Shown here: positions 1 to 64,000 of the stretch, piece after piece | How positions within the stretch are numbered: position 1 is the stretch's first letter | Layout: each line of letters opens with the position of its first letter | Assembly (NCBI GenBank): GCA_017538965.1 | Contig: JAFYHU010000080.1 | Location: forward strand, 1 to 64,000 | Direction of reading: 5' to 3' | Length of the DNA stretch: 64,000 nucleotides | Source of the DNA: Oscillospiraceae bacterium | Lineage (GTDB): Bacteria > Bacillota > Clostridia > Oscillospirales > Oscillospiraceae | The notes under the pieces: model-generated | The model's database searches: none | Seen by the model: the letters and a program-made list of their open reading frames with translations, nothing else | Told to the model about the DNA's origin: nothing | Made by a program: the position numbers and the translations under genes

Positions 1-16
1 AAAAGCAAAAAAATAA

Positions 17-132
17 CCCCTTCAGGGGTGGCCTGAGAAAGATATGCGGTCGGCAAACCTTTCAGGCCCCTTTAGGGGTTGCAAGTATAATGCCCTTCTA
101 GGGCTACATCAAGCCTCCGGCTTAGCCGGAGG
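17..132. repeat. Cluster of short stem-loops downstream of the nucleoside phosphorylase gene
   Basis: Five self-complementary blocks follow one another: a 4-bp-stem hairpin CCCCttcaGGGG near 17-28, a longer-range GCCTGA...TCAGGC pair (about 31-65), CCCCtttaGGGG (about 66-77), GCCCttctaGGGC (about 91-103) and CCTCCGGC-tta-GCCGGAGG (114-132). The last lies just after the stop codon of the minus-strand phosphorylase and may act in 3'-end formation, but no T-run follows it directly. The regular packing looks like a dispersed structured repeat or small RNA rather than a simple terminator; its family is not recognised. Confidence 0.4.
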
Positions 133-138
133 TCTTGA

Positions 139-1443
139 CTACAGGATTTTCCGTATAAAAGGCGGGCGTTCCACAGGTCCGGAACTGAATTCATAACAGC
201 GGCGGAGCTTTTCGACCGCCTCCGCTGCGCTCGCTTCGCTTGCGGCGTAGATCGTGGCAAGGGATTCGCCCTCCTGAACCACATCCCCGAGCTTCTTGTG
301 CAGGACCACACCGACCGCCGGGTTGATGCGGTCTTCTTTTTTTGCCCGGCCGCCGCCCAGACCCATGCTGACCAGACCGACAGCTTCGGCGTGAATGCGG
401 CTCACCGTTCCCGCCTGCAGGGACGGAACTTCACAGGTGACAGATGCCTGCGGCAGCAGTTCGGGATGGTACACGGCTGCGTCATCACCGCCCTGGGCGC
501 GGACCATTTCGGCCAGCTTGTCGAGAGCTCTGCCGCTGCTGACGGCATCCCGAAGCAACTGCTCGGCTTCCTCCCGTGAAGCGGCAAAACCCGCTTCGGT
601 CAGCATGCAGCTGCCGAGAGCAAGGCAGAGGCGCATCAGATCGCCGTCCGGGTCTTCTCCGCTCAGGACAGAGATCGCTTCACGAACCTCCAGCGCGTTG
701 CCGACGGCTGTGCCGAGCGGCTGGTCCATGTCGGTAATGATGGCGGCGCAGCGCCGTCCGGCTAGACGCCCGATTCTCGTCAGGTTCCGGGCCAGTTCTT
801 CCGCGGCCTCCGGCGTCTTCATAAAGGAACCGTCGCCGCATTTGACATCCAGCACGATGACATCGGCTCCGGAAGCCAGCTTCTTGGACATGATGGAGCT
901 GACGATCAGCGGGATGGACGGGACCGTGCCCGTAACGTCGCGCAGGGCGTACAGCTTCTTGTCCGCGGGAGCCAGATCGGCGGTCTGTCCCATCAGGGCG
1001 ATGCCGTGTCGGTTGACATTCTCAAAGAACTGCTCTTCGGTCAGCTCGGTCGTGAAGCCGGGAAAGCTCTCGAGCTTGTCGATCGTGCCGCCGGTATGTC
1101 CGAGCCCGCGCCCCGACATTTTGGCGATCTTCAGGCCGCAGGCTGCGACCATGGGGCAGAGAACAAGGCTGGTCTTATCGCCTACACCGCCGGTGGAATG
1201 CTTGTCGGCCTTAATGCCGGCAATCGGACTCAGATCGAGCACTTCGCCGGAATGCACCATGGCCATCGTCAGGTCCAGCACTTCGCGCTCATCCATCCCG
1301 CGCAGCAGAATGGCCATGCACATGGCGGACATCTGGTAGTCGGGAATGCTGCCATCGGTGTAGCCTTGGATCATGTAGTTGATCTCTTCGGTGGAGAGGG
1401 GAAGCCCGTCGCGCTTTTTGGCAAGAAGATCTGTCATTTTCAT
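139..1443 (-). CDS. pdp: Pyrimidine-nucleoside phosphorylase (thymidine/uridine phosphorylase family)
   Basis: Predicted to cleave pyrimidine (deoxy)nucleosides with phosphate to base and (deoxy)ribose-1-phosphate, a cytoplasmic salvage step. The protein has 434 residues, the usual family length. The signature ADKHSTGGVGDKTSL near residue 80 forms the phosphate and sugar site, followed by the glycine-rich MSGRGLGHTGGT stretch. I choose the ATG at 1443 rather than an in-frame ATG 18 bases upstream because GGAGG stands 8 bases before it. It is the last gene of a minus-strand operon, 28 bases after the SDR gene. Whether it is the thymidine-specific (deoA) or broad (pdp) type cannot be decided from sequence alone. 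Confidence 0.93.
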   Translation of the reverse strand: MKMTDLLAKKRDGLPLSTEEINYMIQGYTDGSIPDYQMSAMCMAILLRGMDEREVLDLTMAMVHSGEVLDLSPIAGIKADKHSTGGVGDKTSLVLCPMVAACGLKIAKMSGRGLGHTGGTIDKLESFPGFTTELTEEQFFENVNRHGIALMGQTADLAPADKKLYALRDVTGTVPSIPLIVSSIMSKKLASGADVIVLDVKCGDGSFMKTPEAAEELARNLTRIGRLAGRRCAAIITDMDQPLGTAVGNALEVREAISVLSGEDPDGDLMRLCLALGSCMLTEAGFAASREEAEQLLRDAVSSGRALDKLAEMVRAQGGDDAAVYHPELLPQASVTCEVPSLQAGTVSRIHAEAVGLVSMGLGGGRAKKEDRINPAVGVVLHKKLGDVVQEGESLATIYAASEASAAEAVEKLRRCYEFSSGPVERPPFIRKIL

Positions 1444-1471
1444 GTTGTTTCCTCCAATCATATTTCCGAAA

Positions 1472-2200
1472 TCAGAAAAGAAAACCGCCGTCCACGGTCA
1501 GAACCTGACCGGTGATATAATCCGCTTCTGCAAGGTGCCAGACCGATTCGGCCACCTCCTCCGGCGTGCCGAAACGGCGGAAAGGCATTTCCCCGCGCAG
1601 AAGTTCCAGGGTCTCGGGTCCGAGCACCTGAATCATATCGGTGTCGATCACGCCCGGCGCCACACAGTTGACCCGGATGCCGCTCTGGGCAAATTCGGCC
1701 GCAAGCGAGCGGGTCAGCCCGATGATGGCGTGTTTGGTGGAAGAATAGACGCTTTCGCAGGAAGCACCGTGGCTACCCCAGATCGAGCTGATGTTGATGA
1801 TGCAGCCGCTGTGTGCGTGCAGCATCGGTCCGATAACCGCCTGACTGCAATGAAAGCATCCTCCTACGTTAACGGCAAAGATCCGCTGCAGGGTTTCAGG
1901 CTTGACATCCTGAAACTGCTGCTGCCGGGCGATGCCGGCATTGTTGACCAGGAGCGTCACGGGACCCAGTTCGTCTTCAATCTTCCGGACCATGGCGTTC
2001 ACTTGCGCCCGGTCGGCCACATCGGCCTGCTGGCACATGGCGATGCACTGCTCCTCGCGCAACCCGGCAACCAGCGCCTCGGCTTTTTCCCGCTGCTCCA
2101 GGTAGTTGATGCAGACGGCATATCCTTTTCGGGCAAGCAGGGCGGCGGTCGCAGCCCCAATCCCGCGGGAAGACCCCGTAACCAGCGCAACCTTCGTCAT
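1472..2200 (-). CDS. Short-chain dehydrogenase/reductase, FabG-like 3-oxoacyl-ACP reductase
   Basis: A classical 242-residue SDR. It shows the NAD(P)-binding TGSSRGIG motif at residue 8, the NNAG motif, a catalytic Ser in the ISSIWGS segment and the YSSTK form of the YxxxK catalytic motif. The family reduces 3-oxoacyl-ACP to 3-hydroxyacyl-ACP, but many paralogues act on other carbonyls. Its ATG overlaps the stop of the acyltransferase gene by 4 bases, so the two are translationally coupled; this favours a lipid role. It is not in a fab cluster, so a non-FASII substrate remains possible. Confidence 0.85.
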   Translation of the reverse strand: MTKVALVTGSSRGIGAATAALLARKGYAVCINYLEQREKAEALVAGLREEQCIAMCQQADVADRAQVNAMVRKIEDELGPVTLLVNNAGIARQQQFQDVKPETLQRIFAVNVGGCFHCSQAVIGPMLHAHSGCIINISSIWGSHGASCESVYSSTKHAIIGLTRSLAAEFAQSGIRVNCVAPGVIDTDMIQVLGPETLELLRGEMPFRRFGTPEEVAESVWHLAEADYITGQVLTVDGGFLF

Positions 2201-3015
2201 GCCTTTTCCGCCTCCCTGCTTCGGTCCAGATCGCTCTGGATGAGCTGAACGATATAGTCGGAAAGATCGTGCGTCTTCATGGCGCAGACCGTCTCGGCGG
2301 GAATGACTTCGAGAATGTCCAGAAAGACCTTTGTACCGCCGAAGAGGTTCAGGCGTTTGATCTTCTCACTGCCGCGGCAGCAGGCGACCACGATGGGCAC
2401 TTTTGCTTTCTGTGCAATCTTCAAAGAACCGGCGTGGAAGGGGAGTAGATTGTCGGTTTTGCTGCGCGTTCCTTCCGGATAGATGCCGATACTGCAGATG
2501 TCCCGCTTTATATAGTCCGCTGCGGTCAGAATCGTCCGCAGGGCATTGCGGTCGTTTTCGCGGTCGATGGCAAGGTAACCGGCCGCATAGCCGATCCGGC
2601 CGATCATCGGAAGATTCATATTGGAGGGCTTCGAAATGAAGCTGATTTCGTATTTACGGAGCTTGTCCATGACGATGACCGGGTCAAAGGCCGAGCGATG
2701 GTTGCAGACATATAGGAAACGCCCTTCTGTCGGCATTTTCTCGAGGCCGGTAATCACCGGACGGACCCCGAAATAGACATTCAGCACGGATATGCCTTCC
2801 GCCACGCCGGCACAGATAAAGGGGTGCCGCTTTTCCAGCGGCCTGTCCTTCGGGACGGAAAGGGAGATCAGCCACATAAAGAAGACAAACAGAAAGTGAA
2901 GCAGCAGAAAAAAACCCGCTGAGATCAGCAGCGCAGGAAGAATGCCCATATGAAAAACGAAAAGAAGCAGGAGCAGGCAGACGAAAGTGAGACCGATAAA
3001 ACACCAGGCAAGCAT
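2197..3015 (-). CDS. plsC: PlsC-like 1-acyl-glycerol-3-phosphate acyltransferase
   Basis: 272 residues. About 55 N-terminal residues are strongly hydrophobic and should form two membrane segments. The acyltransferase block follows: NHRSAFD (the HX4D catalytic motif) near residue 107 and YPEGTRSK (glycerophosphate binding) near 180. The family acylates lysophosphatidic acid to phosphatidic acid at the membrane. It lies 21 bases after the GNAT gene and overlaps the SDR gene by 4 bases in the same operon. The long N-terminal membrane part is more than many PlsC proteins have, so a specialised acyl acceptor cannot be excluded. Confidence 0.85.
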   Translation of the reverse strand: MLAWCFIGLTFVCLLLLLFVFHMGILPALLISAGFFLLLHFLFVFFMWLISLSVPKDRPLEKRHPFICAGVAEGISVLNVYFGVRPVITGLEKMPTEGRFLYVCNHRSAFDPVIVMDKLRKYEISFISKPSNMNLPMIGRIGYAAGYLAIDRENDRNALRTILTAADYIKRDICSIGIYPEGTRSKTDNLLPFHAGSLKIAQKAKVPIVVACCRGSEKIKRLNLFGGTKVFLDILEVIPAETVCAMKTHDLSDYIVQLIQSDLDRSREAEKA

Positions 3016-3036
3016 GAAGAGAATCCTCCCGGATGA

Positions 3037-3810
3037 TTAATCAAAGCTGAGATTCCAGAGACAGCCGTCGGGGAAGGGAAAATCCGAGCAGAGATAGGGC
3101 CTTTCCTCCGTCCGGAGACTGTCAAAGGCGGGCGGACTTCCCTCGGGACAAAGCAATTCGGGCAACAGCCAGAGATCTTCATCGCGGTATGCGCAGAAAA
3201 TGCTGTCCCCCGCGGTATAGAAGCCGCCGCCGTAACAGCGGCACAGGGTATGCTGAAAGCGGAGAGCCGCCGGAGAGAGACGGACATGGCTCCGGCCCGC
3301 CAGCAGTTCCTCCCGGCGCCTGCCGTATTCCTCCGCGGAAAGGGGCTTTGCCGGGGGAGTTGCCGGGGAAGAGTAAAGAATACGTCGGTTTACATAATGC
3401 AGAGAGAGGACGGAGGCGTACCAAGGGTAGAGCGATTCTTCGGCAGGAAGGGTACAGATGAATTCGGCACCGCGGGTCCTGCCAAGATCGGCAGCTGCCC
3501 GCGAGAGCCGGGCTCCGAGGCCTTTTCCCCGCGCCTGCTCTTCCACCGCAACGGCATACAGATAGCCGCAGCGCTTTGCCTCTTCACCCGGCGAGAGAAG
3601 CGTGAAACCGTCAAGCAGATAGGCCGCGCCCAAAAGGCGGCCGGCCTCTTCGACCAGCACGCCGGTACCCATTTCGGGGAGCAGGTCCAGAAAGTCTGCT
3701 GCGAGTTCCGCCGGGTCTTCGAAAACACGCGTCCAGAGCGAGACGAGCGCCTCGCGATCCTCCCGGCGGACTTCGCGGCAGATCGGTTCCGCGGTGCTCA
3801 TGCTATCCAC
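3037..3810 (-). CDS. GNAT-family N-acetyltransferase
   Basis: 257 residues with an N-terminal GNAT domain (about residues 15-145). The acetyl-CoA pyrophosphate loop is visible as RGKGLGARL after a hydrophobic beta strand, and is followed by the usual C-terminal strand with PWYASVLSLHYV. The remaining ~110 residues resemble no domain I can name. The substrate is unknown. The start overlaps the end of the DUF2156 gene by 13 bases, which points to coupled translation. DUF2156 and GNAT proteins share a fold, so this pair may be functionally related, but that is inference. Confidence 0.75.
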   Translation of the reverse strand: MDSMSTAEPICREVRREDREALVSLWTRVFEDPAELAADFLDLLPEMGTGVLVEEAGRLLGAAYLLDGFTLLSPGEEAKRCGYLYAVAVEEQARGKGLGARLSRAAADLGRTRGAEFICTLPAEESLYPWYASVLSLHYVNRRILYSSPATPPAKPLSAEEYGRRREELLAGRSHVRLSPAALRFQHTLCRCYGGGFYTAGDSIFCAYRDEDLWLLPELLCPEGSPPAFDSLRTEERPYLCSDFPFPDGCLWNLSFD

Positions 3811-4703
3811 CGGGCCAGATATTTCTCCAGAAGGAATTCCGGCTTATAGGAAAGCTTGGATTTGCGCAGCGATTCGAGGCCCATATCGTCCTCGCGGTTT
3901 ACATAACGCAAACTCGGGTGGGCCCGCATCACCATGCGGGTCAGTTCCCGGCAGACCATGGGATAGGCACCGTTGACGTCGATCTCGGCCTTTTCAAAGT
4001 GCACGTTGAAGGTGTCGGGACTGGCCATCTCTCCCAGAGAGAAGCCGAGAATGGTGCCGCTGCTGCGCAGGACACCGCCTTCAAGACCGAGCTTTTCGTA
4101 GGCTGCAAAGGCGCGGATGATTGCGTCGTTCTCATCGTGAATGCTGCTGTCCAGGCGGGCGGCGTTCTCCTCGGTCCAGACCTCCAGCATGTCCAGACAG
4201 CCGGGGATCAGTTCGCGCGTGATGGGCACAAAGTCCCAGTCGTGTTCGGCTTCAAAGCGGTTGCAGTGGTTTTTCTTGCCGTGCAGGGCTTTGCCGGCAT
4301 AGGTGGAGAGCTTCTCGGCGGAATAGATGTAGTCCGCCTCATCCTCATCCTTTTCGTACTCAAAGCAGCCCGGGTAAAGAGCGTCCAGCATCTCGCGATG
4401 CTTTTCGGTGACGCCGAGCAGCAGAAGGGGATAGCCCTTTTCCGCACAGAAGGCGCGCAGGGCTTCCACGGCGGGGCCCAGCGGACCGGAACCGATCGGA
4501 AAGGCGAACGCGCGATCCTTTCCGTAGCAGAGCTTCGTGATCATCCGGTCTTCGAAACGGCAGATCAGCTGCTTGTAATACTTGTCCCAGATGTAGATGT
4601 TGCCGAAGTTGAAGTCGGCGCTCGGGCTGTTTTCCGCCATGACGATGGGATCAACCCAGGCTTTGTCACAGAGCGTGACGGTTTTGAATTTCAGAGTACT
4701 CAT
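3798..4703 (-). CDS. DUF2156-family protein (GNAT-like, phosphatidylglycerol lysyltransferase C-domain type)
   Basis: 301 residues similar to the soluble DUF2156 domain that in MprF uses aminoacyl-tRNA to modify lipids; stand-alone copies such as this are common in Clostridia and mostly uncharacterised. Visible features are the N-terminal FNFGNIYIWD segment, a KKNHCNRFE motif near residue 160 and a C-terminal YVNREDDMGLESLRKSK block typical of the family. I start at the ATG at 4703, preceded by AGGAG, instead of an upstream in-frame ATG that would overlap the glycosylase gene by about 150 bases. The chosen start overlaps the glycosylase stop by 4 bases. Confidence 0.8.
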   Translation of the reverse strand: MSTLKFKTVTLCDKAWVDPIVMAENSPSADFNFGNIYIWDKYYKQLICRFEDRMITKLCYGKDRAFAFPIGSGPLGPAVEALRAFCAEKGYPLLLLGVTEKHREMLDALYPGCFEYEKDEDEADYIYSAEKLSTYAGKALHGKKNHCNRFEAEHDWDFVPITRELIPGCLDMLEVWTEENAARLDSSIHDENDAIIRAFAAYEKLGLEGGVLRSSGTILGFSLGEMASPDTFNVHFEKAEIDVNGAYPMVCRELTRMVMRAHPSLRYVNREDDMGLESLRKSKLSYKPEFLLEKYLARWIA

Positions 4704-5269
4704 GACACACTCCTGTCGGACAGCAGCCGATATTCTCTTCGGATTTCCCGCAGATCCGTAAAGGCTTCGGGACGGCGGGAGGGGTCGCGGAGCAGCGCGG
4801 AGGGGTGGAAGGTGGCAAGAATGCGGCGGGAACCGAAATCGAACCACTGCCCGTGTTCGCGCGTGATGCGGAAGTCCTCACGGATCAGGGCGGTGGCGGC
4901 GATGCGCCCCAGACAGACGATGAGCTTCGGATTGACCAGTTCGATCTGCCGCTCCAGCCAGGGACGGCAGCTCTGCATCTCCTGCGGCTGCGGATCGCGG
5001 TTGTGAGGCGGGCGGCACTTGACGATGTTGGCGATGTAAACGATGCTGCGGTCCAGATCGATCATTTCAAGCATGGAATCCAGCAGCTTTCCGGCAGGGC
5101 CGACAAAGGGGATGCCCTGCAGATCTTCCTGTTCACCCGGGCCTTCGCCGATGAACATCAGCTCCGCCTGTTCGTTTCCGTCCCCGAATACCAGGTGGCT
5201 TCTTCCTTCGCAGAGTCCGCAGGAACGGCAGACGGCGCATTCCCGTTTTAAGCTTTCCCAGCTGTCCAT
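4700..5269 (-). CDS. udg: Uracil-DNA glycosylase, family 4 (Fe-S)
   Basis: 189 residues. The N-terminal CAVCRSCGLC segment and a later KCRPPHNRDP block supply the cysteines that bind the [4Fe-4S] cluster of family-4 enzymes. The active-site motif GEGPGEQED is near residue 40 and the HPSALLR motif, which contacts DNA, is near residue 153. The enzyme removes uracil from DNA as the first step of base excision repair. The start at 5269 has GGAGG 6 bases upstream; a further in-frame ATG at 5296 lacks a clear ribosome site. It is the first gene of the minus-strand operon and is divergent from murC. Confidence 0.92.
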   Translation of the reverse strand: MDSWESLKRECAVCRSCGLCEGRSHLVFGDGNEQAELMFIGEGPGEQEDLQGIPFVGPAGKLLDSMLEMIDLDRSIVYIANIVKCRPPHNRDPQPQEMQSCRPWLERQIELVNPKLIVCLGRIAATALIREDFRITREHGQWFDFGSRRILATFHPSALLRDPSRRPEAFTDLREIRREYRLLSDRSVS

Positions 5270-5439
5270 ATCAGCCTCCCGAGAAAAGTCTTGCAATCAT
5301 GTCTGCAGTGGTTTATAATACGAAAGCTTCAGCGAAAGGGACCCGTTTGCACTTTTTCGCAGGAAAGCCCATGCAGAACAGTTCTATTTTAGCATCTGTG
5401 CGGGCGAAACTCAACAGCATTTTGTTACGGAGTAGTACA

Positions 5440-6816
5440 ATGGCGGATTTTTCCAATTATATGTCTCCCGGCCGGAAAGGCTATCTGATCGGCATCGGCG
5501 GTGTTTCCATGTCTTCGCTGGCCGAGGTTCTGCTCGGTATGGGCATCGTCGTCTGCGGTTCCGACTCGAACCGGAGCGGAAACGTCCGCTCGCTGGAGGC
5601 AAAGGGAATCCATGTTGAAATCGGGCATCGGCCCGAGAATATCCCCGCAGATATCGATTTCGTCGTCCGTACGGCGGCCGTGAGAGATGAAAACCCCGAA
5701 ATCCGCCGGGCGCGGGAGATGAACATCCCCGTTTTCGAACGCACCGAAGCCTGGGGCGCCATTTCGCGGGATTACGGCAATGCGGTCTGCATCTCCGGAA
5801 CCCATGGGAAAACCACCACCACCTCGATGTGCACCCACATCCTGATGGCAGCGGACAAGGACCCCACGGTCATGATCGGCGGTACGCTGCCGCTGCTGAA
5901 CGCCGGGCATCGCGTCGGACACGGAAACGTGATCGTGATGGAAGCCTGCGAGTACTACAACTCCTTTCTGTCCTTCCATCCGACCGTCGCGGTGATCCTG
6001 AATATCGAAGCGGACCATCTGGACTTCTTTAAGGACCTTTACGATGTGGAGAAGAGCTTCCGGGCCTTTGCCTCCCGCGTTCCCGACGACGGCTTTGTGG
6101 TTGCCAATTACGACGATCTGAACACCATGCAGACACTGATGGATCTGGATCGAAAGATTGTCACCTTCGGACTGGATCCGCGTGCCGACGTGCATGCCGA
6201 ACATATCGAATACCTCGGTGCCAACTCGCACTTTGACATCTATTACAAGGGCAGACGCTTTACCGACGTTACGCTGCACGTCCCCGGACAGCACAATGTC
6301 AAGAATGCGCTGGCGGCCACGGCTGCGGCGATCTGTCTCGGCATTCGCCCCAACGCGGTGAAATACGGCCTGGCCGGCTTCAACGGCGCGGGTCGGCGCT
6401 TTGAGTTCAAGGGGAAGTTCAACGGGGCCGACGTTTATGACGACTATGCCCACCATCCCGGCGAGCTGAAATGCCTGCTCGACACGGTGGAGACGTTGAA
6501 CTACAAGCGGACCGTGCTGGTGTTCCAGCCGCACACCTATTCCCGCACGGCGGCACTGTTTCAGGATTTTGTAACGCAGCTGAAACGGCCGGATGTGGTT
6601 CTGCTGGCGGAAATCTTTGCCGCGCGCGAACAAAACACCATTGGTATCTCCTCCGCCGCGCTGGCGCAGAAAATCGAAGGGGCGGCATTTTATCCGACTT
6701 TCGAAGAACTGGAGAAAGCGCTGCGTGCCCTTGCCGAACCCGGCGACATCATCCTGACGGTCGGCGCGGGCGACGTCTATAAAATCGGCGAGCACCTGAC
6801 AGAAAACGGCACTTGA
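5440..6816 (+). CDS. murC: UDP-N-acetylmuramate--L-alanine ligase MurC
   Basis: Adds L-alanine to UDP-MurNAc in the cytoplasm, the first peptide step of peptidoglycan synthesis. 458 residues, normal for the family. Domain order is visible: an N-terminal Rossmann part with GIGGVSMSSLAEVL, the ATP-binding loop SGTHGKTTTTS near residue 115, the NIEADHLDF substrate motif and the C-terminal DDYAHHP motif near 345. The ATG at 5440 is chosen since GGAG lies 7 bases upstream and the product then begins just before the nucleotide-binding domain; the frame is open for 47 more codons upstream. It is followed by tRNA-Ser. Confidence 0.95.
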   Translation: MADFSNYMSPGRKGYLIGIGGVSMSSLAEVLLGMGIVVCGSDSNRSGNVRSLEAKGIHVEIGHRPENIPADIDFVVRTAAVRDENPEIRRAREMNIPVFERTEAWGAISRDYGNAVCISGTHGKTTTTSMCTHILMAADKDPTVMIGGTLPLLNAGHRVGHGNVIVMEACEYYNSFLSFHPTVAVILNIEADHLDFFKDLYDVEKSFRAFASRVPDDGFVVANYDDLNTMQTLMDLDRKIVTFGLDPRADVHAEHIEYLGANSHFDIYYKGRRFTDVTLHVPGQHNVKNALAATAAAICLGIRPNAVKYGLAGFNGAGRRFEFKGKFNGADVYDDYAHHPGELKCLLDTVETLNYKRTVLVFQPHTYSRTAALFQDFVTQLKRPDVVLLAEIFAAREQNTIGISSAALAQKIEGAAFYPTFEELEKALRALAEPGDIILTVGAGDVYKIGEHLTENGT

Positions 6817-6841
6817 TTTTTCCGGCCCTTTTCGCTATAAT
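6813..6841 (+). promoter_or_regulatory. Promoter for tRNA-Ser
   Basis: TTGATT (6813-6818) and TATAAT (6836-6841) with a 17-base spacer. The -35 box overlaps the murC stop codon, and the tRNA begins 35 bases after the -10 box. Confidence 0.75.
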
Positions 6842-6876
6842 GACAAAACAGCGGGCAGTGATGCCCGCAAATATAC

Positions 6877-6965
6877 GGACAGGTATCGAAGTGGTCATAA
6901 CGGGGCTGACTCGAAATCAGTTTGAGGGAAACCTCACGTGGGTTCGAATCCCACCCTGTCCGCCA
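6877..6965 (+). tRNA. tRNA-Ser (CGA)
   Basis: An 89-base class II tRNA with a long variable arm. The acceptor stem GGACAGG pairs with CCTGTCC, the anticodon loop is CTCGAAA giving anticodon CGA, the T-loop is TTCGAAT, and CCA is encoded. Confidence 0.95.
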
Positions 6966-6969
6966 ACAT

Positions 6970-6994
6970 AAAAGCCGCGAAACAGCGGCTTTTT
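6970..6994 (+). terminator. Terminator after tRNA-Ser
   Basis: AAAAGCCGC/GCGGCTTTT hairpin with a 6-base loop and a T-run, directly after the tRNA. Confidence 0.85.
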
Positions 6995-7081
6995 CAATTA
7001 CAGTATAAAAGCTTGTAGGGAAGAGATACTCCGGTTTTTGCCCGTCAGTTTTGAACTTTTTGGATGCAGAGGAACAAGACG

Positions 7082-7981
7082 ATGATGAATACAAAAAAGA
7101 GATTCATAAAATGGCGGAGCCAAATGCTGCTGATTCTTTTCCTGCTTTCCTGCTGTACAAGTCTGACTGCCTTTGCAGAAGAAATCGATGACGGATCCGC
7201 TTCCGGTGAGAACCAAACGGGATCTGCTGCCGAAGAATCTGCCTCTAATGAGAATAAAACGGAATTCAATCCCAGAGAAGAACGCAGTGTGCTCAACAAA
7301 CTGAAGAAAGGTATTATCTGGAACTACAAGGACTGCATCGTCTATATTCCGTTTGAATGCAACGAAGATACCACCTGTACCGTATACTACGGAGGAGGAG
7401 GCAACGGAGGATGGGTTCTGAGAAACGATCTGACCTATATGTACATCAGGGATGATACTCCGAATATCCTCTCCGTATGGTATAAAAACTCCGCGCTCTT
7501 CGATATGCAGGGACGTGTGGAGCACACGGCACAGATTCTGAAAGAGCTGGGAGAGGAGACCGGAGTCGACACAAGCACCATTGCAATCACCTCTTCCAGC
7601 AACGGCTGCTATACGGCGATCTATGCGGCTTCGCATCTGATCAGCGATTACGGGATAACCGTCAAGACGGTTGTCCTTCTGGACATGGGTGAAGACTGGA
7701 ATAAGACTCAATTTATCATCACGGAAGAAGAAGCACAGCCGCTGATCGATATGGAAACCACGGTTTATCATTTCGGAAGGAAAAATGATGACATTCTCTC
7801 GCATCCGGGCGCGAAGCAATTCAGCGATTACGGAGTTCGGCTTATTTCTGTTACCAGCATCGACAAGGGTCATGACAAGATTTCAGCGCATGCATATACA
7901 TACGGCGTGTTTTCCTGGGCGGGCGGGGAGACGGAGAAACTGAAAAAAGACTACTATACCTTTACTCCGGTGAACTTCTAG
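7082..7981 (+). CDS. Secreted alpha/beta-hydrolase-like protein of unknown substrate
   Basis: 299 residues from the ATG at 7082, which has AGAGG upstream. An N-terminal signal peptide is clear: a basic start, a hydrophobic run MLLILFLLSCCTSLTAFA and a predicted cut after AFA-EE. A low-complexity Ser/Glu/Asn linker follows. The mature domain has hydrolase features: a SSSNGCYTAIYAASH nucleophile-elbow-like segment, a VVLLDMGEDW strand where an acidic residue could lie, and a late KGHDK histidine. The elbow is not a clean GxSxG, so the fold is an inference. It stands alone between two terminators. No lipoprotein or sortase signal is evident. Confidence 0.6.
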   Translation: MMNTKKRFIKWRSQMLLILFLLSCCTSLTAFAEEIDDGSASGENQTGSAAEESASNENKTEFNPREERSVLNKLKKGIIWNYKDCIVYIPFECNEDTTCTVYYGGGGNGGWVLRNDLTYMYIRDDTPNILSVWYKNSALFDMQGRVEHTAQILKELGEETGVDTSTIAITSSSNGCYTAIYAASHLISDYGITVKTVVLLDMGEDWNKTQFIITEEEAQPLIDMETTVYHFGRKNDDILSHPGAKQFSDYGVRLISVTSIDKGHDKISAHAYTYGVFSWAGGETEKLKKDYYTFTPVNF

Positions 7982-8009
7982 CCGTCTTTGACGCAAAAAG
8001 AAACAGAAC

Positions 8010-8053
8010 AAGAGCGAGGACGCTTCAAAGGAGAAGCGGCTTCGCTCTTTTTT
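8010..8053 (+). terminator. Terminator after the secreted hydrolase-like gene
   Basis: Long imperfect hairpin with outer arms AGAGCGA and TCGCTCT, inner GCTTC/GAAGC pairing, and a following T-run. Confidence 0.75.
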
Positions 8054-8239
8054 ATTGACCTCAGGGTTCGATTCCTTTCAACAGGGATCCGGTTTTCCTC
8101 TTCCTTTAAGGCATAAAAATATACGGATTCGTAATGCAAAAGTCACAATAATTACGGGATTGATACCCTGCGAGGGACATTTTTGGGATAGGTTCCGTGC
8201 TACGATACGAACAGAAAAACCAGAAAAGAGGGAGGAAAC

Positions 8240-8419
8240 ATGATGAGTCTCAAAGCACAGGCAGAAAAAATCGGGTTTCAGATTATCGGAGAGCTGACAC
8301 GCCGAATGGACATGGAACCGTCCCACCTCTATCAGTGTTACTACGATGAAGCGGCGAACAAGTATATCCTCCACAGGGGAATTCTGACGATCGTCGCGGC
8401 GGACGGCAGAGTGTATTGA
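8240..8419 (+). CDS. Small conserved-looking protein of 59 residues upstream of iorA
   Basis: An ATG at 8240 is preceded by GGGAGGAAAC, a strong ribosome site. The product starts MMSLKAQAEKIGFQ and ends with a hydrophobic, beta-like stretch ILTIVAADGRVY. It contains one Cys and no membrane segment or signal peptide. It ends 77 bases before iorA. No family is recognised; the strong ribosome site and protein-like composition support a real gene. Confidence 0.6.
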   Translation: MMSLKAQAEKIGFQIIGELTRRMDMEPSHLYQCYYDEAANKYILHRGILTIVAADGRVY

Positions 8420-8496
8420 TTTTTACGCGCAAACGGATTATAGTAGAAAGCAGAGAAGCACAGAGAAACGCGATCTGTGCGGTGAGGAGGAATTCC

Positions 8497-10245
8497 ATGA
8501 AACATTTGCTTTCCGGAAATGAAGCCATTGCCCGCGGCGCGTATGAGGCAGGAGTCAGGGTATGCTCGGCCTATCCGGGTACACCCAGTACCGAGATCTT
8601 TGAAGCGCTGCCGCAGTATCAGGAGGAGCTGTACTGTGAGTGGGCGCCGAACGAAAAGGTTGCGACAGAAGTGGCATACGGGGCGGCAATTGCCGGCGTG
8701 AGGAGTCTGTGTGCCATGAAGCATGTCGGGCTCAACGTTGCTGCGGACCCTGTTTTTACCGCGTCCTATAACGGCGTCAACGGCGGCTTTGTTGTTGTCA
8801 CGGCGGATGACCCCAGCATGCATTCCTCGCAGAACGAGCAGGATAACCGCTATTATGCCAGAGCAGCCAAGATCGCGCTGATCGAACCTTCGGATTCGCA
8901 GGAGTGCAAGGACTTTCTGCGGACAGCCTATGAGATTTCCGAGCGGTTTGACATGCCGGTTCTTTTCCGCACGACCACTCGGGTTTCGCATTCGAAGAGC
9001 CTGGTGGAGTTCAGCGAGCGGATCGATGTTCCGCCGCGACCGTATGTAAAGAACACGCCCAAAAACGACTGTGCACCCGGCTATGCCTATCAGAAACGCC
9101 CGAAGGTTGAGCGGATGCTCAAAGAGCTCGAAGAATACGGCAACAGCTGCCCGCTCAACCGGATTGAAACAGGAGACGGCGAAGTCGGCGTCATTACGGC
9201 ATCCATCGCCTACCAGTATGCCAAAGACGTGTTTCCGGAGGGAACATCGTTCCTGAAACTGGGGCTGACCAATCCGCTGCCGATGAATCTGATCCGTGAC
9301 TTTGCCTCCAGCGTGAAAACTCTGTATGTGGTTGAAGAACTGGAAGGCTTCATGGAAGAGCAGATCCGCGCGGCAGGGATTCCCTGCATCGGCAAGGAGA
9401 AGATCAGCAATATGTATGAGCTGAACCCCCAGCGCCTGCGCCAGATGCTTTTCGGCATCGAACCGGAGACGAAGGAACTGAAGGTGAAAGCGGTATCCCG
9501 ACCGCCTGCCCTCTGCCCCGGATGCCCGCATCGAGGCTTCTTCTACATCATGTCCAAGAGGAAAGACACCGTCATTGCCGGTGACATCGGCTGCTATACC
9601 CTGGGCGGATCGGCGCCTCTGAACGCATTGGACACCTGCATCTGCATGGGCGCCGGCTTCTCAGCGGGTGCCGGCATGGCCAAGGCCTTTGAAGTAACCG
9701 GCCGGAAAAAGAAAGTTTTCGGCGTCGTTGGTGATTCCACCTTCTTCCACAGCGGTATGACCGGCGCGGTGGAAATCATCTACAACAAAGCCAATGTCAT
9801 CCCGGTCGTACTGGACAACCATATCACGGGGATGACCGGACACCAGGATAACCCCGGCAGCGGCTACACCCTGCAGGGAGAAGTAGCCAACGCCGTTGCG
9901 ATCGAAGACGTTCTGCGCGCTTTCGGCTATCAGAAGATCCTGATCGCTGACCCGCAGGATCTCAGCACGATGGAAAAGGCGGTGGACGAGGCAGCCGCTT
10001 CCGATGTGCCGACCGCAATCATCACGCGGCGCCCCTGCCTGCTGATCAAACGCATGAAACACGATATCGGAAAATGCACGGTGGATCCGGAAAAATGCGT
10101 CGGCTGCAAAAGCTGCCTGAAGGTCGGATGCCCGGCAATCATGATCCGCGACAGAAAGGCCTGCATCGACGCCAATCTCTGCGTGGGCTGTACGGTCTGC
10201 GCGCAGGTCTGCACGAAAAAGGCGATTGCCGGAAAGGAGAACTGA
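8497..10245 (+). CDS. iorA: Indolepyruvate:ferredoxin oxidoreductase, alpha subunit
   Basis: Oxidative decarboxylation of aryl pyruvates from aromatic amino acid transamination to aryl-acetyl-CoA, with ferredoxin as electron acceptor. 582 residues. The N-terminal pyrimidine-binding part begins with LSGNEAIARGAYEAG and AYPGTPSTEI. The central thiamine-diphosphate part contains GDIGCYTLG, the GDSTFFHSG metal-binding segment and TGMTGHQDNPGSG. The C terminus has two ferredoxin-type [4Fe-4S] motifs, CVGCKSCLKVGCP and CVGCTVCAQVC. The ATG at 8497 has GAGGAGG upstream. The beta subunit follows after 4 bases. Confidence 0.95.
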   Translation: MKHLLSGNEAIARGAYEAGVRVCSAYPGTPSTEIFEALPQYQEELYCEWAPNEKVATEVAYGAAIAGVRSLCAMKHVGLNVAADPVFTASYNGVNGGFVVVTADDPSMHSSQNEQDNRYYARAAKIALIEPSDSQECKDFLRTAYEISERFDMPVLFRTTTRVSHSKSLVEFSERIDVPPRPYVKNTPKNDCAPGYAYQKRPKVERMLKELEEYGNSCPLNRIETGDGEVGVITASIAYQYAKDVFPEGTSFLKLGLTNPLPMNLIRDFASSVKTLYVVEELEGFMEEQIRAAGIPCIGKEKISNMYELNPQRLRQMLFGIEPETKELKVKAVSRPPALCPGCPHRGFFYIMSKRKDTVIAGDIGCYTLGGSAPLNALDTCICMGAGFSAGAGMAKAFEVTGRKKKVFGVVGDSTFFHSGMTGAVEIIYNKANVIPVVLDNHITGMTGHQDNPGSGYTLQGEVANAVAIEDVLRAFGYQKILIADPQDLSTMEKAVDEAAASDVPTAIITRRPCLLIKRMKHDIGKCTVDPEKCVGCKSCLKVGCPAIMIRDRKACIDANLCVGCTVCAQVCTKKAIAGKEN

Positions 10246-10249
10246 GGCG

Positions 10250-10828
10250 ATGAAGAACACGAAAAGCGCGCTTCTTGTGGGCGTGGGCGGACAGGGTGCA
10301 ATCCTGACCGCCAAGGTGCTGGTCAACGGACTGATGAACGCGGGATACGATGTCAAGATGTCAGAGGTTCACGGAATGAGCCAGCGCGGCGGCAGCGTTT
10401 CGACCCAGGTGCACTGGGGCAAAAAAGTCTATTCTCCCGTAATCGGCAGGGGAGAGGCAGATATCATCGTTGCCTTTGAAAAGATGGAAGCAGTCCGCTA
10501 TGCAGACTTTCTCAAGCCGGACGGGATTGCCGTAATCAATGACTATGAACTCCCGTCCATGACGATCGCAGCAGGACTGTGCGAGTATCCGGAAGGCTGC
10601 CTGGAAGCCATGCAGGAGAACTTTACCTGCCATGTCCTGAATGCAGAAGCGATTGCCGAATCGCTGGGCAGTGCCAAGTGCATGAACATTGTTCTCTTCG
10701 GGAGCATGGTCAAGGCGCTGGGGATGGACGGCATTGACTGGGAAAGCGTGATTTCCGAGACGGTTCCTCCAAAGTTCCGGGAACTGAACCTCAAAGCGTA
10801 CCGTGCCGGATATGCGGCGGTCGATTGA
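10250..10828 (+). CDS. iorB: Indolepyruvate:ferredoxin oxidoreductase, beta subunit
   Basis: 192 residues of the 2-oxoacid:acceptor oxidoreductase gamma-type domain. The motif GVGGQGAILTAKVL near the start and the EVHGMSQRGGSV block around residue 40 are diagnostic for the CoA-side subunit of this enzyme family. It pairs with iorA, 4 bases upstream, to form the heterodimer acting in anaerobic aromatic amino acid breakdown. The ATG at 10250 follows a short GAGG element that lies in the end of iorA. Confidence 0.95.
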   Translation: MKNTKSALLVGVGGQGAILTAKVLVNGLMNAGYDVKMSEVHGMSQRGGSVSTQVHWGKKVYSPVIGRGEADIIVAFEKMEAVRYADFLKPDGIAVINDYELPSMTIAAGLCEYPEGCLEAMQENFTCHVLNAEAIAESLGSAKCMNIVLFGSMVKALGMDGIDWESVISETVPPKFRELNLKAYRAGYAAVD

Positions 10829-10838
10829 TAAGAAACTA

Positions 10839-10867
10839 TTGAAATATCAGCAGATTTCGGCTATACT
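10839..10867 (+). promoter_or_regulatory. Promoter of the cyclic-nucleotide cassette with an overlapping inverted repeat
   Basis: TTGAAA (10839-10844) and TATACT (10862-10867), spacer 17. An 8-bp inverted repeat, TTTCGGCT (10855-10862) and AGCCGAAA (10878-10885), straddles the -10 box and the likely start site, so it could be an operator or a 5' RNA hairpin. The first gene starts 57 bases later. Confidence 0.7.
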
Positions 10868-10924
10868 GATTCACAACAGCCGAAAATATTGTTATTGAAA
10901 ATTATTTGAAATTGGGAGGTCAGT

Positions 10925-11320
10925 ATGGAAACAAAAACATTTCGGAAAGGCGCGATCATCTTCCGTGAAGGTGATCCCGGAGACTGCATGTATGATGTCT
11001 ACATGGGAAGAGTAGGCGTCTACTCCGATTACGGAACAGATGACCAGCGTCTCCTGACGGATTATTATGCAGATCAGTACTTCGGCGAGATGGGACTGCT
11101 GGATCATGCGCCCCGTTCGGCTACGGCGGTTGCTCTGGACAGCGACACCTGCCTCGGCATTGTCACGGAAGAATCCTTCGGAGAATTCTTCGAGAAAAAT
11201 CCGGCCCGTGTCCTGATGGTCATGCAGCAGCTGAGCCAGAATCTTCGCAAGAGGACCAAAGACTATGTGGAAGTCTGCCGTACCATTCATGAGCAGGCGG
11301 CAAAGGAGGAGATCGCATGA
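10925..11320 (+). CDS. Stand-alone cyclic nucleotide-binding domain protein 1
   Basis: 131 residues consisting of one cNMP-binding (CAP-type) domain and a short helix. The phosphate-binding cassette FGEMGLLDHAPRSATA near residue 57 keeps the Glu and Arg that hold the ribose and phosphate of a cyclic nucleotide, so binding competence is likely. There is no DNA-binding helix-turn-helix, unlike Crp/Fnr regulators, so it must act by protein contact. GGGAGG precedes the ATG. It overlaps the next cNMP gene by 4 bases in an operon with a nucleotide cyclase. Confidence 0.85.
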   Translation: METKTFRKGAIIFREGDPGDCMYDVYMGRVGVYSDYGTDDQRLLTDYYADQYFGEMGLLDHAPRSATAVALDSDTCLGIVTEESFGEFFEKNPARVLMVMQQLSQNLRKRTKDYVEVCRTIHEQAAKEEIA

Positions 11321-11853
11321 GCAGCAGAAGCTACAGCAAGAACGAAATCATCTTCCGTCAGAACGATGACGCCTGCGAGATGTTTGACATTCTGGCAGGA
11401 AGCGTCGGCGTCTATGTCGGCTACGGCACCGAGAATGAAACCCAGCTGACGGTCCTGAAACCGGGCAGCTTCCTGGGTGAAATGGGGCTGATTGAGAACT
11501 ACCCCCGCAGCGCAACGGCAGTTGCCATGGAAGACGGAACCCGTCTGCAGGTCATCGACGACAAGGAATTCTCAGAGTACTTCCAGAATCAGCCCGAGCG
11601 TCTGCTGGAAATCATGCGGCAGATCAGCGCCCGTCTGCGCGACCGCACCGAGGATTATAAGGCTGCATGCCTGATTCGGGACGAGATGATCGGTACCAAT
11701 CCGGAAAAACGCAGCAAAACTCTGCGTGAAAAAATCAGCAGCGTTCTGAAGCTCTGGAATGACGAACTGAACGAAACGGATCCCGATCTTCCCTATTCCA
11801 CATTCTTTGCCTTTGACGGGACCTATGTCCCGTACCGCAGCATCCGCCGCTGA
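11317..11853 (+). CDS. Stand-alone cyclic nucleotide-binding domain protein 2
   Basis: 178 residues. The first ~115 form a cNMP-binding domain paralogous to the gene before it, with the intact cassette FLGEMGLIENYPRSATA. A ~60-residue C-terminal tail, partly helical and ending PYRSIRR, is not a recognisable DNA-binding domain. The start overlaps the preceding stop (ATGA). The tandem pair most likely arose by duplication and may form a heteromer. The neighbouring cyclase makes a cNMP receptor role likely; the output is unknown. Confidence 0.83.
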   Translation: MSSRSYSKNEIIFRQNDDACEMFDILAGSVGVYVGYGTENETQLTVLKPGSFLGEMGLIENYPRSATAVAMEDGTRLQVIDDKEFSEYFQNQPERLLEIMRQISARLRDRTEDYKAACLIRDEMIGTNPEKRSKTLREKISSVLKLWNDELNETDPDLPYSTFFAFDGTYVPYRSIRR

Positions 11854-11892
11854 GAAAAGGTCCGGCATCTGCCGGGAAGGAGCTTACCCGAC

Positions 11893-13323
11893 ATGGAACG
11901 GCAGGAGATCATTCAAAGCAGCATCGTCCGAGACCTTGCGGAGGGCATCATGGTCATCGGCTCGGACGGAATCATCGAAACAGTAAACGACGCCGCACTT
12001 CGGATTCTCGAAAGAGAGCGCAGGGACCTGATCGGAAAGACCTTTGCCAAAGCTTTCTTTACCATTGATGAAAACGATGCATTTATCCAGACCGTTCTTG
12101 ACGCCGTCTATCAGAAGGGCAGACAGCAGGAAAGCTATCTGCCCTTTCGCATCGGCGAGACCGTCAAGCAGCTGCGCATTGTCTCATCGTATCTGCATGA
12201 CGGCGAGGAAGTCATCGCCGTCATTCTGGTGATCAGCGACATCACCGAGTTGACTGAGATGCGCGACGCCGTGCGGGCCATGAACACCATACAGAACCTG
12301 AATCGCCAGCTCGAAATGCGTAACCGCGTTCTGCAGGAGACCTTCGGACGCTATCTTTCGGACGAAATCGTCAGTGAAATTCTGGATTCACCCGAGGGAT
12401 GGAAGCTCGGCGGTCAGAAACGCACGCTGACCATCATGATGAGCGACCTGCGCGGCTTTACCGCTATGAGCGAGCGCATGGCACCGCAGGATCTGATCAC
12501 GATGCTGAATCATTATTTCAGCCTGATGTATGAAGAAATCGAACGGTATCACGGAACCCTGATTGAGTTTCAGGGGGACGGCATGCTGATTATCTTCGGC
12601 GCTCCGGCACAGACGGAAACGCATGCTGCGGATTCCGTTGCGGCGGCGCTCGGCATGCAGAGACGCATGAAGGAAGTCAACCGCTGGAACCGTGAGCACG
12701 GATTCGAATCCTTATCCATGGGGATCGGCATCAACACAGACATGGTCATCCTCGGAAACATCGGTTCGGAAAAGCGCACCAAATACGGCGTGCTGGGTTC
12801 TGCGGTGAACCTGACCGGAAGAATCGAAAGCTATACGACAGGCGGGCAGATTCTGATTTCGCCCGGTACGCGGGATGCCATCCGGTCAGATCTTCGGATT
12901 GCGCGTACCATGCAGGTGATGCCCAAAGGCATGGAAAGGGAAATTACGATTTCTCTGGTGACCGGCATCGGGGAACCGTACGGCGTTTATCTGGAAGAAG
13001 ACGCCGATTCAGAGCTGACGGCAATCAAACCGCAGCCGGTTGTTTTTACCGTGCTGGAAGGAAAGCACGCCGGCGGAAAGAAACGGGAAGGACAACTGAC
13101 AGCCGTTTCCGAACAGGAAGCAGTCATGAAGACGGAAGAAGGATTGTCGGTCTATGACAATCTGATGCTGAAGGTCGGAGAAGGTCTGTATGCCAAGGTA
13201 ACCGAAAGCGGACAGGACGGCTGCCGAATCTGCTTTACCTCGCAGCCCCGCGGTTTTCAGGCCTGGCTGAAACAGATCCGGCAGACTACCAATGCCGGGG
13301 CAGAGGGGGAAACAGGCTCGTGA
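11893..13323 (+). CDS. PAS domain-class III nucleotide cyclase
   Basis: 476 residues: a PAS-like sensor (about 8-110), a coiled linker, a class III cyclase domain (about 160-345) and a ~110-residue C-terminal extension. Metal-binding aspartates sit in MMSDLRGFTAMSERM and in FQGDGMLIIFGAP; the transition-state Asn/Arg pair lies in VNLTGRIES. The residue that usually reads the base is Ser (GSAVN) instead of Asp, so adenylate versus guanylate specificity is open. No membrane segment is present, so it is cytoplasmic. It follows two cNMP receptors by 39 bases and its stop overlaps the hydrolase start. Confidence 0.88.
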   Translation: MERQEIIQSSIVRDLAEGIMVIGSDGIIETVNDAALRILERERRDLIGKTFAKAFFTIDENDAFIQTVLDAVYQKGRQQESYLPFRIGETVKQLRIVSSYLHDGEEVIAVILVISDITELTEMRDAVRAMNTIQNLNRQLEMRNRVLQETFGRYLSDEIVSEILDSPEGWKLGGQKRTLTIMMSDLRGFTAMSERMAPQDLITMLNHYFSLMYEEIERYHGTLIEFQGDGMLIIFGAPAQTETHAADSVAAALGMQRRMKEVNRWNREHGFESLSMGIGINTDMVILGNIGSEKRTKYGVLGSAVNLTGRIESYTTGGQILISPGTRDAIRSDLRIARTMQVMPKGMEREITISLVTGIGEPYGVYLEEDADSELTAIKPQPVVFTVLEGKHAGGKKREGQLTAVSEQEAVMKTEEGLSVYDNLMLKVGEGLYAKVTESGQDGCRICFTSQPRGFQAWLKQIRQTTNAGAEGETGS

Positions 13324-14117
13324 AGAAAGATTTTCAGCTGACCGTTCTCGGCGCACGCGGTTCGATGGCCGCCTGCCGGGAAGAGTGCGGCGTCTTCGGC
13401 GGCGATACCTCGTGTTATATGGTCCGGGCAGGAGATGAGACGATTTTTCTGGACGGCGGAAGCGGCATTACCTCAGCGCCGGCGCGCTATCCGAAGCCGC
13501 CGGTCATTCTGCTCAGCCACCTGCATCTGGACCACATCATGGGACTGGGCATGTTTACGGGCTTTTTTGTCCCCGGACAGCAGGCCAGACTGTACGTGCC
13601 CTTCTGCGAGGATGATGAGAGCGCGGCAAACATGATGGCACGGGTTTTCGCGCCGCCGTTCTGGCCGCTGAAGCTCAGCGATCTGGAAGGAAAACCCGAG
13701 ATCCTGGCCATGCCGGAGCGCTTTTCCGTGGGGGACATTCAGATAGAGACCATGGAAGGGAATCATCCGGACCGGACAATGGTCCTGCGACTGACTTTTG
13801 ACGGCCGCAGCATCGTTTATGCTACGGACTATGAGGTGGATGAACCTTCATTTGCAAGAGTGGTCGATTTTGCCGCGGAGGCTGATCTGCTGCTTTATGA
13901 CGCTCAGTTCAGCGAAGAGGAGTATCCCTCAAAACGGGGATTCGGTCATTCGACAGCAATCAAAGGGATCGAACTGATGCATCGCAGCGGAGCAGACCGT
14001 CTTCTTCTGATCCATCATGCGCCTGCCAGCCCGGACAGAACTCTTCTGAAACGGGAAAAGATGCTGAACCGGCGGAATGTTTCCTATGCCCGGGAGGGCG
14101 AGACGATTATCCTCTGA
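13320..14117 (+). CDS. Metallo-beta-lactamase-fold hydrolase of the cyclic-nucleotide cassette
   Basis: 265 residues starting at a GTG that overlaps the cyclase stop. The metal motif SHLHLDHIMG (HxHxDH) lies near residue 62, with further ligands His in EGNHPD, Asp in YATDYE and the late LLIHHAP. The sequence opens with LGARGSMAACREE, typical of a subgroup related to RNase Z and class II cNMP phosphodiesterases. Since it is cotranscribed with a cyclase and two cNMP receptors, a phosphodiesterase role is attractive but unproven. It is followed by a strong terminator. Confidence 0.82.
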   Translation: MKKDFQLTVLGARGSMAACREECGVFGGDTSCYMVRAGDETIFLDGGSGITSAPARYPKPPVILLSHLHLDHIMGLGMFTGFFVPGQQARLYVPFCEDDESAANMMARVFAPPFWPLKLSDLEGKPEILAMPERFSVGDIQIETMEGNHPDRTMVLRLTFDGRSIVYATDYEVDEPSFARVVDFAAEADLLLYDAQFSEEEYPSKRGFGHSTAIKGIELMHRSGADRLLLIHHAPASPDRTLLKREKMLNRRNVSYAREGETIIL

Positions 14118-14130
14118 AACAGAACAAGAC

Positions 14131-14158
14131 AAAAAGTCCGCCGTCAGGCGGACTTTTT
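14131..14158 (+). terminator. Terminator of the cyclic-nucleotide operon
   Basis: AAAAAGTCCGCC/GGCGGACTTTTT hairpin with a 4-base loop. Confidence 0.92.
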
Positions 14159-14160
14159 CG

Positions 14161-14189
14161 TTGACGAAAATACCGGACTATTGTATAAT
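14161..14189 (+). promoter_or_regulatory. Promoter of the xpaC-telA cluster
   Basis: TTGACG (14161-14166), 17-base spacer, TATAAT (14184-14189). It starts right behind the preceding terminator and lies 31 bases before the first ATG. Confidence 0.85.
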
Positions 14190-14220
14190 TATTTGATCAT
14201 GATGACAAAGGGGATTCAAC

Positions 14221-14988
14221 ATGAACAGACGCGGAAGACGGCCCCGCGCGGGGTCCATATACAGCTTCATCATCACCTGGCTGATTCTTTCCATGTTCAA
14301 TCCGATGTACGAGCTGTCCGGTATCCTTCTCGGACTGTTCGGCGGGCTTTTTGTGGCTTTTCTGTTCGGACGGGCTTTGGGGCTGCGAGAGGCGAAGAAA
14401 GAAAAGGAAGAAGCCAGGAGAACCGAGAGAAAGACCGTAGATACCACCGTTCGCAAGATCGGAGAACAACCGGAAGAGAAAGCGGTGGAAAAGAAAAGCT
14501 ACGGCCCTCAGGTCGATCCGATTGTCGAAGAGGGGAACAAGGCACTCAGCGAGATGGGGCGGCTGTACCTGTCGATCAAGGATCCGGAAATCCGGTCAAA
14601 GATCAACGAAATCATGCGTATCACCGACAAGATTGTTCAGGATGCCATCGCCGATCCCACGGATATCCCGAAGATCAAGAAGTTCATGAACTATTACCTG
14701 CCGACGACGATCAAACTGCTGAACGCCTATGACAGAATGGGCTCGCAGGGGATTGACGGCGAGAACATCGACCGCAGCATGAAGAGCATCAACGAGATGC
14801 TGGACGCAGCGATTGTTGCCTATAAAAAGCAGCTCGATTCGCTGTTTGCCAACCAGGCGCTTGATATCGAGACCGATATCGCCGTCATGAACAGCATGCT
14901 GGACCGCGAAGGTCTGAGCGACAAGAAGGACTTTGTCATCCGCGAGGAACCGCAGGCGCAGGTAAGCGCCGGCGGCTCAGTGAGATGA
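14221..14988 (+). CDS. XpaC-like membrane-anchored protein
   Basis: 255 residues. Residues 12-50 contain two closely spaced hydrophobic segments, followed by a charged Lys/Glu coiled region and a helical C-terminal domain with SIKDPEIRSKINEIM and a YYLPTTIKLLNAY motif typical of the 5-bromo-4-chloroindolyl phosphate hydrolysis (XpaC) family. The biochemical role of that family is unclear; in Firmicutes it is regularly next to telA, as here (43 bases). The two probably work together at the membrane. Confidence 0.8.
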   Translation: MNRRGRRPRAGSIYSFIITWLILSMFNPMYELSGILLGLFGGLFVAFLFGRALGLREAKKEKEEARRTERKTVDTTVRKIGEQPEEKAVEKKSYGPQVDPIVEEGNKALSEMGRLYLSIKDPEIRSKINEIMRITDKIVQDAIADPTDIPKIKKFMNYYLPTTIKLLNAYDRMGSQGIDGENIDRSMKSINEMLDAAIVAYKKQLDSLFANQALDIETDIAVMNSMLDREGLSDKKDFVIREEPQAQVSAGGSVR

Positions 14989-15031
14989 GTTAATAATATA
15001 GAGATATTGAAGCAGAAAGGACAGACGAAAA

Positions 15032-16183
15032 ATGGACGAGAATACGAGCTATGTTCCCAAACTGACCCTGGAGCCGAACGCTCCGACTCAGGCTGCCGTA
15101 CAGGAGGCCCCGAAAGAGGAGAAGAAAGAAGAGGTCAAAACCGAAAGGCTGGATATCTCTTCCCTGACGCCCGGCGAACAGGCGGCCGTCAAAGAATTTG
15201 CCTCGCAGATTGACGTGCTGAATACCGAACAGGTCATGAACTACGGCGTCAACGCGCAGAAGAATATCTCGGAGTTCTCCGATGCCGCGCTGAATAGCGT
15301 GCGCACGAAAGACCTGGGCGAAGTCGGCGACAAACTGAGTGATCTTGTCGTCGAACTGAAGGGCCTGAACTTCAGCCAGGAAGAGAAGAAAGGCCTGAAG
15401 GGTATCTTCAAGAAGTCCGTCAACAACATCGCCGCAATGAAGGCCCAGTATGACAAAGCCGAAGTCAATGTCGACAAGATCGTTGAGTCGCTCGAGAATC
15501 ACGAAGTTACGCTGATGAAGGACATCACCCTGATGGACAAGATGTACGAGCGCAACGAAGAGTACATGAAGGAACTGACCATGTACATCATTGCCGGCAA
15601 ACTGCGCATCGAGCAGCTGCGCAATGAGGAACTGCCCAAGTATAAGGCCAAGGCGGAAGCTTCCGGCCTGCCCGAGGATGCGCAGGCGGCCAATGACTTT
15701 GCCAACATGATCGGCCGATTTGAAAAGAAAATCCATGATCTCGAGCTGACCCGTACCATCTCGGTACAGATGTCGCCGCAGATCCGCATGGTGCAGAACA
15801 ACGACACGCTGATGATGGAAAAGATCCGCAGTTCCATCAAAAACACCATTCCGCTGTGGAAGAATCAGATGGTGCTGGCACTGAGCCTGTATCACTCCGA
15901 TCAGGCGATGAAAGCCCAGCGCGAGGTGACCAACATGACAAACGAACTGCTTGAGGCGAACGCCAAAGCGCTGCATCAGGGAAGCGTCGAAGTCGCAAAA
16001 GAGTCAGAGCGCGGCATTGTCGACCTTGAGACTCTGAAGAAGACCAATGAAGAGCTGATTGCCGCTCTGGACGAGGTGCGCAAGATCCAGGATGACGGAC
16101 GGACCCGCCGTGCCGCAGCCGAGGAAGAGCTTGCCCGCATCGAGAACGAACTGAAGCGCAAGCTTCTGGATATGCAGGGATAA
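15032..16183 (+). CDS. telA: TelA/toxic anion resistance family protein
   Basis: 383 residues, almost wholly helical with long coiled-coil segments, matching the TelA family (PF05816 type). Characteristic blocks are LEKHEVTLMKDI-like (SLENHEVTLMKDITLMDKMY), the TISVQMSPQIRMVQ segment and the IKNTIPLWKNQM motif before the C-terminal helices. Named for tellurite resistance on plasmids, chromosomal copies are mostly linked to envelope stress, and the mechanism is not known. AAAGGA precedes the ATG. The next gene follows after 6 bases. Confidence 0.88.
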   Translation: MDENTSYVPKLTLEPNAPTQAAVQEAPKEEKKEEVKTERLDISSLTPGEQAAVKEFASQIDVLNTEQVMNYGVNAQKNISEFSDAALNSVRTKDLGEVGDKLSDLVVELKGLNFSQEEKKGLKGIFKKSVNNIAAMKAQYDKAEVNVDKIVESLENHEVTLMKDITLMDKMYERNEEYMKELTMYIIAGKLRIEQLRNEELPKYKAKAEASGLPEDAQAANDFANMIGRFEKKIHDLELTRTISVQMSPQIRMVQNNDTLMMEKIRSSIKNTIPLWKNQMVLALSLYHSDQAMKAQREVTNMTNELLEANAKALHQGSVEVAKESERGIVDLETLKKTNEELIAALDEVRKIQDDGRTRRAAAEEELARIENELKRKLLDMQG

Positions 16184-16189
16184 CAAAGA

Positions 16190-16744
16190 ATGAAAAAAGT
16201 GTTGAGCAATCCGACCGTGGCGATGATTCTGGCCGTCGTTGTCGTGTTGGGTACGATGCTGCTTTCCACGAAGATCGAATTCGGAAAGAAATGCGATCAG
16301 ACGGCAGAAGGCTTCTATACCCGTACAGACGGCGAAGTCCCGATTGCCGACCGCCTGAGAGAATTCTGCGGGGCGGCGGAGACGATGGTGCTGCTGGGGC
16401 AGCGCTATGAGGTCAGCGGAACGGATGAGGCCTACGAGAAGGCGGAAACGGTGCTGAATCTGCTGCGGCAGAAGAGCACGGACACGGAAGCGCTTTTCTC
16501 GGTTTACAGCGAGCTGCTGTCGGACACGTTTGCGATCGAGTCGGCGCTGACACGGCTGGAGCTCAGCGAAGAGGACCGGATTGTCTATTCTTCGGCGCAG
16601 CATGAAGCGGCCGAAGCCAAGGCCGCTATGGATGCTTCGTCCTACAACGTCGAAGTTCGTGCCTTTTTGAACCGGTATCGGCATTTCCCGACAACTCTGC
16701 TGGCCGCACTTACGGGCGTCAAAATGCCGCAGCTGTTTGCCTGA
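16190..16744 (+). CDS. Single-pass membrane protein of the telA cluster, function unknown
   Basis: 184 residues. Residues 8-28 form one membrane segment near the N terminus; the rest is predicted helical and faces one side of the membrane. A short repeat-like pattern of Glu/Ala-rich helices and a C-terminal NRYRHFPTTLLAALTG motif are visible; the latter recalls LemA-type proteins, which end similarly, but the rest does not match well. It is 6 bases from telA and so is part of that operon. Confidence 0.65.
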   Translation: MKKVLSNPTVAMILAVVVVLGTMLLSTKIEFGKKCDQTAEGFYTRTDGEVPIADRLREFCGAAETMVLLGQRYEVSGTDEAYEKAETVLNLLRQKSTDTEALFSVYSELLSDTFAIESALTRLELSEEDRIVYSSAQHEAAEAKAAMDASSYNVEVRAFLNRYRHFPTTLLAALTGVKMPQLFA

Positions 16745-16767
16745 AGAGGCGAAAGGGGAAAAGTATC

Positions 16768-17238
16768 ATGGGAATTGCAGAAGGAAGAGCCTATTTTCGT
16801 GAACTCGGTCTGGAAGACCGGGTGCAGGAGTTTTCCGTCTCATCGGCAACCGTTGATCTGGCGGCTGCCGCGCTGGGTGTCGAAGGAGCAAGGATTGCCA
16901 AGACGCTGTCCTTCAAAAACGGCGACGGCTGCATGCTGATCCTGGCTGCAGGAGATGCACGGATCGACAACCACAAGTTTAAGGAGAAATTTCATTTCAA
17001 GGCCAAGATGCTCTCGGCGGATGAGGTGACGGAAATGGTAGGGCATCCGGTCGGCGGTGTCTGCCCCTTCGGAATCAAAGACGGCATCCCGGTCTACCTG
17101 GATGAGAGTCTGAAACGGTTTGTGACCGTCTTTCCCGCCGTCGGAAGCGGCAACAGCGCCATCGAGCTGAATCTGGACGAGCTGTTCCGGTATTCCCGGG
17201 CACTGGAATGGATTGACGTGTGCAAGCTTCCGGAGTGA
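16768..17238 (+). CDS. YbaK/EbsC-type aminoacyl-tRNA deacylase
   Basis: 156 residues of the YbaK/ProX editing family. The conserved Lys is in ARIAKTLSF near residue 47, and the GHPVGGVCPFGI block near 96 lines the active pocket. The family hydrolyses mischarged tRNAs such as Cys-tRNAPro or Ala-tRNAPro in the cytoplasm. Which mischarged tRNA this one clears cannot be read from sequence. It is 23 bases after the membrane protein gene and 13 bases before aroQ. Confidence 0.88.
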   Translation: MGIAEGRAYFRELGLEDRVQEFSVSSATVDLAAAALGVEGARIAKTLSFKNGDGCMLILAAGDARIDNHKFKEKFHFKAKMLSADEVTEMVGHPVGGVCPFGIKDGIPVYLDESLKRFVTVFPAVGSGNSAIELNLDELFRYSRALEWIDVCKLPE

Positions 17239-17251
17239 GTCAGCAGGCAGT

Positions 17252-17701
17252 ATGAAATTTCTGATTATCAACGGACCGAACATCAACATGCTCGGCCTGC
17301 GTGAACCGGATATCTACGGCAAAGAGGACTATCGGGCTCTGCAGAAATTCATTTACGAATGCTGCACACGGGAAGGAATCGAACCGGTTCTTTACCAGTC
17401 GAATCATGAAGGCGCGATCGTTGACCGCATTCAGGCGGCCTACGGTGATGCTGACGGCATCGTCATCAACCCGGCAGCCTATACGCACACCAGCGTGGCG
17501 ATTCTGGATGCGCTGAAAGCCGTCCGCATTCCGGCAGTTGAGGTTCACCTCTCGGATATAGCGGTTCGCGAAAGCTTCCGGCAGATCTCCTATCCGGGCA
17601 TGGCCTGCCTGAAGACCTTTGCCGGTCTGGGCTTTGAAGGCTACCGGAAGGCTATCCTGTTTCTGAAAGACTATCTGATTAAAAACAGTCCGCCGGCATG
17701 A
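17252..17701 (+). CDS. aroQ: 3-dehydroquinate dehydratase, type II
   Basis: 149 residues, standard for the type II enzyme, which dehydrates 3-dehydroquinate to 3-dehydroshikimate in the shikimate pathway. The opening IINGPNINMLG, the catalytic Tyr in PDIYGKEDY, the NPAAYTHTSVA block and the VEVHLSD histidine are all present. The ATG at 17252 gives the family-typical start; the frame is open 13 codons upstream. The stop codon sits in the loop of a GC-rich hairpin. Confidence 0.96.
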   Translation: MKFLIINGPNINMLGLREPDIYGKEDYRALQKFIYECCTREGIEPVLYQSNHEGAIVDRIQAAYGDADGIVINPAAYTHTSVAILDALKAVRIPAVEVHLSDIAVRESFRQISYPGMACLKTFAGLGFEGYRKAILFLKDYLIKNSPPA

Positions 17702-17752
17702 ACCGGCGGACTGAAAAATCCCGGCACGGATGTGCCGGGATGCATTTTTTTA
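17687..17752 (+). terminator. Double hairpin terminator after aroQ
   Basis: AGTCCGCCGG/CCGGCGGACT (17687-17712) encloses the aroQ stop codon; TCCCGGCAC/GTGCCGGGA (17719-17740) follows and leads into a T-run. It separates aroQ from the convergent lysozyme-like gene. Confidence 0.85.
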
Positions 17753-17759
17753 AGACAGA

Positions 17760-18419
17760 CTATTCTTCTTCCAGGTCGAGGAGGGAAGGATAAAAGAGAA
17801 TATCGCACAGTTCCACACGATCGGCACTTTCCGAATCCGGATCGGCAGGAACCTCATAATAGGCACAGAAGTAATAAGCCGCGTCGGTCGCACCGTCGGG
17901 AGAGTCACTTACCAGGCGGACCAAATCATAGGGATAGATGTAATTCTCCTGCAGATCATGCACCAGAAAAGCCATCTGCCCCTCCAGAGATACCGGGTTC
18001 AGATCATTTCCTTCACAGAACTCTGCCATCTGATCCAGACGCGGACCCCGCCACTGGCAGATTCCGAAGGCTTCTCCGTCGTCCCCGAGCTTGGTCGGAT
18101 CGAAGCCTGATTCACACTGGATGTTGGACAGAATGCCGGCCGCCGCAGCAGTGCTGAGATTCAGTTCCACCTTCAGATACTCCGCATATTCCTGCAGTTC
18201 TTCTTCGGTGAGACTCATCCAGTAGATTTCTCCGTCTTCAATCGTGAACACACACTGAGAGAGCCGGATACGCTCAAGCTCGGCATCGGACGCTTCGGTT
18301 TTCAGCACCCCGTCTTCTTCCGCGTATGCCAAAGGCACACCCAGACTGAAGACGATCAGCAGAACACAGGTGAGAAGCAACAGCCTATGAAATTGTAACT
18401 TTTTTGATAAAAGTTTCAT
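17760..18419 (-). CDS. Secreted lysozyme-like protein (phage tail lysozyme domain)
   Basis: 219 residues. A signal peptide is evident (LLLLTCVLLIVFSLGVPLAYA, cut after AYA). The C-terminal ~130 residues match the phage-tail-lysozyme type domain: AAAAGILSNIQCESGFDPTK with the likely catalytic Glu, followed by FGICQWRGPRLDQM. This would cleave peptidoglycan outside the cell. It stands alone, convergent with aroQ. The N-terminal part (residues 30-75) has no recognised domain. No cell-wall anchor is seen, so it is probably released. Confidence 0.75.
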   Translation of the reverse strand: MKLLSKKLQFHRLLLLTCVLLIVFSLGVPLAYAEEDGVLKTEASDAELERIRLSQCVFTIEDGEIYWMSLTEEELQEYAEYLKVELNLSTAAAAGILSNIQCESGFDPTKLGDDGEAFGICQWRGPRLDQMAEFCEGNDLNPVSLEGQMAFLVHDLQENYIYPYDLVRLVSDSPDGATDAAYYFCAYYEVPADPDSESADRVELCDILFYPSLLDLEEE

Positions 18420-18532
18420 TTTACAACCCTTTTGTCGCTATTATCCCACTTTTAACCATATAAAGTTTAACACACGCACCAAGGGGAAGCAACAACAGGG
18501 AGGTATCAAGTTTATAACACAGAGGAAAAAAA

Positions 18533-18566
18533 CAAAGACAGACCCGTTTTGAGTCTGTCTTTTCTG
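18533..18566 (-). terminator. Terminator of the c-di-GMP gene pair
   Basis: On the minus strand GACAGAC/GTCTGTC with a 9-base loop is followed by a T-rich tail, 35 bases after the EAL gene stop. Confidence 0.75.
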
Positions 18567-18600
18567 TTTCAGTTGTTCGGCGAACAGTAAAAAAACGGTA

Positions 18601-20394
18601 TTAAGCGTTCGAATCAGGCGGATTCTGAGCCAGATAAGTCTTTTCGACCTCTTCCAGGAACTGCCGGTGTTCATCCGGCGTTTCGCAGGGATAGAAGGGC
18701 TGACCGTTACGGAGCTTGAAAGCGATGGCGCCGAGCGACTGCGGCTTGTAGAAATAGAAGCCCTGCGCAAAGTCGCAGCCGATGGAGCGGAGATAATCCA
18801 GCTGCGTCTCGTTTTCAACACCCTCGGCAAGGGAGGAATGCCCAAGCTTCTTTGAGACATCGACCATTGCCTTCATGATATGGCGGTTGGCACCGTGATT
18901 ATCATCCAGACGCTTGAGGAAAGCCAGATCAAATTTGGTCAAATCAACACGGTACTGGCTGAAGATATTCAGAGAAGAGTAACCGCTGCCGAAATCGTCG
19001 ATCCAGATGTGGTAGCCGTTCTGCCGCAGGTCGGCGAGCTGCTTCTGGAAGCTGTCTGTGCCTTTGGCAAGATCCTGTTCGGTAATCTCGATGACAATGC
19101 AGTCCTTACTGACTCCGCAGCGGTCAAAAATCTCATTGAGCGAGCGGACGACGTCCACATGATCAAAATCCTGCGCGGAGAAATTGACAGAAACCGGGAT
19201 CAGGGGCAGACCGAGTTCCTGTCGCTGAGGGATCTCTTTGCAGAGCTGCTCGACCATATACAGGTCCAGCTTGTAGAGAAGATGGTGCTTTTCAAGAACC
19301 GGAAGAAAATCACTCGGCATGATCAGACCCCACTGCGGATCAACCCAGCGTGCCAGAGCTTCGAGCGCCGCGGCCTTCCCGGTCTTGATGCGCACAATGA
19401 CCTGATAATAGATTTTGATCCATTCGTTTTGCAGAGCCGTCTCGAATGCTTCAAGGAAATAACGCTGGTTCCAGTAGGTTTCATCCGTGTCCTGCGTATA
19501 GTACATATGACTGATATTCAGGTCGGTACCGATCTGACGCAGCGCGTGCTTGGCATAGTCCATGGCATCAGGAAGATGCATATCGGCGGTCATCTCGCAA
19601 ATTCCCGCGCGAATACCGGAAATGTTCCCGTAGGCACCGGTTCGGATGCGATCATTGGCAGACTGAATCATCTCTGTCAGACGGGCGTCTTCGATTCGCT
19701 CATTCAAGACAATGAAATGGTCTTCAACCCCACGAACCACGGTCCCGCGGGGAAACAGGTTTTTCAGAACATCGCCGACCAGGCGGAGCAGGTCATCCCC
19801 GTGCGAAAACCCATATTGACTGTTGTAGTAGCGCAGGTTGATGACATCAAAGTAAAGGAGCAGGGGTGCTTTCCCATTCCGGAAATACTTCTGCAGAATC
19901 TCCTGTGAAAACTCACGGAGAAAATTTACGTTCGGAAGTCCGGTCACAGAATCGTTATAGAAGCGATCTTTTTGAAGCATTTCATAGTTTTCTATCAGAA
20001 TTCGGCTCTGACTTTCACTTTCTGACACATCCGTATACACAAACAGCGCCAGTTCGTCACCGTCCGGAGCGGTCTGCATTTTTGCAATAGAGTGAATGTA
20101 GTGGTACTCTTTATCCGAACCGTATCTGCCTCGATAAATAACGTCATAGCCGCAGAGATGCTGTTCAAATTCGTTGATCACACGGGAAAGGCGGCCGACA
20201 TCGTCAGGATGGACACGACCGAGCAGACTGCTGTTGAGCCCTTTCAGCAGCTTGTCACGCGGCGCGCCCATCATCTCACAAAGACCGTCCGAGACAAGAA
20301 CAGCTCGGATTTCTCCGTCGACCCGCTGATAATAGGCAAGCGGAATCGGCATAGCCTCGAAAGTCCGTCTTGCTTCATCGGAAAAGGTGAACAT
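18601..20394 (-). CDS. PAS-degenerate GGDEF-EAL protein, probable c-di-GMP phosphodiesterase
   Basis: 597 residues from the ATG at 20394, chosen because GAGGAG lies 9 bases upstream; longer in-frame starts would overlap the upstream gene. A PAS domain covers about residues 10-125. The GGDEF domain (about 145-305) is degenerate: the signature reads RGVEDHF. The EAL domain (about 320-570) keeps EALARW, NFSAQD, EITE, IDDFGSGYSS and EGVENE, so c-di-GMP hydrolysis is likely while synthesis is not. It lies 16 bases behind an active-looking diguanylate cyclase, giving a make-and-break pair. Confidence 0.87.
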   Translation of the reverse strand: MFTFSDEARRTFEAMPIPLAYYQRVDGEIRAVLVSDGLCEMMGAPRDKLLKGLNSSLLGRVHPDDVGRLSRVINEFEQHLCGYDVIYRGRYGSDKEYHYIHSIAKMQTAPDGDELALFVYTDVSESESQSRILIENYEMLQKDRFYNDSVTGLPNVNFLREFSQEILQKYFRNGKAPLLLYFDVINLRYYNSQYGFSHGDDLLRLVGDVLKNLFPRGTVVRGVEDHFIVLNERIEDARLTEMIQSANDRIRTGAYGNISGIRAGICEMTADMHLPDAMDYAKHALRQIGTDLNISHMYYTQDTDETYWNQRYFLEAFETALQNEWIKIYYQVIVRIKTGKAAALEALARWVDPQWGLIMPSDFLPVLEKHHLLYKLDLYMVEQLCKEIPQRQELGLPLIPVSVNFSAQDFDHVDVVRSLNEIFDRCGVSKDCIVIEITEQDLAKGTDSFQKQLADLRQNGYHIWIDDFGSGYSSLNIFSQYRVDLTKFDLAFLKRLDDNHGANRHIMKAMVDVSKKLGHSSLAEGVENETQLDYLRSIGCDFAQGFYFYKPQSLGAIAFKLRNGQPFYPCETPDEHRQFLEEVEKTYLAQNPPDSNA

Positions 20395-20410
20395 ATCGAT
20401 AATCTCCTCA

Positions 20411-21706
20411 TCAATCGTGTGCGGGTTCCGCATCGGGATTCTGTGCGGGACAGGTCCGATAGGATGCGCGTCCGTGTTTCTTGACATAATACAGAGCTCC
20501 ATCCGCCGAGCGGAACAGAGTGTCGTAGTCCTTGCCGTTTACGGGACAGATCGCGATGCCGATTGACAGGGAAACATGCCGTTTCAGCCGATCGTCGGCA
20601 AAAGCGCGGGCAACCTTCTCCTGAAGCCTTTCGGCCAGCCGGCAGGCATTTTCGGGATCTTCAATATGCCGCATGAAAATCACGAATTCATCACCGCCGA
20701 TACGGCCGGCCACGTCGGCGGCACGGCAGCAGTTCTTGATAATGCGTCCGATCTCGGCAAGAACCCGGTCACCTTCCGCATGGCCGAAAGTGTCGTTTAC
20801 GCGTTTGAAGTGATCGACGTCGATGATCAGAAGCGCGCTGTATTCGTCATCCTGCCGATAATTGGAAACCATCATGCGGATCAGATCTTCTGAAGCGCTC
20901 TTGTTCAGAAGCCCGGTCAGCGTGTCCGTCTTGGCGCGTTTTTCCAGCTCTCTCTTCAGCAGCTGATGATCGGTGACATCGTTGATCAGGGCAATGATCC
21001 CGCTGATTTTCCCGTCCTGGTCATAAACCGGACGCTTGATCAGCTGGAGAAACTCCTGTTTCCCGGCCGTGTTCTCTTCAATAATATAGTCGGTTCCGAC
21101 GCCGGTCTGCAGAATCTTACGGTCGGCATCCATGGCTTTGAGCGCGTTCAGACGGTCCTTGCGAATCTCAAGGTCGGTCTTTCCGCGGATGGTCCAGTTC
21201 GGATCTCCGGAAGTGTTCAGATGCGCCCAGTACTGTGTTGAGAAGACATATTTGCCCTCCGTATCCTTCAGAAAGATGCACGAAGGCAGTTCCTTCAGCA
21301 TTTTCTCCACTTCGGAAAGGGAAAGAGAATCCTTTGCACGGATGGCGTTGTTAATTCTCTTATAGACCAGCGGCTGGGGCGCATACGCCGTCAGGAGATC
21401 AAAGAATCCGTGCTCGATACAGTCCATATCCTCCGGGACCGGAAGCTCATCGGAGATGGCAATCATCGGAATCAGCGAAAAGTAAGAGCTCCCCTGCATG
21501 TGATTGGCAAAGGCAAATCCGCTCTGTCTGGCCAGAGCCAGTTCGATCAGAACGGCGACGAATTCGTCGTGCCGGTCGTTCAGGATCCGAAGCCCTTCTT
21601 CTTCGGAGTCGGCAAGGGCAACCTGAAAGGCCGGCGAGAGCATGGCGGTGAAGGTATCTTTGATGGAAGGCTTTGATGCGATGAGCAGAATGCCGTTCAC
21701 TTGCAT
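20411..21706 (-). CDS. Diguanylate cyclase with pseudo-receiver and PAS domains
   Basis: 431 residues. Residues 1-125 look like a receiver domain with poor conservation of the phospho-acceptor; a PAS domain with PSCIFLKDTEGKYVFS follows (about 135-255); the GGDEF domain covers the C-terminal third. The active site IGGDEFVIF is intact, and an RxxD inhibitory site (RAAD) stands five residues upstream, so product inhibition by c-di-GMP is expected. It is the first gene of the pair with the EAL protein. No membrane segment is present. Confidence 0.88.
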   Translation of the reverse strand: MQVNGILLIASKPSIKDTFTAMLSPAFQVALADSEEEGLRILNDRHDEFVAVLIELALARQSGFAFANHMQGSSYFSLIPMIAISDELPVPEDMDCIEHGFFDLLTAYAPQPLVYKRINNAIRAKDSLSLSEVEKMLKELPSCIFLKDTEGKYVFSTQYWAHLNTSGDPNWTIRGKTDLEIRKDRLNALKAMDADRKILQTGVGTDYIIEENTAGKQEFLQLIKRPVYDQDGKISGIIALINDVTDHQLLKRELEKRAKTDTLTGLLNKSASEDLIRMMVSNYRQDDEYSALLIIDVDHFKRVNDTFGHAEGDRVLAEIGRIIKNCCRAADVAGRIGGDEFVIFMRHIEDPENACRLAERLQEKVARAFADDRLKRHVSLSIGIAICPVNGKDYDTLFRSADGALYYVKKHGRASYRTCPAQNPDAEPAHD

Positions 21707-21811
21707 TCCCCCTCAAATTACAATATCGGGATCGATCAGATCAGTTCTTTATTTTATCACAGCAGGAAAGGGAAGGCAACAGAAAACCCGGGCAGAAAAA
21801 CGGATTCTGAA

Positions 21812-21870
21812 AAACAAAACACCCCTGCCGATGGCAGGAGTGTCTGTTTGGTGGACTTGAAGGGGATCGA
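21812..21870 (-). repeat. Direct repeat copy 1: 3' end of tRNA-Ala plus its terminator
   Basis: 59 bases identical to 21962-22020. On the minus strand it reads as the last 22 bases of tRNA-Ala with CCA, then a terminator hairpin ACTCCTGCC/GGCAGGGGT and a T-run. The spacing between the copies is 150 bases. It is not a functional tRNA because the 5' two-thirds are absent. Confidence 0.9.
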
Positions 21871-21961
21871 CCTGCGCTGCGGCGCAGGCCGGGTCGCGGC
21901 TCTGGAGTGCCCCCGGCACTCCATTCACTGCCGCTCCCGTTCGATCCCCGGGAGCCATACC
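21871..21961. other. 91-base hairpin-rich insert between the two tRNA 3' ends
   Basis: Three GC-rich stem-loops in a row: CCTGCGC/GCGCAGG, GGAGTGCC/GGCACTCC and GCTCCCG/CGGGAGC. No coding potential is seen. It is the only material between the duplicated tRNA ends and may be a minimal remnant of an integrated element or a structured repeat. Confidence 0.5.
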
Positions 21962-22020
21962 AAACAAAACACCCCTGCCGATGGCAGGAGTGTCTGTTTG
22001 GTGGACTTGAAGGGGATCGA
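21962..22020 (-). repeat. Direct repeat copy 2: 3' end of the intact tRNA-Ala plus terminator
   Basis: 59 bases identical to 21812-21870. This copy holds the true 3' end of tRNA-Ala(CGC) and its own terminator (hairpin about 21970-21994 with a T-run on the minus strand). Confidence 0.9.
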
Positions 22021-22075
22021 ACCCTCGAACCTCACGGATGCGAACCGTGCGCTCTCCCAGCTGAGCTACAAGCCC
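21999..22075 (-). tRNA. tRNA-Ala (CGC)
   Basis: 77 bases with encoded CCA. The anticodon loop TTCGCAT gives CGC. The acceptor stem GGGCTTG pairs with CAAGTCC and contains the G3:U70 wobble that identifies alanine tRNAs. Confidence 0.95.
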
Positions 22076-22095
22076 TTATATCCAATTGCCTGAGT

Positions 22096-22123
22096 ATTAT
22101 AACACAAAAAAAGCAAATGTAAA
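22096..22123 (-). promoter_or_regulatory. Promoter for tRNA-Ala
   Basis: On the minus strand TTTACA (22118-22123), 16-base spacer, TATAAT (22096-22101), 20 bases before the tRNA. Confidence 0.7.
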
Positions 22124-22162
22124 GAAAAAGTTTCGCGGAACACCGGGACATGAAAAACAGTA

Positions 22163-22191
22163 TTGCACCGAAGGGAAAAATAGTGTAAAAT
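22163..22191 (+). promoter_or_regulatory. Promoter for the SRP RNA
   Basis: TTGCAC (22163-22168), 17-base spacer, TAAAAT (22186-22191), about 10 bases before the RNA start. Confidence 0.75.
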
Positions 22192-22200
22192 AACATATGT

Positions 22201-22495
22201 GGCTTTTGACAAGGCTGCACTAGTCGGGGAGCTAGCGGTGCCCTGTATCCTGCAATCCGCTACAGCAGGGATGAATTCCCGACCGAGGGCTGTTTCTTGT
22301 GTTGTCTGACTCCGGTAAGCAGTGTTGACGATCCGGTCCTGCGCAACGGAAACCCGTGAACCATGTCAGGCGGGGAACCGAGCAGCATTAAGCGGTGCTT
22401 TTCGTGTGCCGCGGGGGTGCCGGGTCCGAGCCGGCTGCCGGCTTAACGGGCATGAGAGGAGACCCGGAGAAGGGTGTGCAGTCTTGTCAAAAGCC
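22201..22495 (+). ncRNA. ffs: Signal recognition particle RNA (large Firmicutes type)
   Basis: About 295 bases. The ends pair (GGCTTTTGACAAG with CTTGTCAAAAGCC). The 5' Alu-type part has GGGGAGCTAGCGGTGCCCTGTA and CCTGCAATCCGCTAC, both hallmarks of Bacillus/Clostridium SRP RNA. The apical S-domain shows CCATGTCAGGCGGGGAAC followed by GAGCAGCATTAAG, the Ffh-binding asymmetric loop. Its place just upstream of dnaX is usual in Firmicutes. Confidence 0.95.
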
Positions 22496-22529
22496 ATGCT
22501 ATTCTTATACGAGAGGGGTGTGAAGAAGC

Positions 22530-24224
22530 TTGTATCAGGCGCTGTATCGAAAGTGGCGACCGAAGACATTTGACGAAGTCATCGGACAGGAACACATTAC
22601 CGAGACCCTGAAGACGCAGGTCCGAAGCGGGCATCTTTCACACGCCTACATCTTCATCGGTACCCGCGGAACCGGGAAAACCACCTGCGCCAGAATTCTG
22701 GCCAAGGCTGTCAACTGCGAAAACCCGGTAAACGGCAACCCCTGCAACCAATGCCGCTACTGCCGCGGAATCGACGACGGAAGCATTCTGGATGTTGTCG
22801 AACTGGACGCAGCGTCCAATACCGGCGTTGACAATGTCCGCGATCTGCGGGAAGAGGCGGTGTTTACGCCTGCCGTCGCGAAAAAGCGGGTGTACATCAT
22901 CGACGAGGTGCACATGCTTTCTCTCGCGGCGTTCAACGCACTGCTAAAAATCATAGAGGAACCGCCAGCACACCTGATGTTCATTCTCGCAACGACCGAG
23001 CTTCAGAAAGTCCCCGCGACGATCCTTTCCCGCTGCCAGCGGCACAGTTTCCGCCGCATCCCGACACAGCAGCTGGCAGACTATCTGATGCATATTGCTG
23101 CCAGGGAAAACCTGAAGCTTGAGGAAGAGGCGGCAAGACAGATCGGCAGGCTGGCGGACGGCGGAGTGCGCGACGCGCTGAGCATTCTGGATCAGTGCTC
23201 GGGAAGAGGCAGCATCACGACCGAAACCGTTTTTGAAACGATGGGCCTTGCCGGGAACCGAAACCTGCTCCTGATTCTGGAGAGAATTCTGCAGAACGAC
23301 ACTTCCGGCGCGCTTCAGATGTTCCAGAAAATCTGGCTGGACGGAAAGGAACCGGCTTCCTTTCTCGGCGAAATGAGCGGCCTGCTGAGAGATATCCTGA
23401 TCGTCAAGGCAGCCCCGGCCGGGGCTGGCGAGCTTATCTCCGGAAACTTCGAGCGCGAAGTACTGGACCGCTTTGCCGCGCAGATGACAAAGGAAGAGCT
23501 TCTCTTCTGCATGGATGCCATGCTGGAGGCTTCCGGGCGGATTCGCCAGGTCAGGAATCCGCGCATGGTCGCCGAGGTCTGCCTTGTCAGCCTCTGCGAC
23601 AAGCGAAATGCCGAAAGCATTTCGGCAGTGCGGGCAAGACTGTCCCGTCTCGAGGAAACCGTACAGAAGGGCATTGCGATTCCTGCCGAAGCAAAGCAGG
23701 AAAAGGCAGATTTCGCTGCGCCGCATTCCGTTCCGGACCGTCCGGATGAAGCGGCGGAAAGCCGGATTCCGGCGATTTCGCGGGATCGTCGTCCTGCCCC
23801 GACCGCCATCGAGGAAACAGCAGCACCTGCTGCAGTCCCCGCCCGAGAGGCGGTGCAGGCGGCCCCGGCACCTGAGCCCGAGCCTGAACCCGGAGCGAAG
23901 GAGAATAAGGAAGACACGGAAGATCATGTCGCGAAGATCCTGAAAACGGCAAGAGACCGGCTGCCGCGCGAACTGCGGTCCTTTGTGGAAGATGATACGC
24001 GGCTTCGCGCCAGGCTGGAAGGGCAGGATCTGATTCTGGAAGCGCTGCCCGGCTTTCTGCTGGATCGACTGAAAAGACCGGAGGTGCGGGATATATTCGG
24101 CACGGCGGCAAAGGAAGTCCTTCAGACTCCGGTCGCGGTGCGGATCTCGGAACGGAAGCAGGATCAGCGGGAGAAGCGCGATCTCAACGAATTAAGGCAA
24201 TTCAAGGAAGTAACGTTCAAATAA
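22530..24224 (+). CDS. dnaX: DNA polymerase III subunits gamma and tau
   Basis: 564 residues. It is the clamp-loader ATPase of the replisome. The product opens YQALYRKWRPKTFDEVIGQ; the P-loop is GTRGTGKTTCARILAKA, and a zinc-binding group CxxCxxC follows at CNQCRYC. The Walker B is IIDEVHMLS and the SRC motif is ATILSRCQRH. After residue 370 comes a low-complexity Ala/Pro/Glu linker and a small C-terminal domain. The start is a TTG at 22530 behind GAGAGGGGTG. It lies 34 bases after the SRP RNA. No frameshift slip site for gamma was identified with confidence. Confidence 0.95.
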   Translation: MYQALYRKWRPKTFDEVIGQEHITETLKTQVRSGHLSHAYIFIGTRGTGKTTCARILAKAVNCENPVNGNPCNQCRYCRGIDDGSILDVVELDAASNTGVDNVRDLREEAVFTPAVAKKRVYIIDEVHMLSLAAFNALLKIIEEPPAHLMFILATTELQKVPATILSRCQRHSFRRIPTQQLADYLMHIAARENLKLEEEAARQIGRLADGGVRDALSILDQCSGRGSITTETVFETMGLAGNRNLLLILERILQNDTSGALQMFQKIWLDGKEPASFLGEMSGLLRDILIVKAAPAGAGELISGNFEREVLDRFAAQMTKEELLFCMDAMLEASGRIRQVRNPRMVAEVCLVSLCDKRNAESISAVRARLSRLEETVQKGIAIPAEAKQEKADFAAPHSVPDRPDEAAESRIPAISRDRRPAPTAIEETAAPAAVPAREAVQAAPAPEPEPEPGAKENKEDTEDHVAKILKTARDRLPRELRSFVEDDTRLRARLEGQDLILEALPGFLLDRLKRPEVRDIFGTAAKEVLQTPVAVRISERKQDQREKRDLNELRQFKEVTFK

Positions 24225-24260
24225 AAAAACAAAAAGCCGCGTCAGCGGCGGGAGGGAAAA

Positions 24261-24593
24261 ATGGGAAAAAGCGGATTTCGCGGGGGACTGCCCGGCAATC
24301 AGTCAAACATGATGAAGCAGGCTCAGCGCATGCAGCAGGAGTTCATGAAGATGCAGCAGGAGCTGGAGTCGACGAACTTCGAATTTACGGCAGGCGGCGG
24401 CGCCGTGAAGGCAGTCGTCAGCGGCACGAGAGAGTTCAGCGAGATTGTCATTGATCCCGAAGTGGTGGATCCGGATGATGTGGAAATGCTGCAGGATCTG
24501 ATCCTGACGGCGGTAAACGGCGCACTGAAGATGGCCGACGACAAGACCAGCGAGTCCATGTCCAAGCTGCAGGGCTTCCCGGGAATGTTCTGA
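24261..24593 (+). CDS. ybaB: YbaB/EbfC nucleoid-associated protein
   Basis: 110 residues, the family length. It contains the typical ending of a Met/Gln-rich helix (MMKQAQRMQQEFMKMQQEL), the core GGGAVKAVVSGTREFSEIVIDPEVVDPDDVEMLQD broken into beta strands, and the late SESMSKLQGFPGMF. The family forms dimers that bind DNA nonspecifically. In most Firmicutes recR follows; here it does not, and a repeat plus a tRNA array come next. Confidence 0.92.
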   Translation: MGKSGFRGGLPGNQSNMMKQAQRMQQEFMKMQQELESTNFEFTAGGGAVKAVVSGTREFSEIVIDPEVVDPDDVEMLQDLILTAVNGALKMADDKTSESMSKLQGFPGMF

Positions 24594-24619
24594 ACTTCCT
24601 CAAAACGATTGGATCGTTC

Positions 24620-24648
24620 CCGTTCCCGGCTTTCTGCAATTGCGCGGA
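24620..24648 (-). repeat. 29-base dispersed element, inverted copy at 31784-31812
   Basis: Its reverse complement matches 31784-31812 at 26 of 29 positions (core TCCGCGCAATTGCAGAAAGC). It lies just behind ybaB; the other copy lies between clpE and the Nudix gene. Both are intergenic. Confidence 0.6.
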
Positions 24649-24711
24649 AGAGAGAGCGAAACTCGACATTATAAGACAGCTCCGTCGGCCGGAGGCGCCA
24701 CCCGAATAGAT

Positions 24712-24742
24712 AAAACAATCCCCCGCCGCAGGCGGGGGATTC
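24712..24742 (-). terminator. Terminator of the tRNA array
   Basis: On the minus strand CCCCCGCC/GGCGGGGG hairpin followed by ATTGTTTT, just behind tRNA-Cys. Confidence 0.8.
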
Positions 24743-24750
24743 ACGCTCTC

Positions 24751-24825
24751 TGGAGGCGCCACCCGGACTTGAACCGGGGAATCGCGGATTTGCAGTCCGC
24801 TGCCTTACCACTTGGCTATGGCGCC
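24751..24825 (-). tRNA. tRNA-Cys (GCA)
   Basis: 75 bases with CCA. Acceptor GGCGCCA pairs with TGGCGCC, discriminator U, anticodon loop CTGCAAA gives GCA. Confidence 0.95.
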
Positions 24826-24860
24826 ATAGAATCCTGCGGGGAAACCCGCAGGATTAATAT

Positions 24861-24936
24861 TGGAGCGGGCAACGAGGCTCGAACTCGCTACCTCCACCTT
24901 GGCAAGGTGGCGCTCTACCGGATGAGCTATGCCCGC
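24861..24936 (-). tRNA. tRNA-Gly (GCC)
   Basis: 76 bases with CCA. Acceptor GCGGGCA pairs with TGCCCGC, discriminator U, anticodon loop TTGCCAA gives GCC. Confidence 0.95.
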
Positions 24937-24954
24937 AGAACCCCTGTAAAGGGG

Positions 24955-25030
<76 letters not shown>

Positions 25031-25040
25031 ATATGAAGTA

Positions 25041-25117
25041 TGGTGGGAACAACTGGACTCGAACCAGTGACCCCCTGCTTGTAAGGCAGGTGCTCTAACC
25101 AGCTGAGCTATGCTCCC
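25041..25117 (-). tRNA. tRNA-Val (UAC)
   Basis: 77 bases with CCA. Acceptor GGGAGCA pairs with TGTTCCC, anticodon loop CTTACAA gives UAC. It is the first tRNA of the four-gene transcript. Confidence 0.95.
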
Positions 25118-25133
25118 GCGCGACAGCTTGTTT

Positions 25134-25162
25134 ATATTACCCGATCTGAAAGGATTTGTCAA
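25134..25162 (-). promoter_or_regulatory. Promoter of the tRNA Val-Phe-Gly-Cys array
   Basis: On the minus strand TTGACA (25157-25162), 17-base spacer, TAATAT (25134-25139). Confidence 0.8.
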
Positions 25163-25176
25163 CTGTTTTTTCATTA

Positions 25177-25205
25177 TTGACCAAACAGAGGAACAATGAT
25201 AAAAT
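25177..25205 (+). promoter_or_regulatory. Promoter of the ecfA1-ecfA2-ecfT operon
   Basis: TTGACC (25177-25182), 17-base spacer, TAAAAT (25200-25205), 40 bases before the ecfA1 start. It is divergent from the tRNA promoter. Confidence 0.75.
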
Positions 25206-25244
25206 ACTTTAGTTTGTATCAAAGACTTGCGTAAGGAGACCGAT

Positions 25245-26090
25245 GTGTCAGCCATTCTTGAATTCGAACACGTCAGCTTTCGTTATCCGGAAACAAAGAC
25301 CGACAGCCTTCGCGACCTGAGCCTCTCCTTTGAAGAGGGGACCTTTACGGCGGTACTCGGCCATAACGGATCGGGAAAGTCGACGCTGGCCAAACATATG
25401 AACGGACTTCTGACCCCGACATCCGGTCGTGTCCTCGTTTCCGGGATGGATACGAAAGAGGAGAAGAATCTTTTCAGGATTCGCCAGACAGTCGGCATGG
25501 TGTTTCAGAACCCGGACAACCAGATCGTATCCAATGTCGTGGAGGAGGACGTTGCCTTCGCTCCCGAAAACCTCGGGATTCCTCCGGAGGAAATCCGGGC
25601 GCGCGTGAATGTTTCCCTCAAACAGGTGGGCATGTATGAGTATCGGAAGCATGCCCCGCATCTGCTGTCGGGCGGACAGAAGCAGCGCGTCGCGATTGCA
25701 GGTGTGCTTGCCATGCAGCCGAAGGTGATCGTTCTGGACGAGCCGACGGCGATGCTGGACCCGCAGGGCCGGGAAGAAGTCATAGACACGATCAATATTC
25801 TCTGCCGGGTAAAAAAGATGACGGTGGTGCTGATCACTCATCATATGGAAGAATGCATCGATGCTGACCGCGTGCTGGTGATGTCTGAAGGATCGGTTAT
25901 CCTCGACGGAAGCCCGGCGGAAGTCTTTTCGCAGGTTGACGAGATGCTCGGCGCCGGTCTGGATGTTCCCGAGACGGTGCAGATGACCGCAGCCCTGAAC
26001 CGGGCCGGTTTCTGCCTGCCGGAAGGAATGCTGCACATAGAGGAATGCGCGGATGCCATAGCGGATGCCATTCGGGATCGGAGAAGCTGA
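25245..26090 (+). CDS. ecfA1: Energy-coupling factor transporter ATPase EcfA1
   Basis: 281 residues. It is one of two ABC ATPases that power group II ECF vitamin uptake with EcfT and exchangeable S components. Walker A is GHNGSGKST, the Q-loop lies in MVFQNPDNQIVSNVVEEDVAF, the signature is LSGGQKQRVAIAG, Walker B is VIVLDEPTAMLDPQG and the H-loop is ITHHMEE. The start is GTG at 25245, 6 bases behind AAGGAG. The stop overlaps the ecfA2 start by one base. Confidence 0.95.
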   Translation: MSAILEFEHVSFRYPETKTDSLRDLSLSFEEGTFTAVLGHNGSGKSTLAKHMNGLLTPTSGRVLVSGMDTKEEKNLFRIRQTVGMVFQNPDNQIVSNVVEEDVAFAPENLGIPPEEIRARVNVSLKQVGMYEYRKHAPHLLSGGQKQRVAIAGVLAMQPKVIVLDEPTAMLDPQGREEVIDTINILCRVKKMTVVLITHHMEECIDADRVLVMSEGSVILDGSPAEVFSQVDEMLGAGLDVPETVQMTAALNRAGFCLPEGMLHIEECADAIADAIRDRRS

Positions 26091-26950
26091 TGGCAGTCCT
26101 GACAGTTGAAAATCTGAAGCATATTTACAGCATCGGCACGCCGTTTGAAAACGTCGGGATTCACGATGTCAGTCTTACGATCGGGCAGGGCGAGCGCATC
26201 TGCCTGCTGGGCCACACCGGTTCGGGAAAGTCGACCTTTGTCCAGCATCTGAACGCGCTGCTCCAGCCCAGCTCCGGCAGCGTTCTGCTTGACGGAGAGA
26301 ACATCAACAAAAACAAAATCACGCGGCGGGATGTCAAACGCCGGGTCGGCCTTGTTTTCCAGTATCCGGAGTACCAGCTTTTTGAAGAAACGGTCTATGC
26401 CGATATTGCCTTTGGGCCGAAGAACATGAAGCTCGGCAAAGAGGAGATTGACGAGCGCGTACACGAAGCGGCGCGCTTTGCCGGAGTGGACGACAGTCTG
26501 CTTCCGTGCTCTCCGCTCGAGCTTTCCGGCGGCCAGAAGCGCCGCATCGCCATTGCCGGCGTGATTGCCATGCGCCCGGAGATCCTGATTCTGGACGAAC
26601 CGACCGCAGGCCTCGATCCGGCGGGCAGCCGGCAGATTTTTGAGAATATCCGAAGCTACCGCGAAAACAGCGGAGCGACGGTCATCGTCGTTTCGCACAG
26701 CATGGAGGATGCCGCCCGCTTCTTTGACCGCCTGATCGTATTTGATCATGGCACCGTCTGTATGGACGGGAGTCCCGAAGAGGTCTTCTCGCGCGCGGAC
26801 AAGCTGACGGAAATCGGCCTGAATGTCCCGAAAGCGACCGAGCTTGCCCGGGCGCTGTACCGGCGCGGTGTTCTTCCGGATGCTGCCGTTTACACCCACG
26901 AACAGCTTCTCAGAGCGGTTCTGCAGGCGGGAGGTGAGGCGGCATGCTGA
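26090..26950 (+). CDS. ecfA2: Energy-coupling factor transporter ATPase EcfA2
   Basis: 286 residues, paralogue and partner of EcfA1. Walker A is GHTGSGKSTF, the Q-loop segment VFQYPEYQLFEETVYADIAFG, the signature LSGGQKRRIAIAG, Walker B ILILDEPTAGLDPAG and the switch His is in VSHSME. The ATG at 26090 sits in an ATGA overlap with ecfA1; upstream in-frame codons lie inside ecfA1. It overlaps ecfT by 7 bases. Confidence 0.95.
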   Translation: MAVLTVENLKHIYSIGTPFENVGIHDVSLTIGQGERICLLGHTGSGKSTFVQHLNALLQPSSGSVLLDGENINKNKITRRDVKRRVGLVFQYPEYQLFEETVYADIAFGPKNMKLGKEEIDERVHEAARFAGVDDSLLPCSPLELSGGQKRRIAIAGVIAMRPEILILDEPTAGLDPAGSRQIFENIRSYRENSGATVIVVSHSMEDAARFFDRLIVFDHGTVCMDGSPEEVFSRADKLTEIGLNVPKATELARALYRRGVLPDAAVYTHEQLLRAVLQAGGEAAC

Positions 26951-27741
26951 AAGACATCACCCTCGGCCAGTATTTCCCCGGTGAGACGCCGGTACACCGC
27001 CTGGATCCCCGAACCAAGCTGATTCTCGTCGTCCTGTATATTATCGCTCTCTTTCAGGCAGACGCATGGCCTTCCTACCTGCTTGTGATTCTGGTAACCC
27101 TGATCTGTATGGGTATCTCCAAAATCTCGCTGAAGAATATCTTCAAGGGCCTGAAGCCCATGCTCTTCATCATTGCGCTCACGGCAATCCTCAATCTTTT
27201 CTACACGCAGGGGACACCGGTCAGAGAAGGATGGATCATCACCTGGGAAGGCATTGACCGCGCGGTCAAAATGATGCTGCGCATCACCCTCCTGATCACG
27301 GGAACCTTCCTTCTGACCTATACCACGAGTCCCATGGCCCTGACAGACGGCCTTGAGATGCTGATGCGGCCGCTGAAGAAGCTGAAGGTGCCCGTGCACG
27401 AGATGACGCTGATGATGAGCATGGCCCTGCGCTTTATCCCGACGCTGATCGAAGAAACCGACAAGATCATGTCGGCTCAGAAGGCACGCGGCGCCGATTT
27501 TGAAACGGGAAGTCTCACCCAGCGCGCCAAAGCGCTGCTGCCGATTCTAGTTCCTCTGTTTGTCTCTTCCTTCCGCCGCGCCGATGAGCTGGCGATCGCG
27601 ATGGAAAGCCGCTGCTATCACGGCGGCGAGGGGCGGACCCGGATGAATCAGCTGAAGTACGGCAGAAACGATTATATCGCCCTGCTTCTCGGCGTACTTT
27701 TTCTGGCAGCCGTCAACGTTATGAAGCATTTTGGACTGTAA
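26944..27741 (+). CDS. ecfT: Energy-coupling factor transmembrane protein EcfT
   Basis: 265 residues with about five membrane segments. The opening TLGQYFPGETPVHRLDPRTK is typical. The two coupling-helix motifs that contact the ATPases are seen as QKARGADFETG and MESRCYHGGEGR. It scaffolds the ECF transporter and binds different substrate-binding S components, none of which is in the window. Its stop shares a base with the truA start, so truA is in the same transcript. Confidence 0.94.
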   Translation: MLKDITLGQYFPGETPVHRLDPRTKLILVVLYIIALFQADAWPSYLLVILVTLICMGISKISLKNIFKGLKPMLFIIALTAILNLFYTQGTPVREGWIITWEGIDRAVKMMLRITLLITGTFLLTYTTSPMALTDGLEMLMRPLKKLKVPVHEMTLMMSMALRFIPTLIEETDKIMSAQKARGADFETGSLTQRAKALLPILVPLFVSSFRRADELAIAMESRCYHGGEGRTRMNQLKYGRNDYIALLLGVLFLAAVNVMKHFGL

Positions 27742-28538
27742 TGAACGCTGAAGAGAAAAACATCCTCCTTCACCTGCGCTATGACGGATCGGCCTATCAC
27801 GGCTGGCAGATCCAGAAGAACGACTGCACCGTCCAGGAGACGCTTGAACGCGCGCTCAGCACGGTCTGCGGCCATCAGGTGAAAACGGTCGGCTGCGGGA
27901 GAACCGACGCCGGCGTGCATGCCCGGCATTACTGCGCCAATTTCCGGACCGTCTCCGGCATTCCGGCAGACCGCCTTCCCTTCGCGCTCAACACTTTGCT
28001 GCCCAGGGACATTTCCGTGCTGGAAGCCTGCGAGGGAGAGGCGGAATTCAACGCAATCCTGTCCTGCGTCAGGAAGGAGTATATCTACCGGATTCTGAAT
28101 GCCCCGCTGCGGGATCCCTTCCTGGACCGCTATTCCTGCTTCTATCCCCAGCGGCTGGATATGGAACGCTTTGCCGAAGCCGCGGCCGCCTTTGAAGGCA
28201 CGCACGACTTCCGGGCGGTACGCTCGGTCGGAACGGAGACGAAAACCACCGTGCGCACGGTCTATCACTGCCGCGCAGAGAAGACGGGGGATCTGATCAC
28301 GGTTTCCATCTGTGCAAACGGCTTCCTGTACAACATGTGCCGGGCCATGGTCGGCACCATGGTTTATGCCTCCTACGGCAAACTGAATCCCGAAGATATC
28401 CCGGAACTGCTCGAAAAGGGCGACCGCCGGCTGACCGGCCCGACCATGCCGCCCCAGGGTCTGTTTATGAATCATCTCTGGTATTCTGATTTTGAATTGT
28501 GCGACTCGTCCTCCTTCTCGGGTCGGAAAAGCGGGTGA
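27741..28538 (+). CDS. truA: tRNA pseudouridine(38-40) synthase
   Basis: 265 residues. It isomerises uridines in the anticodon stem-loop of many tRNAs. The catalytic Asp is in VGCGRTDAGVHA near residue 53, and the FNAILSCVRKEYIYRI and NGFLYNMCRAMVGT blocks are diagnostic. The ecfA1-ecfA2-ecfT-truA order is common in Firmicutes, where it often continues with rplM-rpsI; here a CvpA-type gene follows after 4 bases. Confidence 0.95.
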   Translation: MNAEEKNILLHLRYDGSAYHGWQIQKNDCTVQETLERALSTVCGHQVKTVGCGRTDAGVHARHYCANFRTVSGIPADRLPFALNTLLPRDISVLEACEGEAEFNAILSCVRKEYIYRILNAPLRDPFLDRYSCFYPQRLDMERFAEAAAAFEGTHDFRAVRSVGTETKTTVRTVYHCRAEKTGDLITVSICANGFLYNMCRAMVGTMVYASYGKLNPEDIPELLEKGDRRLTGPTMPPQGLFMNHLWYSDFELCDSSSFSGRKSG

Positions 28539-28542
28539 GACA

Positions 28543-29262
28543 ATGAACATCATTATTGATATTGCACTGCTGATCATCGTGGCGCTCAGTATCTGGTACG
28601 GGTATAAAAGAGGCCTGATCGGCAGCATTCTGGGCATTCTCGCGATCATCGCAGCGCTGATTGCGGGCAGTTCCCTGTCGGCCAACTACGCTTTTGAGGC
28701 CGTACCGGTTCTGGAACCCTTCCTGAACGGCTATGTGGATTCGCAGAAAACCCGTGATACCGTGCTGGAAAAGATGGGCTACGGCTCGACGGATCTCTCG
28801 CTGGACGATGTGCTGGCGACGGACAGCTCGCTCCGCTATGATTATGCGGTTCTCTGCATGGAGGAGATCGGCTTCCATGAAGAGCGTGCCGAAGAACTGG
28901 CCGAACGGGCAGTGTCCTATTCCGATCAGAACGGGGTCGACATGAGCGAAGCCGTCATTACCATTCTCTGCGATACGATTACCTATGTGGCAGGGCTGAC
29001 CATCTGTTTCCTGCTGATTCTGATCCTGCTGGTAGCACTCGGGAACGTCGGAAACCTTGTTTTCCGTCTGCCCGACAGTCTTGAGCTTCTCGATGAGCTG
29101 GGCGGCGCGCTGATGGGATTTGTCATCGGGTTTCTGTACTGTGTGCTGCTCTGCTGGCTGCTGAGTTTTCTGGGCCTGATCATCGGAAAGGATACCATGG
29201 ACAACACGCTTCTTGGGCGCTTCTTCATGAGCTTCCGCTTCCTGACAAACGGCCTGCTGTAA
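28543..29262 (+). CDS. CvpA-family membrane protein
   Basis: 239 residues. Four hydrophobic segments are seen: residues about 3-50 hold two short ones, and about 150-175 and 195-220 hold the others. The first block (DIALLIIVALSIWYGYKRGLIGS) is typical of CvpA-like proteins, which are linked to colicin V secretion in Escherichia coli and to envelope functions elsewhere. The role in Clostridia is unknown. The ATG at 28543 is the first with a weak GGGTGAG ribosome site. clpE follows after 12 bases. Confidence 0.78.
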   Translation: MNIIIDIALLIIVALSIWYGYKRGLIGSILGILAIIAALIAGSSLSANYAFEAVPVLEPFLNGYVDSQKTRDTVLEKMGYGSTDLSLDDVLATDSSLRYDYAVLCMEEIGFHEERAEELAERAVSYSDQNGVDMSEAVITILCDTITYVAGLTICFLLILILLVALGNVGNLVFRLPDSLELLDELGGALMGFVIGFLYCVLLCWLLSFLGLIIGKDTMDNTLLGRFFMSFRFLTNGLL

Positions 29263-29274
29263 AAGAGGTTTTTT

Positions 29275-31656
29275 ATGCAAGCAACAATCTGCTCCCGCTG
29301 CGGGAAAAACCCCGCAGTGGTCTTTATCACCAAAATAGAGAAAGGCGAGACCCGCAGCGAGGGTCTCTGTCTTAAGTGCGCCCGTGAGCTCCACATTAAG
29401 CCGATCGACGACATCCTGACAAAGATGGGAATTTCGGATGAGGATCTGGACAACCTGTCGGGCGAGATGATGAACGCGCTGAGCGGCGTGGAGGATCTGA
29501 TGGGGATCACCGATGCGGGCGAGGAAGACAGCACGGATGATGAGGGGAAAACGGCGACATTTCCCTTCTTCGGGAAGCTGTTTGACGCCCTGCGTCCGGA
29601 CAATCCGGGGCATACGGGAACGCCGGCTCCGCTTCCGGGAGAGGAGCGGCAGAAGAACGGCGAACGCCCTGCCGGACGTCCGCAGCCGCAGAACGGGCGC
29701 GCGCCCAAACGGAAGTTTCTGGACAGCTACTGCATCGACCTGACGGCACGTGCGCGGGAAGGCAAGCTGGACGCGATGATCGGGCGGGACGAGGAACTTG
29801 AGCGTGTGATTCAGATCCTGAACCGCCGCCAGAAAAACAACCCCTGCCTGATCGGAGAACCCGGCGTGGGCAAAACGGCTATCGCGGAAGGGCTGGCCCA
29901 GCGCATCGCCATGGGCAATGTTCCGTACAAGCTGCAGGACAAACAGGTCTTTCTGCTTGACCTGACGGCGCTGGTCGCCGGGACCCAGTTCAGAGGCCAG
30001 TTTGAAAGCCGCATGAAAGGCCTGATCGAAGAAATCCGGAAGCAGGGCAACATCATCCTCGTGATCGACGAGGTGCACACCATCGTCGGTGCCGGTGATG
30101 CGGAAGGCAGCATGAATGCCGCCAACATTCTCAAGCCGGCGCTCTCCCGCGGGGAAATCCAGGTGATCGGCGCGACAACCTTTACCGAATATCGGAAGCA
30201 TATCGAAAAGGACTCCGCGCTCGAACGGCGTTTCCAGCCGGTCACGATCAACGAGCCTTCCCTCGATGACAGCATCCGCATTCTCCGCGGCATTGCGCAC
30301 TATTATGAAGAGTATCACGGCATCTCCATCCCGGACGAGATGTGCGAAAAAGCCGTGATCATGAGCGAGCGATATATCACCGACCGTTTCCTGCCGGACA
30401 AGGCGATCGACCTTCTGGATGAGGCCTGTTCGGATGTCAATCTCAAAGATCCCGACATCAACCGCCGGATGTTTGCGGAACGGGAACTGGAAAACATTCG
30501 CTTTGAAGCAGACGCGCTTCTTTCGGATGCCGCGGCGAACTCCGATTCCGACAGCCCCCAGCGCACGGAAGAGCGATATGCCCGGATTGCCGAACTGCGC
30601 AGCAGGGAACTGCGGCTGAATCAGGAACTCGATGTGCTGAAGGCGAAGGGAAAGCCGGTTCTGACCGTCGACAATCTTGCCCGCATCATCGAACTCTGGA
30701 CCAAGATCCCCGCGTCTTCCGTCAAGGAAGACGAGCTCGAGCGGCTTGCAGAACTGGATGTCCGTCTCAAACAGCATATCATCGGCCAGGACGAAGCGGT
30801 CGATGCCGTCTGCGCGGCGATCCGCCGTGGTCGGGTCGGTCTCAAGGTCAAGCGCAAACCGGTCAGCTTTATCTTTGTCGGCGGCTCGGGCGTCGGCAAG
30901 ACGGAACTGGTCAAGCGGCTTGCCGAGGACATGTTTGACTCGCCCGAGAGCCTGATCCGTCTCGACATGTCCGAATTCATGGAAAAGTTTGCGGTTTCCC
31001 GCATCATCGGTTCGCCTCCCGGCTATGTCGGCTATGACGAGGCCGGACAACTGACCGAGAAGATCCGCCGCAAGCCCTACTCGGTTGTGCTCTTCGATGA
31101 AATCGAAAAAGCCCATCCCGATGTGATGAACATCCTGCTCCAGATTCTGGACGACGGACATATCACCGATGCGCAGGGGCGGAACGTCAATTTCGAGAAT
31201 ACCATCATCATCATGACAACCAACGCCGGCAGCAATACCAACACGAGCACGGTCGGCTTCGGCGGCACCGTCAGCGACATGAGCCGCGAACGCGCCCTGA
31301 AGGCACTCGGCGATTTCCTCCGGCCCGAGTTTCTGAACCGCGTGGACGAAATCGTCTGCTTCAACCGCCTGACCGAAGAGAACTTTGCCGCCATTGCCGA
31401 GCTGATGCTCGGGGAGGTGCGAGATGTCCTCCGGGCACGGGGAATTGAACTCGGCTGGGATCGGAGCGTTGTGGACGCCCTGGTGCGCAAAGGCTATTCC
31501 ACGGTCTACGGCGCCCGCAACCTGCGGCGCCTGATCCAGAAGGACGTGGAAGACCTGATTGCGGCCAGAATGATTTCCGACCACGGCAAAAACCTGACGG
31601 CTATCCGCCTGACCGCCGACGGCGACAGCATCCTGTGCGAACCCACAGAAGCATAA
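29275..31656 (+). CDS. clpE: ClpE-type AAA+ unfoldase with N-terminal zinc finger
   Basis: 793 residues. The N terminus has a CxxC...CxxC zinc finger (CSRCGKNPAVV and CLKCAREL) as in ClpE or McsA instead of the ClpC N-domain repeats. AAA domain 1 has GEPGVGKTAIAEG and VIDEVHTIVGAG; domain 2 has GGSGVGKTELVKR and LFDEIEKAHPDV plus the sensor GARNLRRLIQ. A VGFGG loop in the second domain may dock ClpP. A Pro/Gly-rich linker separates the finger from domain 1. It unfolds substrates for ClpP or disaggregates proteins under stress. No CtsR or McsB gene is nearby. Confidence 0.88.
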   Translation: MQATICSRCGKNPAVVFITKIEKGETRSEGLCLKCARELHIKPIDDILTKMGISDEDLDNLSGEMMNALSGVEDLMGITDAGEEDSTDDEGKTATFPFFGKLFDALRPDNPGHTGTPAPLPGEERQKNGERPAGRPQPQNGRAPKRKFLDSYCIDLTARAREGKLDAMIGRDEELERVIQILNRRQKNNPCLIGEPGVGKTAIAEGLAQRIAMGNVPYKLQDKQVFLLDLTALVAGTQFRGQFESRMKGLIEEIRKQGNIILVIDEVHTIVGAGDAEGSMNAANILKPALSRGEIQVIGATTFTEYRKHIEKDSALERRFQPVTINEPSLDDSIRILRGIAHYYEEYHGISIPDEMCEKAVIMSERYITDRFLPDKAIDLLDEACSDVNLKDPDINRRMFAERELENIRFEADALLSDAAANSDSDSPQRTEERYARIAELRSRELRLNQELDVLKAKGKPVLTVDNLARIIELWTKIPASSVKEDELERLAELDVRLKQHIIGQDEAVDAVCAAIRRGRVGLKVKRKPVSFIFVGGSGVGKTELVKRLAEDMFDSPESLIRLDMSEFMEKFAVSRIIGSPPGYVGYDEAGQLTEKIRRKPYSVVLFDEIEKAHPDVMNILLQILDDGHITDAQGRNVNFENTIIIMTTNAGSNTNTSTVGFGGTVSDMSRERALKALGDFLRPEFLNRVDEIVCFNRLTEENFAAIAELMLGEVRDVLRARGIELGWDRSVVDALVRKGYSTVYGARNLRRLIQKDVEDLIAARMISDHGKNLTAIRLTADGDSILCEPTEA

Positions 31657-31783
31657 AACGTTTCGCACAGTTGGAATGACAGGACCTGGCCCGGGTAAAA
31701 AGCGCAGTGAGTTAGCGCAGTGCGATCCCTGCCATCCCTTAAAGCGCGGCGGGGAAAGCTCGGTGCGAGGGACCAAGTTCAAA

Positions 31784-31812
31784 TCCGCGCAATTGCAGAA
31801 AGCTGAAAACGG
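31784..31812 (+). repeat. 29-base dispersed element, inverted copy of 24620-24648
   Basis: Core TCCGCGCAATTGCAGAAAGC. It lies in the 179-base gap between clpE and the Nudix gene, where no gene is visible. Confidence 0.6.
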
Positions 31813-31835
31813 GCACTCCCGGGGAATATTTTACT

Positions 31836-32321
31836 ATGTCGAAACTCAACATGCGCAATACCACTCTCTGTTATATTGAGCGGGACGGAAAGTACCTGAT
31901 GCTGCACCGCACCGTGAAGGAAAACGATCTGAACAAAGACAAGTGGATCGGCATCGGCGGCAAGTTCGAAGAGGGCGAAAGCCCCGAGGACTGCCTCCGC
32001 CGCGAGGTCCTTGAGGAGACCGGCCTCTGCCTGGATTCCTGGCGCTACTGTGGCATCGTGACCTTTGTCTCGGATGAATGGGGAACCGAATACATGCACC
32101 TCTTCCATTCCGAAGCCTTTCACGGAAGTCTTCGCCGCTGCGATGAAGGCGAGCTGGAATGGATAGAAAAAGAGACACTGCTCACCATGCCGGATCTCTG
32201 GGAAGGCGACCGCATCTTCCTCCGTCTGATGGAAGAACGGGCACCGTTCTTTTCTCTGAAACTCTGTTACCAGGGCGACCGCCTGACCGAAGCCGTCCTG
32301 AACGGGAACCGTCTTTTCTGA
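31836..32321 (+). CDS. Nudix hydrolase (8-oxo-dGTP diphosphatase-like)
   Basis: 161 residues. The Nudix box is complete: GGKFEEGESPEDCLRREV continuing into LEETGL, the GX5EX7REUXEEXGU pattern. The opening NTTLCYIERDGKYLMLHRT and the DKWIGIGGKFE strand are typical of the MutT/YtkD branch that cleans oxidised nucleotides or hydrolyses other nucleoside diphosphate derivatives. The substrate is not certain. It stands alone, with no clear ribosome site directly before the ATG at 31836. Confidence 0.85.
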   Translation: MSKLNMRNTTLCYIERDGKYLMLHRTVKENDLNKDKWIGIGGKFEEGESPEDCLRREVLEETGLCLDSWRYCGIVTFVSDEWGTEYMHLFHSEAFHGSLRRCDEGELEWIEKETLLTMPDLWEGDRIFLRLMEERAPFFSLKLCYQGDRLTEAVLNGNRLF

Positions 32322-32337
32322 GCAGAAGAAATGCTTG

Positions 32338-32455
32338 CATTTTCCGAATGCTGTGTTATTATAATACTGCTGAAAAGCAAAGTCGATGGGAAGCCTGCCA
32401 CAGGCTCACCAAAGCGAAGCCCCGAGAGTTGCAGCTCCCGAGGCTTCTGCCGTTT
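32338..32455 (+). ncRNA. Possible antisense RNA to the toxin-like micropeptide gene
   Basis: A promoter-like TTGCAT...TATAAT pair around 32338-32368 on the plus strand points into a GC-rich hairpin, GAAGCCCCGAGAG/CTCCCGAGGCTTC (about 32416-32444), which is also the terminator of the minus-strand micropeptide gene. The spacer is about 19 bases, so the promoter is not ideal. An RNA from here would overlap the 3' part of the small gene, the layout of type I toxin-antitoxin pairs. Inference only. Confidence 0.4.
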
Positions 32456-32574
32456 TACAACCGGCTAACGTCGTCAGGCTGTGCTGCCTGCTTTCCGTCC
32501 AGCCATATGCAAATATAGTATGCAGCTATACTTGCCATGACGGAAAGAATAAAGACGATGAGAATTTCGTCCAC
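32455..32574 (-). CDS. Toxin-like single-membrane-span micropeptide, 39 residues
   Basis: A GTG start at 32574 stands behind GGAGGTGAG, an excellent ribosome site. The product has a short acidic start, one membrane helix (ILIVFILSVMASIAAYYICIW) and a polar tail beginning LDGK. This architecture, a helix ending in CxWLDG, is widespread among small hydrophobic peptides of gut Firmicutes, and resembles type I toxins such as TxpA or Fst. A GC-rich hairpin follows the stop, and a putative antisense promoter faces it. Confidence 0.6.
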   Translation of the reverse strand: MDEILIVFILSVMASIAAYYICIWLDGKQAAQPDDVSRL

Positions 32575-32691
32575 TGGCTCACCTCCCTCCACTGCGAGAG
32601 GTCCGGCAGCGGTTTCATTAGAACAAGTACGTCAAGCAAGTATCTATGTCATTCCGGTTCCCGTATCGGATCGCGAAAGGAGAAGAACAGG

Positions 32692-33201
32692 ATGGTAAGC
32701 CCCAATGAAATAGCTGCTCTGGCGGCCAAGAAGGAAAAAGAGAATTACACATTTCGAACCTATCTAAAAAGCCACGCAGATCCGAAAAAGCTGGACAGAC
32801 AGTTTCTTAAGCTGCACAGGGAATTATTTGCAAAATATGACTGCAATGCATGTCGGAACTGCTGTAAACGATATTGCGGCAATCTGTCGGAAGAAGATTT
32901 GCCGGGCTGTGCGGAATCATTCGGTATGACGCCGGAAGAATTCAAAACAAAGTACCTTCATAAGTGTGAAGACAGTACCTATAATGCGATTCATACGCCC
33001 TGTGATTTTCTGCAGGAGGACGGATCCTGCATGCTTGGCGATCAGAAGCCGGATAGCTGTGCTGACTTTCCTTATACGGCAAGACCTGATCGAATCGGAA
33101 GTCTGTACAGCATTATAGAATTCGCTGCTGTATGTCCGGTGTTGTACGAAATGCTTGAAAGACTGAAGAAAGAATACGGCTTTGTCTATCGGAGACGGTA
33201 G
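32692..33201 (+). CDS. YkgJ-type cysteine-cluster protein
   Basis: 169 residues. The motif CNACRNCCKRYCG (about residue 50) and a later set of Cys in HTPCDFLQEDGSCMLG and FAAVCPVL match the YkgJ-like CxxCxxCC family, thought to bind zinc or an Fe-S cluster. The function is not established. The ATG at 32692 follows AAAGGAG. Base composition is more AT-rich than the core genome nearby. A decayed copy of its last ~60 bases recurs at 35219, behind the ATPase gene. Confidence 0.75.
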   Translation: MVSPNEIAALAAKKEKENYTFRTYLKSHADPKKLDRQFLKLHRELFAKYDCNACRNCCKRYCGNLSEEDLPGCAESFGMTPEEFKTKYLHKCEDSTYNAIHTPCDFLQEDGSCMLGDQKPDSCADFPYTARPDRIGSLYSIIEFAAVCPVLYEMLERLKKEYGFVYRRR

Positions 33202-33300
33202 AAACTGAAAATCTTCGGAATAAACGATTGAAAATCTTGGGAATTTACTACAACCTTGGGAAACAAAAATGACAGCCGCATTCAAAGGTGTCTGTCATTT
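33149..33300 (+). repeat. Flanking direct repeat, left copy (3' end of the YkgJ gene plus terminator)
   Basis: Covers the last codons of the YkgJ gene, GAAAATCTTCGGAATAAAC, ATTGAAAATC and a final AATGACAG/CTGTCATT hairpin. The same order, about 80 percent identical by eye, recurs at 35219-35397. The final hairpin overlaps the stop of the XRE gene and could terminate from both sides. Confidence 0.65.
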
Positions 33301-33501
33301 GTTCATCTCCCGCTTGTCCGTTCGGCCGAGAATATAATCTATGGAAACCTGGTAATAGTCCGCAAATAAGATCAGTGTCTTGTAGTCGGCTTCACAAACC
33401 CCTGTTTCATACCTCGAAATGCTGTTCTGGTTCATATTCAGGTCCATGGCAACCTTTACTTGGGAGAGGCCTTTCTGCTCCCAAAGCTCACGTAATCGCA
33501 T
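33295..33501 (-). CDS. Small XRE-family helix-turn-helix regulator
   Basis: 68 residues, essentially one Cro/CI-type domain: LRELWEQKGLSQVKVAMDLNMNQ...ISRYETG, then a C-terminal YYQVSIDYILGRTD typical of XRE proteins. It would bind DNA as a dimer. It is divergent from the ATPase gene, and two palindromes lie in the 298 bases between them, so it is a candidate to bind these; this is untested. It has no partner toxin in evidence. Confidence 0.85.
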   Translation of the reverse strand: MRLRELWEQKGLSQVKVAMDLNMNQNSISRYETGVCEADYKTLILFADYYQVSIDYILGRTDKREMNK

Positions 33502-33649
33502 AAAACCCCTCCCTTGACGCCATTATCCCGTCTTTGACAGCAACTGAATAGAAAAGAGCGAGAGAATCTCCATATTATGAAATGAACTGAGAACGCATCT
33601 TTTTGTCAGTATAAGAGCGTGGAGCTACAGGATATGTCTGTAAAGACAA

Positions 33650-33696
33650 TATAATTCACTTAATCTTATTGCGATATTAAGATTAAGTGAATTATA
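33650..33696. promoter_or_regulatory. Perfect 19-bp palindrome upstream of the ATPase gene
   Basis: Arms 33650-33668 (TATAATTCACTTAATCTTA) and 33678-33696, 9-base loop, no mismatch. Together with the next palindrome it presents four copies of TATAATTC(A/G)CTTAATCT. It could be a regulator site or an RNA hairpin. Confidence 0.85.
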
Positions 33697-33732
33697 GGGC
33701 AATAAGCAGCTTGATATCAATGAAATAATCTG

Positions 33733-33781
33733 TTATAATTCGCTTAATCTATGCAAAAAACTGAGATTAAGCGAATTATAA
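33733..33781. promoter_or_regulatory. Perfect 18-bp palindrome abutting the ATPase ribosome site
   Basis: Arms 33733-33750 (TTATAATTCGCTTAATCT) and 33764-33781, 13-base loop, no mismatch. The right arm ends 2 bases before TAAGGAGG. TTATAAT inside each arm could itself be a -10 box, in both directions. Confidence 0.85.
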
Positions 33782-33799
33782 TTTAAGGAGGATTGTGAA

Positions 33800-35218
33800 G
33801 TGATCATTGGTCGGGAAGAAGAGCTCCGGATTCTTCGGGAGGCGCTTGACAGTGAATACTCCTCATTCTTGGCGGTCTATGGCAGACGAAGAATCGGAAA
33901 AACCTTTCTGATCCGGGAAGCTTACGGATACCGCTTTACGTTTCAGCATGCAGGACGGTCAGAAGGAGACAGAAAAACACAATTGATGGCATTTGAGGCG
34001 TCTCTGAAGGAAGCCGGCTATCCCGCGGATTTTAAACCGGTGAACTGGGCATGGGAATTTGAAAAGCTGAAGGATCTGATTCGTCAGTCTGCGGAGAAGA
34101 AAAAGATTATTTTCATTGACGAACTTTCCTGGATGGATACGCCGCGCAGTGATCTGATGACGGCGCTGGAAGGTTTCTGGAACGGCTGGGCTTCGGCAAG
34201 AAAAGACATTGTTCTGATTGTCTGTGCTTCGGCGACATCGTGGATGCTATCAAAGGTAATTCACAACAAGGGCGGACTGTATCATCGTGTTACACGTCAG
34301 ATTCATCTGAATGCATTTTGCCTCAGAGAATGCGAAGACTATGTCCGGGCGCAGGGGTTAATACTGAACCGTGATCAGATTCTGCAGTATTATATGATTT
34401 TTGGCGGTGTCCCATATTACTGGGGCTTTCTGGAAAAGGGTCTCAGCCTTCCGCAGAACATCGATCGCATCCTGTTTGCGGAAAATGCCCCTTTGAAGGA
34501 AGAGTTTCACTATCTTTATGCATCGATTTTCCGAAATCCCGAAGGATATCTGTGCCTCGTTCAGGCTCTGTCGCAGAAAAAAGCCGGCATGACGCGGGAA
34601 GAGCTGATTGCCGCGTCCGGCCTGACCAATTCGGGCGACCTGACCAAAAAACTGGAAGAACTGGAGAGCTGCGGATTCATCAGAAAGTATTCTTCATTTG
34701 GGAAAAAGAAGAAAGATGCCGTTTATCAGCTCATGGATCCTTTTACGCTTTTCTGGTATCACTTTATGAAGAATGAACCGGATGATGAGCACTTCTGGAC
34801 AAATCAGCTCAACACGTCGGCGATTCATACATGGCTTGGTCTTGCCTTTGAAAAAGTATGCCTGATGCACATTGCACAGATCAAAAAGAAACTCGGAATC
34901 AGCGGCGTACTGACCAACGTCCATTCCTGGTTTTGCAAGGCGGATGCGGAGACGGGACTTTTCGGCTCGCAGATTGACCTGCTGATAGCCAGAAAGGATC
35001 AGGTCATTAATATCTGTGAAATGAAATGCGCAAATGCCGAGTATACTCTGTCGAAAAAAGAAGAAAGCAGTATGCGAAGAAGAATCAGCGATTTTCAGAC
35101 GGCGACAGGAACCCGCTGCGCGATCTTTCCCACTTTGGTCACGACATACGGTCTGATCCGTAATTCCTATTCGGATATCTTCCAGTCGACGGTCACCATG
35201 GATGATCTGTTTGAATGA
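33800..35218 (+). CDS. AAA-type ATPase with DUF234 C-terminal domain
   Basis: 472 residues starting at GTG, 8 bases behind TAAGGAGG. The N-terminal ATPase has Walker A GRRRIGKTFLI near residue 30 and Walker B IIFIDELSWMD near 105. A middle winged-helix-like part follows, and the C-terminal ~150 residues form the DUF234 region with an endonuclease-like core (GSQIDLLIARKDQ then ICEMKCAN, a D-x-ExK pattern). These proteins are scattered in archaea and gut bacteria and are presumed mobile or defence-related; no function is proven. It is AT-rich and flanked by direct repeats. Confidence 0.82.
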   Translation: MIIGREEELRILREALDSEYSSFLAVYGRRRIGKTFLIREAYGYRFTFQHAGRSEGDRKTQLMAFEASLKEAGYPADFKPVNWAWEFEKLKDLIRQSAEKKKIIFIDELSWMDTPRSDLMTALEGFWNGWASARKDIVLIVCASATSWMLSKVIHNKGGLYHRVTRQIHLNAFCLRECEDYVRAQGLILNRDQILQYYMIFGGVPYYWGFLEKGLSLPQNIDRILFAENAPLKEEFHYLYASIFRNPEGYLCLVQALSQKKAGMTREELIAASGLTNSGDLTKKLEELESCGFIRKYSSFGKKKKDAVYQLMDPFTLFWYHFMKNEPDDEHFWTNQLNTSAIHTWLGLAFEKVCLMHIAQIKKKLGISGVLTNVHSWFCKADAETGLFGSQIDLLIARKDQVINICEMKCANAEYTLSKKEESSMRRRISDFQTATGTRCAIFPTLVTTYGLIRNSYSDIFQSTVTMDDLFE

Positions 35219-35397
35219 TGAAATGTTTGAAGGACTGAAGAAGGAATACGGGTTTGCCTGCTTTCGGAGCATTAGCAGGAGACGATAAAAATTGAAAATC
35301 TTCGGAATAAACAATTGAAAATCGTGGGAATTTATGAAAACCCGGGAAAACAAGAGAATGACAGACGCTTCATCCAAAAGTGTCTGTCATTCTCTTG
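35219..35397 (+). repeat. Flanking direct repeat, right copy, ending in a strong bidirectional terminator
   Basis: Begins with a decayed copy of the YkgJ 3' end (TGAAGAAGGAATACGG), continues with GAAAATCTTCGGAATAAAC and ends with a perfect 16-bp inverted repeat, CAAGAGAATGACAGAC/GTCTGTCATTCTCTTG (35351-35397). The latter terminates the ATPase gene and, on the other strand, possibly the zinc-ribbon gene. Confidence 0.65.
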
Positions 35398-35423
35398 CCC
35401 GGATAGGGGATTTATGGTAAAAT

Positions 35424-36797
35424 CTATTTCAGCTCGGTCCAGTCGAGCTTGGCTAGAATCTCCGGGTCCGGCGCGTTGCCGGAGACGCCGTAGACATCCC
35501 CGTAGGTGTTCTGGTAGACATGGTCGGCGGTAACATCGACCTCGACGCTGCGGCCGTCCGTGGTCTGCCAGGTGTTTACCCCGCGAATCGCCTCGGACAT
35601 GCTGCTGCTGATTCGGGAATCGGACGCCATTTTCCTGTCCCAGGAATCCATGATTCCAGCGGAGATTTCCGCACTGTTCTGCGCAATGATACGCGAGGTC
35701 TCCATGGCCCGCTGTTGGGCCATGATCTGCCCCTGCCGGGCCTGGGCAGCCAGAGCGTTTGCCTGCTGCATGGCGCGCTGATAGATCTGTTCCTCCGCCT
35801 GCGCGCGCCGCTGAGAAAGGGCGCTGTCCGGCGCAAACGAAGTGACAAAACGCAGAAACGCCTGTGTTGCTTCCACCTCTTCTGCAGCATCTGCCGCACA
35901 GAGGTACATGCGGTTATATCCCCAGCGAATCACCTGCGTGCCTTCTCCCTGACCGAAAGGACGGCTTCCGTCGGAGGGCTTGGACGGCTTCATGGACATG
36001 AGGCTCCCGATGAGGCCGATCGTTCCGCCCATGACCGCCATCGGGTTGATGGTGTTGCGGTATTCGATACCCATGAACTCACAGCCCAGCAGGACAATCC
36101 GGCTTCCCTTTTTTTCGGCAAACTTTACCAGCAGAGGCTCGCAGACCGAATTGATGACTTCCAGATGAACGTTCGGCGCGTTGCCCTCTTTGAGCAGAAA
36201 GGTATTCACATAGTTTTCCCGGATGGCGGTGCGGTTCTGCGCAAAGCGGCCCGGAAGCTCCGCCCGCGCGACCGGCGCAAGCTCCGCATTCAGGAAGGAA
36301 GCCGCATAGTCCTGCAGAAAACGGCCGATCCCGGCAAACTCGTTGTAATTTGCCTTGTTTATCCCGGCGAGCTTCATGGTCTGCTTCAGGAACTCCGACA
36401 GAACGGTTTCCCAGAACATGTGCGACTCGGAAAACAGCGTGAGCCTGCCGTCCGGACTCACAGCTCTGACCCAGTCACGCAGCTGCGAAAGATCGTTGCC
36501 GCCGGAGGTCTGGACAGCACCGTCACAGGCGAAGCCGTCGGGGACGGAAGCCGCTGCGATCGGAACCCCGCTGTCGCGGCAGCAGAACGTGACGGATTTT
36601 GACGGAACGCTGTCTGCCTTGCTCCCGGAAGCTTTCGGCTTTGCTGCAGCTTTTACAGGGACTTCGGCAGGTTCGGCAGGTTCGACAGGAACCGGCTTCG
36701 TTCCGGCTTGTTCTTCAAGGCGAATGCCGCATCCGGGGCAAAACGCAAATTGCGACTCGAGCTTTCTGCCGCAATGGGGACAGAACTGCATCTGCAT
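35424..36797 (-). CDS. Zinc-ribbon protein of unknown function, 457 residues
   Basis: The N terminus has a double-Cys zinc ribbon, CPHCGRKL...CPGCGIRL (residues 6-26), then a Pro/Ala/Lys linker, then a ~300-residue domain without recognised motifs. That domain has a short hydrophobic segment (NPMAVMGGTIGLIGSLMSM, about residue 255) and a Gln/Ala-rich helical region near 350-390 (AMQQANALAAQARQGQIMAQ). Similar zinc-ribbon proteins are often regulators or scaffolds at the membrane. It is divergent, by 81 bases, from another zinc-ribbon gene. Confidence 0.55.
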   Translation of the reverse strand: MQMQFCPHCGRKLESQFAFCPGCGIRLEEQAGTKPVPVEPAEPAEVPVKAAAKPKASGSKADSVPSKSVTFCCRDSGVPIAAASVPDGFACDGAVQTSGGNDLSQLRDWVRAVSPDGRLTLFSESHMFWETVLSEFLKQTMKLAGINKANYNEFAGIGRFLQDYAASFLNAELAPVARAELPGRFAQNRTAIRENYVNTFLLKEGNAPNVHLEVINSVCEPLLVKFAEKKGSRIVLLGCEFMGIEYRNTINPMAVMGGTIGLIGSLMSMKPSKPSDGSRPFGQGEGTQVIRWGYNRMYLCAADAAEEVEATQAFLRFVTSFAPDSALSQRRAQAEEQIYQRAMQQANALAAQARQGQIMAQQRAMETSRIIAQNSAEISAGIMDSWDRKMASDSRISSSMSEAIRGVNTWQTTDGRSVEVDVTADHVYQNTYGDVYGVSGNAPDPEILAKLDWTELK

Positions 36798-36878
36798 CAG
36801 TAGAACACTCCTTTAAGAATGATGGTTTTCCGCAGCAGCGGATTATTTACTTTGAACGATCGACAGGGGGTATCCATT

Positions 36879-37442
36879 ATGGCCAAAAACAATTTCTGCC
36901 CGTTCTGCGGGGCATCCGTCAGCCTGAACGATTCTTATGAGACACGCTTCTGCCCCTTCTGCGGCAAGGAGCTTCCTTCCGCGGAGCAGGAAGAAGTGCG
37001 CCCGGCGGACATTTCGCAGCCCGCGCCGCAGAAGGCCGAGACGCCTGCAGCTCAGGAAACAGCTCCGCCGGTACAGAAGACAGACCCGCTGTTCTACCCG
37101 GAACAGGCGGCCAAAGCCGAAAAGGGAAGCCATACCGCCCACAGCGCCGGCAGGGTACCTGCAAAGCGGACAGGAGGCATTCGAATCAAGACCCGCTCGC
37201 GCTGGTATACGGCGATTATCGCCTGGGCACTGGCCTGGTCGGCTCTGGTTTACGCGGCGGAGGAGGCTTTTGATTACAGCCCTGCTCTCATCATCGGTCT
37301 TGTTCTCTGCGGCTCCATGCCGCTGTGGTATCCGCGGTTTCATCCCGATGCCGGGACCAAAAAAGGCGTGGTGCTGCGCTGGACCCTGATCATGATTGCC
37401 ATTCTTGCAGGCTGCTTTCTCCTGGTCGAAGAACTGGCATAA
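36879..37442 (+). CDS. Zinc-ribbon membrane protein, 187 residues
   Basis: Starts at the ATG at 36879; the first 24 residues hold a zinc ribbon (CPFCGASVSL...CPFCGKEL). A Pro/Ala/Glu-rich linker follows, and three hydrophobic helices occupy the C-terminal third (TAIIAWALAWSALVYAAEEA, PALIIGLVLCGSMPLWY and WTLIMIAILAGCFLLVEEL). The architecture, cytoplasmic ribbon plus membrane anchor, is common and its function unknown. It is divergent from the other ribbon gene, so the two may share control. Confidence 0.6.
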   Translation: MAKNNFCPFCGASVSLNDSYETRFCPFCGKELPSAEQEEVRPADISQPAPQKAETPAAQETAPPVQKTDPLFYPEQAAKAEKGSHTAHSAGRVPAKRTGGIRIKTRSRWYTAIIAWALAWSALVYAAEEAFDYSPALIIGLVLCGSMPLWYPRFHPDAGTKKGVVLRWTLIMIAILAGCFLLVEELA

Positions 37443-37561
37443 GAGCGGAGACAGTCAGCACCCTTCTTCCTGCCATTTTACCACAAAATGCTTCTTCGTC
37501 AACATGGTATAAAGCCGGAATGATCCCGGCTTCGGCATAGTTCGGAATTCACAGTTTGGTA

Positions 37562-37590
37562 TTGTAATGCAGACACGGTTGTGATACACT
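37562..37590 (+). promoter_or_regulatory. Promoter of the pyrH-polC block
   Basis: TTGTAA (37562-37567), 17-base spacer, TACACT (37585-37590), 34 bases before the pyrH ATG. Confidence 0.65.
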
Positions 37591-37624
37591 GTTGCGCAGA
37601 AAAATGGATCAAGAGGAGAGGCTT

Positions 37625-38338
37625 ATGAGCTTGCAGTTTCGGCGTGTTCTGATCAAAATCAGCGGGGAAGCGCTCAGCGGGGATAAAGGCACGGGTTATG
37701 ATATTGCCTTTGTGACTTCTGTCTGCGAAAGTGTGAAGCAGTGCCTGGAGGAAGGCGCGCAGATCGGCATCGTGATCGGCGGCGGAAACTTCTGGCGCGG
37801 TGTCAAGGACGGCGCCGGGAAGATCGAACGCGTCAGCGCCGACCGCATGGGCATGCTGGCGACGGCGATGAACTGTATGGCGGTGAAGGATGTTTTCCGG
37901 CAGTGCGGCGTTGACGCGCGCGTCATGACGGCCATGGACATCCAGGGCGTCGGCGAGCGCCATGATGTGTCCCGCGCGATCGAGTATCTGGAGGCCGGGA
38001 AGGTCGTTCTGTTCGGCTGCGGTACGGGCCATCCCTTCTTTTCCACCGATACGGCCGCGGCCCTGCGGGCTGCCGAGATCGGCGCGGATGCGATCCTGCT
38101 TGCCAAGAACATTGACGGGGTGTATTCCGCAGATCCGCGCAAGGATCCGACGGCGGTCAAGTTTGACGAGATCAGCTATCAGGAAGTGCTTTCCAGAAGG
38201 CTGCAGGTGATGGACTCGACCGCTACAAGCCTTGCCATGGATAATCACCTTCCCGTTCTGGTCTTCGCTCTGAAGGATCCGATGAACATCGGGCGCGTCC
38301 TCCGGGGAGAGCGGATCGGAACACTTGTACATGAGTAA
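37625..38338 (+). CDS. pyrH: UMP kinase
   Basis: 237 residues of the amino-acid kinase fold; it phosphorylates UMP to UDP. The opening VLIKISGEALSG, the VIGGGNFWRG loop and the late LAKNIDGVYSADPR block are characteristic. The ATG at 37625 follows GAGGAGAG. It usually follows rpsB-tsf, which are not here. frr comes after 41 bases. Confidence 0.96.
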   Translation: MSLQFRRVLIKISGEALSGDKGTGYDIAFVTSVCESVKQCLEEGAQIGIVIGGGNFWRGVKDGAGKIERVSADRMGMLATAMNCMAVKDVFRQCGVDARVMTAMDIQGVGERHDVSRAIEYLEAGKVVLFGCGTGHPFFSTDTAAALRAAEIGADAILLAKNIDGVYSADPRKDPTAVKFDEISYQEVLSRRLQVMDSTATSLAMDNHLPVLVFALKDPMNIGRVLRGERIGTLVHE

Positions 38339-38379
38339 GAAAACCGACAGAAATCGGATTAGAAAGAGAGGAAAATACG

Positions 38380-38931
38380 ATGTCAGATTATCCGGAATTT
38401 GAGAACAAGATGAAGAAAACCTGCGATGCGCTGACCGCACAGCTGGCAACCATCCGCGCAGGACGGGCCAATGCCTCGGTTCTCGATCAGATTCAGGTCG
38501 ACTACTACGGCGTGCCGACCCCGATCCAGCAGCTGGCGACCGTAGCAACGCCGGATCCCCGCTCGCTGCTGATTCAGCCCTGGGACGGCTCGGTCCTGAA
38601 GGGACTGGAACGGGCAATTCTGGCGTCGGATCTCGGCATCAACCCACAGAACGACGGCCGGTCCATCCGCCTGGTATTTCCGCCGCTGACGGAGGAACGC
38701 CGCAAAGATCTTGCCAAGCAGACCCGCAAGTACGGGGAAGAGAGCAAGGTGGCGATCCGGAATATCCGCCGCGATGCCATTGAGAAATTCAAGAAGCAGC
38801 AGAAGAACTCCGAGATCACCGAGGACGATTACAAGATCGCCGAAAAGGACATCCAGAAGCTGACGGACGACTATATCAAGGAGATCGACAAGATCACCGA
38901 GAAAAAAGAGAAAGAACTGACCGAAATCTGA
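38380..38931 (+). CDS. frr: Ribosome recycling factor
   Basis: 183 residues, standard length. It splits post-termination ribosomes with EF-G. The signature LATIRAGRANASVLDQIQVDYYG and the late helix pair (EERRKDLAKQTRKYGEESKVAIRNIRRDA broken by loops) are as in the family. Its last base is the first base of the uppS ATG. Confidence 0.96.
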   Translation: MSDYPEFENKMKKTCDALTAQLATIRAGRANASVLDQIQVDYYGVPTPIQQLATVATPDPRSLLIQPWDGSVLKGLERAILASDLGINPQNDGRSIRLVFPPLTEERRKDLAKQTRKYGEESKVAIRNIRRDAIEKFKKQQKNSEITEDDYKIAEKDIQKLTDDYIKEIDKITEKKEKELTEI

Positions 38932-39662
38932 TGCAGACATCCACACAAAACAAACCGGCGGGGGAAAATGTCCCCCGCCATATTGCGATTATTCTGGACG
39001 GAAACGGACGCTGGGCCAGGAAACGCGGGCTGCCGCGTACGGCCGGCCATGCGGTCGGTTCGGAAACCTTCCGGAAAATCGCTCTGTACTGCCGGAACAT
39101 CGGTGTTGACTATCTGACCGTCTATGCCTTTTCAACGGAGAACTGGAAACGGCCCGAAGAGGAAGTCCGGACGATTATGCGCCTGCTGAACAAATACCTT
39201 CGCGAGGCCATCGACACCATGGAGCGTGATCGCATAAAGATGCGCGTTTTCGGCGATGTTTCGGGCCTTCCGGAGGAATTGCAGGATCTGGTGGCCGAAA
39301 CAAATCGGATCTCGGAACGCTATGAAGGATTTCAGGCCAACATCTGCCTGAATTACGGCGGCCGGGCAGAGATCGTCCATGCTGCGGAACGCTATGCCGC
39401 CGACCTTCTGGAGGGAAAAACCGAGGGTCCTCTGACGGAAGAACGCTTTTCCTCCTACCTCTATTCGTCCGGCATCCCCGACCCCGACCTGCTGATCCGG
39501 CCGGGCGGCGAACAGCGGATTTCGAACTTTCTGCTCTGGCAGTGTGCCTACAGCGAGTTTTACTTTACCGATGTCCTCTGGCCGGATTTCTCGACCGATG
39601 AGCTGGATAAGGCCATTGAGGTCTACCGCCGGCGCGACCGGCGCTACGGCGGCGTGAAATAA
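38931..39662 (+). CDS. uppS: Isoprenyl transferase (undecaprenyl diphosphate synthase)
   Basis: 243 residues. It extends farnesyl diphosphate with isopentenyl units to the C55 carrier lipid for cell-wall synthesis. The catalytic block HIAIILDGNGRWAR, the YAFSTENWKRP motif and the RPGGEQRISNFLLWQ...EFYFTDVLWPDF region are all present. cdsA, which normally follows in this locus, is missing; dxr follows after 31 bases. Confidence 0.95.
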   Translation: MQTSTQNKPAGENVPRHIAIILDGNGRWARKRGLPRTAGHAVGSETFRKIALYCRNIGVDYLTVYAFSTENWKRPEEEVRTIMRLLNKYLREAIDTMERDRIKMRVFGDVSGLPEELQDLVAETNRISERYEGFQANICLNYGGRAEIVHAAERYAADLLEGKTEGPLTEERFSSYLYSSGIPDPDLLIRPGGEQRISNFLLWQCAYSEFYFTDVLWPDFSTDELDKAIEVYRRRDRRYGGVK

Positions 39663-39693
39663 ACCGAACTTATATGACAGGAATGAACATGCA

Positions 39694-40845
39694 ATGGTAA
39701 ACAGTATTTCCGTTCTGGGCTGTACCGGATCGATCGGACGGCAGACGCTCGCCGTGGCTCAGCACACCGGCATCCGCGTTGCCGCCATGACGGCCAACCG
39801 TCAGATTGACAGGCTCGAAGAGCAGGCACGTCTCTTCCGCCCGGACTATATCGCGGTCTACGATGAAAAAGCCGCAAAGGAACTGAAGACGGTGCTCCGC
39901 GATACCGATATCCGCATCGGCAGCGGTATGGAAGGCCTTTTGGAGGCTGCAACGCTGGAAAGCGTTGACTGCGTGGTGACGGCGGTCTCCGGCGCGGTCG
40001 GGCTTCGGCCGACCCTGGCTGCCATCGAGGAGAAGAAGAGAATCGCGCTGGCCAACAAGGAAACGCTGGTCTGCGCCGGCGAGATTGTCATGAAGCGCGC
40101 CGCCGAGACCGGCGCCGAGATCATCCCCGTCGATTCCGAACACTCCGCCGTTTTCCAATGCCTGATGGGCAGACGGAAGGGCGAGCTGCGCAGGATTCTT
40201 CTGACATGCTCCGGAGGCCCCTTCCGGGGAAGAAAAAGAGAAGAACTGGAAGACATCACCCCGGCGCAGGCGGTGAAGCATCCGCGATGGAACATGGGCG
40301 CGAAGATTTCGGTGGACAGCGCGACTCTGATGAACAAAGGTCTGGAATTCATCGAGGCCATGCGCCTGTTTTCCGTATCCCCGGACGATATTCAGGTCGT
40401 CATCCATCCGCAGAGCGTGATTCACTCCATGATCGAACTCGTCGACGGCACCGTGATCGCCCAGATGGGCGTCCCCGATATGGGCCTCCCGATTCAGCTG
40501 GCGCTTACCTACCCCGAACGCCTGCCTTCCATGTTCGACCGGCTGGATTTCACGACGCTGCAGGATCTCAGCTTTTCGGCGCCCGATCTGGAAAACTTCC
40601 CCTGCCTGAAGCTTGCCATGGACTGTGCCCGCCGCGGCGGGACGGCCGGCTGCGTCATGAGCGCGGCCAACGAAGAAGCGGTCCGGCTGTTCCTGAAGGA
40701 AGAACTCGGCTTTAACCGGATCTATGATCTGGCAGCCGACGCGGTCGCGGCACTGGCGCGCGATACGGCCGAAGACCTTGATACGGTTCTGGAGGCGGAC
40801 GCGGAAGCCCGCCGCTTCGTGCACAAGGCGGTCGAAAAAGCATGA
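39694..40845 (+). CDS. dxr: 1-deoxy-D-xylulose 5-phosphate reductoisomerase
   Basis: 383 residues. It commits DXP to the MEP isoprenoid pathway. The NADPH motif VLGCTGSIGRQTL, the LANKETLVCAGE block, the metal-binding PVDSEHSA and the substrate motif in KISVDSATLMNKGLE are conserved. It overlaps rseP by 4 bases. With ispG downstream it supplies the isoprenoid for UppS. Confidence 0.96.
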   Translation: MVNSISVLGCTGSIGRQTLAVAQHTGIRVAAMTANRQIDRLEEQARLFRPDYIAVYDEKAAKELKTVLRDTDIRIGSGMEGLLEAATLESVDCVVTAVSGAVGLRPTLAAIEEKKRIALANKETLVCAGEIVMKRAAETGAEIIPVDSEHSAVFQCLMGRRKGELRRILLTCSGGPFRGRKREELEDITPAQAVKHPRWNMGAKISVDSATLMNKGLEFIEAMRLFSVSPDDIQVVIHPQSVIHSMIELVDGTVIAQMGVPDMGLPIQLALTYPERLPSMFDRLDFTTLQDLSFSAPDLENFPCLKLAMDCARRGGTAGCVMSAANEEAVRLFLKEELGFNRIYDLAADAVAALARDTAEDLDTVLEADAEARRFVHKAVEKA

Positions 40846-41897
40846 CAGCAGCGTATGTCCTGTTCGGCATCCTGATTTTCGGGGTTCTGATTGCCGTTCA
40901 TGAGTTTGGCCATTTCACGGTCGCAAAGCTCTGCGGGGTCAAGGTCAACGAGTTTGCGATCGGCATGGGCCCGGCCATCTGGAAGAAACAGAAGGGCGAG
41001 ACGCTCTATGCCCTGCGCTGCATTCCGCTCGGCGGCTACTGTGCCATGGAGGGCGAAGACGGCGATTCCGAAGACCCGCGCGCCTTCTCGGCACAGGCCC
41101 CCTGGAAGCGTCTGCTGATTCTCTGTGCCGGCTCCTTTAATAACTTTCTTCTCGGCCTGATCGTGATCTTTTGCCTGTATCTCGGCGCGGCGGCCTTTGC
41201 CTCCCCGACGATTGCGAGCTTTATGGAAGGCTGCCCCTACGAAGGAGCGGACGGCCTTCAGGTCGGCGACCGCTTTATCAGCATCGACGGGCAGCGAGTC
41301 CGGCAGTATTACGACGTCGGCGACTTCCTGCGTTCGGGGGACGGGGTGTATGACCTGGTTCTGGCCCGGGACGGAAAGCGCGTCCGCCTGGAAAACTTTG
41401 CCATGGAGCCCATTCAGTACGAAGGACAGGAAAAGAAGCTCTACGGCTTCAACCTCGGCTACGAAGAGGCGACCTTACCCGTCAAGCTGCGCCATACCTG
41501 GGACACGGCGATGGAGTTTTCGCGCATGGTCTGGATGGGCCTCGGCCAGCTGGTCCACGGCGAAGTCGGTATCCGTGACCTGTCCGGCCCGGTCGGCATC
41601 GTCGACATCATGGCAGAGACCGGCGAAAATGCCGAATCGACGCGGGATGCGGTCTATGACATCCTCTTTCTCAGCGCCTTTATCGCCATCAACCTCGCCA
41701 TCATGAACATGCTGCCCATCCCTGCGCTGGACGGCGGCCGTGTCTTTCTGCTGCTGGTCACGGTGGTGATCGAAGCCGTGACCCGGAAGAAACTGGACCC
41801 GAAATACGAAAGCTATGTGCATGCGGCCGGCATGGTCCTGCTCCTGAGTCTGATGGGCGTGATCATGTTCAACGATGTGCTCAAAATCTTTCAATAG
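40842..41897 (+). CDS. rseP: RseP-type site-2 membrane protease
   Basis: 351 residues. Zinc motif HEFGH is in the first membrane segment (residue ~20) and the second metal motif PIPALDGGR is near 290. A single PDZ domain lies between (about residues 115-190), giving four membrane segments in total. The family cuts anti-sigma factors and remnant signal peptides in the membrane. The start overlaps dxr (ATGA). ispG follows after 14 bases. Confidence 0.94.
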   Translation: MTAAYVLFGILIFGVLIAVHEFGHFTVAKLCGVKVNEFAIGMGPAIWKKQKGETLYALRCIPLGGYCAMEGEDGDSEDPRAFSAQAPWKRLLILCAGSFNNFLLGLIVIFCLYLGAAAFASPTIASFMEGCPYEGADGLQVGDRFISIDGQRVRQYYDVGDFLRSGDGVYDLVLARDGKRVRLENFAMEPIQYEGQEKKLYGFNLGYEEATLPVKLRHTWDTAMEFSRMVWMGLGQLVHGEVGIRDLSGPVGIVDIMAETGENAESTRDAVYDILFLSAFIAINLAIMNMLPIPALDGGRVFLLLVTVVIEAVTRKKLDPKYESYVHAAGMVLLLSLMGVIMFNDVLKIFQ

Positions 41898-41911
41898 AAG
41901 CGGAGAAGAAA

Positions 41912-42967
41912 ATGACCCGAACGGAAACAAGAACCCTCTCAGTCGGCAATCTGAAACTCGGCGGCTCGGCTCCGGTTACGGTGCAGAGCATGTGCAACAC
42001 CAAAACCTGGGATGTCGAAGCGACCGTCCGCCAGATTCGCTCCATGCGCGCTGCCGGCGTCGATATTGTGCGCCTTGCGGTTCCGGATGAAAAGTCCGCC
42101 ATGGCAATCGAAAGCATCCGGGATGCGGTCGATGTCCCCCTGGTGGCGGACATCCACTTTGACTATCGCCTCGCGCTGATGTGCGCCGAACGCGGGATTG
42201 ACAAAATCCGCATCAATCCCGGAAACATCGGTCCGGAGGAGAACGTCCGGGCTGTCGCGAAAGCCTGCAGCGCGCGCGGCATCCCCATCCGCATCGGCGT
42301 CAACGCGGGCAGCCTTGAAAAGCCTCTGCTGGAGAAGTACGGGCATCCCTGCCCCGAGGCCATGGTCGAAAGCGCCCGCGGTCACGTGCGGCTTCTGGAA
42401 AAAGTCGGCTTTGAGGATATCTGCCTCTCGCTGAAGTCCTCTACCGTTCCGCTCACCGTTGCGGCTTACCGTCTGGCGGCGGAAAGCTTCCCGTACCCGC
42501 TGCATCTGGGCGTCACCGAGACCGGAACCGAATGGAACGGCACCATCCAGTCTGCCGTCGGAATCGGTACTCTTCTCTGCGAGGGAATCGGCAACACCAT
42601 CCGGGTATCGCTGACCGCGGACCCCGTCCGCGAAGTGAGCGCCGGCATTGCGATCCTGAAGGCAGCGGGACTTCGTTCCGGCGGTGTGCGTTTCATCTCC
42701 TGCCCGACCTGCGGCCGGACGGAGATTGACCTGATCGGCCTGGCATCCCGGGTGGAAGAGCGCGTACGGAATCTGGACCGGGATATTACGGTGGCCGTGA
42801 TGGGCTGCGTCGTGAACGGGCCAGGCGAGGCGCGCGAGGCCGATTTCGGCATTGCCGGCGGAAAGAACAAAGGCCTCCTCTTCCGCAAAGGTGAAGTTCT
42901 CGGCACCTATCCCTACGAGGAGCTTCTGCCGCGCCTGCTGGAACTGATCGAATCCTCGGAGGACTGA
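41912..42967 (+). CDS. ispG: 4-hydroxy-3-methylbut-2-enyl diphosphate synthase
   Basis: 351 residues. It performs the penultimate, reductive step of the MEP pathway with a [4Fe-4S] cluster. The opening RKV-type start reads GGSAPVTVQSMCNTKT; the TIM-barrel part has RINPGNIG and the C-terminal part the cluster ligands in FISCPTCGRTEIDL and GCVVNGPGEA. It follows GAAGCGGAGAAG upstream. Short one-domain-pair form as usual in Firmicutes. Confidence 0.96.
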   Translation: MTRTETRTLSVGNLKLGGSAPVTVQSMCNTKTWDVEATVRQIRSMRAAGVDIVRLAVPDEKSAMAIESIRDAVDVPLVADIHFDYRLALMCAERGIDKIRINPGNIGPEENVRAVAKACSARGIPIRIGVNAGSLEKPLLEKYGHPCPEAMVESARGHVRLLEKVGFEDICLSLKSSTVPLTVAAYRLAAESFPYPLHLGVTETGTEWNGTIQSAVGIGTLLCEGIGNTIRVSLTADPVREVSAGIAILKAAGLRSGGVRFISCPTCGRTEIDLIGLASRVEERVRNLDRDITVAVMGCVVNGPGEAREADFGIAGGKNKGLLFRKGEVLGTYPYEELLPRLLELIESSED

Positions 42968-43003
42968 TTCTCTTTCATGACCTTCTATGCACGGAGCTGA
43001 ACC

Positions 43004-46000
43004 ATGGACCACACTCCCTTCCTGACAATTTTTCCGGGCTGTGCAGATCTGCATGATCTGTGCGGCGGACTGAATAAGGCCTATATCACGGGCGCTCAGG
43101 TAGCCGAAGCGGAACGGACGCTGTCGGTCTTCGCCTGGTTTCCCGCCATGCCTTCACCGGTGGAAACGGCAGCCCTGACCGAGCGGATCCGGGCAGATTA
43201 CGATCTGCGCAGCGTCAGTCTGACAGCCGATTATCCCAGGCCGGTCTCTGCAGCCCCGGAAGGATCCGCCGGTTCTCCTTCTGCCGCTTCGCAGCAGCCC
43301 GCCGGCACGGTTCTCTACGGGCGTGCAATCCGGCAGACACCGGTCCCCATGAGCAGCCTCACGATGGAATCCGGACGCGTGACGGTCGAGGGCGACGTCT
43401 TTGCCGTCTCCAGCCGCACCCTGCAGAAGCGGGGCGGAGCGGTGCTGGCCTTCGATATGACCGACCGGACGAACAGCGTACGCGTTTCCCGCTATCTGCG
43501 CTCGGAGGATGACCAGAGCATTTTGGACAAGATTCATGAAGGCGATCATCTGACTGTGCAGGGAGAAATCAGCTATTCCAAATTTGACGACGACATGGTG
43601 CTTGACCCGCGCAGCATCATCAAGGGCCGAAAGACCGTGCGCCCGGACAACGCGCCCGAGAAGCGCGTAGAGCTGCATGTGCACACCCGTTTTTCCGCGC
43701 TTGACGCGCTGACCGAGCCTGAGGCACTCCTCGAACGGGCTGCCTACTGGGGGATGCCTGCCGTTGCGGTGACCGACCACGGAGTGGCCCAGGCTTTCCC
43801 GGACATGTGGAAGTACGGGAAAAAATACGGCGTCAAGGTCATCTACGGGATGGAAGCATACTTTCAGCCGGAGAACGAGATCTTCCACGGCCGCTCCGAT
43901 CTGCCGCCGGAGACGGAATTCGCGGCCTTCGATATTGAAACGACCGGCCTTAACGAAAGCACGGACCGCATGACCGAAATCGGCGCGGTGATCGTTGCGG
44001 ACGGAAAGATTCTGGACAGCTTTCAGACCTTTGTCAACCCGGGAATGCCGATCCCACAGGAGATCACGGACCTGACCGGCATTACCGATGACGACGTTGC
44101 TTCGGCACCCGGCGAAAAAGAAGCCCTGGAAGCCTTTCTGCGCTTTGCGGGAGACCGGCCGCTGGCAGCGCACAACGCCAAGTTTGACGTAGGATTCATG
44201 AAGGCGGCGGCCGCGCGGAACGGGCTGAATTTCGATCCCGAGTATTACGACACGCTCGCGGCTTCCCATAATCTGCTTCCCGATTTGAAGCGGTTTAAAC
44301 TCGATGCGGTTTCGAACTACCTGAAGCTGCCGAAGTTCAACCATCACCGCGCAAGCGACGATGCTGCGGTTGTTGCGAGGATCATGGAGAAGTTCATCCC
44401 CATGATGAAGGACCGCGGCGTCCGGGCGCTGAGCGACATCAACCGCCTCTGTACGGAAAGCACGCATACGGACAAGACCTATCACATGATCCTGCTGGTA
44501 CAGAACCGGAAGGGTCTGAAGAATCTGTACGAACTGATTTCGCAGTCCTATCTGAAATACTTTTACCGTACGCCGAACATTCCGCAGAGCCTGCTGGAAA
44601 AGCACCGCGAGGGACTGCTGGTCGGCTCGGCCTGCGGCATGGGCGAACTGTACGGCGCCGTCATGCGCGGCGAGAGCGATGAAGAACTCCGGGAAATCGC
44701 ATCCCTGTATGACTACCTTGAGATTCAGCCGCTCTGCAACAACGGTTTTCTGGTCGACGACGGCCGGGTGAGCGGGGAAGAGGTACTGCAGGACTTCAAC
44801 CGTACGATCCTGCGCATCGGAAGGGAACTGAACAAACCCGTCATTGCAGCCTCGGATGTGCACTTCCTCGATCCGGAGGACGAGCAGTACCGCCGCATCC
44901 TGCAGGCAGCCAAAAAGTTTTCGGATCCCGACCGGGACTGCCCGATCTACTTCCGCAATACGGAAGAGATGTTGGCGGAATTCCAATACCTGGGCGAGGA
45001 GACCGCCCGGGAGGTGGTCATCACCAATACCCGCGCCATTGCGGACCGGATCGAGGAGATAGAGCTCCTGCCGAAAGGCCTGTTTCCGCCAAAGATCGAG
45101 AACTCGGCCGAGGAACTGAAAGAACTGGTCTACGGCAGAATGCGCCGGGTGTACGGAGAAGTCCCTCCGCCGCTGGTACAGGAACGCGTCGACACCGAAC
45201 TGAACACGATTCTCGATCACAACTATGATGTGATCTACATGAGCGCGCAGAAACTGGTGCAGAATTCGCTCGACCACGGCTATCTGGTCGGAAGCCGGGG
45301 CAGCGTCGGTTCGTCCATGGTTGCGTGGATGAGCGGGATTACCGAAGTCAACTCGCTGCCGCCGCACTATGTCTGCCCGAAGTGCCAGTACTCGGAGTTT
45401 CCAACGATGAAACTCTGCTGGAATCCCCATGCCGGTGCCGGTCGGGAATCGGAGCTGTCCGCGTCGCTGTTCGACGGAGAAGCGCCCGCTTACGGCTGCG
45501 GCGCCGACATGCCGGAAAAAGCCTGCCCGATCTGCGGCACGGCCCTGCGGCGCGACGGTTTCGATATTCCGTTTGAGACCTTCCTGGGCTTCCCGGGCAA
45601 TGAAAAGACGCCCGATATTGACCTGAATTTCTCCGGGGAGTATCAGGCAAAGGCCCATAAATACACCGAGACGCTCTTCGGCTCGGACCACGTTTTCCGC
45701 GCCGGCACCATCGGCACGCTGGCCGAAAAAACCGCATACGGCTATGTCAAGAAATATCTCGAGGAACGGGGAATCAGCGCCACGCGCGCCGAAGAAAACC
45801 GGCTGGCCGCTGGCCTGGTCGGCATCAAGCGGACAACGGGCCAGCATCCCGGCGGCCTGGTCGTCATTCCGCAGGATAAGGACGTGACGGATTTCTGCCC
45901 GGTGCAGCACCCGGCGGACGACCCGAACTCCGATATCATCACGACCCATTTTGAATACCACTGCATGGAGGACAATCTCCTCAAGCTCGACGAGCTCGGA

Positions 46001-47071
46001 CACGATGATCCCACCATGATCCGCATGATGGAGGACATGACCGGCGTCAATGCACGGGAAATCTCCCTGTCCGACCCCGAAACCATGTCCATCTATACCA
46101 GCCCCAAAGCGCTCGGCCTGCCGGACGACGATCCCATCATCGGAAAGACCGGCACCATCGGCGTCCCCGAGTTCGGAACAGGCTTTACCCGGCAGATGCT
46201 GGTCGATACCCAGCCGAAGCTTTTCGATACCTTGGTGCGGCTTTCCGGCTTCTCCCACGGCACCGACGTATGGGCGGGGAACATTCACGATCTGATCGTG
46301 GACGGAACGGCAACGGTCGATGAGACCATCGGCTGCCGCGACGACATCATGATTTATCTGATCAGCCTGGGCATGGAGCCGTCGCTGGCATTCCAGACCA
46401 TGGAACAGGTTCGAAAAGGAAAGGTCAAGAGAAGCGGAAAGTTCCCGGGCGACGCGGAACAGCAGATGAAGGATCTGGGTGTTCCGGGCTGGTGGATCGA
46501 ATCGGCCAGAAAGATCGCCTATCTGTTTCCGAAAGCCCACGCGGTTGCCTACGTCATGATGGCCTTCCGGATCGCCTGGTTCAAGGTCCACGAGCCGCTG
46601 GCCTTCTATTCTGCCTACTTCTACCGCCGCAGCCAGAAGGGCGGTTTCGATATCGACATGATGAGCGGCGGAACCGAGAAGGTACGGCGGAAGATCAACG
46701 AGATGAAGCGCGCGAACACGCTGACGGCGAACGAGGAAGACCTGCTGGTAACCCTGGAGGCGGTCTACGAGTTCAATCTGCGCGGCTATCGTTTCGCAGC
46801 GGTTGATTTCCGGCGCTCCGACGCGACCCGCTTCCTCATCCTCGACGATTGCACGATTCTGCCTCCCTTTGTCTCGGTACCCGGGCTCGGAGAGACGGCA
46901 GCCCAGGATCTGGCGCACTGCCGGGAGAGCGGACGCGAGTTTGTCTCGATCGACGAAATCGGCTTTGCCTGCCCGAAGGTCTCCCAGACGCATCTGGAGA
47001 CGCTCAAGCGGATGGGCGCCTTTGGCGAACTGCCGGATTCTTCCCAGGTTTCTCTCTTTGACGATTGGTAA
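43004..47071 (+). CDS. polC: DNA polymerase III PolC (Gram-positive replicative polymerase)
   Basis: 1355 residues, slightly shorter than the usual ~1430 owing to a reduced N-terminal region. Order of domains: an OB fold (about 110-215), the PHP domain opened by VELHVHTRFSALDA (~222), an inserted 3'-5' exonuclease with FAAFDIETTGLNE (~306) and the HHRASDDAA motif, the rest of PHP, then the polymerase palm. The zinc finger near 790-850 (CPKCQYSEF, CPICGTAL) and the palm acidic motif DIDLNFSG are present. It ends with YGFNL-like RGYRF and the beta-clamp motif QVSLFDDW. Confidence 0.96.
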   Translation: MDHTPFLTIFPGCADLHDLCGGLNKAYITGAQVAEAERTLSVFAWFPAMPSPVETAALTERIRADYDLRSVSLTADYPRPVSAAPEGSAGSPSAASQQPAGTVLYGRAIRQTPVPMSSLTMESGRVTVEGDVFAVSSRTLQKRGGAVLAFDMTDRTNSVRVSRYLRSEDDQSILDKIHEGDHLTVQGEISYSKFDDDMVLDPRSIIKGRKTVRPDNAPEKRVELHVHTRFSALDALTEPEALLERAAYWGMPAVAVTDHGVAQAFPDMWKYGKKYGVKVIYGMEAYFQPENEIFHGRSDLPPETEFAAFDIETTGLNESTDRMTEIGAVIVADGKILDSFQTFVNPGMPIPQEITDLTGITDDDVASAPGEKEALEAFLRFAGDRPLAAHNAKFDVGFMKAAAARNGLNFDPEYYDTLAASHNLLPDLKRFKLDAVSNYLKLPKFNHHRASDDAAVVARIMEKFIPMMKDRGVRALSDINRLCTESTHTDKTYHMILLVQNRKGLKNLYELISQSYLKYFYRTPNIPQSLLEKHREGLLVGSACGMGELYGAVMRGESDEELREIASLYDYLEIQPLCNNGFLVDDGRVSGEEVLQDFNRTILRIGRELNKPVIAASDVHFLDPEDEQYRRILQAAKKFSDPDRDCPIYFRNTEEMLAEFQYLGEETAREVVITNTRAIADRIEEIELLPKGLFPPKIENSAEELKELVYGRMRRVYGEVPPPLVQERVDTELNTILDHNYDVIYMSAQKLVQNSLDHGYLVGSRGSVGSSMVAWMSGITEVNSLPPHYVCPKCQYSEFPTMKLCWNPHAGAGRESELSASLFDGEAPAYGCGADMPEKACPICGTALRRDGFDIPFETFLGFPGNEKTPDIDLNFSGEYQAKAHKYTETLFGSDHVFRAGTIGTLAEKTAYGYVKKYLEERGISATRAEENRLAAGLVGIKRTTGQHPGGLVVIPQDKDVTDFCPVQHPADDPNSDIITTHFEYHCMEDNLLKLDELGHDDPTMIRMMEDMTGVNAREISLSDPETMSIYTSPKALGLPDDDPIIGKTGTIGVPEFGTGFTRQMLVDTQPKLFDTLVRLSGFSHGTDVWAGNIHDLIVDGTATVDETIGCRDDIMIYLISLGMEPSLAFQTMEQVRKGKVKRSGKFPGDAEQQMKDLGVPGWWIESARKIAYLFPKAHAVAYVMMAFRIAWFKVHEPLAFYSAYFYRRSQKGGFDIDMMSGGTEKVRRKINEMKRANTLTANEEDLLVTLEAVYEFNLRGYRFAAVDFRRSDATRFLILDDCTILPPFVSVPGLGETAAQDLAHCRESGREFVSIDEIGFACPKVSQTHLETLKRMGAFGELPDSSQVSLFDDW

Positions 47072-47110
47072 TCCTTTACGAAATTTCATCTGCTTTTTTG
47101 TGCACACTGA

Positions 47111-47154
47111 CAGGTGCGGAAGCTGACGGACAGTTTCCGCACCCTGTTTTTTTA
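47111..47154 (+). terminator. Terminator of the pyrH-polC block
   Basis: GGTGCGGAA/TTCCGCACC hairpin followed by CTG and a seven-T run, 40 bases after polC. Confidence 0.88.
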
Positions 47155-47241
47155 CAGGGAAGGAAAAATTGTCTATACGGCCTCATTTGTTTTGCAACTT
47201 GCACGAAAAAACAGGATGATGCAGTTTGTCATGTGGTCATC

Positions 47242-47270
47242 TTGCATATTTTGTGCCGCTGTGTTAAAAT
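47242..47270 (+). promoter_or_regulatory. Promoter of the CooC-dehydratase operon
   Basis: TTGCAT (47242-47247), 17-base spacer, TAAAAT (47265-47270). It is followed by a ~145-base structured leader. Confidence 0.75.
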
Positions 47271-47276
47271 ACCAAC

Positions 47277-47421
47277 GATAATGAAGTAGTATGCTTTCTT
47301 ATCGTTTCCGGCTGTTTCACGGCCGGAAACAGGGGTTTGAAATCGGCATGCTTTCCTGCCGTTCCCGGTCGGAAACCGGCCGGAAAAAGACAGAGAAATA
47401 CCTGAAACAGGGGGGACGTTT
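47277..47421 (+). promoter_or_regulatory. Structured 5' leader of the CooC-dehydratase operon
   Basis: Contains a perfect GTTTCCGGC/GCCGGAAAC hairpin (47304-47330) and a second partly pairing set around 47362-47386 that repeats the TTCCGG/CCGGAA words, so alternative pairings are possible. No terminator T-run follows. The leader ends with GGGGGGAC before the ATG. It fits no riboswitch class I can recall; it holds no gene. Confidence 0.4.
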
Positions 47422-48186
47422 ATGGATAACAAAGCCAAGATCATTACGGTTGCCGGCAAGGGCGGCGTGGGCAAGACTTCGATCTGTGCGTCTGTCGTAC
47501 GGCTTCTTGTTGAGAAGTTTCCGGATAAGAAGATTCTTGCCATCGATGCGGATCCCGCGGTCGGCCTTTCCGTTGCTCTTGGCGTGGATGTGAAGCTGAC
47601 GCTGGACGATATTCGCATGAGTATCGTCGACAGTGTGGAAAACGGCGAAACCCGGGAAGCGCTCGAGCTCCTCAGCGAAGCCCGCTTCCGCATTTTTGAC
47701 GCTCTGGTTGAGATGCCCGGCTTTGCGTTTCTGGCCATCGGCCGGCCGGAGAGTTCGGGATGCTACTGCAAGGTGAATTCCTACCTGAAGGAAGTCATCG
47801 GCATGCTGGCCGGAAGCTTTGACTATGTCGTCATCGACGGCGAAGCCGGCATTGAACAGATACAGCGCCGCGTCATGGAAAAGGTCACGCACCTTCTGCT
47901 GATCACCGATCAGAGCAAGAAGGGCGGGCAGGTGATTGCCACCATCAAGAGCGTCGCAGATGAACTGATCGCCTATGACCGCATCGGCGTCATCATCAAT
48001 CGCGTGACGAATCCGGAACTGGTGGAACTGATTCAGCTTCCCGGCGTCGAAATCCTCGCGGCGATTCCTGCCGACTCTGCCTTTGCCGCGAATGACATCC
48101 GCGGCAGGAGCGTTTGGGAGCTGCCTGCGGATTCCCCCGTCCTGGCGGGGGTGCGGGAAGCGCTCCGGGAAATGGAAATCTTATAA
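47422..48186 (+). CDS. CooC-like P-loop ATPase (metal-cluster maturation type)
   Basis: 254 residues of the MinD/CooC ATPase family. The deviant Walker A GKGGVGKTSI (residue 9), the DADPAVGLSVALG switch region and GRPESSGCYCKVN with the CxC pair are diagnostic for CooC, which inserts nickel in carbon monoxide dehydrogenase through that CxC at the dimer interface. No CODH is in the window. It is the first gene of an operon with dehydratase-family subunits, their activator and an acetyl-CoA-synthase-like protein, so it probably matures a metal cluster there. Confidence 0.85.
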   Translation: MDNKAKIITVAGKGGVGKTSICASVVRLLVEKFPDKKILAIDADPAVGLSVALGVDVKLTLDDIRMSIVDSVENGETREALELLSEARFRIFDALVEMPGFAFLAIGRPESSGCYCKVNSYLKEVIGMLAGSFDYVVIDGEAGIEQIQRRVMEKVTHLLLITDQSKKGGQVIATIKSVADELIAYDRIGVIINRVTNPELVELIQLPGVEILAAIPADSAFAANDIRGRSVWELPADSPVLAGVREALREMEIL

Positions 48187-48202
48187 AGGAGAGGTGTAAC
48201 AT

Positions 48203-49399
48203 TTGAAAGATCTGAAGCATCTGATCTACTTTGAGAGCCTGCTTGAGAACGCGGACAACGAACTGATCGAGAAGAAAAAGAAAGACGGCGGGATCTGCCT
48301 GGGCTATACCTGCTTTCACATTCCGGAAGTTCTTCTGAACGTTGACAACTGCTTCTCAACGCGGCTCCGCGCACCGAACACGGGATCAATTGACATCGCG
48401 ACCTATTACATGTCCAACTACACCTGCGAATTTGCCCGCGCCCTGCTCGAACGCGCGATCGAGGGCGGGTACCGCTTCCTGGACGCGCTGATCGGCGTCG
48501 ATGCCTGCTCTATGATGAACCGTTCGATGGAGCATTTCGAGATCCTGCAGGTCAACGAAAACCCGAAATTCTTCGTGACGCACTGCGACATGCCCTTCAA
48601 GATCACCGACTACACGGTGGAGGGCTACCGCCGGCAGATGCGCGTGCGCGTCCTGGACCGTCTGACGGAGGTCTTCGGCGCCGACACCTCCGATGCCGCC
48701 CTCCGCAAGGCGGTAGAGGAGCACAACGAGGTATGCCGGATCATACAGGAGCTGAGCGCACTGCGGAAAAAGGCGAACCCGGTGATCACGGGCTACGAGT
48801 TCCACATTCTGAATCTGGTGACCTACGTCTGCCCGAAGAGCGAAATCCTCCCGTACCTGCAGGAGACGCTGGCGGAGGTGAAGAAGAGGAGGCCCGACCG
48901 GAAGAATCCCTACCGCGCGCGGGTGGCGATTGTGGGCTCCGAGATTGACGATCCGAGCCTGACGAAGCTGATCGAGGGCTGCGGGGCCCTGGTGGTTTCC
49001 GACCGGTACTGCTTCGGTTCCACCCCCGGGCGCGAGGTGATCGAGCTGAACGACGACGAAGACGTCCTGACGCAGATCTGCCGCCACTATATGGAGGTTT
49101 CGGAGTGCGCCCGCTACATCTCGGACGAGAAGGTGCTGCAGCGCCGGGAGACCGCCGACCGGCTGGCGAAGGAATTCGACGCCGAGGGCATCATCTACGA
49201 GCAGATGAAGTACTGCGATTACTGGGGCTTTGAACGCGCCCTCGTCAGCCACATCATGCACGACGAGTACGGCTGGCCGGTCCTCTCCATCGACAGGCTC
49301 TACAACAACGGAAACTCCGGGCAGCTCCGCACCCGTGTGCAGGCCTTCGTGGAATCGCTGGAAATCAAACGCATTCATAAAGAGGAGGGCAAAGCATAA
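48203..49399 (+). CDS. 2-hydroxyacyl-CoA dehydratase/double-cubane family subunit, short
   Basis: 398 residues. The N-terminal GICLGYTCFHIPEVLLN block carries the first cluster Cys, as in HgdA, BcrC or double-cubane proteins (DCCP). Further Cys lie at VDNCFSTRL, NYTCEFA and VDACSMMN, with a last set around residue 290. Members use electrons energised by an ATP-hydrolysing activator to drive hard reductions. Start TTG at 48203 follows GGAGAGGTG. The ATG of the next gene overlaps its stop. The substrate is unknown: no CoA-transferase or acyl-CoA dehydrogenase is adjacent. Confidence 0.82.
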   Translation: MKDLKHLIYFESLLENADNELIEKKKKDGGICLGYTCFHIPEVLLNVDNCFSTRLRAPNTGSIDIATYYMSNYTCEFARALLERAIEGGYRFLDALIGVDACSMMNRSMEHFEILQVNENPKFFVTHCDMPFKITDYTVEGYRRQMRVRVLDRLTEVFGADTSDAALRKAVEEHNEVCRIIQELSALRKKANPVITGYEFHILNLVTYVCPKSEILPYLQETLAEVKKRRPDRKNPYRARVAIVGSEIDDPSLTKLIEGCGALVVSDRYCFGSTPGREVIELNDDEDVLTQICRHYMEVSECARYISDEKVLQRRETADRLAKEFDAEGIIYEQMKYCDYWGFERALVSHIMHDEYGWPVLSIDRLYNNGNSGQLRTRVQAFVESLEIKRIHKEEGKA

Positions 49400-51186
49400 T
49401 GGCAAAAGTGCGATACCCCAATCCGAAATTCTTCCGGGCCAAAGACAACATCGACTGGAAAAAGCAGGGCAAAAACCTTGCGGAGGTCGCGGGCATCTTC
49501 GGCGAGCTGCTGAAGGAGACCGACTGGGAGCAGTACGGCAGAAACTGCCTCTCGGTCCTCCGCTCCGACGGCGAGCGCATCCGGGGCGAATTTGAGGACT
49601 TCATGGCCCTGGACGGAAAGGAGAAGTGGGACCGCGTCGTCAACGGCGAGCGCTCCCTCGGCCGTCTCTACCGCAAGGGCGCCATGTGCACGGTGCGCCG
49701 GGAGTGGCGCGGTGTCGTCGATACCGCTTACGACTTCTGGGAATGGGCCCGCATGTGGGGCATGCTGCTCATGACCTTCTCGAAGGACCTGGTCCCGGCC
49801 ATGAACAGCGCTCTGTGGTACCGCTGGATGATCTCCTATTTCTGCTGCCACGGCTTCATGGACAAGAACATCATGGGCCTGCGCGGCTCGAACCTGCGCA
49901 TGAGCCACGCGGCGACCTTCTCCATCTTCCGCTATGTCGCCGAGAACCTCGTGCTCCTCTCCAAGGCCGACCGCAAGAACGGCAACAGCGAAGAGCTCAA
50001 CAAAATGCTCTTCACCTTCGACGAGATGACCATGGGCCAGATCGCCGCCGGCTTCCCCGACCTGCTCGCGATCCCGCATCAGCTCCTGCCCATGTTCCTG
50101 GTCTCGGAGATCGACCAGCTGGTCTGCATCCCGTACATCGACGCGGTCGAGAGCTACGGCCTGCCCTCCGACACCTGCCCGGTCCCGTCCTCCGAATGCG
50201 GCGCCCTGGTCATCGACGCGCTGCCCGACATGGGCTCGCTCTTCATCTCGAGCTCCATGCCCTGCGACGGCTCGACCATGGCATCTTCCTACTTCGCCCG
50301 CCGTTTCCCGAACATCCCGGTCTTCCACCTCTGCTTCCCGGTCCGCTACGAGGATGAGGAGACCGTCCAGATGGGCACCGACGACATCAAGGCCTGCATC
50401 AAAGCCATCGAGGACGCCACCGGCGCGAAGTGGAACTGGGACCACTATTTCGAGTGCATGAAGCGCTTCAATGCCGAGACCGACCTCGAGCTCCAGAAGT
50501 GGGAGATCAACAAGTCGGCCCGCCCGCAGTTCATCGGCCCGAGCTACGAGCTCTTCCGCAAGTGGAACTACGAGATGGACGGCGGCATCGACCCCAGAGT
50601 CCTGCCCGAGATGGAGAAGATGAACAAGATGCTTCTCCGCGCCTACGAGAAGGGCGAGACCGCCTGGCCCGCTCGGAAGATGAAGTACCGCGCCCTGGTC
50701 TGGTCCTGCCCGGCCCACTACTATGCCAACTTCTCCAACTGGCTGGCCAACTGCTGGGGCGTTGACGTCCTGGTCGAGATGGAGTCGCTGAACTACACCA
50801 AGCATCTCGAGACCGAGGACAAGGAAGAGGCCCTGCGCGACCTGGCCCGCCTCTACGAGCGCATGGTCATGCGCCGCCACACCAACGGCGGCTACCAGAA
50901 CGTCGTGGACGAGTGCTGGCGCCAGTGCGAGGCCTGGGACGCGAAGCTCATTATCATGTACCAGAACGTCGCCTGCAAGAACATGGCGACCGTCCAGGGC
51001 CTGCTGGACGAGCAGGGCAGAGCGCGCGGCTACGACCTCATCTGGGTCGAGCACGACCTGATGGACCCCCGCACCGTCTCCCGCCGCACCATGCGCGACA
51101 AGGTCAACGAATACATGCGCACCGTCATGCGCGCCGAGCCCGTTGACCCCTCCCTGGTCGAATTCGAAGACGAGGTATGTATGTAG
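49399..51186 (+). CDS. 2-hydroxyacyl-CoA dehydratase/double-cubane family subunit, long
   Basis: 595 residues, some 150 longer than typical HgdB- or DCCP-type subunits; the extra part is a ~190-residue N-terminal helical region. Family motifs include DTCPVPSSECGAL, SSSMPCDGSTMAS (cluster Cys), WSCPAHYYAN and, near the end, MYQNVACKNM. It probably pairs with the 398-residue protein. Codon use from here to 53.2 kb is strikingly rich in C-ending codons, which suggests high expression and makes long meaningless frames on the other strand. Confidence 0.82.
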   Translation: MAKVRYPNPKFFRAKDNIDWKKQGKNLAEVAGIFGELLKETDWEQYGRNCLSVLRSDGERIRGEFEDFMALDGKEKWDRVVNGERSLGRLYRKGAMCTVRREWRGVVDTAYDFWEWARMWGMLLMTFSKDLVPAMNSALWYRWMISYFCCHGFMDKNIMGLRGSNLRMSHAATFSIFRYVAENLVLLSKADRKNGNSEELNKMLFTFDEMTMGQIAAGFPDLLAIPHQLLPMFLVSEIDQLVCIPYIDAVESYGLPSDTCPVPSSECGALVIDALPDMGSLFISSSMPCDGSTMASSYFARRFPNIPVFHLCFPVRYEDEETVQMGTDDIKACIKAIEDATGAKWNWDHYFECMKRFNAETDLELQKWEINKSARPQFIGPSYELFRKWNYEMDGGIDPRVLPEMEKMNKMLLRAYEKGETAWPARKMKYRALVWSCPAHYYANFSNWLANCWGVDVLVEMESLNYTKHLETEDKEEALRDLARLYERMVMRRHTNGGYQNVVDECWRQCEAWDAKLIIMYQNVACKNMATVQGLLDEQGRARGYDLIWVEHDLMDPRTVSRRTMRDKVNEYMRTVMRAEPVDPSLVEFEDEVCM

Positions 51187-51260
51187 CGTCCTCACAAGCT
51201 TCATATCCCTCGCTTCCCTCAGGCGTGAGGAAAGCTCGCTCATTCCGCTGCTCGTCCTTT

Positions 51261-51361
51261 TCCAATCAAACCCGCTCCGCTGGGCTTTGATTGGAGGCCT
51301 TCCCCTCTGGGGAAGGGGGACCGCTTGCGGTGGATGAGGTCCCCGCCCGCAGGCGGATCAA
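51261..51361. repeat. Hairpin and REP-like element A1 before the activator gene
   Basis: A TCCAATCAAA/TTTGATTGGA inverted repeat (51261-51295) runs into an element with CTTCCCC/GGGGAAG, then GGGGGACCGCTTGCGGTGGA and TGAGG, then CCGCCCGCAGGCGG. The same element is at 56691-56757. It occupies most of the 206 bases between the long subunit and the activator gene. Confidence 0.7.
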
Positions 51362-51392
51362 AAATAACAACAAACAAAAGGAGAAAATCACC

Positions 51393-52187
51393 ATGAAATA
51401 TTTCGGCGGCTGCGACGTAGGTTCCACCTACACGAAAGCGGTTATCCTCGATGAAGACGGCAAGATGATTGCCGATACCACCATCATGAGCAAGATCAAT
51501 TCCGAGCAATCTGCCATCGCCGCGATGGCCGACGTCTGCGCGAAGGCCGGCCTGAAGGACTCCAAGGAGCTCTCCTACCTGATCGGCACGGGCTACGGTC
51601 GCAACAAGGTCCCCTTCGCGGATGAGAACATCTCGGAGATCTCCTGCCACGCCATGGGCGTGCATGTCACCGACCCCAGCGTCAAGGCCATCATCGACAT
51701 CGGCGGCCAGGATGTCAAGGGAATCAGCGTGGACACGGACGGCACCGTGAAGAACTTCGCCATGAACGACAAGTGCTCCGCGGGCACGGGCCGCTTCTTC
51801 GAGGCGATGGCCCGCTCCTTTGAGATGAGCCTGCCCGAATTCTCCAAGCTCTCCCTGACCGCGAAGAACGTGATCCCCATCACGGCCCAGTGCACGGTGT
51901 TTGCCGAGTCCGAGGTCATCACCCTGGTCGGCGAAGGCAAGCCGACGGACGAGATTGCCGCCGGCATCGAGATGGCGGTTGCCAAGCGCTGCTTCGTCAT
52001 GGCAAAGAAGGCCGGTGCCACCGACAGCATCACCCTGACGGGCGGCTGCGCGAAGGACGACGGCCTGAAGGAGGCCATCGAGCACGTGCTGAAGCTGAAG
52101 GTCGTGAACCTGAAGACCGATCCCCAGCTGATGGGTGCCCTGGGTGCCGCCGAGTACGCCCGCCAGAAAGGCCTCGCGAAGAAGTAA
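51393..52187 (+). CDS. Dehydratase activator ATPase (HgdC/BcrAD type)
   Basis: 264 residues of the ASKHA fold. The phosphate loop reads GGCDVGSTYTKAVI, with a second DIGGQDVKG and a third TGGCAKDDG. The [4Fe-4S] ligands at the dimer interface are in NDKCSAGTGRFF and ITAQCTVFAESE. It binds ATP and injects one electron into the dehydratase-type partner. AAAGGAG precedes the ATG at 51393. The frame is open 34 codons upstream, but only this start has a ribosome site. Confidence 0.92.
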   Translation: MKYFGGCDVGSTYTKAVILDEDGKMIADTTIMSKINSEQSAIAAMADVCAKAGLKDSKELSYLIGTGYGRNKVPFADENISEISCHAMGVHVTDPSVKAIIDIGGQDVKGISVDTDGTVKNFAMNDKCSAGTGRFFEAMARSFEMSLPEFSKLSLTAKNVIPITAQCTVFAESEVITLVGEGKPTDEIAAGIEMAVAKRCFVMAKKAGATDSITLTGGCAKDDGLKEAIEHVLKLKVVNLKTDPQLMGALGAAEYARQKGLAKK

Positions 52188-52190
52188 AAC

Positions 52191-52254
52191 CTGACAGCGG
52201 GGACGGTTCTTGCTGTCTTCCGGAACGAAAGACAGAAAAACCGTCCCCCTGTCA
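52191..52254. repeat. REP-like palindrome B1
   Basis: An imperfect long inverted repeat around GACAGCGGGGACGGTTCTT with internal CTGTCTT/AAAGACAG pairing. A near-identical copy with perfect arms is at 56943-57010. Such GGGGACGGTT elements occur in many Firmicutes genomes, often with REP-associated Y1 transposases; none is in the window. Confidence 0.8.
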
Positions 52255-52277
52255 AGCCGTTAGAAAGGAGAAATAAC

Positions 52278-52433
52278 TTGAAATTCTTCAAAAAGCTTTC
52301 CAAAATCCTTTTCACGGTCGTCGCGGTGCTGTTCGTCGTCTATTTCTGGAACCTCGATCAGAAGGTCCTCGGCTGGGCCTACCAGCAGGTCAACCGCATG
52401 TTTGACCGCAAGAAGGTCGATCAGGTGTTCTGA
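52278..52433 (+). CDS. Single-membrane-span small protein of the dehydratase operon, 51 residues
   Basis: Starts with TTG at 52278, 6 bases behind AAGGAG. A basic start (MKFFKKLSK) leads into one membrane helix (ILFTVVAVLFVVYFW) and a basic, amphipathic tail (VNRMFDRKKVDQVF). It ends 5 bases before the CdhC-like gene and shares its C-rich codon bias, which supports a real gene. It could tether the enzyme complex to the membrane; that is inference. Confidence 0.65.
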   Translation: MKFFKKLSKILFTVVAVLFVVYFWNLDQKVLGWAYQQVNRMFDRKKVDQVF

Positions 52434-52438
52434 GCCCG

Positions 52439-53173
52439 ATGGAACTCTATAACTCCCTGATCCGAGATACCCGCGCCTTCCTGGAAAACGGCTCCCCGAA
52501 GACCTGGGACTACAGCGAGAGGGACTGCTGGAAGGACATCGGCTCCAGCGAGCTCGTCCTCCAGAAGGACGCCGCCTACGAGCTCGGCGCCTCCGGAAAG
52601 GGCTCGGCAAACTACGTGCTCTTCAGCTCTTCCCCCGACTTCGTGAACCGGGATCAGGTGCTGCTCTACGGCCGGGACCTCCGCGAGATCAGGGGTGACA
52701 CGGACTTCGCGAGAATCGTCCTTCTGCGCGTCGGCGTCCTGGATGACGACAACGAAAAGGTCTATCGCATCCTCAAGGACATCGAGTTCGCCAAGTACCA
52801 TGTCTATCCCGAGGGCTACATGGTCCGCATGTCCCCGGAGAACTACCGCGAGCAGGTCCGTGTCTCCCGTCAGGCCCTCCGTGCCGGCATCAGCTTCCGC
52901 AGCATCGGCTGCAGCTACATCCGGGCCTATAAGAAGGACGTCAACGTCCTGAACGCGACCGTCATCTTCGTCACCGCCCCCGGCTTCGACTACGCGGGTA
53001 TGAAGGCCACGGCCAAAAAGGCCGCCGACATCACCAACACCCTGACCACCATCTTCGAAGGCCTCCCGACCGACTGTTCGGTCTGCTCCCTCAAGAACAT
53101 CTGCGACGAGGTCGAGGGCATGAAGGAGCTGCACTTCGGCGTCGGCGCCTCCGGCACCCCCAAAACCCGCTGA
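52439..53173 (+). CDS. CdhC/AcsB-like protein (N-terminal half of acetyl-CoA synthase beta)
   Basis: 244 residues resembling the first half of the archaeal CdhC subunit: a VLLYGRDLREI strand like the VGPDL motif, a YHVYPEGYMVRMSPENY segment like the helix with MRVSK, and NATVIFVTAPGFDYAGMKA before a final CSVCSLKNIC that corresponds to the start of the A-cluster Cys set. The remaining A-cluster ligands (the GCGC region) are absent, so it is not a full ACS. It may bind one Fe-S cluster and act as an electron or scaffold partner of the dehydratase-type enzymes. Its 3' end is copied twice downstream. Confidence 0.65.
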   Translation: MELYNSLIRDTRAFLENGSPKTWDYSERDCWKDIGSSELVLQKDAAYELGASGKGSANYVLFSSSPDFVNRDQVLLYGRDLREIRGDTDFARIVLLRVGVLDDDNEKVYRILKDIEFAKYHVYPEGYMVRMSPENYREQVRVSRQALRAGISFRSIGCSYIRAYKKDVNVLNATVIFVTAPGFDYAGMKATAKKAADITNTLTTIFEGLPTDCSVCSLKNICDEVEGMKELHFGVGASGTPKTR

Positions 53174-53187
53174 CCCCCATAAACCCA

Positions 53188-53221
53188 AACCTCCTCCGCC
53201 CATCCCCGGGGGAGGTTTTTT
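53188..53221 (+). terminator. Terminator of the CooC-dehydratase operon
   Basis: AACCTCC/GGAGGTT hairpin with a long loop and T-run. A second hairpin ACCGTCCG/CGGACGGT lies near 53279-53302. The whole block recurs at about 57285-57400 and partly at 61455-61490. Confidence 0.8.
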
Positions 53222-53302
53222 CGCCGCCTCTCTCCACGTCGGCTCATCGTCCGACACGTGTCCGCGAAATGAAAACACCGTCCGCAAATTACGGACGGTA
53301 TC

Positions 53303-53445
53303 CTTTTAACGTGTTGTTCGTTTTAGTTGTTTAATGTTGCTTTTTGATTGACTTATAGCTGTTTTTGTACTGCTTTGTCCCGCATCAGCAGTCCAAGATT
53401 CACCGCAGTTCTGACAAGTAAACATTTTTTTATATGCAACGTTGT
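53303..53445. other. Non-coding stretch between the operon terminator and the phage remnant
   Basis: AT-rich, with no open frame of note, no RNA gene and no repeat that I can see. Confidence 0.5.
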
Positions 53446-53832
53446 TTACTGATTGTGATACTGTTGTCGCCTTGCCTTTGCGTCATAGCCGGTGAGTTCC
53501 AATATTCCGCAGTAATCTGTCTTTCGGGTATCTATATAGAATGTCCCTTTCGGAATCCACTCACTCTGCTGCCGGGCATCGTTAACGAGGCGAATATACG
53601 GTTTCATCTCAGCCATTCTGGGAATCAATCCCGATTCCGCATACAGCGCCAAGGAGATTTCTCCGGAGGGCGACAAACCTAATGTCGGTTTCCCGGTGCC
53701 AAAGGCCGCACGAGCCGTCTACAGAGAAGTGATCTTGTCAATGCCGTAATCGACCCCGTTGATATTCACTTTTACCTCGACCCGATAGTTTCCGGCGAGG
53801 ATAGTCTGATAGAGTGCGGATGTATTTTGCAT
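53446..53832 (-). pseudogene. Broken siphophage distal tail/baseplate protein gene
   Basis: From an ATG at 53832 the frame reads MQNTSALYQTILAGNYRVEV... through VNINGVDYGIDKITSL, then hits a TAG at 53719-53721, and continues in the same frame with FGTGKPTLGLSPSGEISLAL, IPRMAEMKPYIRLVN and GTFYIDTRKT, ending early after GYDAKARRQQYHNQ. The pieces match the N-terminal part of a common gut siphophage tail protein, so the gene carries one internal stop and a C-terminal truncation. Confidence 0.75.
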
Positions 53833-53860
53833 AGCTATCTCTCAATCAGTCTCTTCCAAT

Positions 53861-54283
53861 TCAAACACGGTATTTCTCCGTGTATTTGCGGATTCGTGCT
53901 TCGCGCTTTTTGAGCTCGCCCTGCATGCTGTTCTGGACTTCGTCCGCGATGGCCAGCATGAGGTTTGCCCAAACGGGGAGGCCCCCGGCGGAGGCGAAAA
54001 GATTCATTTCACCGAACAGGGGAGTGCAGACATCCTGCCCGAAGAGCGCGTTGATGATGTCGCGCATCTTCAAGTCCAGATTCTTTGCAAGGTTGAAGAC
54101 ATCCTTTTCGTCGGTGATCTCTTCCTGACTCAATTTCACTTCTTCCTGGATCAGATCCAGAACCTGAAAGCTGTCAGACAGCTTTTCAAGAAAGGCAACG
54201 TCAGTCGGGTTGAATTTTACGGTGACTTTCCCGTCCAGGTCGTATTCTTCAATCCCGTTGTCAAAAGTCAAATTTTTCATCAT
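53861..54283 (-). CDS. Phage tail assembly chaperone-like protein
   Basis: 140 residues from an ATG behind GGGAG. It begins MMKNLTFDNGIEEYDLDG and is mostly helical after residue 30, with an acidic middle and a basic end (KKREARIRKYTEKYRV). Position directly after the tail tube gene and this composition match the gpG-type chaperone that assists tape-measure folding; the tape measure itself is missing. Remnant of the same tail module. Confidence 0.65.
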   Translation of the reverse strand: MMKNLTFDNGIEEYDLDGKVTVKFNPTDVAFLEKLSDSFQVLDLIQEEVKLSQEEITDEKDVFNLAKNLDLKMRDIINALFGQDVCTPLFGEMNLFASAGGLPVWANLMLAIADEVQNSMQGELKKREARIRKYTEKYRV

Positions 54284-54331
54284 TATTCTCCCGTCTCTCA
54301 ACTCTCAACTCTCTACTCTCAACTCTGACCA

Positions 54332-54859
54332 TTACGTGTCAGCAGTAAAGGTCACGACGCCTGTACTTGCGTCTCGTGTCGCTGTTCCTGTGGTCCTCGT
54401 CCCAGCAAACGTAATGGTCAAAGGCATTCCGACATTGCTGCCGCCCTCACCGCCGAGACCGGTGATCTCGATCATGCAGGAGGCATATCTTTCCGCAAAA
54501 GGACTGGACGCGGTGCCGGCGTAGAAGTGCACGACCAGCATGTCCTGCGCGGCCAGGGCCTGGGCGTCCTGATCCTTGACGGCCAGGTTCCAGAGTTTGA
54601 CCTGTGCGACATCGCCGCCGTCCAGATGGCAGGGCTCGAAGGTCTGGGTGATCTTCGGCTTTTTCAGGGTGCCGTATGTCGCGCCGAGAATGTCGCGGAT
54701 GGTTTCGCTCTCCCAGTCCAGCTCCGTGGAGCTGTCCTCCACGCGCTTGCCCAGCGGGGACCAGACAGGGGACTGCGCGGTCCCGGTGTTCAGGTAGCAG
54801 ATGAGCATCTCGCGGGCAATGGTTTTTCCCGCATCGGTGTTAAATGTAATATCCGGCAA
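54332..54859 (-). CDS. Phage major tail (tube) protein
   Basis: 175 residues starting with TTG behind AAGGAG. The beta-rich sequence, with the early MLICYLNTG, a SPLGKRVEDSSTELDWE block, and an Ig-like end (TFAGTRTTGTATRDASTG), is typical of siphophage tail tube subunits. The gene appears intact although its neighbours are decayed. It is divergent from the peptide array, 87 bases from the first peptide start. Confidence 0.75.
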   Translation of the reverse strand: MPDITFNTDAGKTIAREMLICYLNTGTAQSPVWSPLGKRVEDSSTELDWESETIRDILGATYGTLKKPKITQTFEPCHLDGGDVAQVKLWNLAVKDQDAQALAAQDMLVVHFYAGTASSPFAERYASCMIEITGLGGEGGSNVGMPLTITFAGTRTTGTATRDASTGVVTFTADT

Positions 54860-54884
54860 AACAAAAACTCCTTTCTTCGTGTGA

Positions 54885-54913
54885 TTGTTTTGTGACGAAA
54901 GCTGTGATAGAAT
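54885..54913 (+). promoter_or_regulatory. Conserved peptide promoter, copy A
   Basis: TTGTTT (54885-54890), 17-base spacer TGTGACGAAAGCTGTGA, TAGAAT (54908-54913). The spacer holds a TGTGA-7-TGTGA direct repeat. The first peptide ATG is 33 bases downstream. Confidence 0.85.
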
Positions 54914-54945
54914 GTGCTCAACATAAAAAATCGGGGGTTCTTACC

Positions 54946-55149
54946 ATGGAGAATAAAAAAGATAAAGTTACTCTGAATGACGAACTGTTGGATAAAGTCT
55001 CCGGCGGTGATATCATAGACGGAGAACACTATGGACTGCTTCGCGAAGGTATATGTTCTTGTGGTAGAAAACTAGAAAGTGATGGTTGTTGCAGCAATCC
55101 AGCGTGTCCCAATAGCCCTTTTTATAATGTGCCCCCAACGATTAAGTAG
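54946..55149 (+). CDS. Double-glycine-leader Cys-rich precursor peptide 1
   Basis: 67 residues. The leader MENKKDKVTLNDELLDKVSGG ends in the Gly-Gly cleavage site used by C39-peptidase exporters. The 46-residue core holds five Cys: ICSCGRKL, DGCCSNPACPNSP. The CxCG then CxNPxC pattern is shared with peptides 3 and 7. It is the first gene behind promoter copy A. No modification enzyme or transporter is near, so whether the core is a bacteriocin, a signal or a metal-binding peptide is open. Confidence 0.75.
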   Translation: MENKKDKVTLNDELLDKVSGGDIIDGEHYGLLREGICSCGRKLESDGCCSNPACPNSPFYNVPPTIK

Positions 55150-55216
55150 TATTTTGAACCGGAAGCCGTTTCCTCGTTTCATCCCGTCTTTGAACTTTAA
55201 TATGGAGGTTATAATT

Positions 55217-55417
55217 ATGGAAAACATCACTGCAAAAGAAGAGAAGAAGGAAGTTAACCAGAAAGCCGGTATGCTCCTCAGTGACGATAAGCTGGAGCAA
55301 GTAGCTGGAGGTCGTCATTTTGGTCAGTGCTCGTATTGGCCAGTATGCAGTCTTTATGGCACAAGTCAGTGCCTTGGAGATGAATGCCTTCACGTCCTAG
55401 AGCCTGAGTATCAGTAA
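55217..55417 (+). CDS. Double-glycine-leader Cys-rich precursor peptide 2
   Basis: 66 residues, ATG behind GGAGG. The leader is of the second type, with KAGMLLSDDKLEQVAGG, closer to Nif11-like leader ends. The core, RHFGQCSYWPVCSLYGTSQC and then LGDEC, has four Cys spaced 6, 8 and 5. It lies 67 bases behind peptide 1; the spacer resembles the spacers before peptides 3 to 5. Confidence 0.75.
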   Translation: MENITAKEEKKEVNQKAGMLLSDDKLEQVAGGRHFGQCSYWPVCSLYGTSQCLGDECLHVLEPEYQ

Positions 55418-55478
55418 GCCTGTTGCCGTTTCTTGCCTTTACACTTTTCACTTTGACCTTTAATCGGAGGTTATGATC

Positions 55479-55652
55479 ATGGAAAACAGCAAAGCTGATA
55501 AAGTCAGACTGAACGAAGAACTGATGGGCAAAGTGTCTGGCGGAGATGATACGGATTATTGGTGCTTGTGCACCTGTGGAATGATAATGCGTAACGGCGT
55601 CTGCCCTAACCCAATGTGTGAAAACAGCCCTAACTATAATCCTCGGTACTGA
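55479..55652 (+). CDS. Double-glycine-leader Cys-rich precursor peptide 3
   Basis: 57 residues, ATG behind CGGAGG. Leader MENSKADKVRLNEELMGKVS then GG; core DDTDYWCLCTCGMIMRNG continuing VCPNPMCENSP. The core shares CxCG-(6-8)-GxCxNPxCxxSP with peptides 1 and 7. Easily missed because of its size, but the leader leaves little doubt. Confidence 0.75.
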   Translation: MENSKADKVRLNEELMGKVSGGDDTDYWCLCTCGMIMRNGVCPNPMCENSPNYNPRY

Positions 55653-55710
55653 ACCCGTTGACGCTTCCCCGTTTCATCCCGTCTTTAATCTTTAATCGGA
55701 GGTTCTCATC

Positions 55711-55938
55711 ATGAAGCTCACAGGTAAACTCAAAACCCAGGTTGATAACGCCCCCACCAAGGAAGAGAAGCGCGAGGCCATCAAGCAGGCCGGTATGCTC
55801 CTCAGTGACGATAAGCTGGAGCAGGTGTCCGGGGGTGATTTTAGTCTATCTCCATGTATATATAATCTATATTGTCCCAATGCTCATACCACGAATTGCC
55901 ACCCAGAACTGTGCCCCTATGCCCAAGGACGAACGTAA
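55711..55938 (+). CDS. Double-glycine-leader Cys-rich precursor peptide 4
   Basis: 75 residues, ATG behind CGGAGG. The longer leader MKLTGKLKTQVDNAPTKEEK...AIKQAGMLLSDDKLEQVSGG is nearly identical to that of peptide 5, so the two are recent duplicates. The core DFSLSPCIYNLYCPNAHTTN then CHPELCPYAQGR has four Cys, with a C-(5)-CPxA and C-(4)-CPxAQG layout. Confidence 0.75.
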   Translation: MKLTGKLKTQVDNAPTKEEKREAIKQAGMLLSDDKLEQVSGGDFSLSPCIYNLYCPNAHTTNCHPELCPYAQGRT

Positions 55939-55999
55939 GTCTATTGCCGTTTCCCGCCTTTACACTTTTCACTTTGACCTTTAACCGGAGGTTCTCATC

Positions 56000-56275
56000 A
56001 TGAAACTTACAGGTAAACTCAAAAATCAGGTAGAATCCGCACCCACCAAGGAAGAGAAGAGAGAAGCCATCAAGCAGGCCGGCATGCTCCTCAGCGATGA
56101 CGAGCTGGATCAGGTATCGGGAGGCTATGAAGGCTATCCATGGAATATAGAGGAGTATTCCGGAGATTGGTATAGTACTGGTTTCAAATGTCCGTATAAC
56201 CCAGGATGCCCTTATTTTGGCAATCCATGTCAATGCCATCAAGAAACCTGCCCCTGGGCCCAAGGGAAACTTTAG
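56000..56275 (+). CDS. Double-glycine-leader Cys-rich precursor peptide 5
   Basis: 91 residues, the longest. Leader as in peptide 4 (KQAGMLLSDDELDQVSGG). The core is aromatic-rich first (YEGYPWNIEEYSGDWYSTG) and then Cys-rich: KCPYNPGCPYFGNPCQCHQE followed by TCPWAQGKL. The end, CP-x-AQG, matches peptide 4. It is the last peptide of the array, 23 bases before the stop of the convergent phage gene. Confidence 0.75.
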   Translation: MKLTGKLKNQVESAPTKEEKREAIKQAGMLLSDDELDQVSGGYEGYPWNIEEYSGDWYSTGFKCPYNPGCPYFGNPCQCHQETCPWAQGKL

Positions 56276-56297
56276 ACTGTTGTCATTTCCCGCCTTT

Positions 56298-56663
56298 TTA
56301 CAGTTCCTCCACCCTCAGCGTCAGCGCAAAATCTTCTGTTCCCGAGGCGCTTTTGCTCTTCGGTTTCGATATCCCCGCCAGGACGACCCTTCCGCCGTCC
56401 GGCGGGTTTTCTTTTGCCCAGACGCGGAGAGCATCCATTTCATCCAGCAGGTTCAGCCGGTCCGCATTCCCGGAAACGCTCTTCCTCCGTGTGATGGTGA
56501 CTTCCACAGATTCCCAGCTGTTCCCCAGAATATCCGTGTTCGTCTTTGTTCTCGGCGTAGTCACGGACCATCCGGCATTGGCAGGCAGATAGTCCAGGTT
56601 GACTTTCTCACCCTCCAGCAGGGGAGCTGCGCATATCCATTCATAGATTTCCCTTGTAGTCAT
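56298..56663 (-). CDS. Phage minor capsid/tail completion protein
   Basis: 121 residues similar to the small siphophage protein encoded just before the tail tube gene. Visible: MTTREIYEWICAAPLLEGE, a central TRRKSVSGNADRLNLLDEMD helix and VVLAGISKP. In a normal phage the tube gene would be next, but here the five-peptide array (1.4 kb) separates them on the opposite strand. It looks intact. Confidence 0.65.
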   Translation of the reverse strand: MTTREIYEWICAAPLLEGEKVNLDYLPANAGWSVTTPRTKTNTDILGNSWESVEVTITRRKSVSGNADRLNLLDEMDALRVWAKENPPDGGRVVLAGISKPKSKSASGTEDFALTLRVEEL

Positions 56664-56690
56664 ATACGCTTCCTTCCTGCGGCCGCAGCC

Positions 56691-56757
56691 GCCCTTCCCA
56701 TTATGGGGAAGGGGGACCGCTTGCGGTGGATGAGGTGTTCCCGCCCGCAGGCGATCA
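56691..56757. repeat. REP-like element A2
   Basis: Copy of the element at 51296-51361: CTTCCC/GGGAAG hairpin, GGGGGACCGCTTGCGGTGGA, TGAGG, CCGCCCGCAGGCG. It touches the stop codon of the phage gene fragment next to it. Confidence 0.7.
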
Positions 56758-56893
56758 ATCGTAATTCATCCCGCTTTTCTCATTGATTCTGCTGCTCGCT
56801 TCCCAGTGCTGCATGCCCGGTTGGCCGTAGTCTCTTGTGCTCACTGTCGTTACAATGAAAACCCCGTCATAGAGTTCTCTCGCCTCGGCCAGG
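56755..56893 (-). pseudogene. 3' fragment of a phage head-tail gene
   Basis: On the minus strand a frame entered behind a TAG reads ...LAEARELYDGVFIVTTVSTR, DYGQPGMQHWEASSRI and NEKSGMNYD before its stop at 56755-56757. This is the end of a phage structural protein that normally lies before the minor capsid gene; the 5' part is lost at about 56893. Confidence 0.55.
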
Positions 56894-56942
56894 CTGCAAG
56901 CCTACTGAACCCGTAGGGAGCGATCCCCAGATCGCTCCGTTT

Positions 56943-57010
56943 CCTGACAGCGGGGACGGTTCTTGCTGTCTTCCGGAACGAAAGACAGAAGAACCGTCCC
57001 CGCTGTCAGG
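56943..57010. repeat. REP-like palindrome B2
   Basis: CCTGACAGCGGGGACGGTTC continuing TT, with an exactly complementary right arm ending CCGCTGTCAGG, and an inner CTGTCTT/AAAGACAG set. Copy of 52191-52254. It joins directly to a copied fragment of the CdhC-like gene. Confidence 0.85.
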
Positions 57011-57011
57011 C

Positions 57012-57273
57012 CAGCTACATCCGGGCCTATAAGAAGGACGTCAACGTCCTGAACGCGACCGTCATCTTCGTCACCGCCCCCGGCTTCGATTACGCGGGCA
57101 TGAAGGCCACGGCCAAAAAGGCCGCCGACATCACCAACACCCTGACCACCATCTTCGAAGGCCTCCCGACCGACTGCTCGGTCTGCTCTCTCAAGAACAT
57201 CTGCGACGAGGTCGAGGGCATGAAGGAGCTGCACTTCGGCGTCGGCGCCTCCGGCACCCCCAAAACCCGCTGA
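57012..57273 (+). pseudogene. Copied 3' end of the CdhC-like gene (fragment 2)
   Basis: Nearly identical to 52911-53173, in the same frame, with the final CSVCSLKNIC motif and the same stop region. No start or promoter precedes it: it begins at the edge of REP element B2. The terminator block of the parent gene is copied with it. Confidence 0.9.
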
Positions 57274-57284
57274 CTCCCAAAAAC

Positions 57285-57400
57285 CCAAACCTCCTCCGTC
57301 CATCCCCGGGGGAGTTTTTTCTCGCCTCTCTCCACGTCGGCTCATCGTCCGACACGTGTCCGCGAAATGAAAACACCGTCCGCTATTTACGGACGGCTTT
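57285..57400 (+). terminator. Copied terminator block behind fragment 2
   Basis: Same two hairpins as at 53188-53302 (CCTCC...GGGGGAG and ACCGTCCG/CGGACGG with T-runs). It insulates promoter copy B. Confidence 0.75.
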
Positions 57401-57417
57401 TTCTTCGCATTGCGTGC

Positions 57418-57446
57418 TTGTTTTGTGACAGAAGCTGTGCTACACT
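57418..57446 (+). promoter_or_regulatory. Conserved peptide promoter, copy B
   Basis: TTGTTT (57418-57423), 17-base spacer TGTGACAGAAGCTGTGC, TACACT (57441-57446). Peptide 6 starts 42 bases further. Confidence 0.8.
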
Positions 57447-57487
57447 GTGACCATCATAGGAAAAATTTTTGATCGGAGGCTGCCAAT

Positions 57488-57682
57488 ATGGAAGACAGAA
57501 AAGAAAAAAATAAGCTGAATGACGAACTGCTCGGTAAGGTATCTGGAGGTGATGAAGGATCACTTTCTCCTTCTTCTTGTATTATGTTTAGAGATTGTCC
57601 TTATAGTTACCCTTGTATGAGTGGACTACCATGCCCAAAATCGACCGATGTCGAGTTTGACACCGATACTAGAGATTTATAA
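57488..57682 (+). CDS. Double-glycine-leader Cys-rich precursor peptide 6
   Basis: 64 residues, ATG behind CGGAGG. Leader MEDRKEKNKLNDELLGKVSG then G; core DEGSLSPSSCIMFRDCPYSY continuing PCMSGLPCPKS, four Cys spaced 6, 6 and 6, then an acidic tail. It is a single-gene unit with its own promoter B and a hairpin terminator near 57711-57744. Confidence 0.75.
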   Translation: MEDRKEKNKLNDELLGKVSGGDEGSLSPSSCIMFRDCPYSYPCMSGLPCPKSTDVEFDTDTRDL

Positions 57683-57710
57683 GCTCGCCTTGTCTCTGAA
57701 AATCAACTCG

Positions 57711-57744
57711 GCCAGAACGGTTTTCCGTCCCGGCCGGGTTTTCT
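57711..57744 (+). terminator. Terminator of peptide 6
   Basis: CGGCCAGAACGG/CCGTCCCGGCCG imperfect hairpin followed by GGTTTTC. Confidence 0.65.
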
Positions 57745-57786
57745 ATATTCGCTTACTTCCGCGTCAACCCAAGGTTTCTTTTCTGT

Positions 57787-60267
57787 TCAGGTAAGCGTTG
57801 TGACGATGTTCCAGTCCGCGTAGATATCCACGCCGGTCCCGTTGGCGAAGAAGGTGACGCAAGCGTTCTGCGTCATGTCCAGCAGCGTTTCCATGTCTGT
57901 TCGGAAGCTGCCGTAAGTGGTCAGAAGCTCAACGGTCTTTACCCCGTGGCGCTGATATCTCTTCAGCGTGTCTGCCAGGAAGGTCGCTGAGTGACTCACC
58001 CTCAGGTCCACGGTCAGGGTTTCCTGGTCGCTCAGCTTGACATTGTCGAAAGTATAGGCTACGGTCTGAGCGTCATTGTCCTTGTCGGAGACGGTGACAA
58101 CGACGAGGGCCGTATCGACATTGATTGCGGCGTTTGCTCCGCTCTCGAATTTCAGCGTCCAGGACCCGTCTGCGTTCTTTTTTGCTTCCTTCAGGCTGCC
58201 GGACGGCTGAATGTCCTTGATCTCATATCCGTCTTTCGGCGTGATGACCACCGTTCCGGTGGTTTTTGTCGTTCCGGTTGTGCCGAGCCAGTTGTTGTTG
58301 TAATTTTGTGTAAAACCATCACCGAACTTCGTCGTTACAGTCTCGCTGACAATCTTCATGGAGAAGTACTCGGTACCGACGTTGTTCTTGACCTCGCCGC
58401 CGTAGTTATAGACCTTTCCGTTATTCGTCTCGACGGTCCCGTTCTCATAGTTGAGCACGACCCCGCGTTCGGTGTTCTCGGTGACCTTGCCCATATTCTT
58501 GGTGACGTCGCCCTCGTTCGTCCCGATCGTGGCGCCTTTGTTGTTCGTTTCGACCGTGCCATTGTTCGTCGAAACCTTCGCGTTCTTGTTATCCGCGTTT
58601 GCATCGGCCGAGCCATTCTCTTTGACAGTGGCTTTTATTTCGTTACAGCCGACGGTGCCGTTGTTGTTATCTACCGTGCCGTAGTTGTTCGTGACAAGGG
58701 CGTTGTTCGTCACAACCGTGCTGTTTTCATAGTTCATGCTGACCGTGCCGTAGTTGCCGGTATTGGCCACTGGTGCGCCGTTTTCTATTTCGCCGATCGT
58801 GCCGTAGTTTTTCGTGACTATGTGGTTGTTCGTCTCAATCGTGGCGCCTGTGCTGTTCGTGCCGACAGAGCCCTTGTTGTCGGTAACCGTGGCATTGTTC
58901 GTCACGATGTTTCCGGTTGAACCATTTTCTGCAATATCCTTATTGTTGGTCGTAATAATACCTTGGTTGGGATTTGTGATTGTACCGTTGTTCGTCTCGA
59001 TTGTGGCGCCTTTGTAGTTGGTGCCGATCGTGCCGTAGTTCGTGTTGACCGTGCCGTAGTTCGTGCTGACAATCGCGATGTCGTGGACATCTTCCGAACC
59101 GTTGTTCGTGATCGTGCCGTAGTTGCCGGTATTGGCCACTGGTGCGCCGTTTTCTATTTCGCCGATCGTGCCGTAGTTCGTCCAAACTAAACCCTTGTTC
59201 GTCCCAACAATCGCGCTGTCGTGGAAAAGTAGCTCACCGTTGAACGAGACCTCACCGTAATTGATATTGACCGTTCTGTAGTTCGTTGTAACTCTCGCAG
59301 TGGCGTGGTTATCTTCCGAACCGTTGTTCGTGACCATTAGATAGTTATCATCTATCGTGCCGTAGTTGTTCGTGACCGTGCCGTCAACACTGTTGGTTAT
59401 GACTGAGCTGTAGTTGTTCGTGACAGTGCCGTGGTTCATCACAACACTCGCGGTGTCGTGGTTAGTTTCCGAACCGTTGTTCGTGACCTCGGCGCCTATG
59501 CTGTTCGTTTTGACAGTGCCGTAGTTCGTTACGACCTTAGCGTCTTTGTTATCGTCGGATGTTATTGCTTCGGATGAACCGTTGTTCGTGACTGTGGCGC
59601 CTTGGTAGTTCGTGCCGACCATGCCGTAGTTGTTTGTGACCGTATTGTGGTTGCCAGTATTGGGCACTGGTACGCCGTTTTGTATTTTGCCGACGGTGCC
59701 GTAGTTGTTCGTAACCGTGCCGTAGTTGTCTGTGACCGTATTGTAGTTGCCGGTTTCTGCCACTGGTACGCCGTTTACTATTTTGCCGACGGTGCCATGG
59801 TTGTCCGTGACCGAGCCATTGTTTTTCTCGACCGAGCCATTGTTGTTCACGACCGTGCCGCCGGAATTGTTGTTCGTGACCGTGCCGCCGGATTGGTTGT
59901 TCATGACCGTGCCGCCGGAATTGTTGTTCGTGACCGTGCCGCCGGATTGGTTGTATTCGATCGTGCCGCGGGAATTGTTGTTCGAGATTATGCCGCCGTT
60001 ATTATTGTTCACGACCGTGCCGTAGTTGCCGTAACCGTCATCTGGTGTGCTGTTTTCTGTTTTGCCGACGGTGCCATTGTTGTTCGTGACCGTGCCATAG
60101 TTTTTCTCGACCGTGCCGTTGTTTGTCGGGATCGTTTCCCCGCTCGGGTTTTCAGGTACCGTTTTGCCTTCGGGATTATTATCCTCCGCATAGACGGGTG
60201 CGGCGAGGAGGCTGAACGCCAGACAGAGGGCGAGAAGAAGGGCGAACGTTCTAAGTGTTTTTTTCAT
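57787..60267 (-). CDS. Secreted Asn-Gly-Thr-Val repeat protein, probable beta-solenoid
   Basis: 826 residues from the ATG at 60267. A signal peptide is clear (LRTFALLLALCLAFSLLAAP, cut near VYA-ED). Residues ~45-600 consist of dozens of short NNxGTVxxN-type repeats 7 to 9 residues long (such as TNNYGTVTNN), with longer units that recur (GKIENGAPVANTGNYGT). This spacing suits a narrow beta-solenoid. A ~100-residue beta-sandwich-like part (TVVITPKDGYEIKDIQPSG) and a C-terminal ~80-residue domain follow. No sortase motif or anchor is visible. A surface or matrix role is inferred. Confidence 0.7.
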   Translation of the reverse strand: MKKTLRTFALLLALCLAFSLLAAPVYAEDNNPEGKTVPENPSGETIPTNNGTVEKNYGTVTNNNGTVGKTENSTPDDGYGNYGTVVNNNNGGIISNNNSRGTIEYNQSGGTVTNNNSGGTVMNNQSGGTVTNNNSGGTVVNNNGSVEKNNGSVTDNHGTVGKIVNGVPVAETGNYNTVTDNYGTVTNNYGTVGKIQNGVPVPNTGNHNTVTNNYGMVGTNYQGATVTNNGSSEAITSDDNKDAKVVTNYGTVKTNSIGAEVTNNGSETNHDTASVVMNHGTVTNNYSSVITNSVDGTVTNNYGTIDDNYLMVTNNGSEDNHATARVTTNYRTVNINYGEVSFNGELLFHDSAIVGTNKGLVWTNYGTIGEIENGAPVANTGNYGTITNNGSEDVHDIAIVSTNYGTVNTNYGTIGTNYKGATIETNNGTITNPNQGIITTNNKDIAENGSTGNIVTNNATVTDNKGSVGTNSTGATIETNNHIVTKNYGTIGEIENGAPVANTGNYGTVSMNYENSTVVTNNALVTNNYGTVDNNNGTVGCNEIKATVKENGSADANADNKNAKVSTNNGTVETNNKGATIGTNEGDVTKNMGKVTENTERGVVLNYENGTVETNNGKVYNYGGEVKNNVGTEYFSMKIVSETVTTKFGDGFTQNYNNNWLGTTGTTKTTGTVVITPKDGYEIKDIQPSGSLKEAKKNADGSWTLKFESGANAAINVDTALVVVTVSDKDNDAQTVAYTFDNVKLSDQETLTVDLRVSHSATFLADTLKRYQRHGVKTVELLTTYGSFRTDMETLLDMTQNACVTFFANGTGVDIYADWNIVTTLT

Positions 60268-60507
60268 CAGACACAGTCCTCTCTGACGAATTGTCATGGA
60301 ATGCAAAAATATCAATAATTGTGTATGATTATTCTATCATCTCCGAATGTTGCCGTCAACGAAAAAAGTATCGGAATTTCATATTATTTTTGTATTTTCA
60401 AAGAGAATTCCGGGGAGAAAGTGAAGAATGAGAATCAACAGCGAGGTCTTCTCTGCGCTTGAAGGGCGTATTTATTGACGGCTGTCAGGCAAGTATGCTG
60501 CCAGGCT
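60268..60507. other. Gap between the repeat-protein gene and the broken holin
   Basis: About 240 bases. It should carry the promoter of the repeat-protein gene on the minus strand, but I cannot pick a convincing one. No gene or repeat is seen. Confidence 0.4.
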
Positions 60508-60776
60508 TTAATTGTCAACCCAAGGTTCCTCGTAGCTCATTGCCCGTTTGCTGTCATACAGGCCTTCGGTGGTGGGGTCAGCTACAATGCCGAGAATGGC
60601 CAGCACCGCGAAGAGCGCGTTGACCACGGCGAGCAGCTTGTCCTCAGATTGCCGATATCGAGCTCAATGCCGAACACGCTGCACGCGGTCTGAATCAAAA
60701 TCAGCACTGCCGGGATCAGCGCGATCCAGAACACCTTATTTTTGATGGGTAGCGAGGTCTCGTAGCTTTTCTGCTT
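60508..60776 (-). pseudogene. Frameshifted phage holin (phi LC3 type)
   Basis: On the minus strand the frame with KNKVFWIALIPAVLILIQTA and VFGIELDIGNL breaks near 60644, where one base appears lost; the next frame continues with DKLLAVVNALFAVLAILGIV and DPTTEGLYDSKRAMSYEEP before a TAA at 60508. Both halves match small siphophage holins with two membrane segments. The 5' end is also lost at the junction with promoter copy C. Confidence 0.8.
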
Positions 60777-60786
60777 CTTTGTGTGA

Positions 60787-60815
60787 TTGTTTTGTGACGA
60801 AAGCTGTGATAGAAT
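60787..60815 (+). promoter_or_regulatory. Conserved peptide promoter, copy C
   Basis: TTGTTT (60787-60792), 17-base spacer identical to copy A, TAGAAT (60810-60815). Homology with copy A extends from GTGTGATTG to GCTCAA. Confidence 0.85.
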
Positions 60816-60882
60816 ATGCTCAAATAGGAAATTGTTATCAGGGGATGCAGTCATGAAATTCTTTAATACGGAGGTTGTGATC

Positions 60883-61113
60883 ATGGAAAACAAAAAAGAT
60901 AAAAAAGTTGCTCTGAACGACGAACTGCTGGACAAGGTGTCAGGTGGATCTGACGAAAATTCCTCTGACGAGTGGTGCGAGTGCGGATTCATGCTTGCCC
61001 CCGGCGGCGTCTGTATGAACCCCTTTTGTTCATACAGCAATACCCATTCGCCTGCAATTGATGATGCTGTTGATACATTAACTGAAATCGTTGGAAACAT
61101 CACGTTTCCGTGA
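60883..61113 (+). CDS. Double-glycine-leader Cys-rich precursor peptide 7
   Basis: 76 residues, ATG behind CGGAGG. Leader MENKKDKKVALNDELLDKVS then GG. The core has WCECGFMLAPGGVCMNPFCS, the CxCG-GxCxNPxC pattern of peptides 1 and 3, followed by a ~30-residue tail without Cys. First gene of the two-peptide unit behind promoter C. An upstream in-frame ATG exists but lacks the ribosome site and leader start. Confidence 0.75.
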   Translation: MENKKDKKVALNDELLDKVSGGSDENSSDEWCECGFMLAPGGVCMNPFCSYSNTHSPAIDDAVDTLTEIVGNITFP

Positions 61114-61129
61114 AAAAAGGAGATTTGTC

Positions 61130-61360
61130 ATGGAAAACAAAAACGAGAAAATCAGGCTGAACGACGAGCTGCTGGAGAAGGTCGCCGGCGGGAAATCGAG
61201 CTGTTACGGCACAGCGGTAGTTCCCGATGATCTCTTTTGCCCAAACTGCGGAAGCGATCAGATGCTCATGGATATCGGTTATGGGTATTACTTATGCGTT
61301 GCCGATGGCTGCGGCATTGCTTTCAATCTGAACAACGAAATTTTCCCGCCAGAACCATAA
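61130..61360 (+). CDS. Double-glycine-leader precursor peptide 8 with zinc-ribbon core
   Basis: 76 residues, ATG behind AAGGAG and 16 bases after peptide 7. Leader MENKNEKIRLNDELLEKVAG then G. The core reads SSCYGTAVVPDDLFCPNCGS, a hydrophobic beta stretch and YYLCVADGCGIAF. CPxCG with a later CxxxxC is the layout of a small zinc ribbon. This suggests that at least some cores bind metal instead of being modified to toxins. Confidence 0.75.
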   Translation: MENKNEKIRLNDELLEKVAGGKSSCYGTAVVPDDLFCPNCGSDQMLMDIGYGYYLCVADGCGIAFNLNNEIFPPEP

Positions 61361-61380
61361 TTTTAAAATTTATTCGGAGG

Positions 61381-61443
61381 TACGCGGGGATGAAGGAGCT
61401 GCACTTCGGCGTCGGCGCCTCCGGCACCCCCACCCCCCCCTGA
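61381..61443 (+). pseudogene. Chimeric 3' fragment of the CdhC-like gene (fragment 3) with terminator
   Basis: Codes for MKELHFGVGASGTP like the parent gene end, then a C-rich variant of the tail. The bases before it (TACGCGGG) correspond to a point about 120 bases earlier in the parent (near 53007), so two parts were joined at the shared ATGAAGG. The parent terminator hairpin follows at about 61457-61492. Confidence 0.8.
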
Positions 61444-61514
61444 CCCTCCATAAACCCAAACCTCCTCCGTCCATCCCCGGGGGAGGTTTTTTATGCCGAA
61501 TCCGTTTTCCATGC

Positions 61515-61543
61515 TTGTTTTGTGATGAAAGCTGTGATAGAGT
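61515..61543 (+). promoter_or_regulatory. Conserved peptide promoter, copy D, before the GGDEF gene
   Basis: TTGTTT (61515-61520), 17-base spacer TGTGATGAAAGCTGTGA, TAGAGT (61538-61543). It differs from copy A by one spacer base and one -10 base. A ~140-base leader leads to the GGDEF gene; I see no peptide in it. Confidence 0.85.
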
Positions 61544-61681
61544 ATAGTCATAAACGGGAAATAGTCTGAACCTGTCACCGGGAATAGAAAACAGAAGAAG
61601 AACAGGCAAATTCTGCCGGAGCGGAAGAAGAGCCGGAAGCGCCTGAACATCGGGCACGCATGACGGAGAGAGGAAGGCAGC

Positions 61682-63106
61682 ATGGACTGGAAAAACTTTG
61701 CGGAACATTTCAATACAATGACCTGCATCCTGTCGGTTGAGAAGCGAGAGAACGGCGGATGCGGAACAGTCCGGATTGTAACGGGAAATAAGAAATATCT
61801 GGATTCCCTGGCGCTTGCAGCCGGGGGCGTGGAGATGGACAGCGACAAGAAGGCGGAATTTGTTCCGAACAGCGAGTACACCCGTTATATCCCGAAGGAT
61901 CTGAATTTTGAGGACGTATGCTTCCGCTGCGCCATCGAGAAGCAGCCGATCCACAACGTCGTTCGCGCCAGCCGCTATCCCTTTGACATCATTGCCTTCA
62001 TGATGCCCCTGGAGAGCAACGACGAAAATCTCGGCTTCTGCACCTATACGCAGCTCCTGCGCCCGAAATCAGATGAAAACATGATGTCGCAGGACATTTC
62101 GCCGGAGACGGCTACGGAAGTGATCAACACCTGCATCCGTCTGCGCGAGGACAAGCCCTTTCCGGAAGTCATGCAGGCGGTCATCGAGGACATCCGCCAA
62201 ATCTGCGGCGCTGAGTACTGCAGCGTGCTCACGGTCGACGAGAGCCTGCGGCAGTGTTCCTCCCTGGGCCAGTCTATCGTGCCGGACTCCCGGCTGTATT
62301 TCGAAGATGAACTGGAGGATGATGACTTCTACAGAATGGTGGAATCCTGGCAGGATACCATGGCCGGCGCCTTCTGCCTGATCGTCCGCGACGCCCATGA
62401 CATGGAATTCATCCGGGAAAAGAATCCCCTCTGGTATCACTCCCTGATGAAAGCCGGCGTGGAGCGACTGGTGCTGTATCCGCTGGATTCCCACGGCCGC
62501 TTCCTCGGTTATATCATGGCAATCAACTTTGACACCGAGAACACCGAACACATTCGGGAAACGTTGGAGTTGACCAGCTTCTTCATCGCTTCCGAGATTG
62601 CCAACCAGCGCAGCATCGAGCAGCTCCGTCAGCTGTATGAGACGGATCTGCTGACCGGCGTGAAAAATCGCAACGTCATGAATGCCCGGGTGGCCGAACT
62701 CAGCGAGGCGCCGGACGACGGATCCTGCCGTATGGCTGTCGTGTTCGCCGACATGAACGGCCTGAAACGGGTCAACGACCGTCAAGGCCATCAGGCGGGC
62801 GACCTGATGCTGAAGAACGCGGCCATGATTCTCCAGAGTACCTTTGTCGGAGATGAGATTTACCGTGCAGGCGGAGATGAATTCATGATCCTTCTGCGGG
62901 ATACCGATGAAGCCGTGCTGAAAGAGAAGCTTGCGGAGATCCGAAAGAAGTCCGAACTCTTTGATAATGTCAGCTTTGCAGCGGGATACAGCATACTGGA
63001 GAAACGGAAAGATATAAGAACCGCGTTGTCAAAAGCAGACAAGGAGATGTATGCGGATAAAGAAGTTTTCTATGCCAACAATCCGGAGATGAATCGCCGC
63101 CGGTAA
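61682..63106 (+). CDS. GGDEF protein (diguanylate cyclase) under the peptide-type promoter
   Basis: 474 residues. The first ~140 residues form a domain I cannot name; a GAF-like domain follows (about 150-305), then a coiled linker (RSIEQLRQLYETDLLTGVKN) and the GGDEF domain. The active site AGGDEFMILL is intact, but the RxxD inhibitory site is replaced (FVGD). It probably makes c-di-GMP in response to a ligand of the GAF part. GGAAGG precedes the ATG. Sharing its promoter with the peptides suggests co-expression. Confidence 0.82.
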   Translation: MDWKNFAEHFNTMTCILSVEKRENGGCGTVRIVTGNKKYLDSLALAAGGVEMDSDKKAEFVPNSEYTRYIPKDLNFEDVCFRCAIEKQPIHNVVRASRYPFDIIAFMMPLESNDENLGFCTYTQLLRPKSDENMMSQDISPETATEVINTCIRLREDKPFPEVMQAVIEDIRQICGAEYCSVLTVDESLRQCSSLGQSIVPDSRLYFEDELEDDDFYRMVESWQDTMAGAFCLIVRDAHDMEFIREKNPLWYHSLMKAGVERLVLYPLDSHGRFLGYIMAINFDTENTEHIRETLELTSFFIASEIANQRSIEQLRQLYETDLLTGVKNRNVMNARVAELSEAPDDGSCRMAVVFADMNGLKRVNDRQGHQAGDLMLKNAAMILQSTFVGDEIYRAGGDEFMILLRDTDEAVLKEKLAEIRKKSELFDNVSFAAGYSILEKRKDIRTALSKADKEMYADKEVFYANNPEMNRRR

Positions 63107-63185
63107 CTGAAACCGGAAGCGGTTTCCGAGTCCAGAGGGAGGTTTCTGCCTGCCTCAGACAGCCCCCTGAAAAACAAAAAAAGGC

Positions 63186-63214
63186 TTGACAAGCATGCGC
63201 CTTTCTGCTATATT
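63186..63214 (+). promoter_or_regulatory. Promoter of the tRNA Ala-Val pair
   Basis: TTGACA (63186-63191), 17-base spacer, TATATT (63209-63214), 14 bases before tRNA-Ala. Confidence 0.85.
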
Positions 63215-63227
63215 TACTCTTGCTCAC

Positions 63228-63303
<76 letters not shown>

Positions 63304-63379
63304 GGACGATTGGCGCAGCTGGTAGCGCATCCGCTTGACGTGCGGGAGGTCACAAGTTCGAGTCTTGTATCGTCCACCA
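63304..63379 (+). tRNA. tRNA-Val (GAC)
   Basis: 76 bases with CCA, starting at the base after the preceding CCA. Acceptor GGACGAT pairs with ATCGTCC; anticodon loop TTGACGT gives GAC. Confidence 0.95.
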
Positions 63380-63382
63380 CAG

Positions 63383-63410
63383 AAAACCACACCAAAAGGT
63401 GTGGTTTTTT
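63383..63410 (+). terminator. Terminator of the tRNA pair
   Basis: AAAACCACACC/GGTGTGGTTTT hairpin with a 4-base loop and T-run. Confidence 0.9.
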
Positions 63411-63500
63411 CTGCTTTTTAGGAACTTTTTCAGGCGAGTCCCGTATAAAAACTGTTTGACAAGAACTGTTGTTATAATATTGCTCGCGGAGTGATGTTGT

Positions 63501-64000
63501 CTATAGATACATATCTTCGATCCCGATCGCCAGATACGGTTTGTTTTCCTGATTTTCGAGAATACCTTTTGTGAAACCTCCTGCCGAGAACAGCAGGAAC
63601 TGAACTACCGAATAGTGATCATGGAGGAGGCCTTTCCGTTCTTCAAGCGCATCCAACACGCCTTTATCGGTTGGTTCATTTCGAAACTTGCACTCACCGA
63701 TCACAGCCCTTTTTGCGCGCTTGTCCAGCCCTACAACGTCAATATCCGTTTCCTCTCTCTTACGCGGATTTGTACCCCACCATGTTCCAACTTTGGATAC
63801 GGCACAGTCAAATCTGCCCATGATCCCTTCTGAAAGGGTAAACTGGCGGCACATTTTCTCAAATACCGGGCCCATAAAGTCTGAAAGCAGAGGCTTGACA
63901 TTTCGGTCGTAGTACATATGACCTTTCCCGATTTCGATAATATCGATCGCATCGGGAATAAAACGATACCAGAACCGAAGCATTTCATCAGAAAGAATAT
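63501..64000 (-). CDS. C-terminal part of a DUF234-type ATPase, cut by the window end
   Basis: About 166 residues, open to the end of the window; the codons before the first internal Met (ILSDEMLRFWYRF) belong to the same protein. MLRFWYRFIPD and FEKMCRQF are typical of the DUF234 domain, followed by the endonuclease-like core: ETDIDVVGLDKR then IGECKFRNEP (D-x-ExK). It is related in type, not closely in sequence, to the ATPase at 33.8 kb. The N-terminal ATPase domain would lie beyond the window. Confidence 0.75.
   Translation of the reverse strand, partial: ILSDEMLRFWYRFIPDAIDIIEIGKGHMYYDRNVKPLLSDFMGPVFEKMCRQFTLSEGIMGRFDCAVSKVGTWWGTNPRKREETDIDVVGLDKRAKRAVIGECKFRNEPTDKGVLDALEERKGLLHDHYSVVQFLLFSAGGFTKGILENQENKPYLAIGIEDMYL

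Follow-up and report, generated by a model that had tools for sequence, protein, structure and literature searches.

A conserved clostridial operon joining a probable reductase of BCR/HAD/DCCP type to a piece of the CODH/ACS machinery

Introduction

The double-cubane/BCR enzymes and the nickel machinery of CODH/ACS, both among the most demanding metal systems found in anaerobes, are joined in one conserved operon of an Oscillospiraceae bacterium, raising the question of why a probable reductase should be encoded together with a CooC-like ATPase and a shortened relative of acetyl-CoA synthase (ACS). The operon was analysed within a stretch of 64,000 nucleotides (contig JAFYHU010000080.1 of assembly GCA_017538965.1), here called the window. 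It is real, conserved and unexplained by the pathways considered, being a variant of the BCR/HAD/DCCP enzymes joined to a CODH/ACS piece, and no description of it was recognised in the literature outside subscription papers. The reading developed below, to which we give roughly even chances, is that of an ATP-driven low-potential reductase of the BCR/HAD superfamily accompanied by a metal-loading module.

Operon layout and setting

All six open reading frames between 47422 and 53173 lie on the + strand. The first (47422..48186) encodes a cooC-like MinD/CooC-family P-loop ATPase of 254 amino acids with the CxC pair Cys114-Tyr-Cys116 (Pfam CbiA, 54.5 bits), followed by two HGD-D subunits: X (48203..49399, TTG start, 398 amino acids, 299 bits), bearing a double-cubane cysteine pattern, and Y (49399..51186, 595 amino acids, 111 bits), having a BzdO-like fold. 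Then come the activator, a BadF/HgdC family ATPase (51393..52187, 264 amino acids, BcrAD_BadFG 185 bits), whose residues are counted from the ATG at 51393, a 51-aa protein (52278..52433, TTG start) with a single hydrophobic stretch, an NLDQK motif and no Pfam match, and CdhN (52439..53173, 244 amino acids), a CdhC relative corresponding to the ACS middle domain and ending in C213-x2-C216-x5-C222-x9-H232. The frames and Pfam families agree with the six genes of the original prediction. Its claim of one transcript is plausible as judged from spacing, since the six genes abut or overlap in loci L184 and L185, which speaks for a single transcript; the window itself has gaps of about 200 nt between Y and the activator and about 90 nt between the activator and the 51-aa gene, the latter with a repeated palindrome.

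Upstream of the operon lie a polC-like gene (43004–47071, named by reading) and a terminator-like hairpin (47113..47143, + strand), the latter from a scan that gave 8 sites in the window against 6.3 expected by chance. On the 3' side of cdhN, an inverted repeat plus T run (53190..53221, + strand), which has copies elsewhere, was read by eye and is absent from the scan list. Phage-like and small-peptide genes follow downstream.

Together with its terminator-like repeat, the cdhN 3' end (52912–53298) recurs 4.1 kb away at 57012–57396 with 97% identity, and a third, shorter copy is present at 61377–61492 (92%). The duplicated part of the gene, its 3' third (residues 157–242), occupies 57007..57264 on the + strand, and the palindromic repeat of the activator/51-aa gap (52190–52258) is 96% like the one preceding this partial copy (56943–57012). 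As direct repeats, the copies enclose segments of phage-like and small-peptide genes, an arrangement that looks like an insertion or duplication at the cdhN 3' end. At 53864–54859 on the - strand, two genes, out of eight proteins given, match PHROG families phrog_11299 and phrog_3099, both without assigned function there; a prophage in decay may lie here between the repeats. Along 54900–61360 on the + strand, at least seven small genes have a common double-glycine leader (NDELLDKVSGG, SDDKLEQVSGG), most with Cys-containing cores, possibly encoding ribosomally made peptides; the seven tested matched no curated family above cut-off. The same result was obtained for an 842-aa protein (57787–60315, - strand) that has a signal-like start and consists of Asn/Thr-rich repeats, visible also as repeat families in the DNA.

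Conservation of the gene set

The search for the six-gene neighbourhood across Clostridia, proposed with the original prediction, found the operon recurring in the class. When genome contigs were scanned with CdhN, the best 80 of 201 relatives were kept, labelled as Oscillospiraceae, Ruminococcaceae, Clostridia and similar, many from ruminants. Among these best 80 loci, the activator lies 5' of cdhN in 68 (with the contig breaking off within it in 45 of the 68), the 51-aa gene is present in 73 and all five long genes in 14. The activator was not seen in 12 of the best 80 loci. Seven of them (L079–L081, L085–L088) have cdhN away from an activator, with cooC directly behind cdhN in L085 and L088, and with cdhN apart from both X/Y and activator in L079–L081, L086 and L087. 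The other five start 114–214 bases (in one case, 274) before the 51-aa gene, so near that the contig is taken to end before the activator. Outside the best-80 set, the order cooC-X-Y-activator-51 aa-cdhN is found in L176–L180 and L183–L186, and in L181 the contig end truncates Y, which is followed by the activator, the 51-aa gene and cdhN. The sole phage-database match, MT837370.1 (L089, labelled Bacteriophage sp., human faeces), has cooC-X-Y-activator-cdhN; this operon together with a LysR-type regulator, identified by reading, makes it look like a bacterial scaffold, and its assignment as a phage gene was rejected.

As seen in 295 genomes of the order, CdhN (alignment A1) occurs in five and Y (A4) in the identical five, while CooC-type matches were obtained in 17, reaching E ≤1.1e-98 in those five and 1.8e-26 to 1.0e-52 in the other twelve. 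Among 391 genomes of the class, a sample overlapping that of the order, Y occurs in seven and CdhN in the identical seven at E ≤2.1e-86; alignment A5 includes the CdhN of the six of them other than our own, so that those matches arise by construction and the absence elsewhere does not, and the Y model A4 was built without class genomes except our own. Four further class genomes gave weak CdhN matches (7.1e-9 to 8.8e-7) in frames of 537, 715, 716 and 716 amino acids, about the size of full ACS. Stop flags appeared on some matches in G272, G517 and G480, where gene calls gave open frames. In addition, CdhN protein distances correlate with those of CooC (0.93), X (0.96), Y (0.93) and activator (0.90) over 23 sequences including the window, in loci chosen for holding the five genes and with shared ancestry inflating the values. 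The order search, the neighbourhoods and the correlated distances agree that CooC is conserved alongside the other genes, as the original prediction needed; the contrary outcome did not occur.

The reductase subunits and their activator

X carries C37, C75, C102, C270, C302 and C338, a double-cubane pattern defined by the [8Fe-9S] ligand list of BzdN in the available part of PMC11971306. These six BzdN-type cysteines are found in 59–60 of 60 X sequences, the rest being one gap; the X sequences, like the 51 of Y that were compared, are mutually related. A phmmer search of Y against solved structures gave nothing useful and fold comparison was informative, relating Y to BzdO and to chain A of 2-hydroxyisocaproyl-CoA dehydratase, with about 160 extra N-terminal residues. 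The invariant cysteines of Y are C260, C289, C452 and C526, and the full double-cubane set is confined to X. Thus, of the two double-cubane subunits first described, X stands and Y, having fewer cysteines, does not; sequence and fold support [8Fe-9S] double-cubane ligands in X and the substrate-site subunit fold in Y. Cys452 of Y as the counterpart of Cys270 of X was rejected, as hhalign puts it elsewhere. The match to one X copy (L094, contig C20 of G004) carries one in-frame TAG.

The activator scores 210 bits with TIGR00241, above the cut-off of 125.4, and its two cluster cysteines, Cys128 and Cys167, align to MbdQ, in agreement with the HgdC type originally assigned. Over 16 sequences, its protein identity is 0.92 with a fourfold-site identity of 0.50, compared to 0.47–0.55 for neighbouring genes. 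Since the fourfold sites are ordinary, selection on the protein is indicated, and recent exchange was rejected as the cause. The activator gene, whose protein is more conserved than those of its neighbours, forms the contig end in 45 of 80 loci (L009–L088); assemblies break there probably because its sequence is common to species or copies.

If the operon encoded an ordinary benzoyl-CoA reductase or 2-hydroxyacyl-CoA dehydratase and its other genes were passengers, the superfamily and the activator family would be the same, as is the case. Nevertheless, this reading is highly improbable, because X falls far under the HAD, BCR and DCCP model cut-offs, with 86.8 bits for curated BzdN (cut-off 453.8), 66.8 for curated BcrC (421), 140 for NF040772 (DCCP; 350) and 77.7 for NF052456 (dehydratase subunit beta; 700), and because passengers would not show so constant a gene order and co-occurrence. 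Moreover, contig C12 of our own genome carries a separate HGD-D pair, next to another activator that is 38% identical to that of the operon. That X and Y form a reductase is very probable.

CdhN, a shortened relative of acetyl-CoA synthase

The original prediction took the last gene to be related to CdhC, and Pfam, the genome profile search and fold comparison agree with it, an unrelated gene being the outcome that did not occur. CdhN reaches 23.6 bits with PF03598 in the window and 24.3 in the genome search, the cut-off being 24.0. In ten other carriers, picked because they hold the gene set or cdhN, it is at or over the cut-off in seven, below it in G586 and G480 and without a match in G272, while the true ACS genes of G586 and G480 exceed 200 bits. 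Against solved structures, profile searches reached ACS only at E 0.04 and phmmer gave nothing useful; fold comparison was informative, as the predicted model of CdhN alone, a check proposed from the start, was recognised as containing the ACS middle domain. Its C-terminal Cys tail has low confidence (block means 31–57), and alignments and superpositions cover this tail only up to its first cysteines.

The three cysteines and His232 are present in 19 of 19 sequences and constitute the sole invariant metal-type motif. The corresponding ACS residues for comparison are C505, C508, C517, C527, C594 and C596, and we take the A-cluster to need four cysteines for the cubane and C-G-C for nickel (the distal nickel). 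The complete ligand set is absent from all 19 CdhN sequences, which have three cysteines and His232 only; lacking C-G-C, CdhN cannot hold a complete A-cluster. It is a natural reduced ACS, informative on A-cluster evolution.

The same motif could belong to an electron donor or gating [4Fe-4S] (Cys3His) subunit. In that case CdhN would reduce the activator or bring it into contact with X, CooC would mature only the CdhN cluster and the reductase would be FeS-only. The Cys3His site as the only invariant metal-type motif and the place of cdhN behind the activator in 68 of the best 80 loci are in line with this role. However, activators also adjoin X/Y sets without cdhN (L190; pieces in L120 and L124), the known systems of the BCR/HAD superfamily use ordinary ferredoxin or flavodoxin, and neither the cdhN-cooC units without activator nor CooT, HypA and HypB near some relatives would be explained, making this role unlikely.

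Several X/Y pairs for one CdhN

In G001–G007, where cdhN lies outside the operon, 10 to 18 HGD-D matches were obtained per genome, corresponding by position to 4, 6, 9, 5, 6, 7 and 3 X/Y pairs, with some pieces unpaired or broken; G004 has one further HGD-D pair of another kind. Our own genome has 8 HGD-D matches, that is, four pairs. Meanwhile, CdhN is single in 17 of 20 genomes searched; two copies occur in G680, and in G004 and G007 the second one is a shorter relative that lacks the Cys tail. Such tailless relatives of about 217 amino acids lie at 6097–6750 of L205 and 5059–5709 of L206, in both genomes with a cdhN-cooC pair.

Thirteen satellite X-Y sets were read (L176, L182, L188–L193, two in L209, L210, L211 and L212). 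In 11 of them (by eye only in L176, L192 and L212), the gene after Y is a small one of membrane type, which is not the case in L182 and L210, and cooC or cdhN is part of none of the 13. The L176 set is divergent and stands beside a core operon, and that of L190 has an activator. At L213, which coincides with L052, the X-Y pair is a different one; a small gene, the activator, the 51-aa gene and cdhN come after it, and the stretch has no cooC. With many X/Y pairs, mostly one CdhN and satellites without cdhN, CdhN looks common to several enzymes; the activator is not always present just once.

CooC, nickel context and the absence of CODH

The best solved relative of the ATPase is CooC 3kje (E 1.3e-17), and its deviant Walker A motif GKGGVGKT and C114-Y-C116 are invariant in 11 of 11 sequences, confirming the CooC-like ATPase with a CxC pair. 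CooC, CooT and CooJ are nickel helpers of CODH, as described in the available parts of PMC6006190 and PMC13056359. The CODH catalytic subunit (TIGR01702) gave no match in 28 of 31 cdhN-bearing genomes, our own included, which were picked for carrying cdhN and are drafts (MAGs) that may miss genes; matches were found in G480 and G586, both with ACS, and in G602. CooC was seen in 24 of the 31, of which 21 have no CODH match (G001–G003, G005 and G006 stand outside this count). In our own genome, which is 94% complete, PF03598 matches only the cdhN of the operon. This lone match and the lack of CODH in 28 of 31 make the Wood-Ljungdahl pathway, already discounted by the original prediction and rejected here, even less able to explain the operon. 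As CODH, the usual CooC client, is mostly not found in the carriers, the CooC/CdhN pair may equip the reductase instead.

Nickel-helper genes occur near some loci only and none in the window. In L183, CooT (PF10133, 55.6 bits against a cut-off of 27) comes after cdhN and a small protein. L176 has a CooT-like gene together with a small His-rich gene 7 kb to the 5' side of the operon, and genes of these two kinds adjoin a second cooC in L194. HypA scores 102.5 bits in L179 and was recognised by similarity in G006, where L099 and L210 are one place; L188 has a CobW/HypB-type GTPase. A nickel riboswitch was rejected, with none in the window or 8 other loci, those 8 giving an L10 leader only. FAD/FeS proteins of IsrA layout adjoin X/Y in our own contig C1, L179, L188 and L210, and divergently in L106; they are IsrA-like by layout as described in the available part of PMC10134865, where IsrA, accompanied by HypA and HypB, is reported as a putative isoprene reductase. 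OYE-type flavoenzymes lie 3' of cdhN in L176 and L183, and both kinds of neighbour fit reductive C=C chemistry.

These flavoprotein genes, accompanied by HypA in L179 and L210 and by HypB in L188, could also point to X/Y and the activator as an activase re-reducing a nickel protein, either CdhN or the IsrA-like flavoprotein, that does the chemistry. A precedent exists in methyl-coenzyme M reductase, where ATP-driven nickel reduction occurs via large FeS clusters, although the available part of PMC12176620 names McrC and Mmp7 and not the X/Y family; a role of this family in that activation was set aside on the same ground. Against it, activases of one client would not be expected at three to nine X/Y pairs per full CdhN (G001–G007), Y is folded like a substrate-binding subunit and most sets read have no IsrA-like neighbour, so that an activase is quite improbable.

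Proposed mechanism

For the reductase with a metal-loading module, the HgdC-type activator would feed electrons to X/Y at the cost of ATP, flowing, by analogy with BzdNOPQ, from the activator to the X double cubane, then to the Y cubane and the substrate, while the 51-aa protein may be a third, membrane-tethering subunit. CdhN would be a cut-down ACS that has retained its middle domain, with Cys3His as what is left of the A-cluster cubane site, and would serve as client of the CooC ATPase. It may then supply X/Y with a metal, alone or as a cluster and most likely nickel, or keep Y ready to receive it, a single CooC/CdhN module possibly serving one to nine X/Y enzymes with different substrates. 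Metal loading by CooC/CdhN is an evenly balanced proposition, and nickel in the finished enzyme is rather doubtful. A bolder and unlikely version takes X/Y as BCR-family nickel or heterometal enzymes of uncultured gut Clostridia, up to nine per genome, with an extra metal on the Y cubane, perhaps via Cys452, loaded by CooC and the half-ACS. The original proposal of a reductase, a maturation ATPase and an ACS-derived partner fits the findings, its choice between electron partner and scaffold being still conjectural, as is nickel. If the module loads metal into X/Y, a family of unstudied rumen and gut reductases is opened.

Comparison with known systems

Compared to the class I benzoyl-CoA reductases BzdNOPQ and MbdONPQ, the operon has one activator gene instead of two and adds CooC, CdhN and the 51-aa protein. 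Relative to BzdNOPQ, Y is longer by its roughly 160 N-terminal residues, and a serine stands in 47 of 51 Y sequences where spacing from the available published numbering would place BzdO His131. Among the double-cubane cluster proteins (DCCP and DCCP-R), the X cysteine pattern lines up with DCCP; however, according to the available part of PMC11971306, DCCP is a homodimer, whereas two different subunits are present here, and HADs abolished the double cubane, whose cysteine set X retains. As in the CooCTJ system of nickel insertion for CODH, the ATPase has the C-Y-C motif, and CooT and small His-rich proteins adjoin some related copies, but CODH itself was not found in 28 of the 31 cdhN-bearing genomes. 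Finally, in comparison with AcsB/CdhC, CdhN is without the ACS N-terminal domain and has its last domain shrunk to a tail, where the cysteine spacing is x5 instead of x8, a histidine replaces the fourth cysteine and C-G-C is missing.
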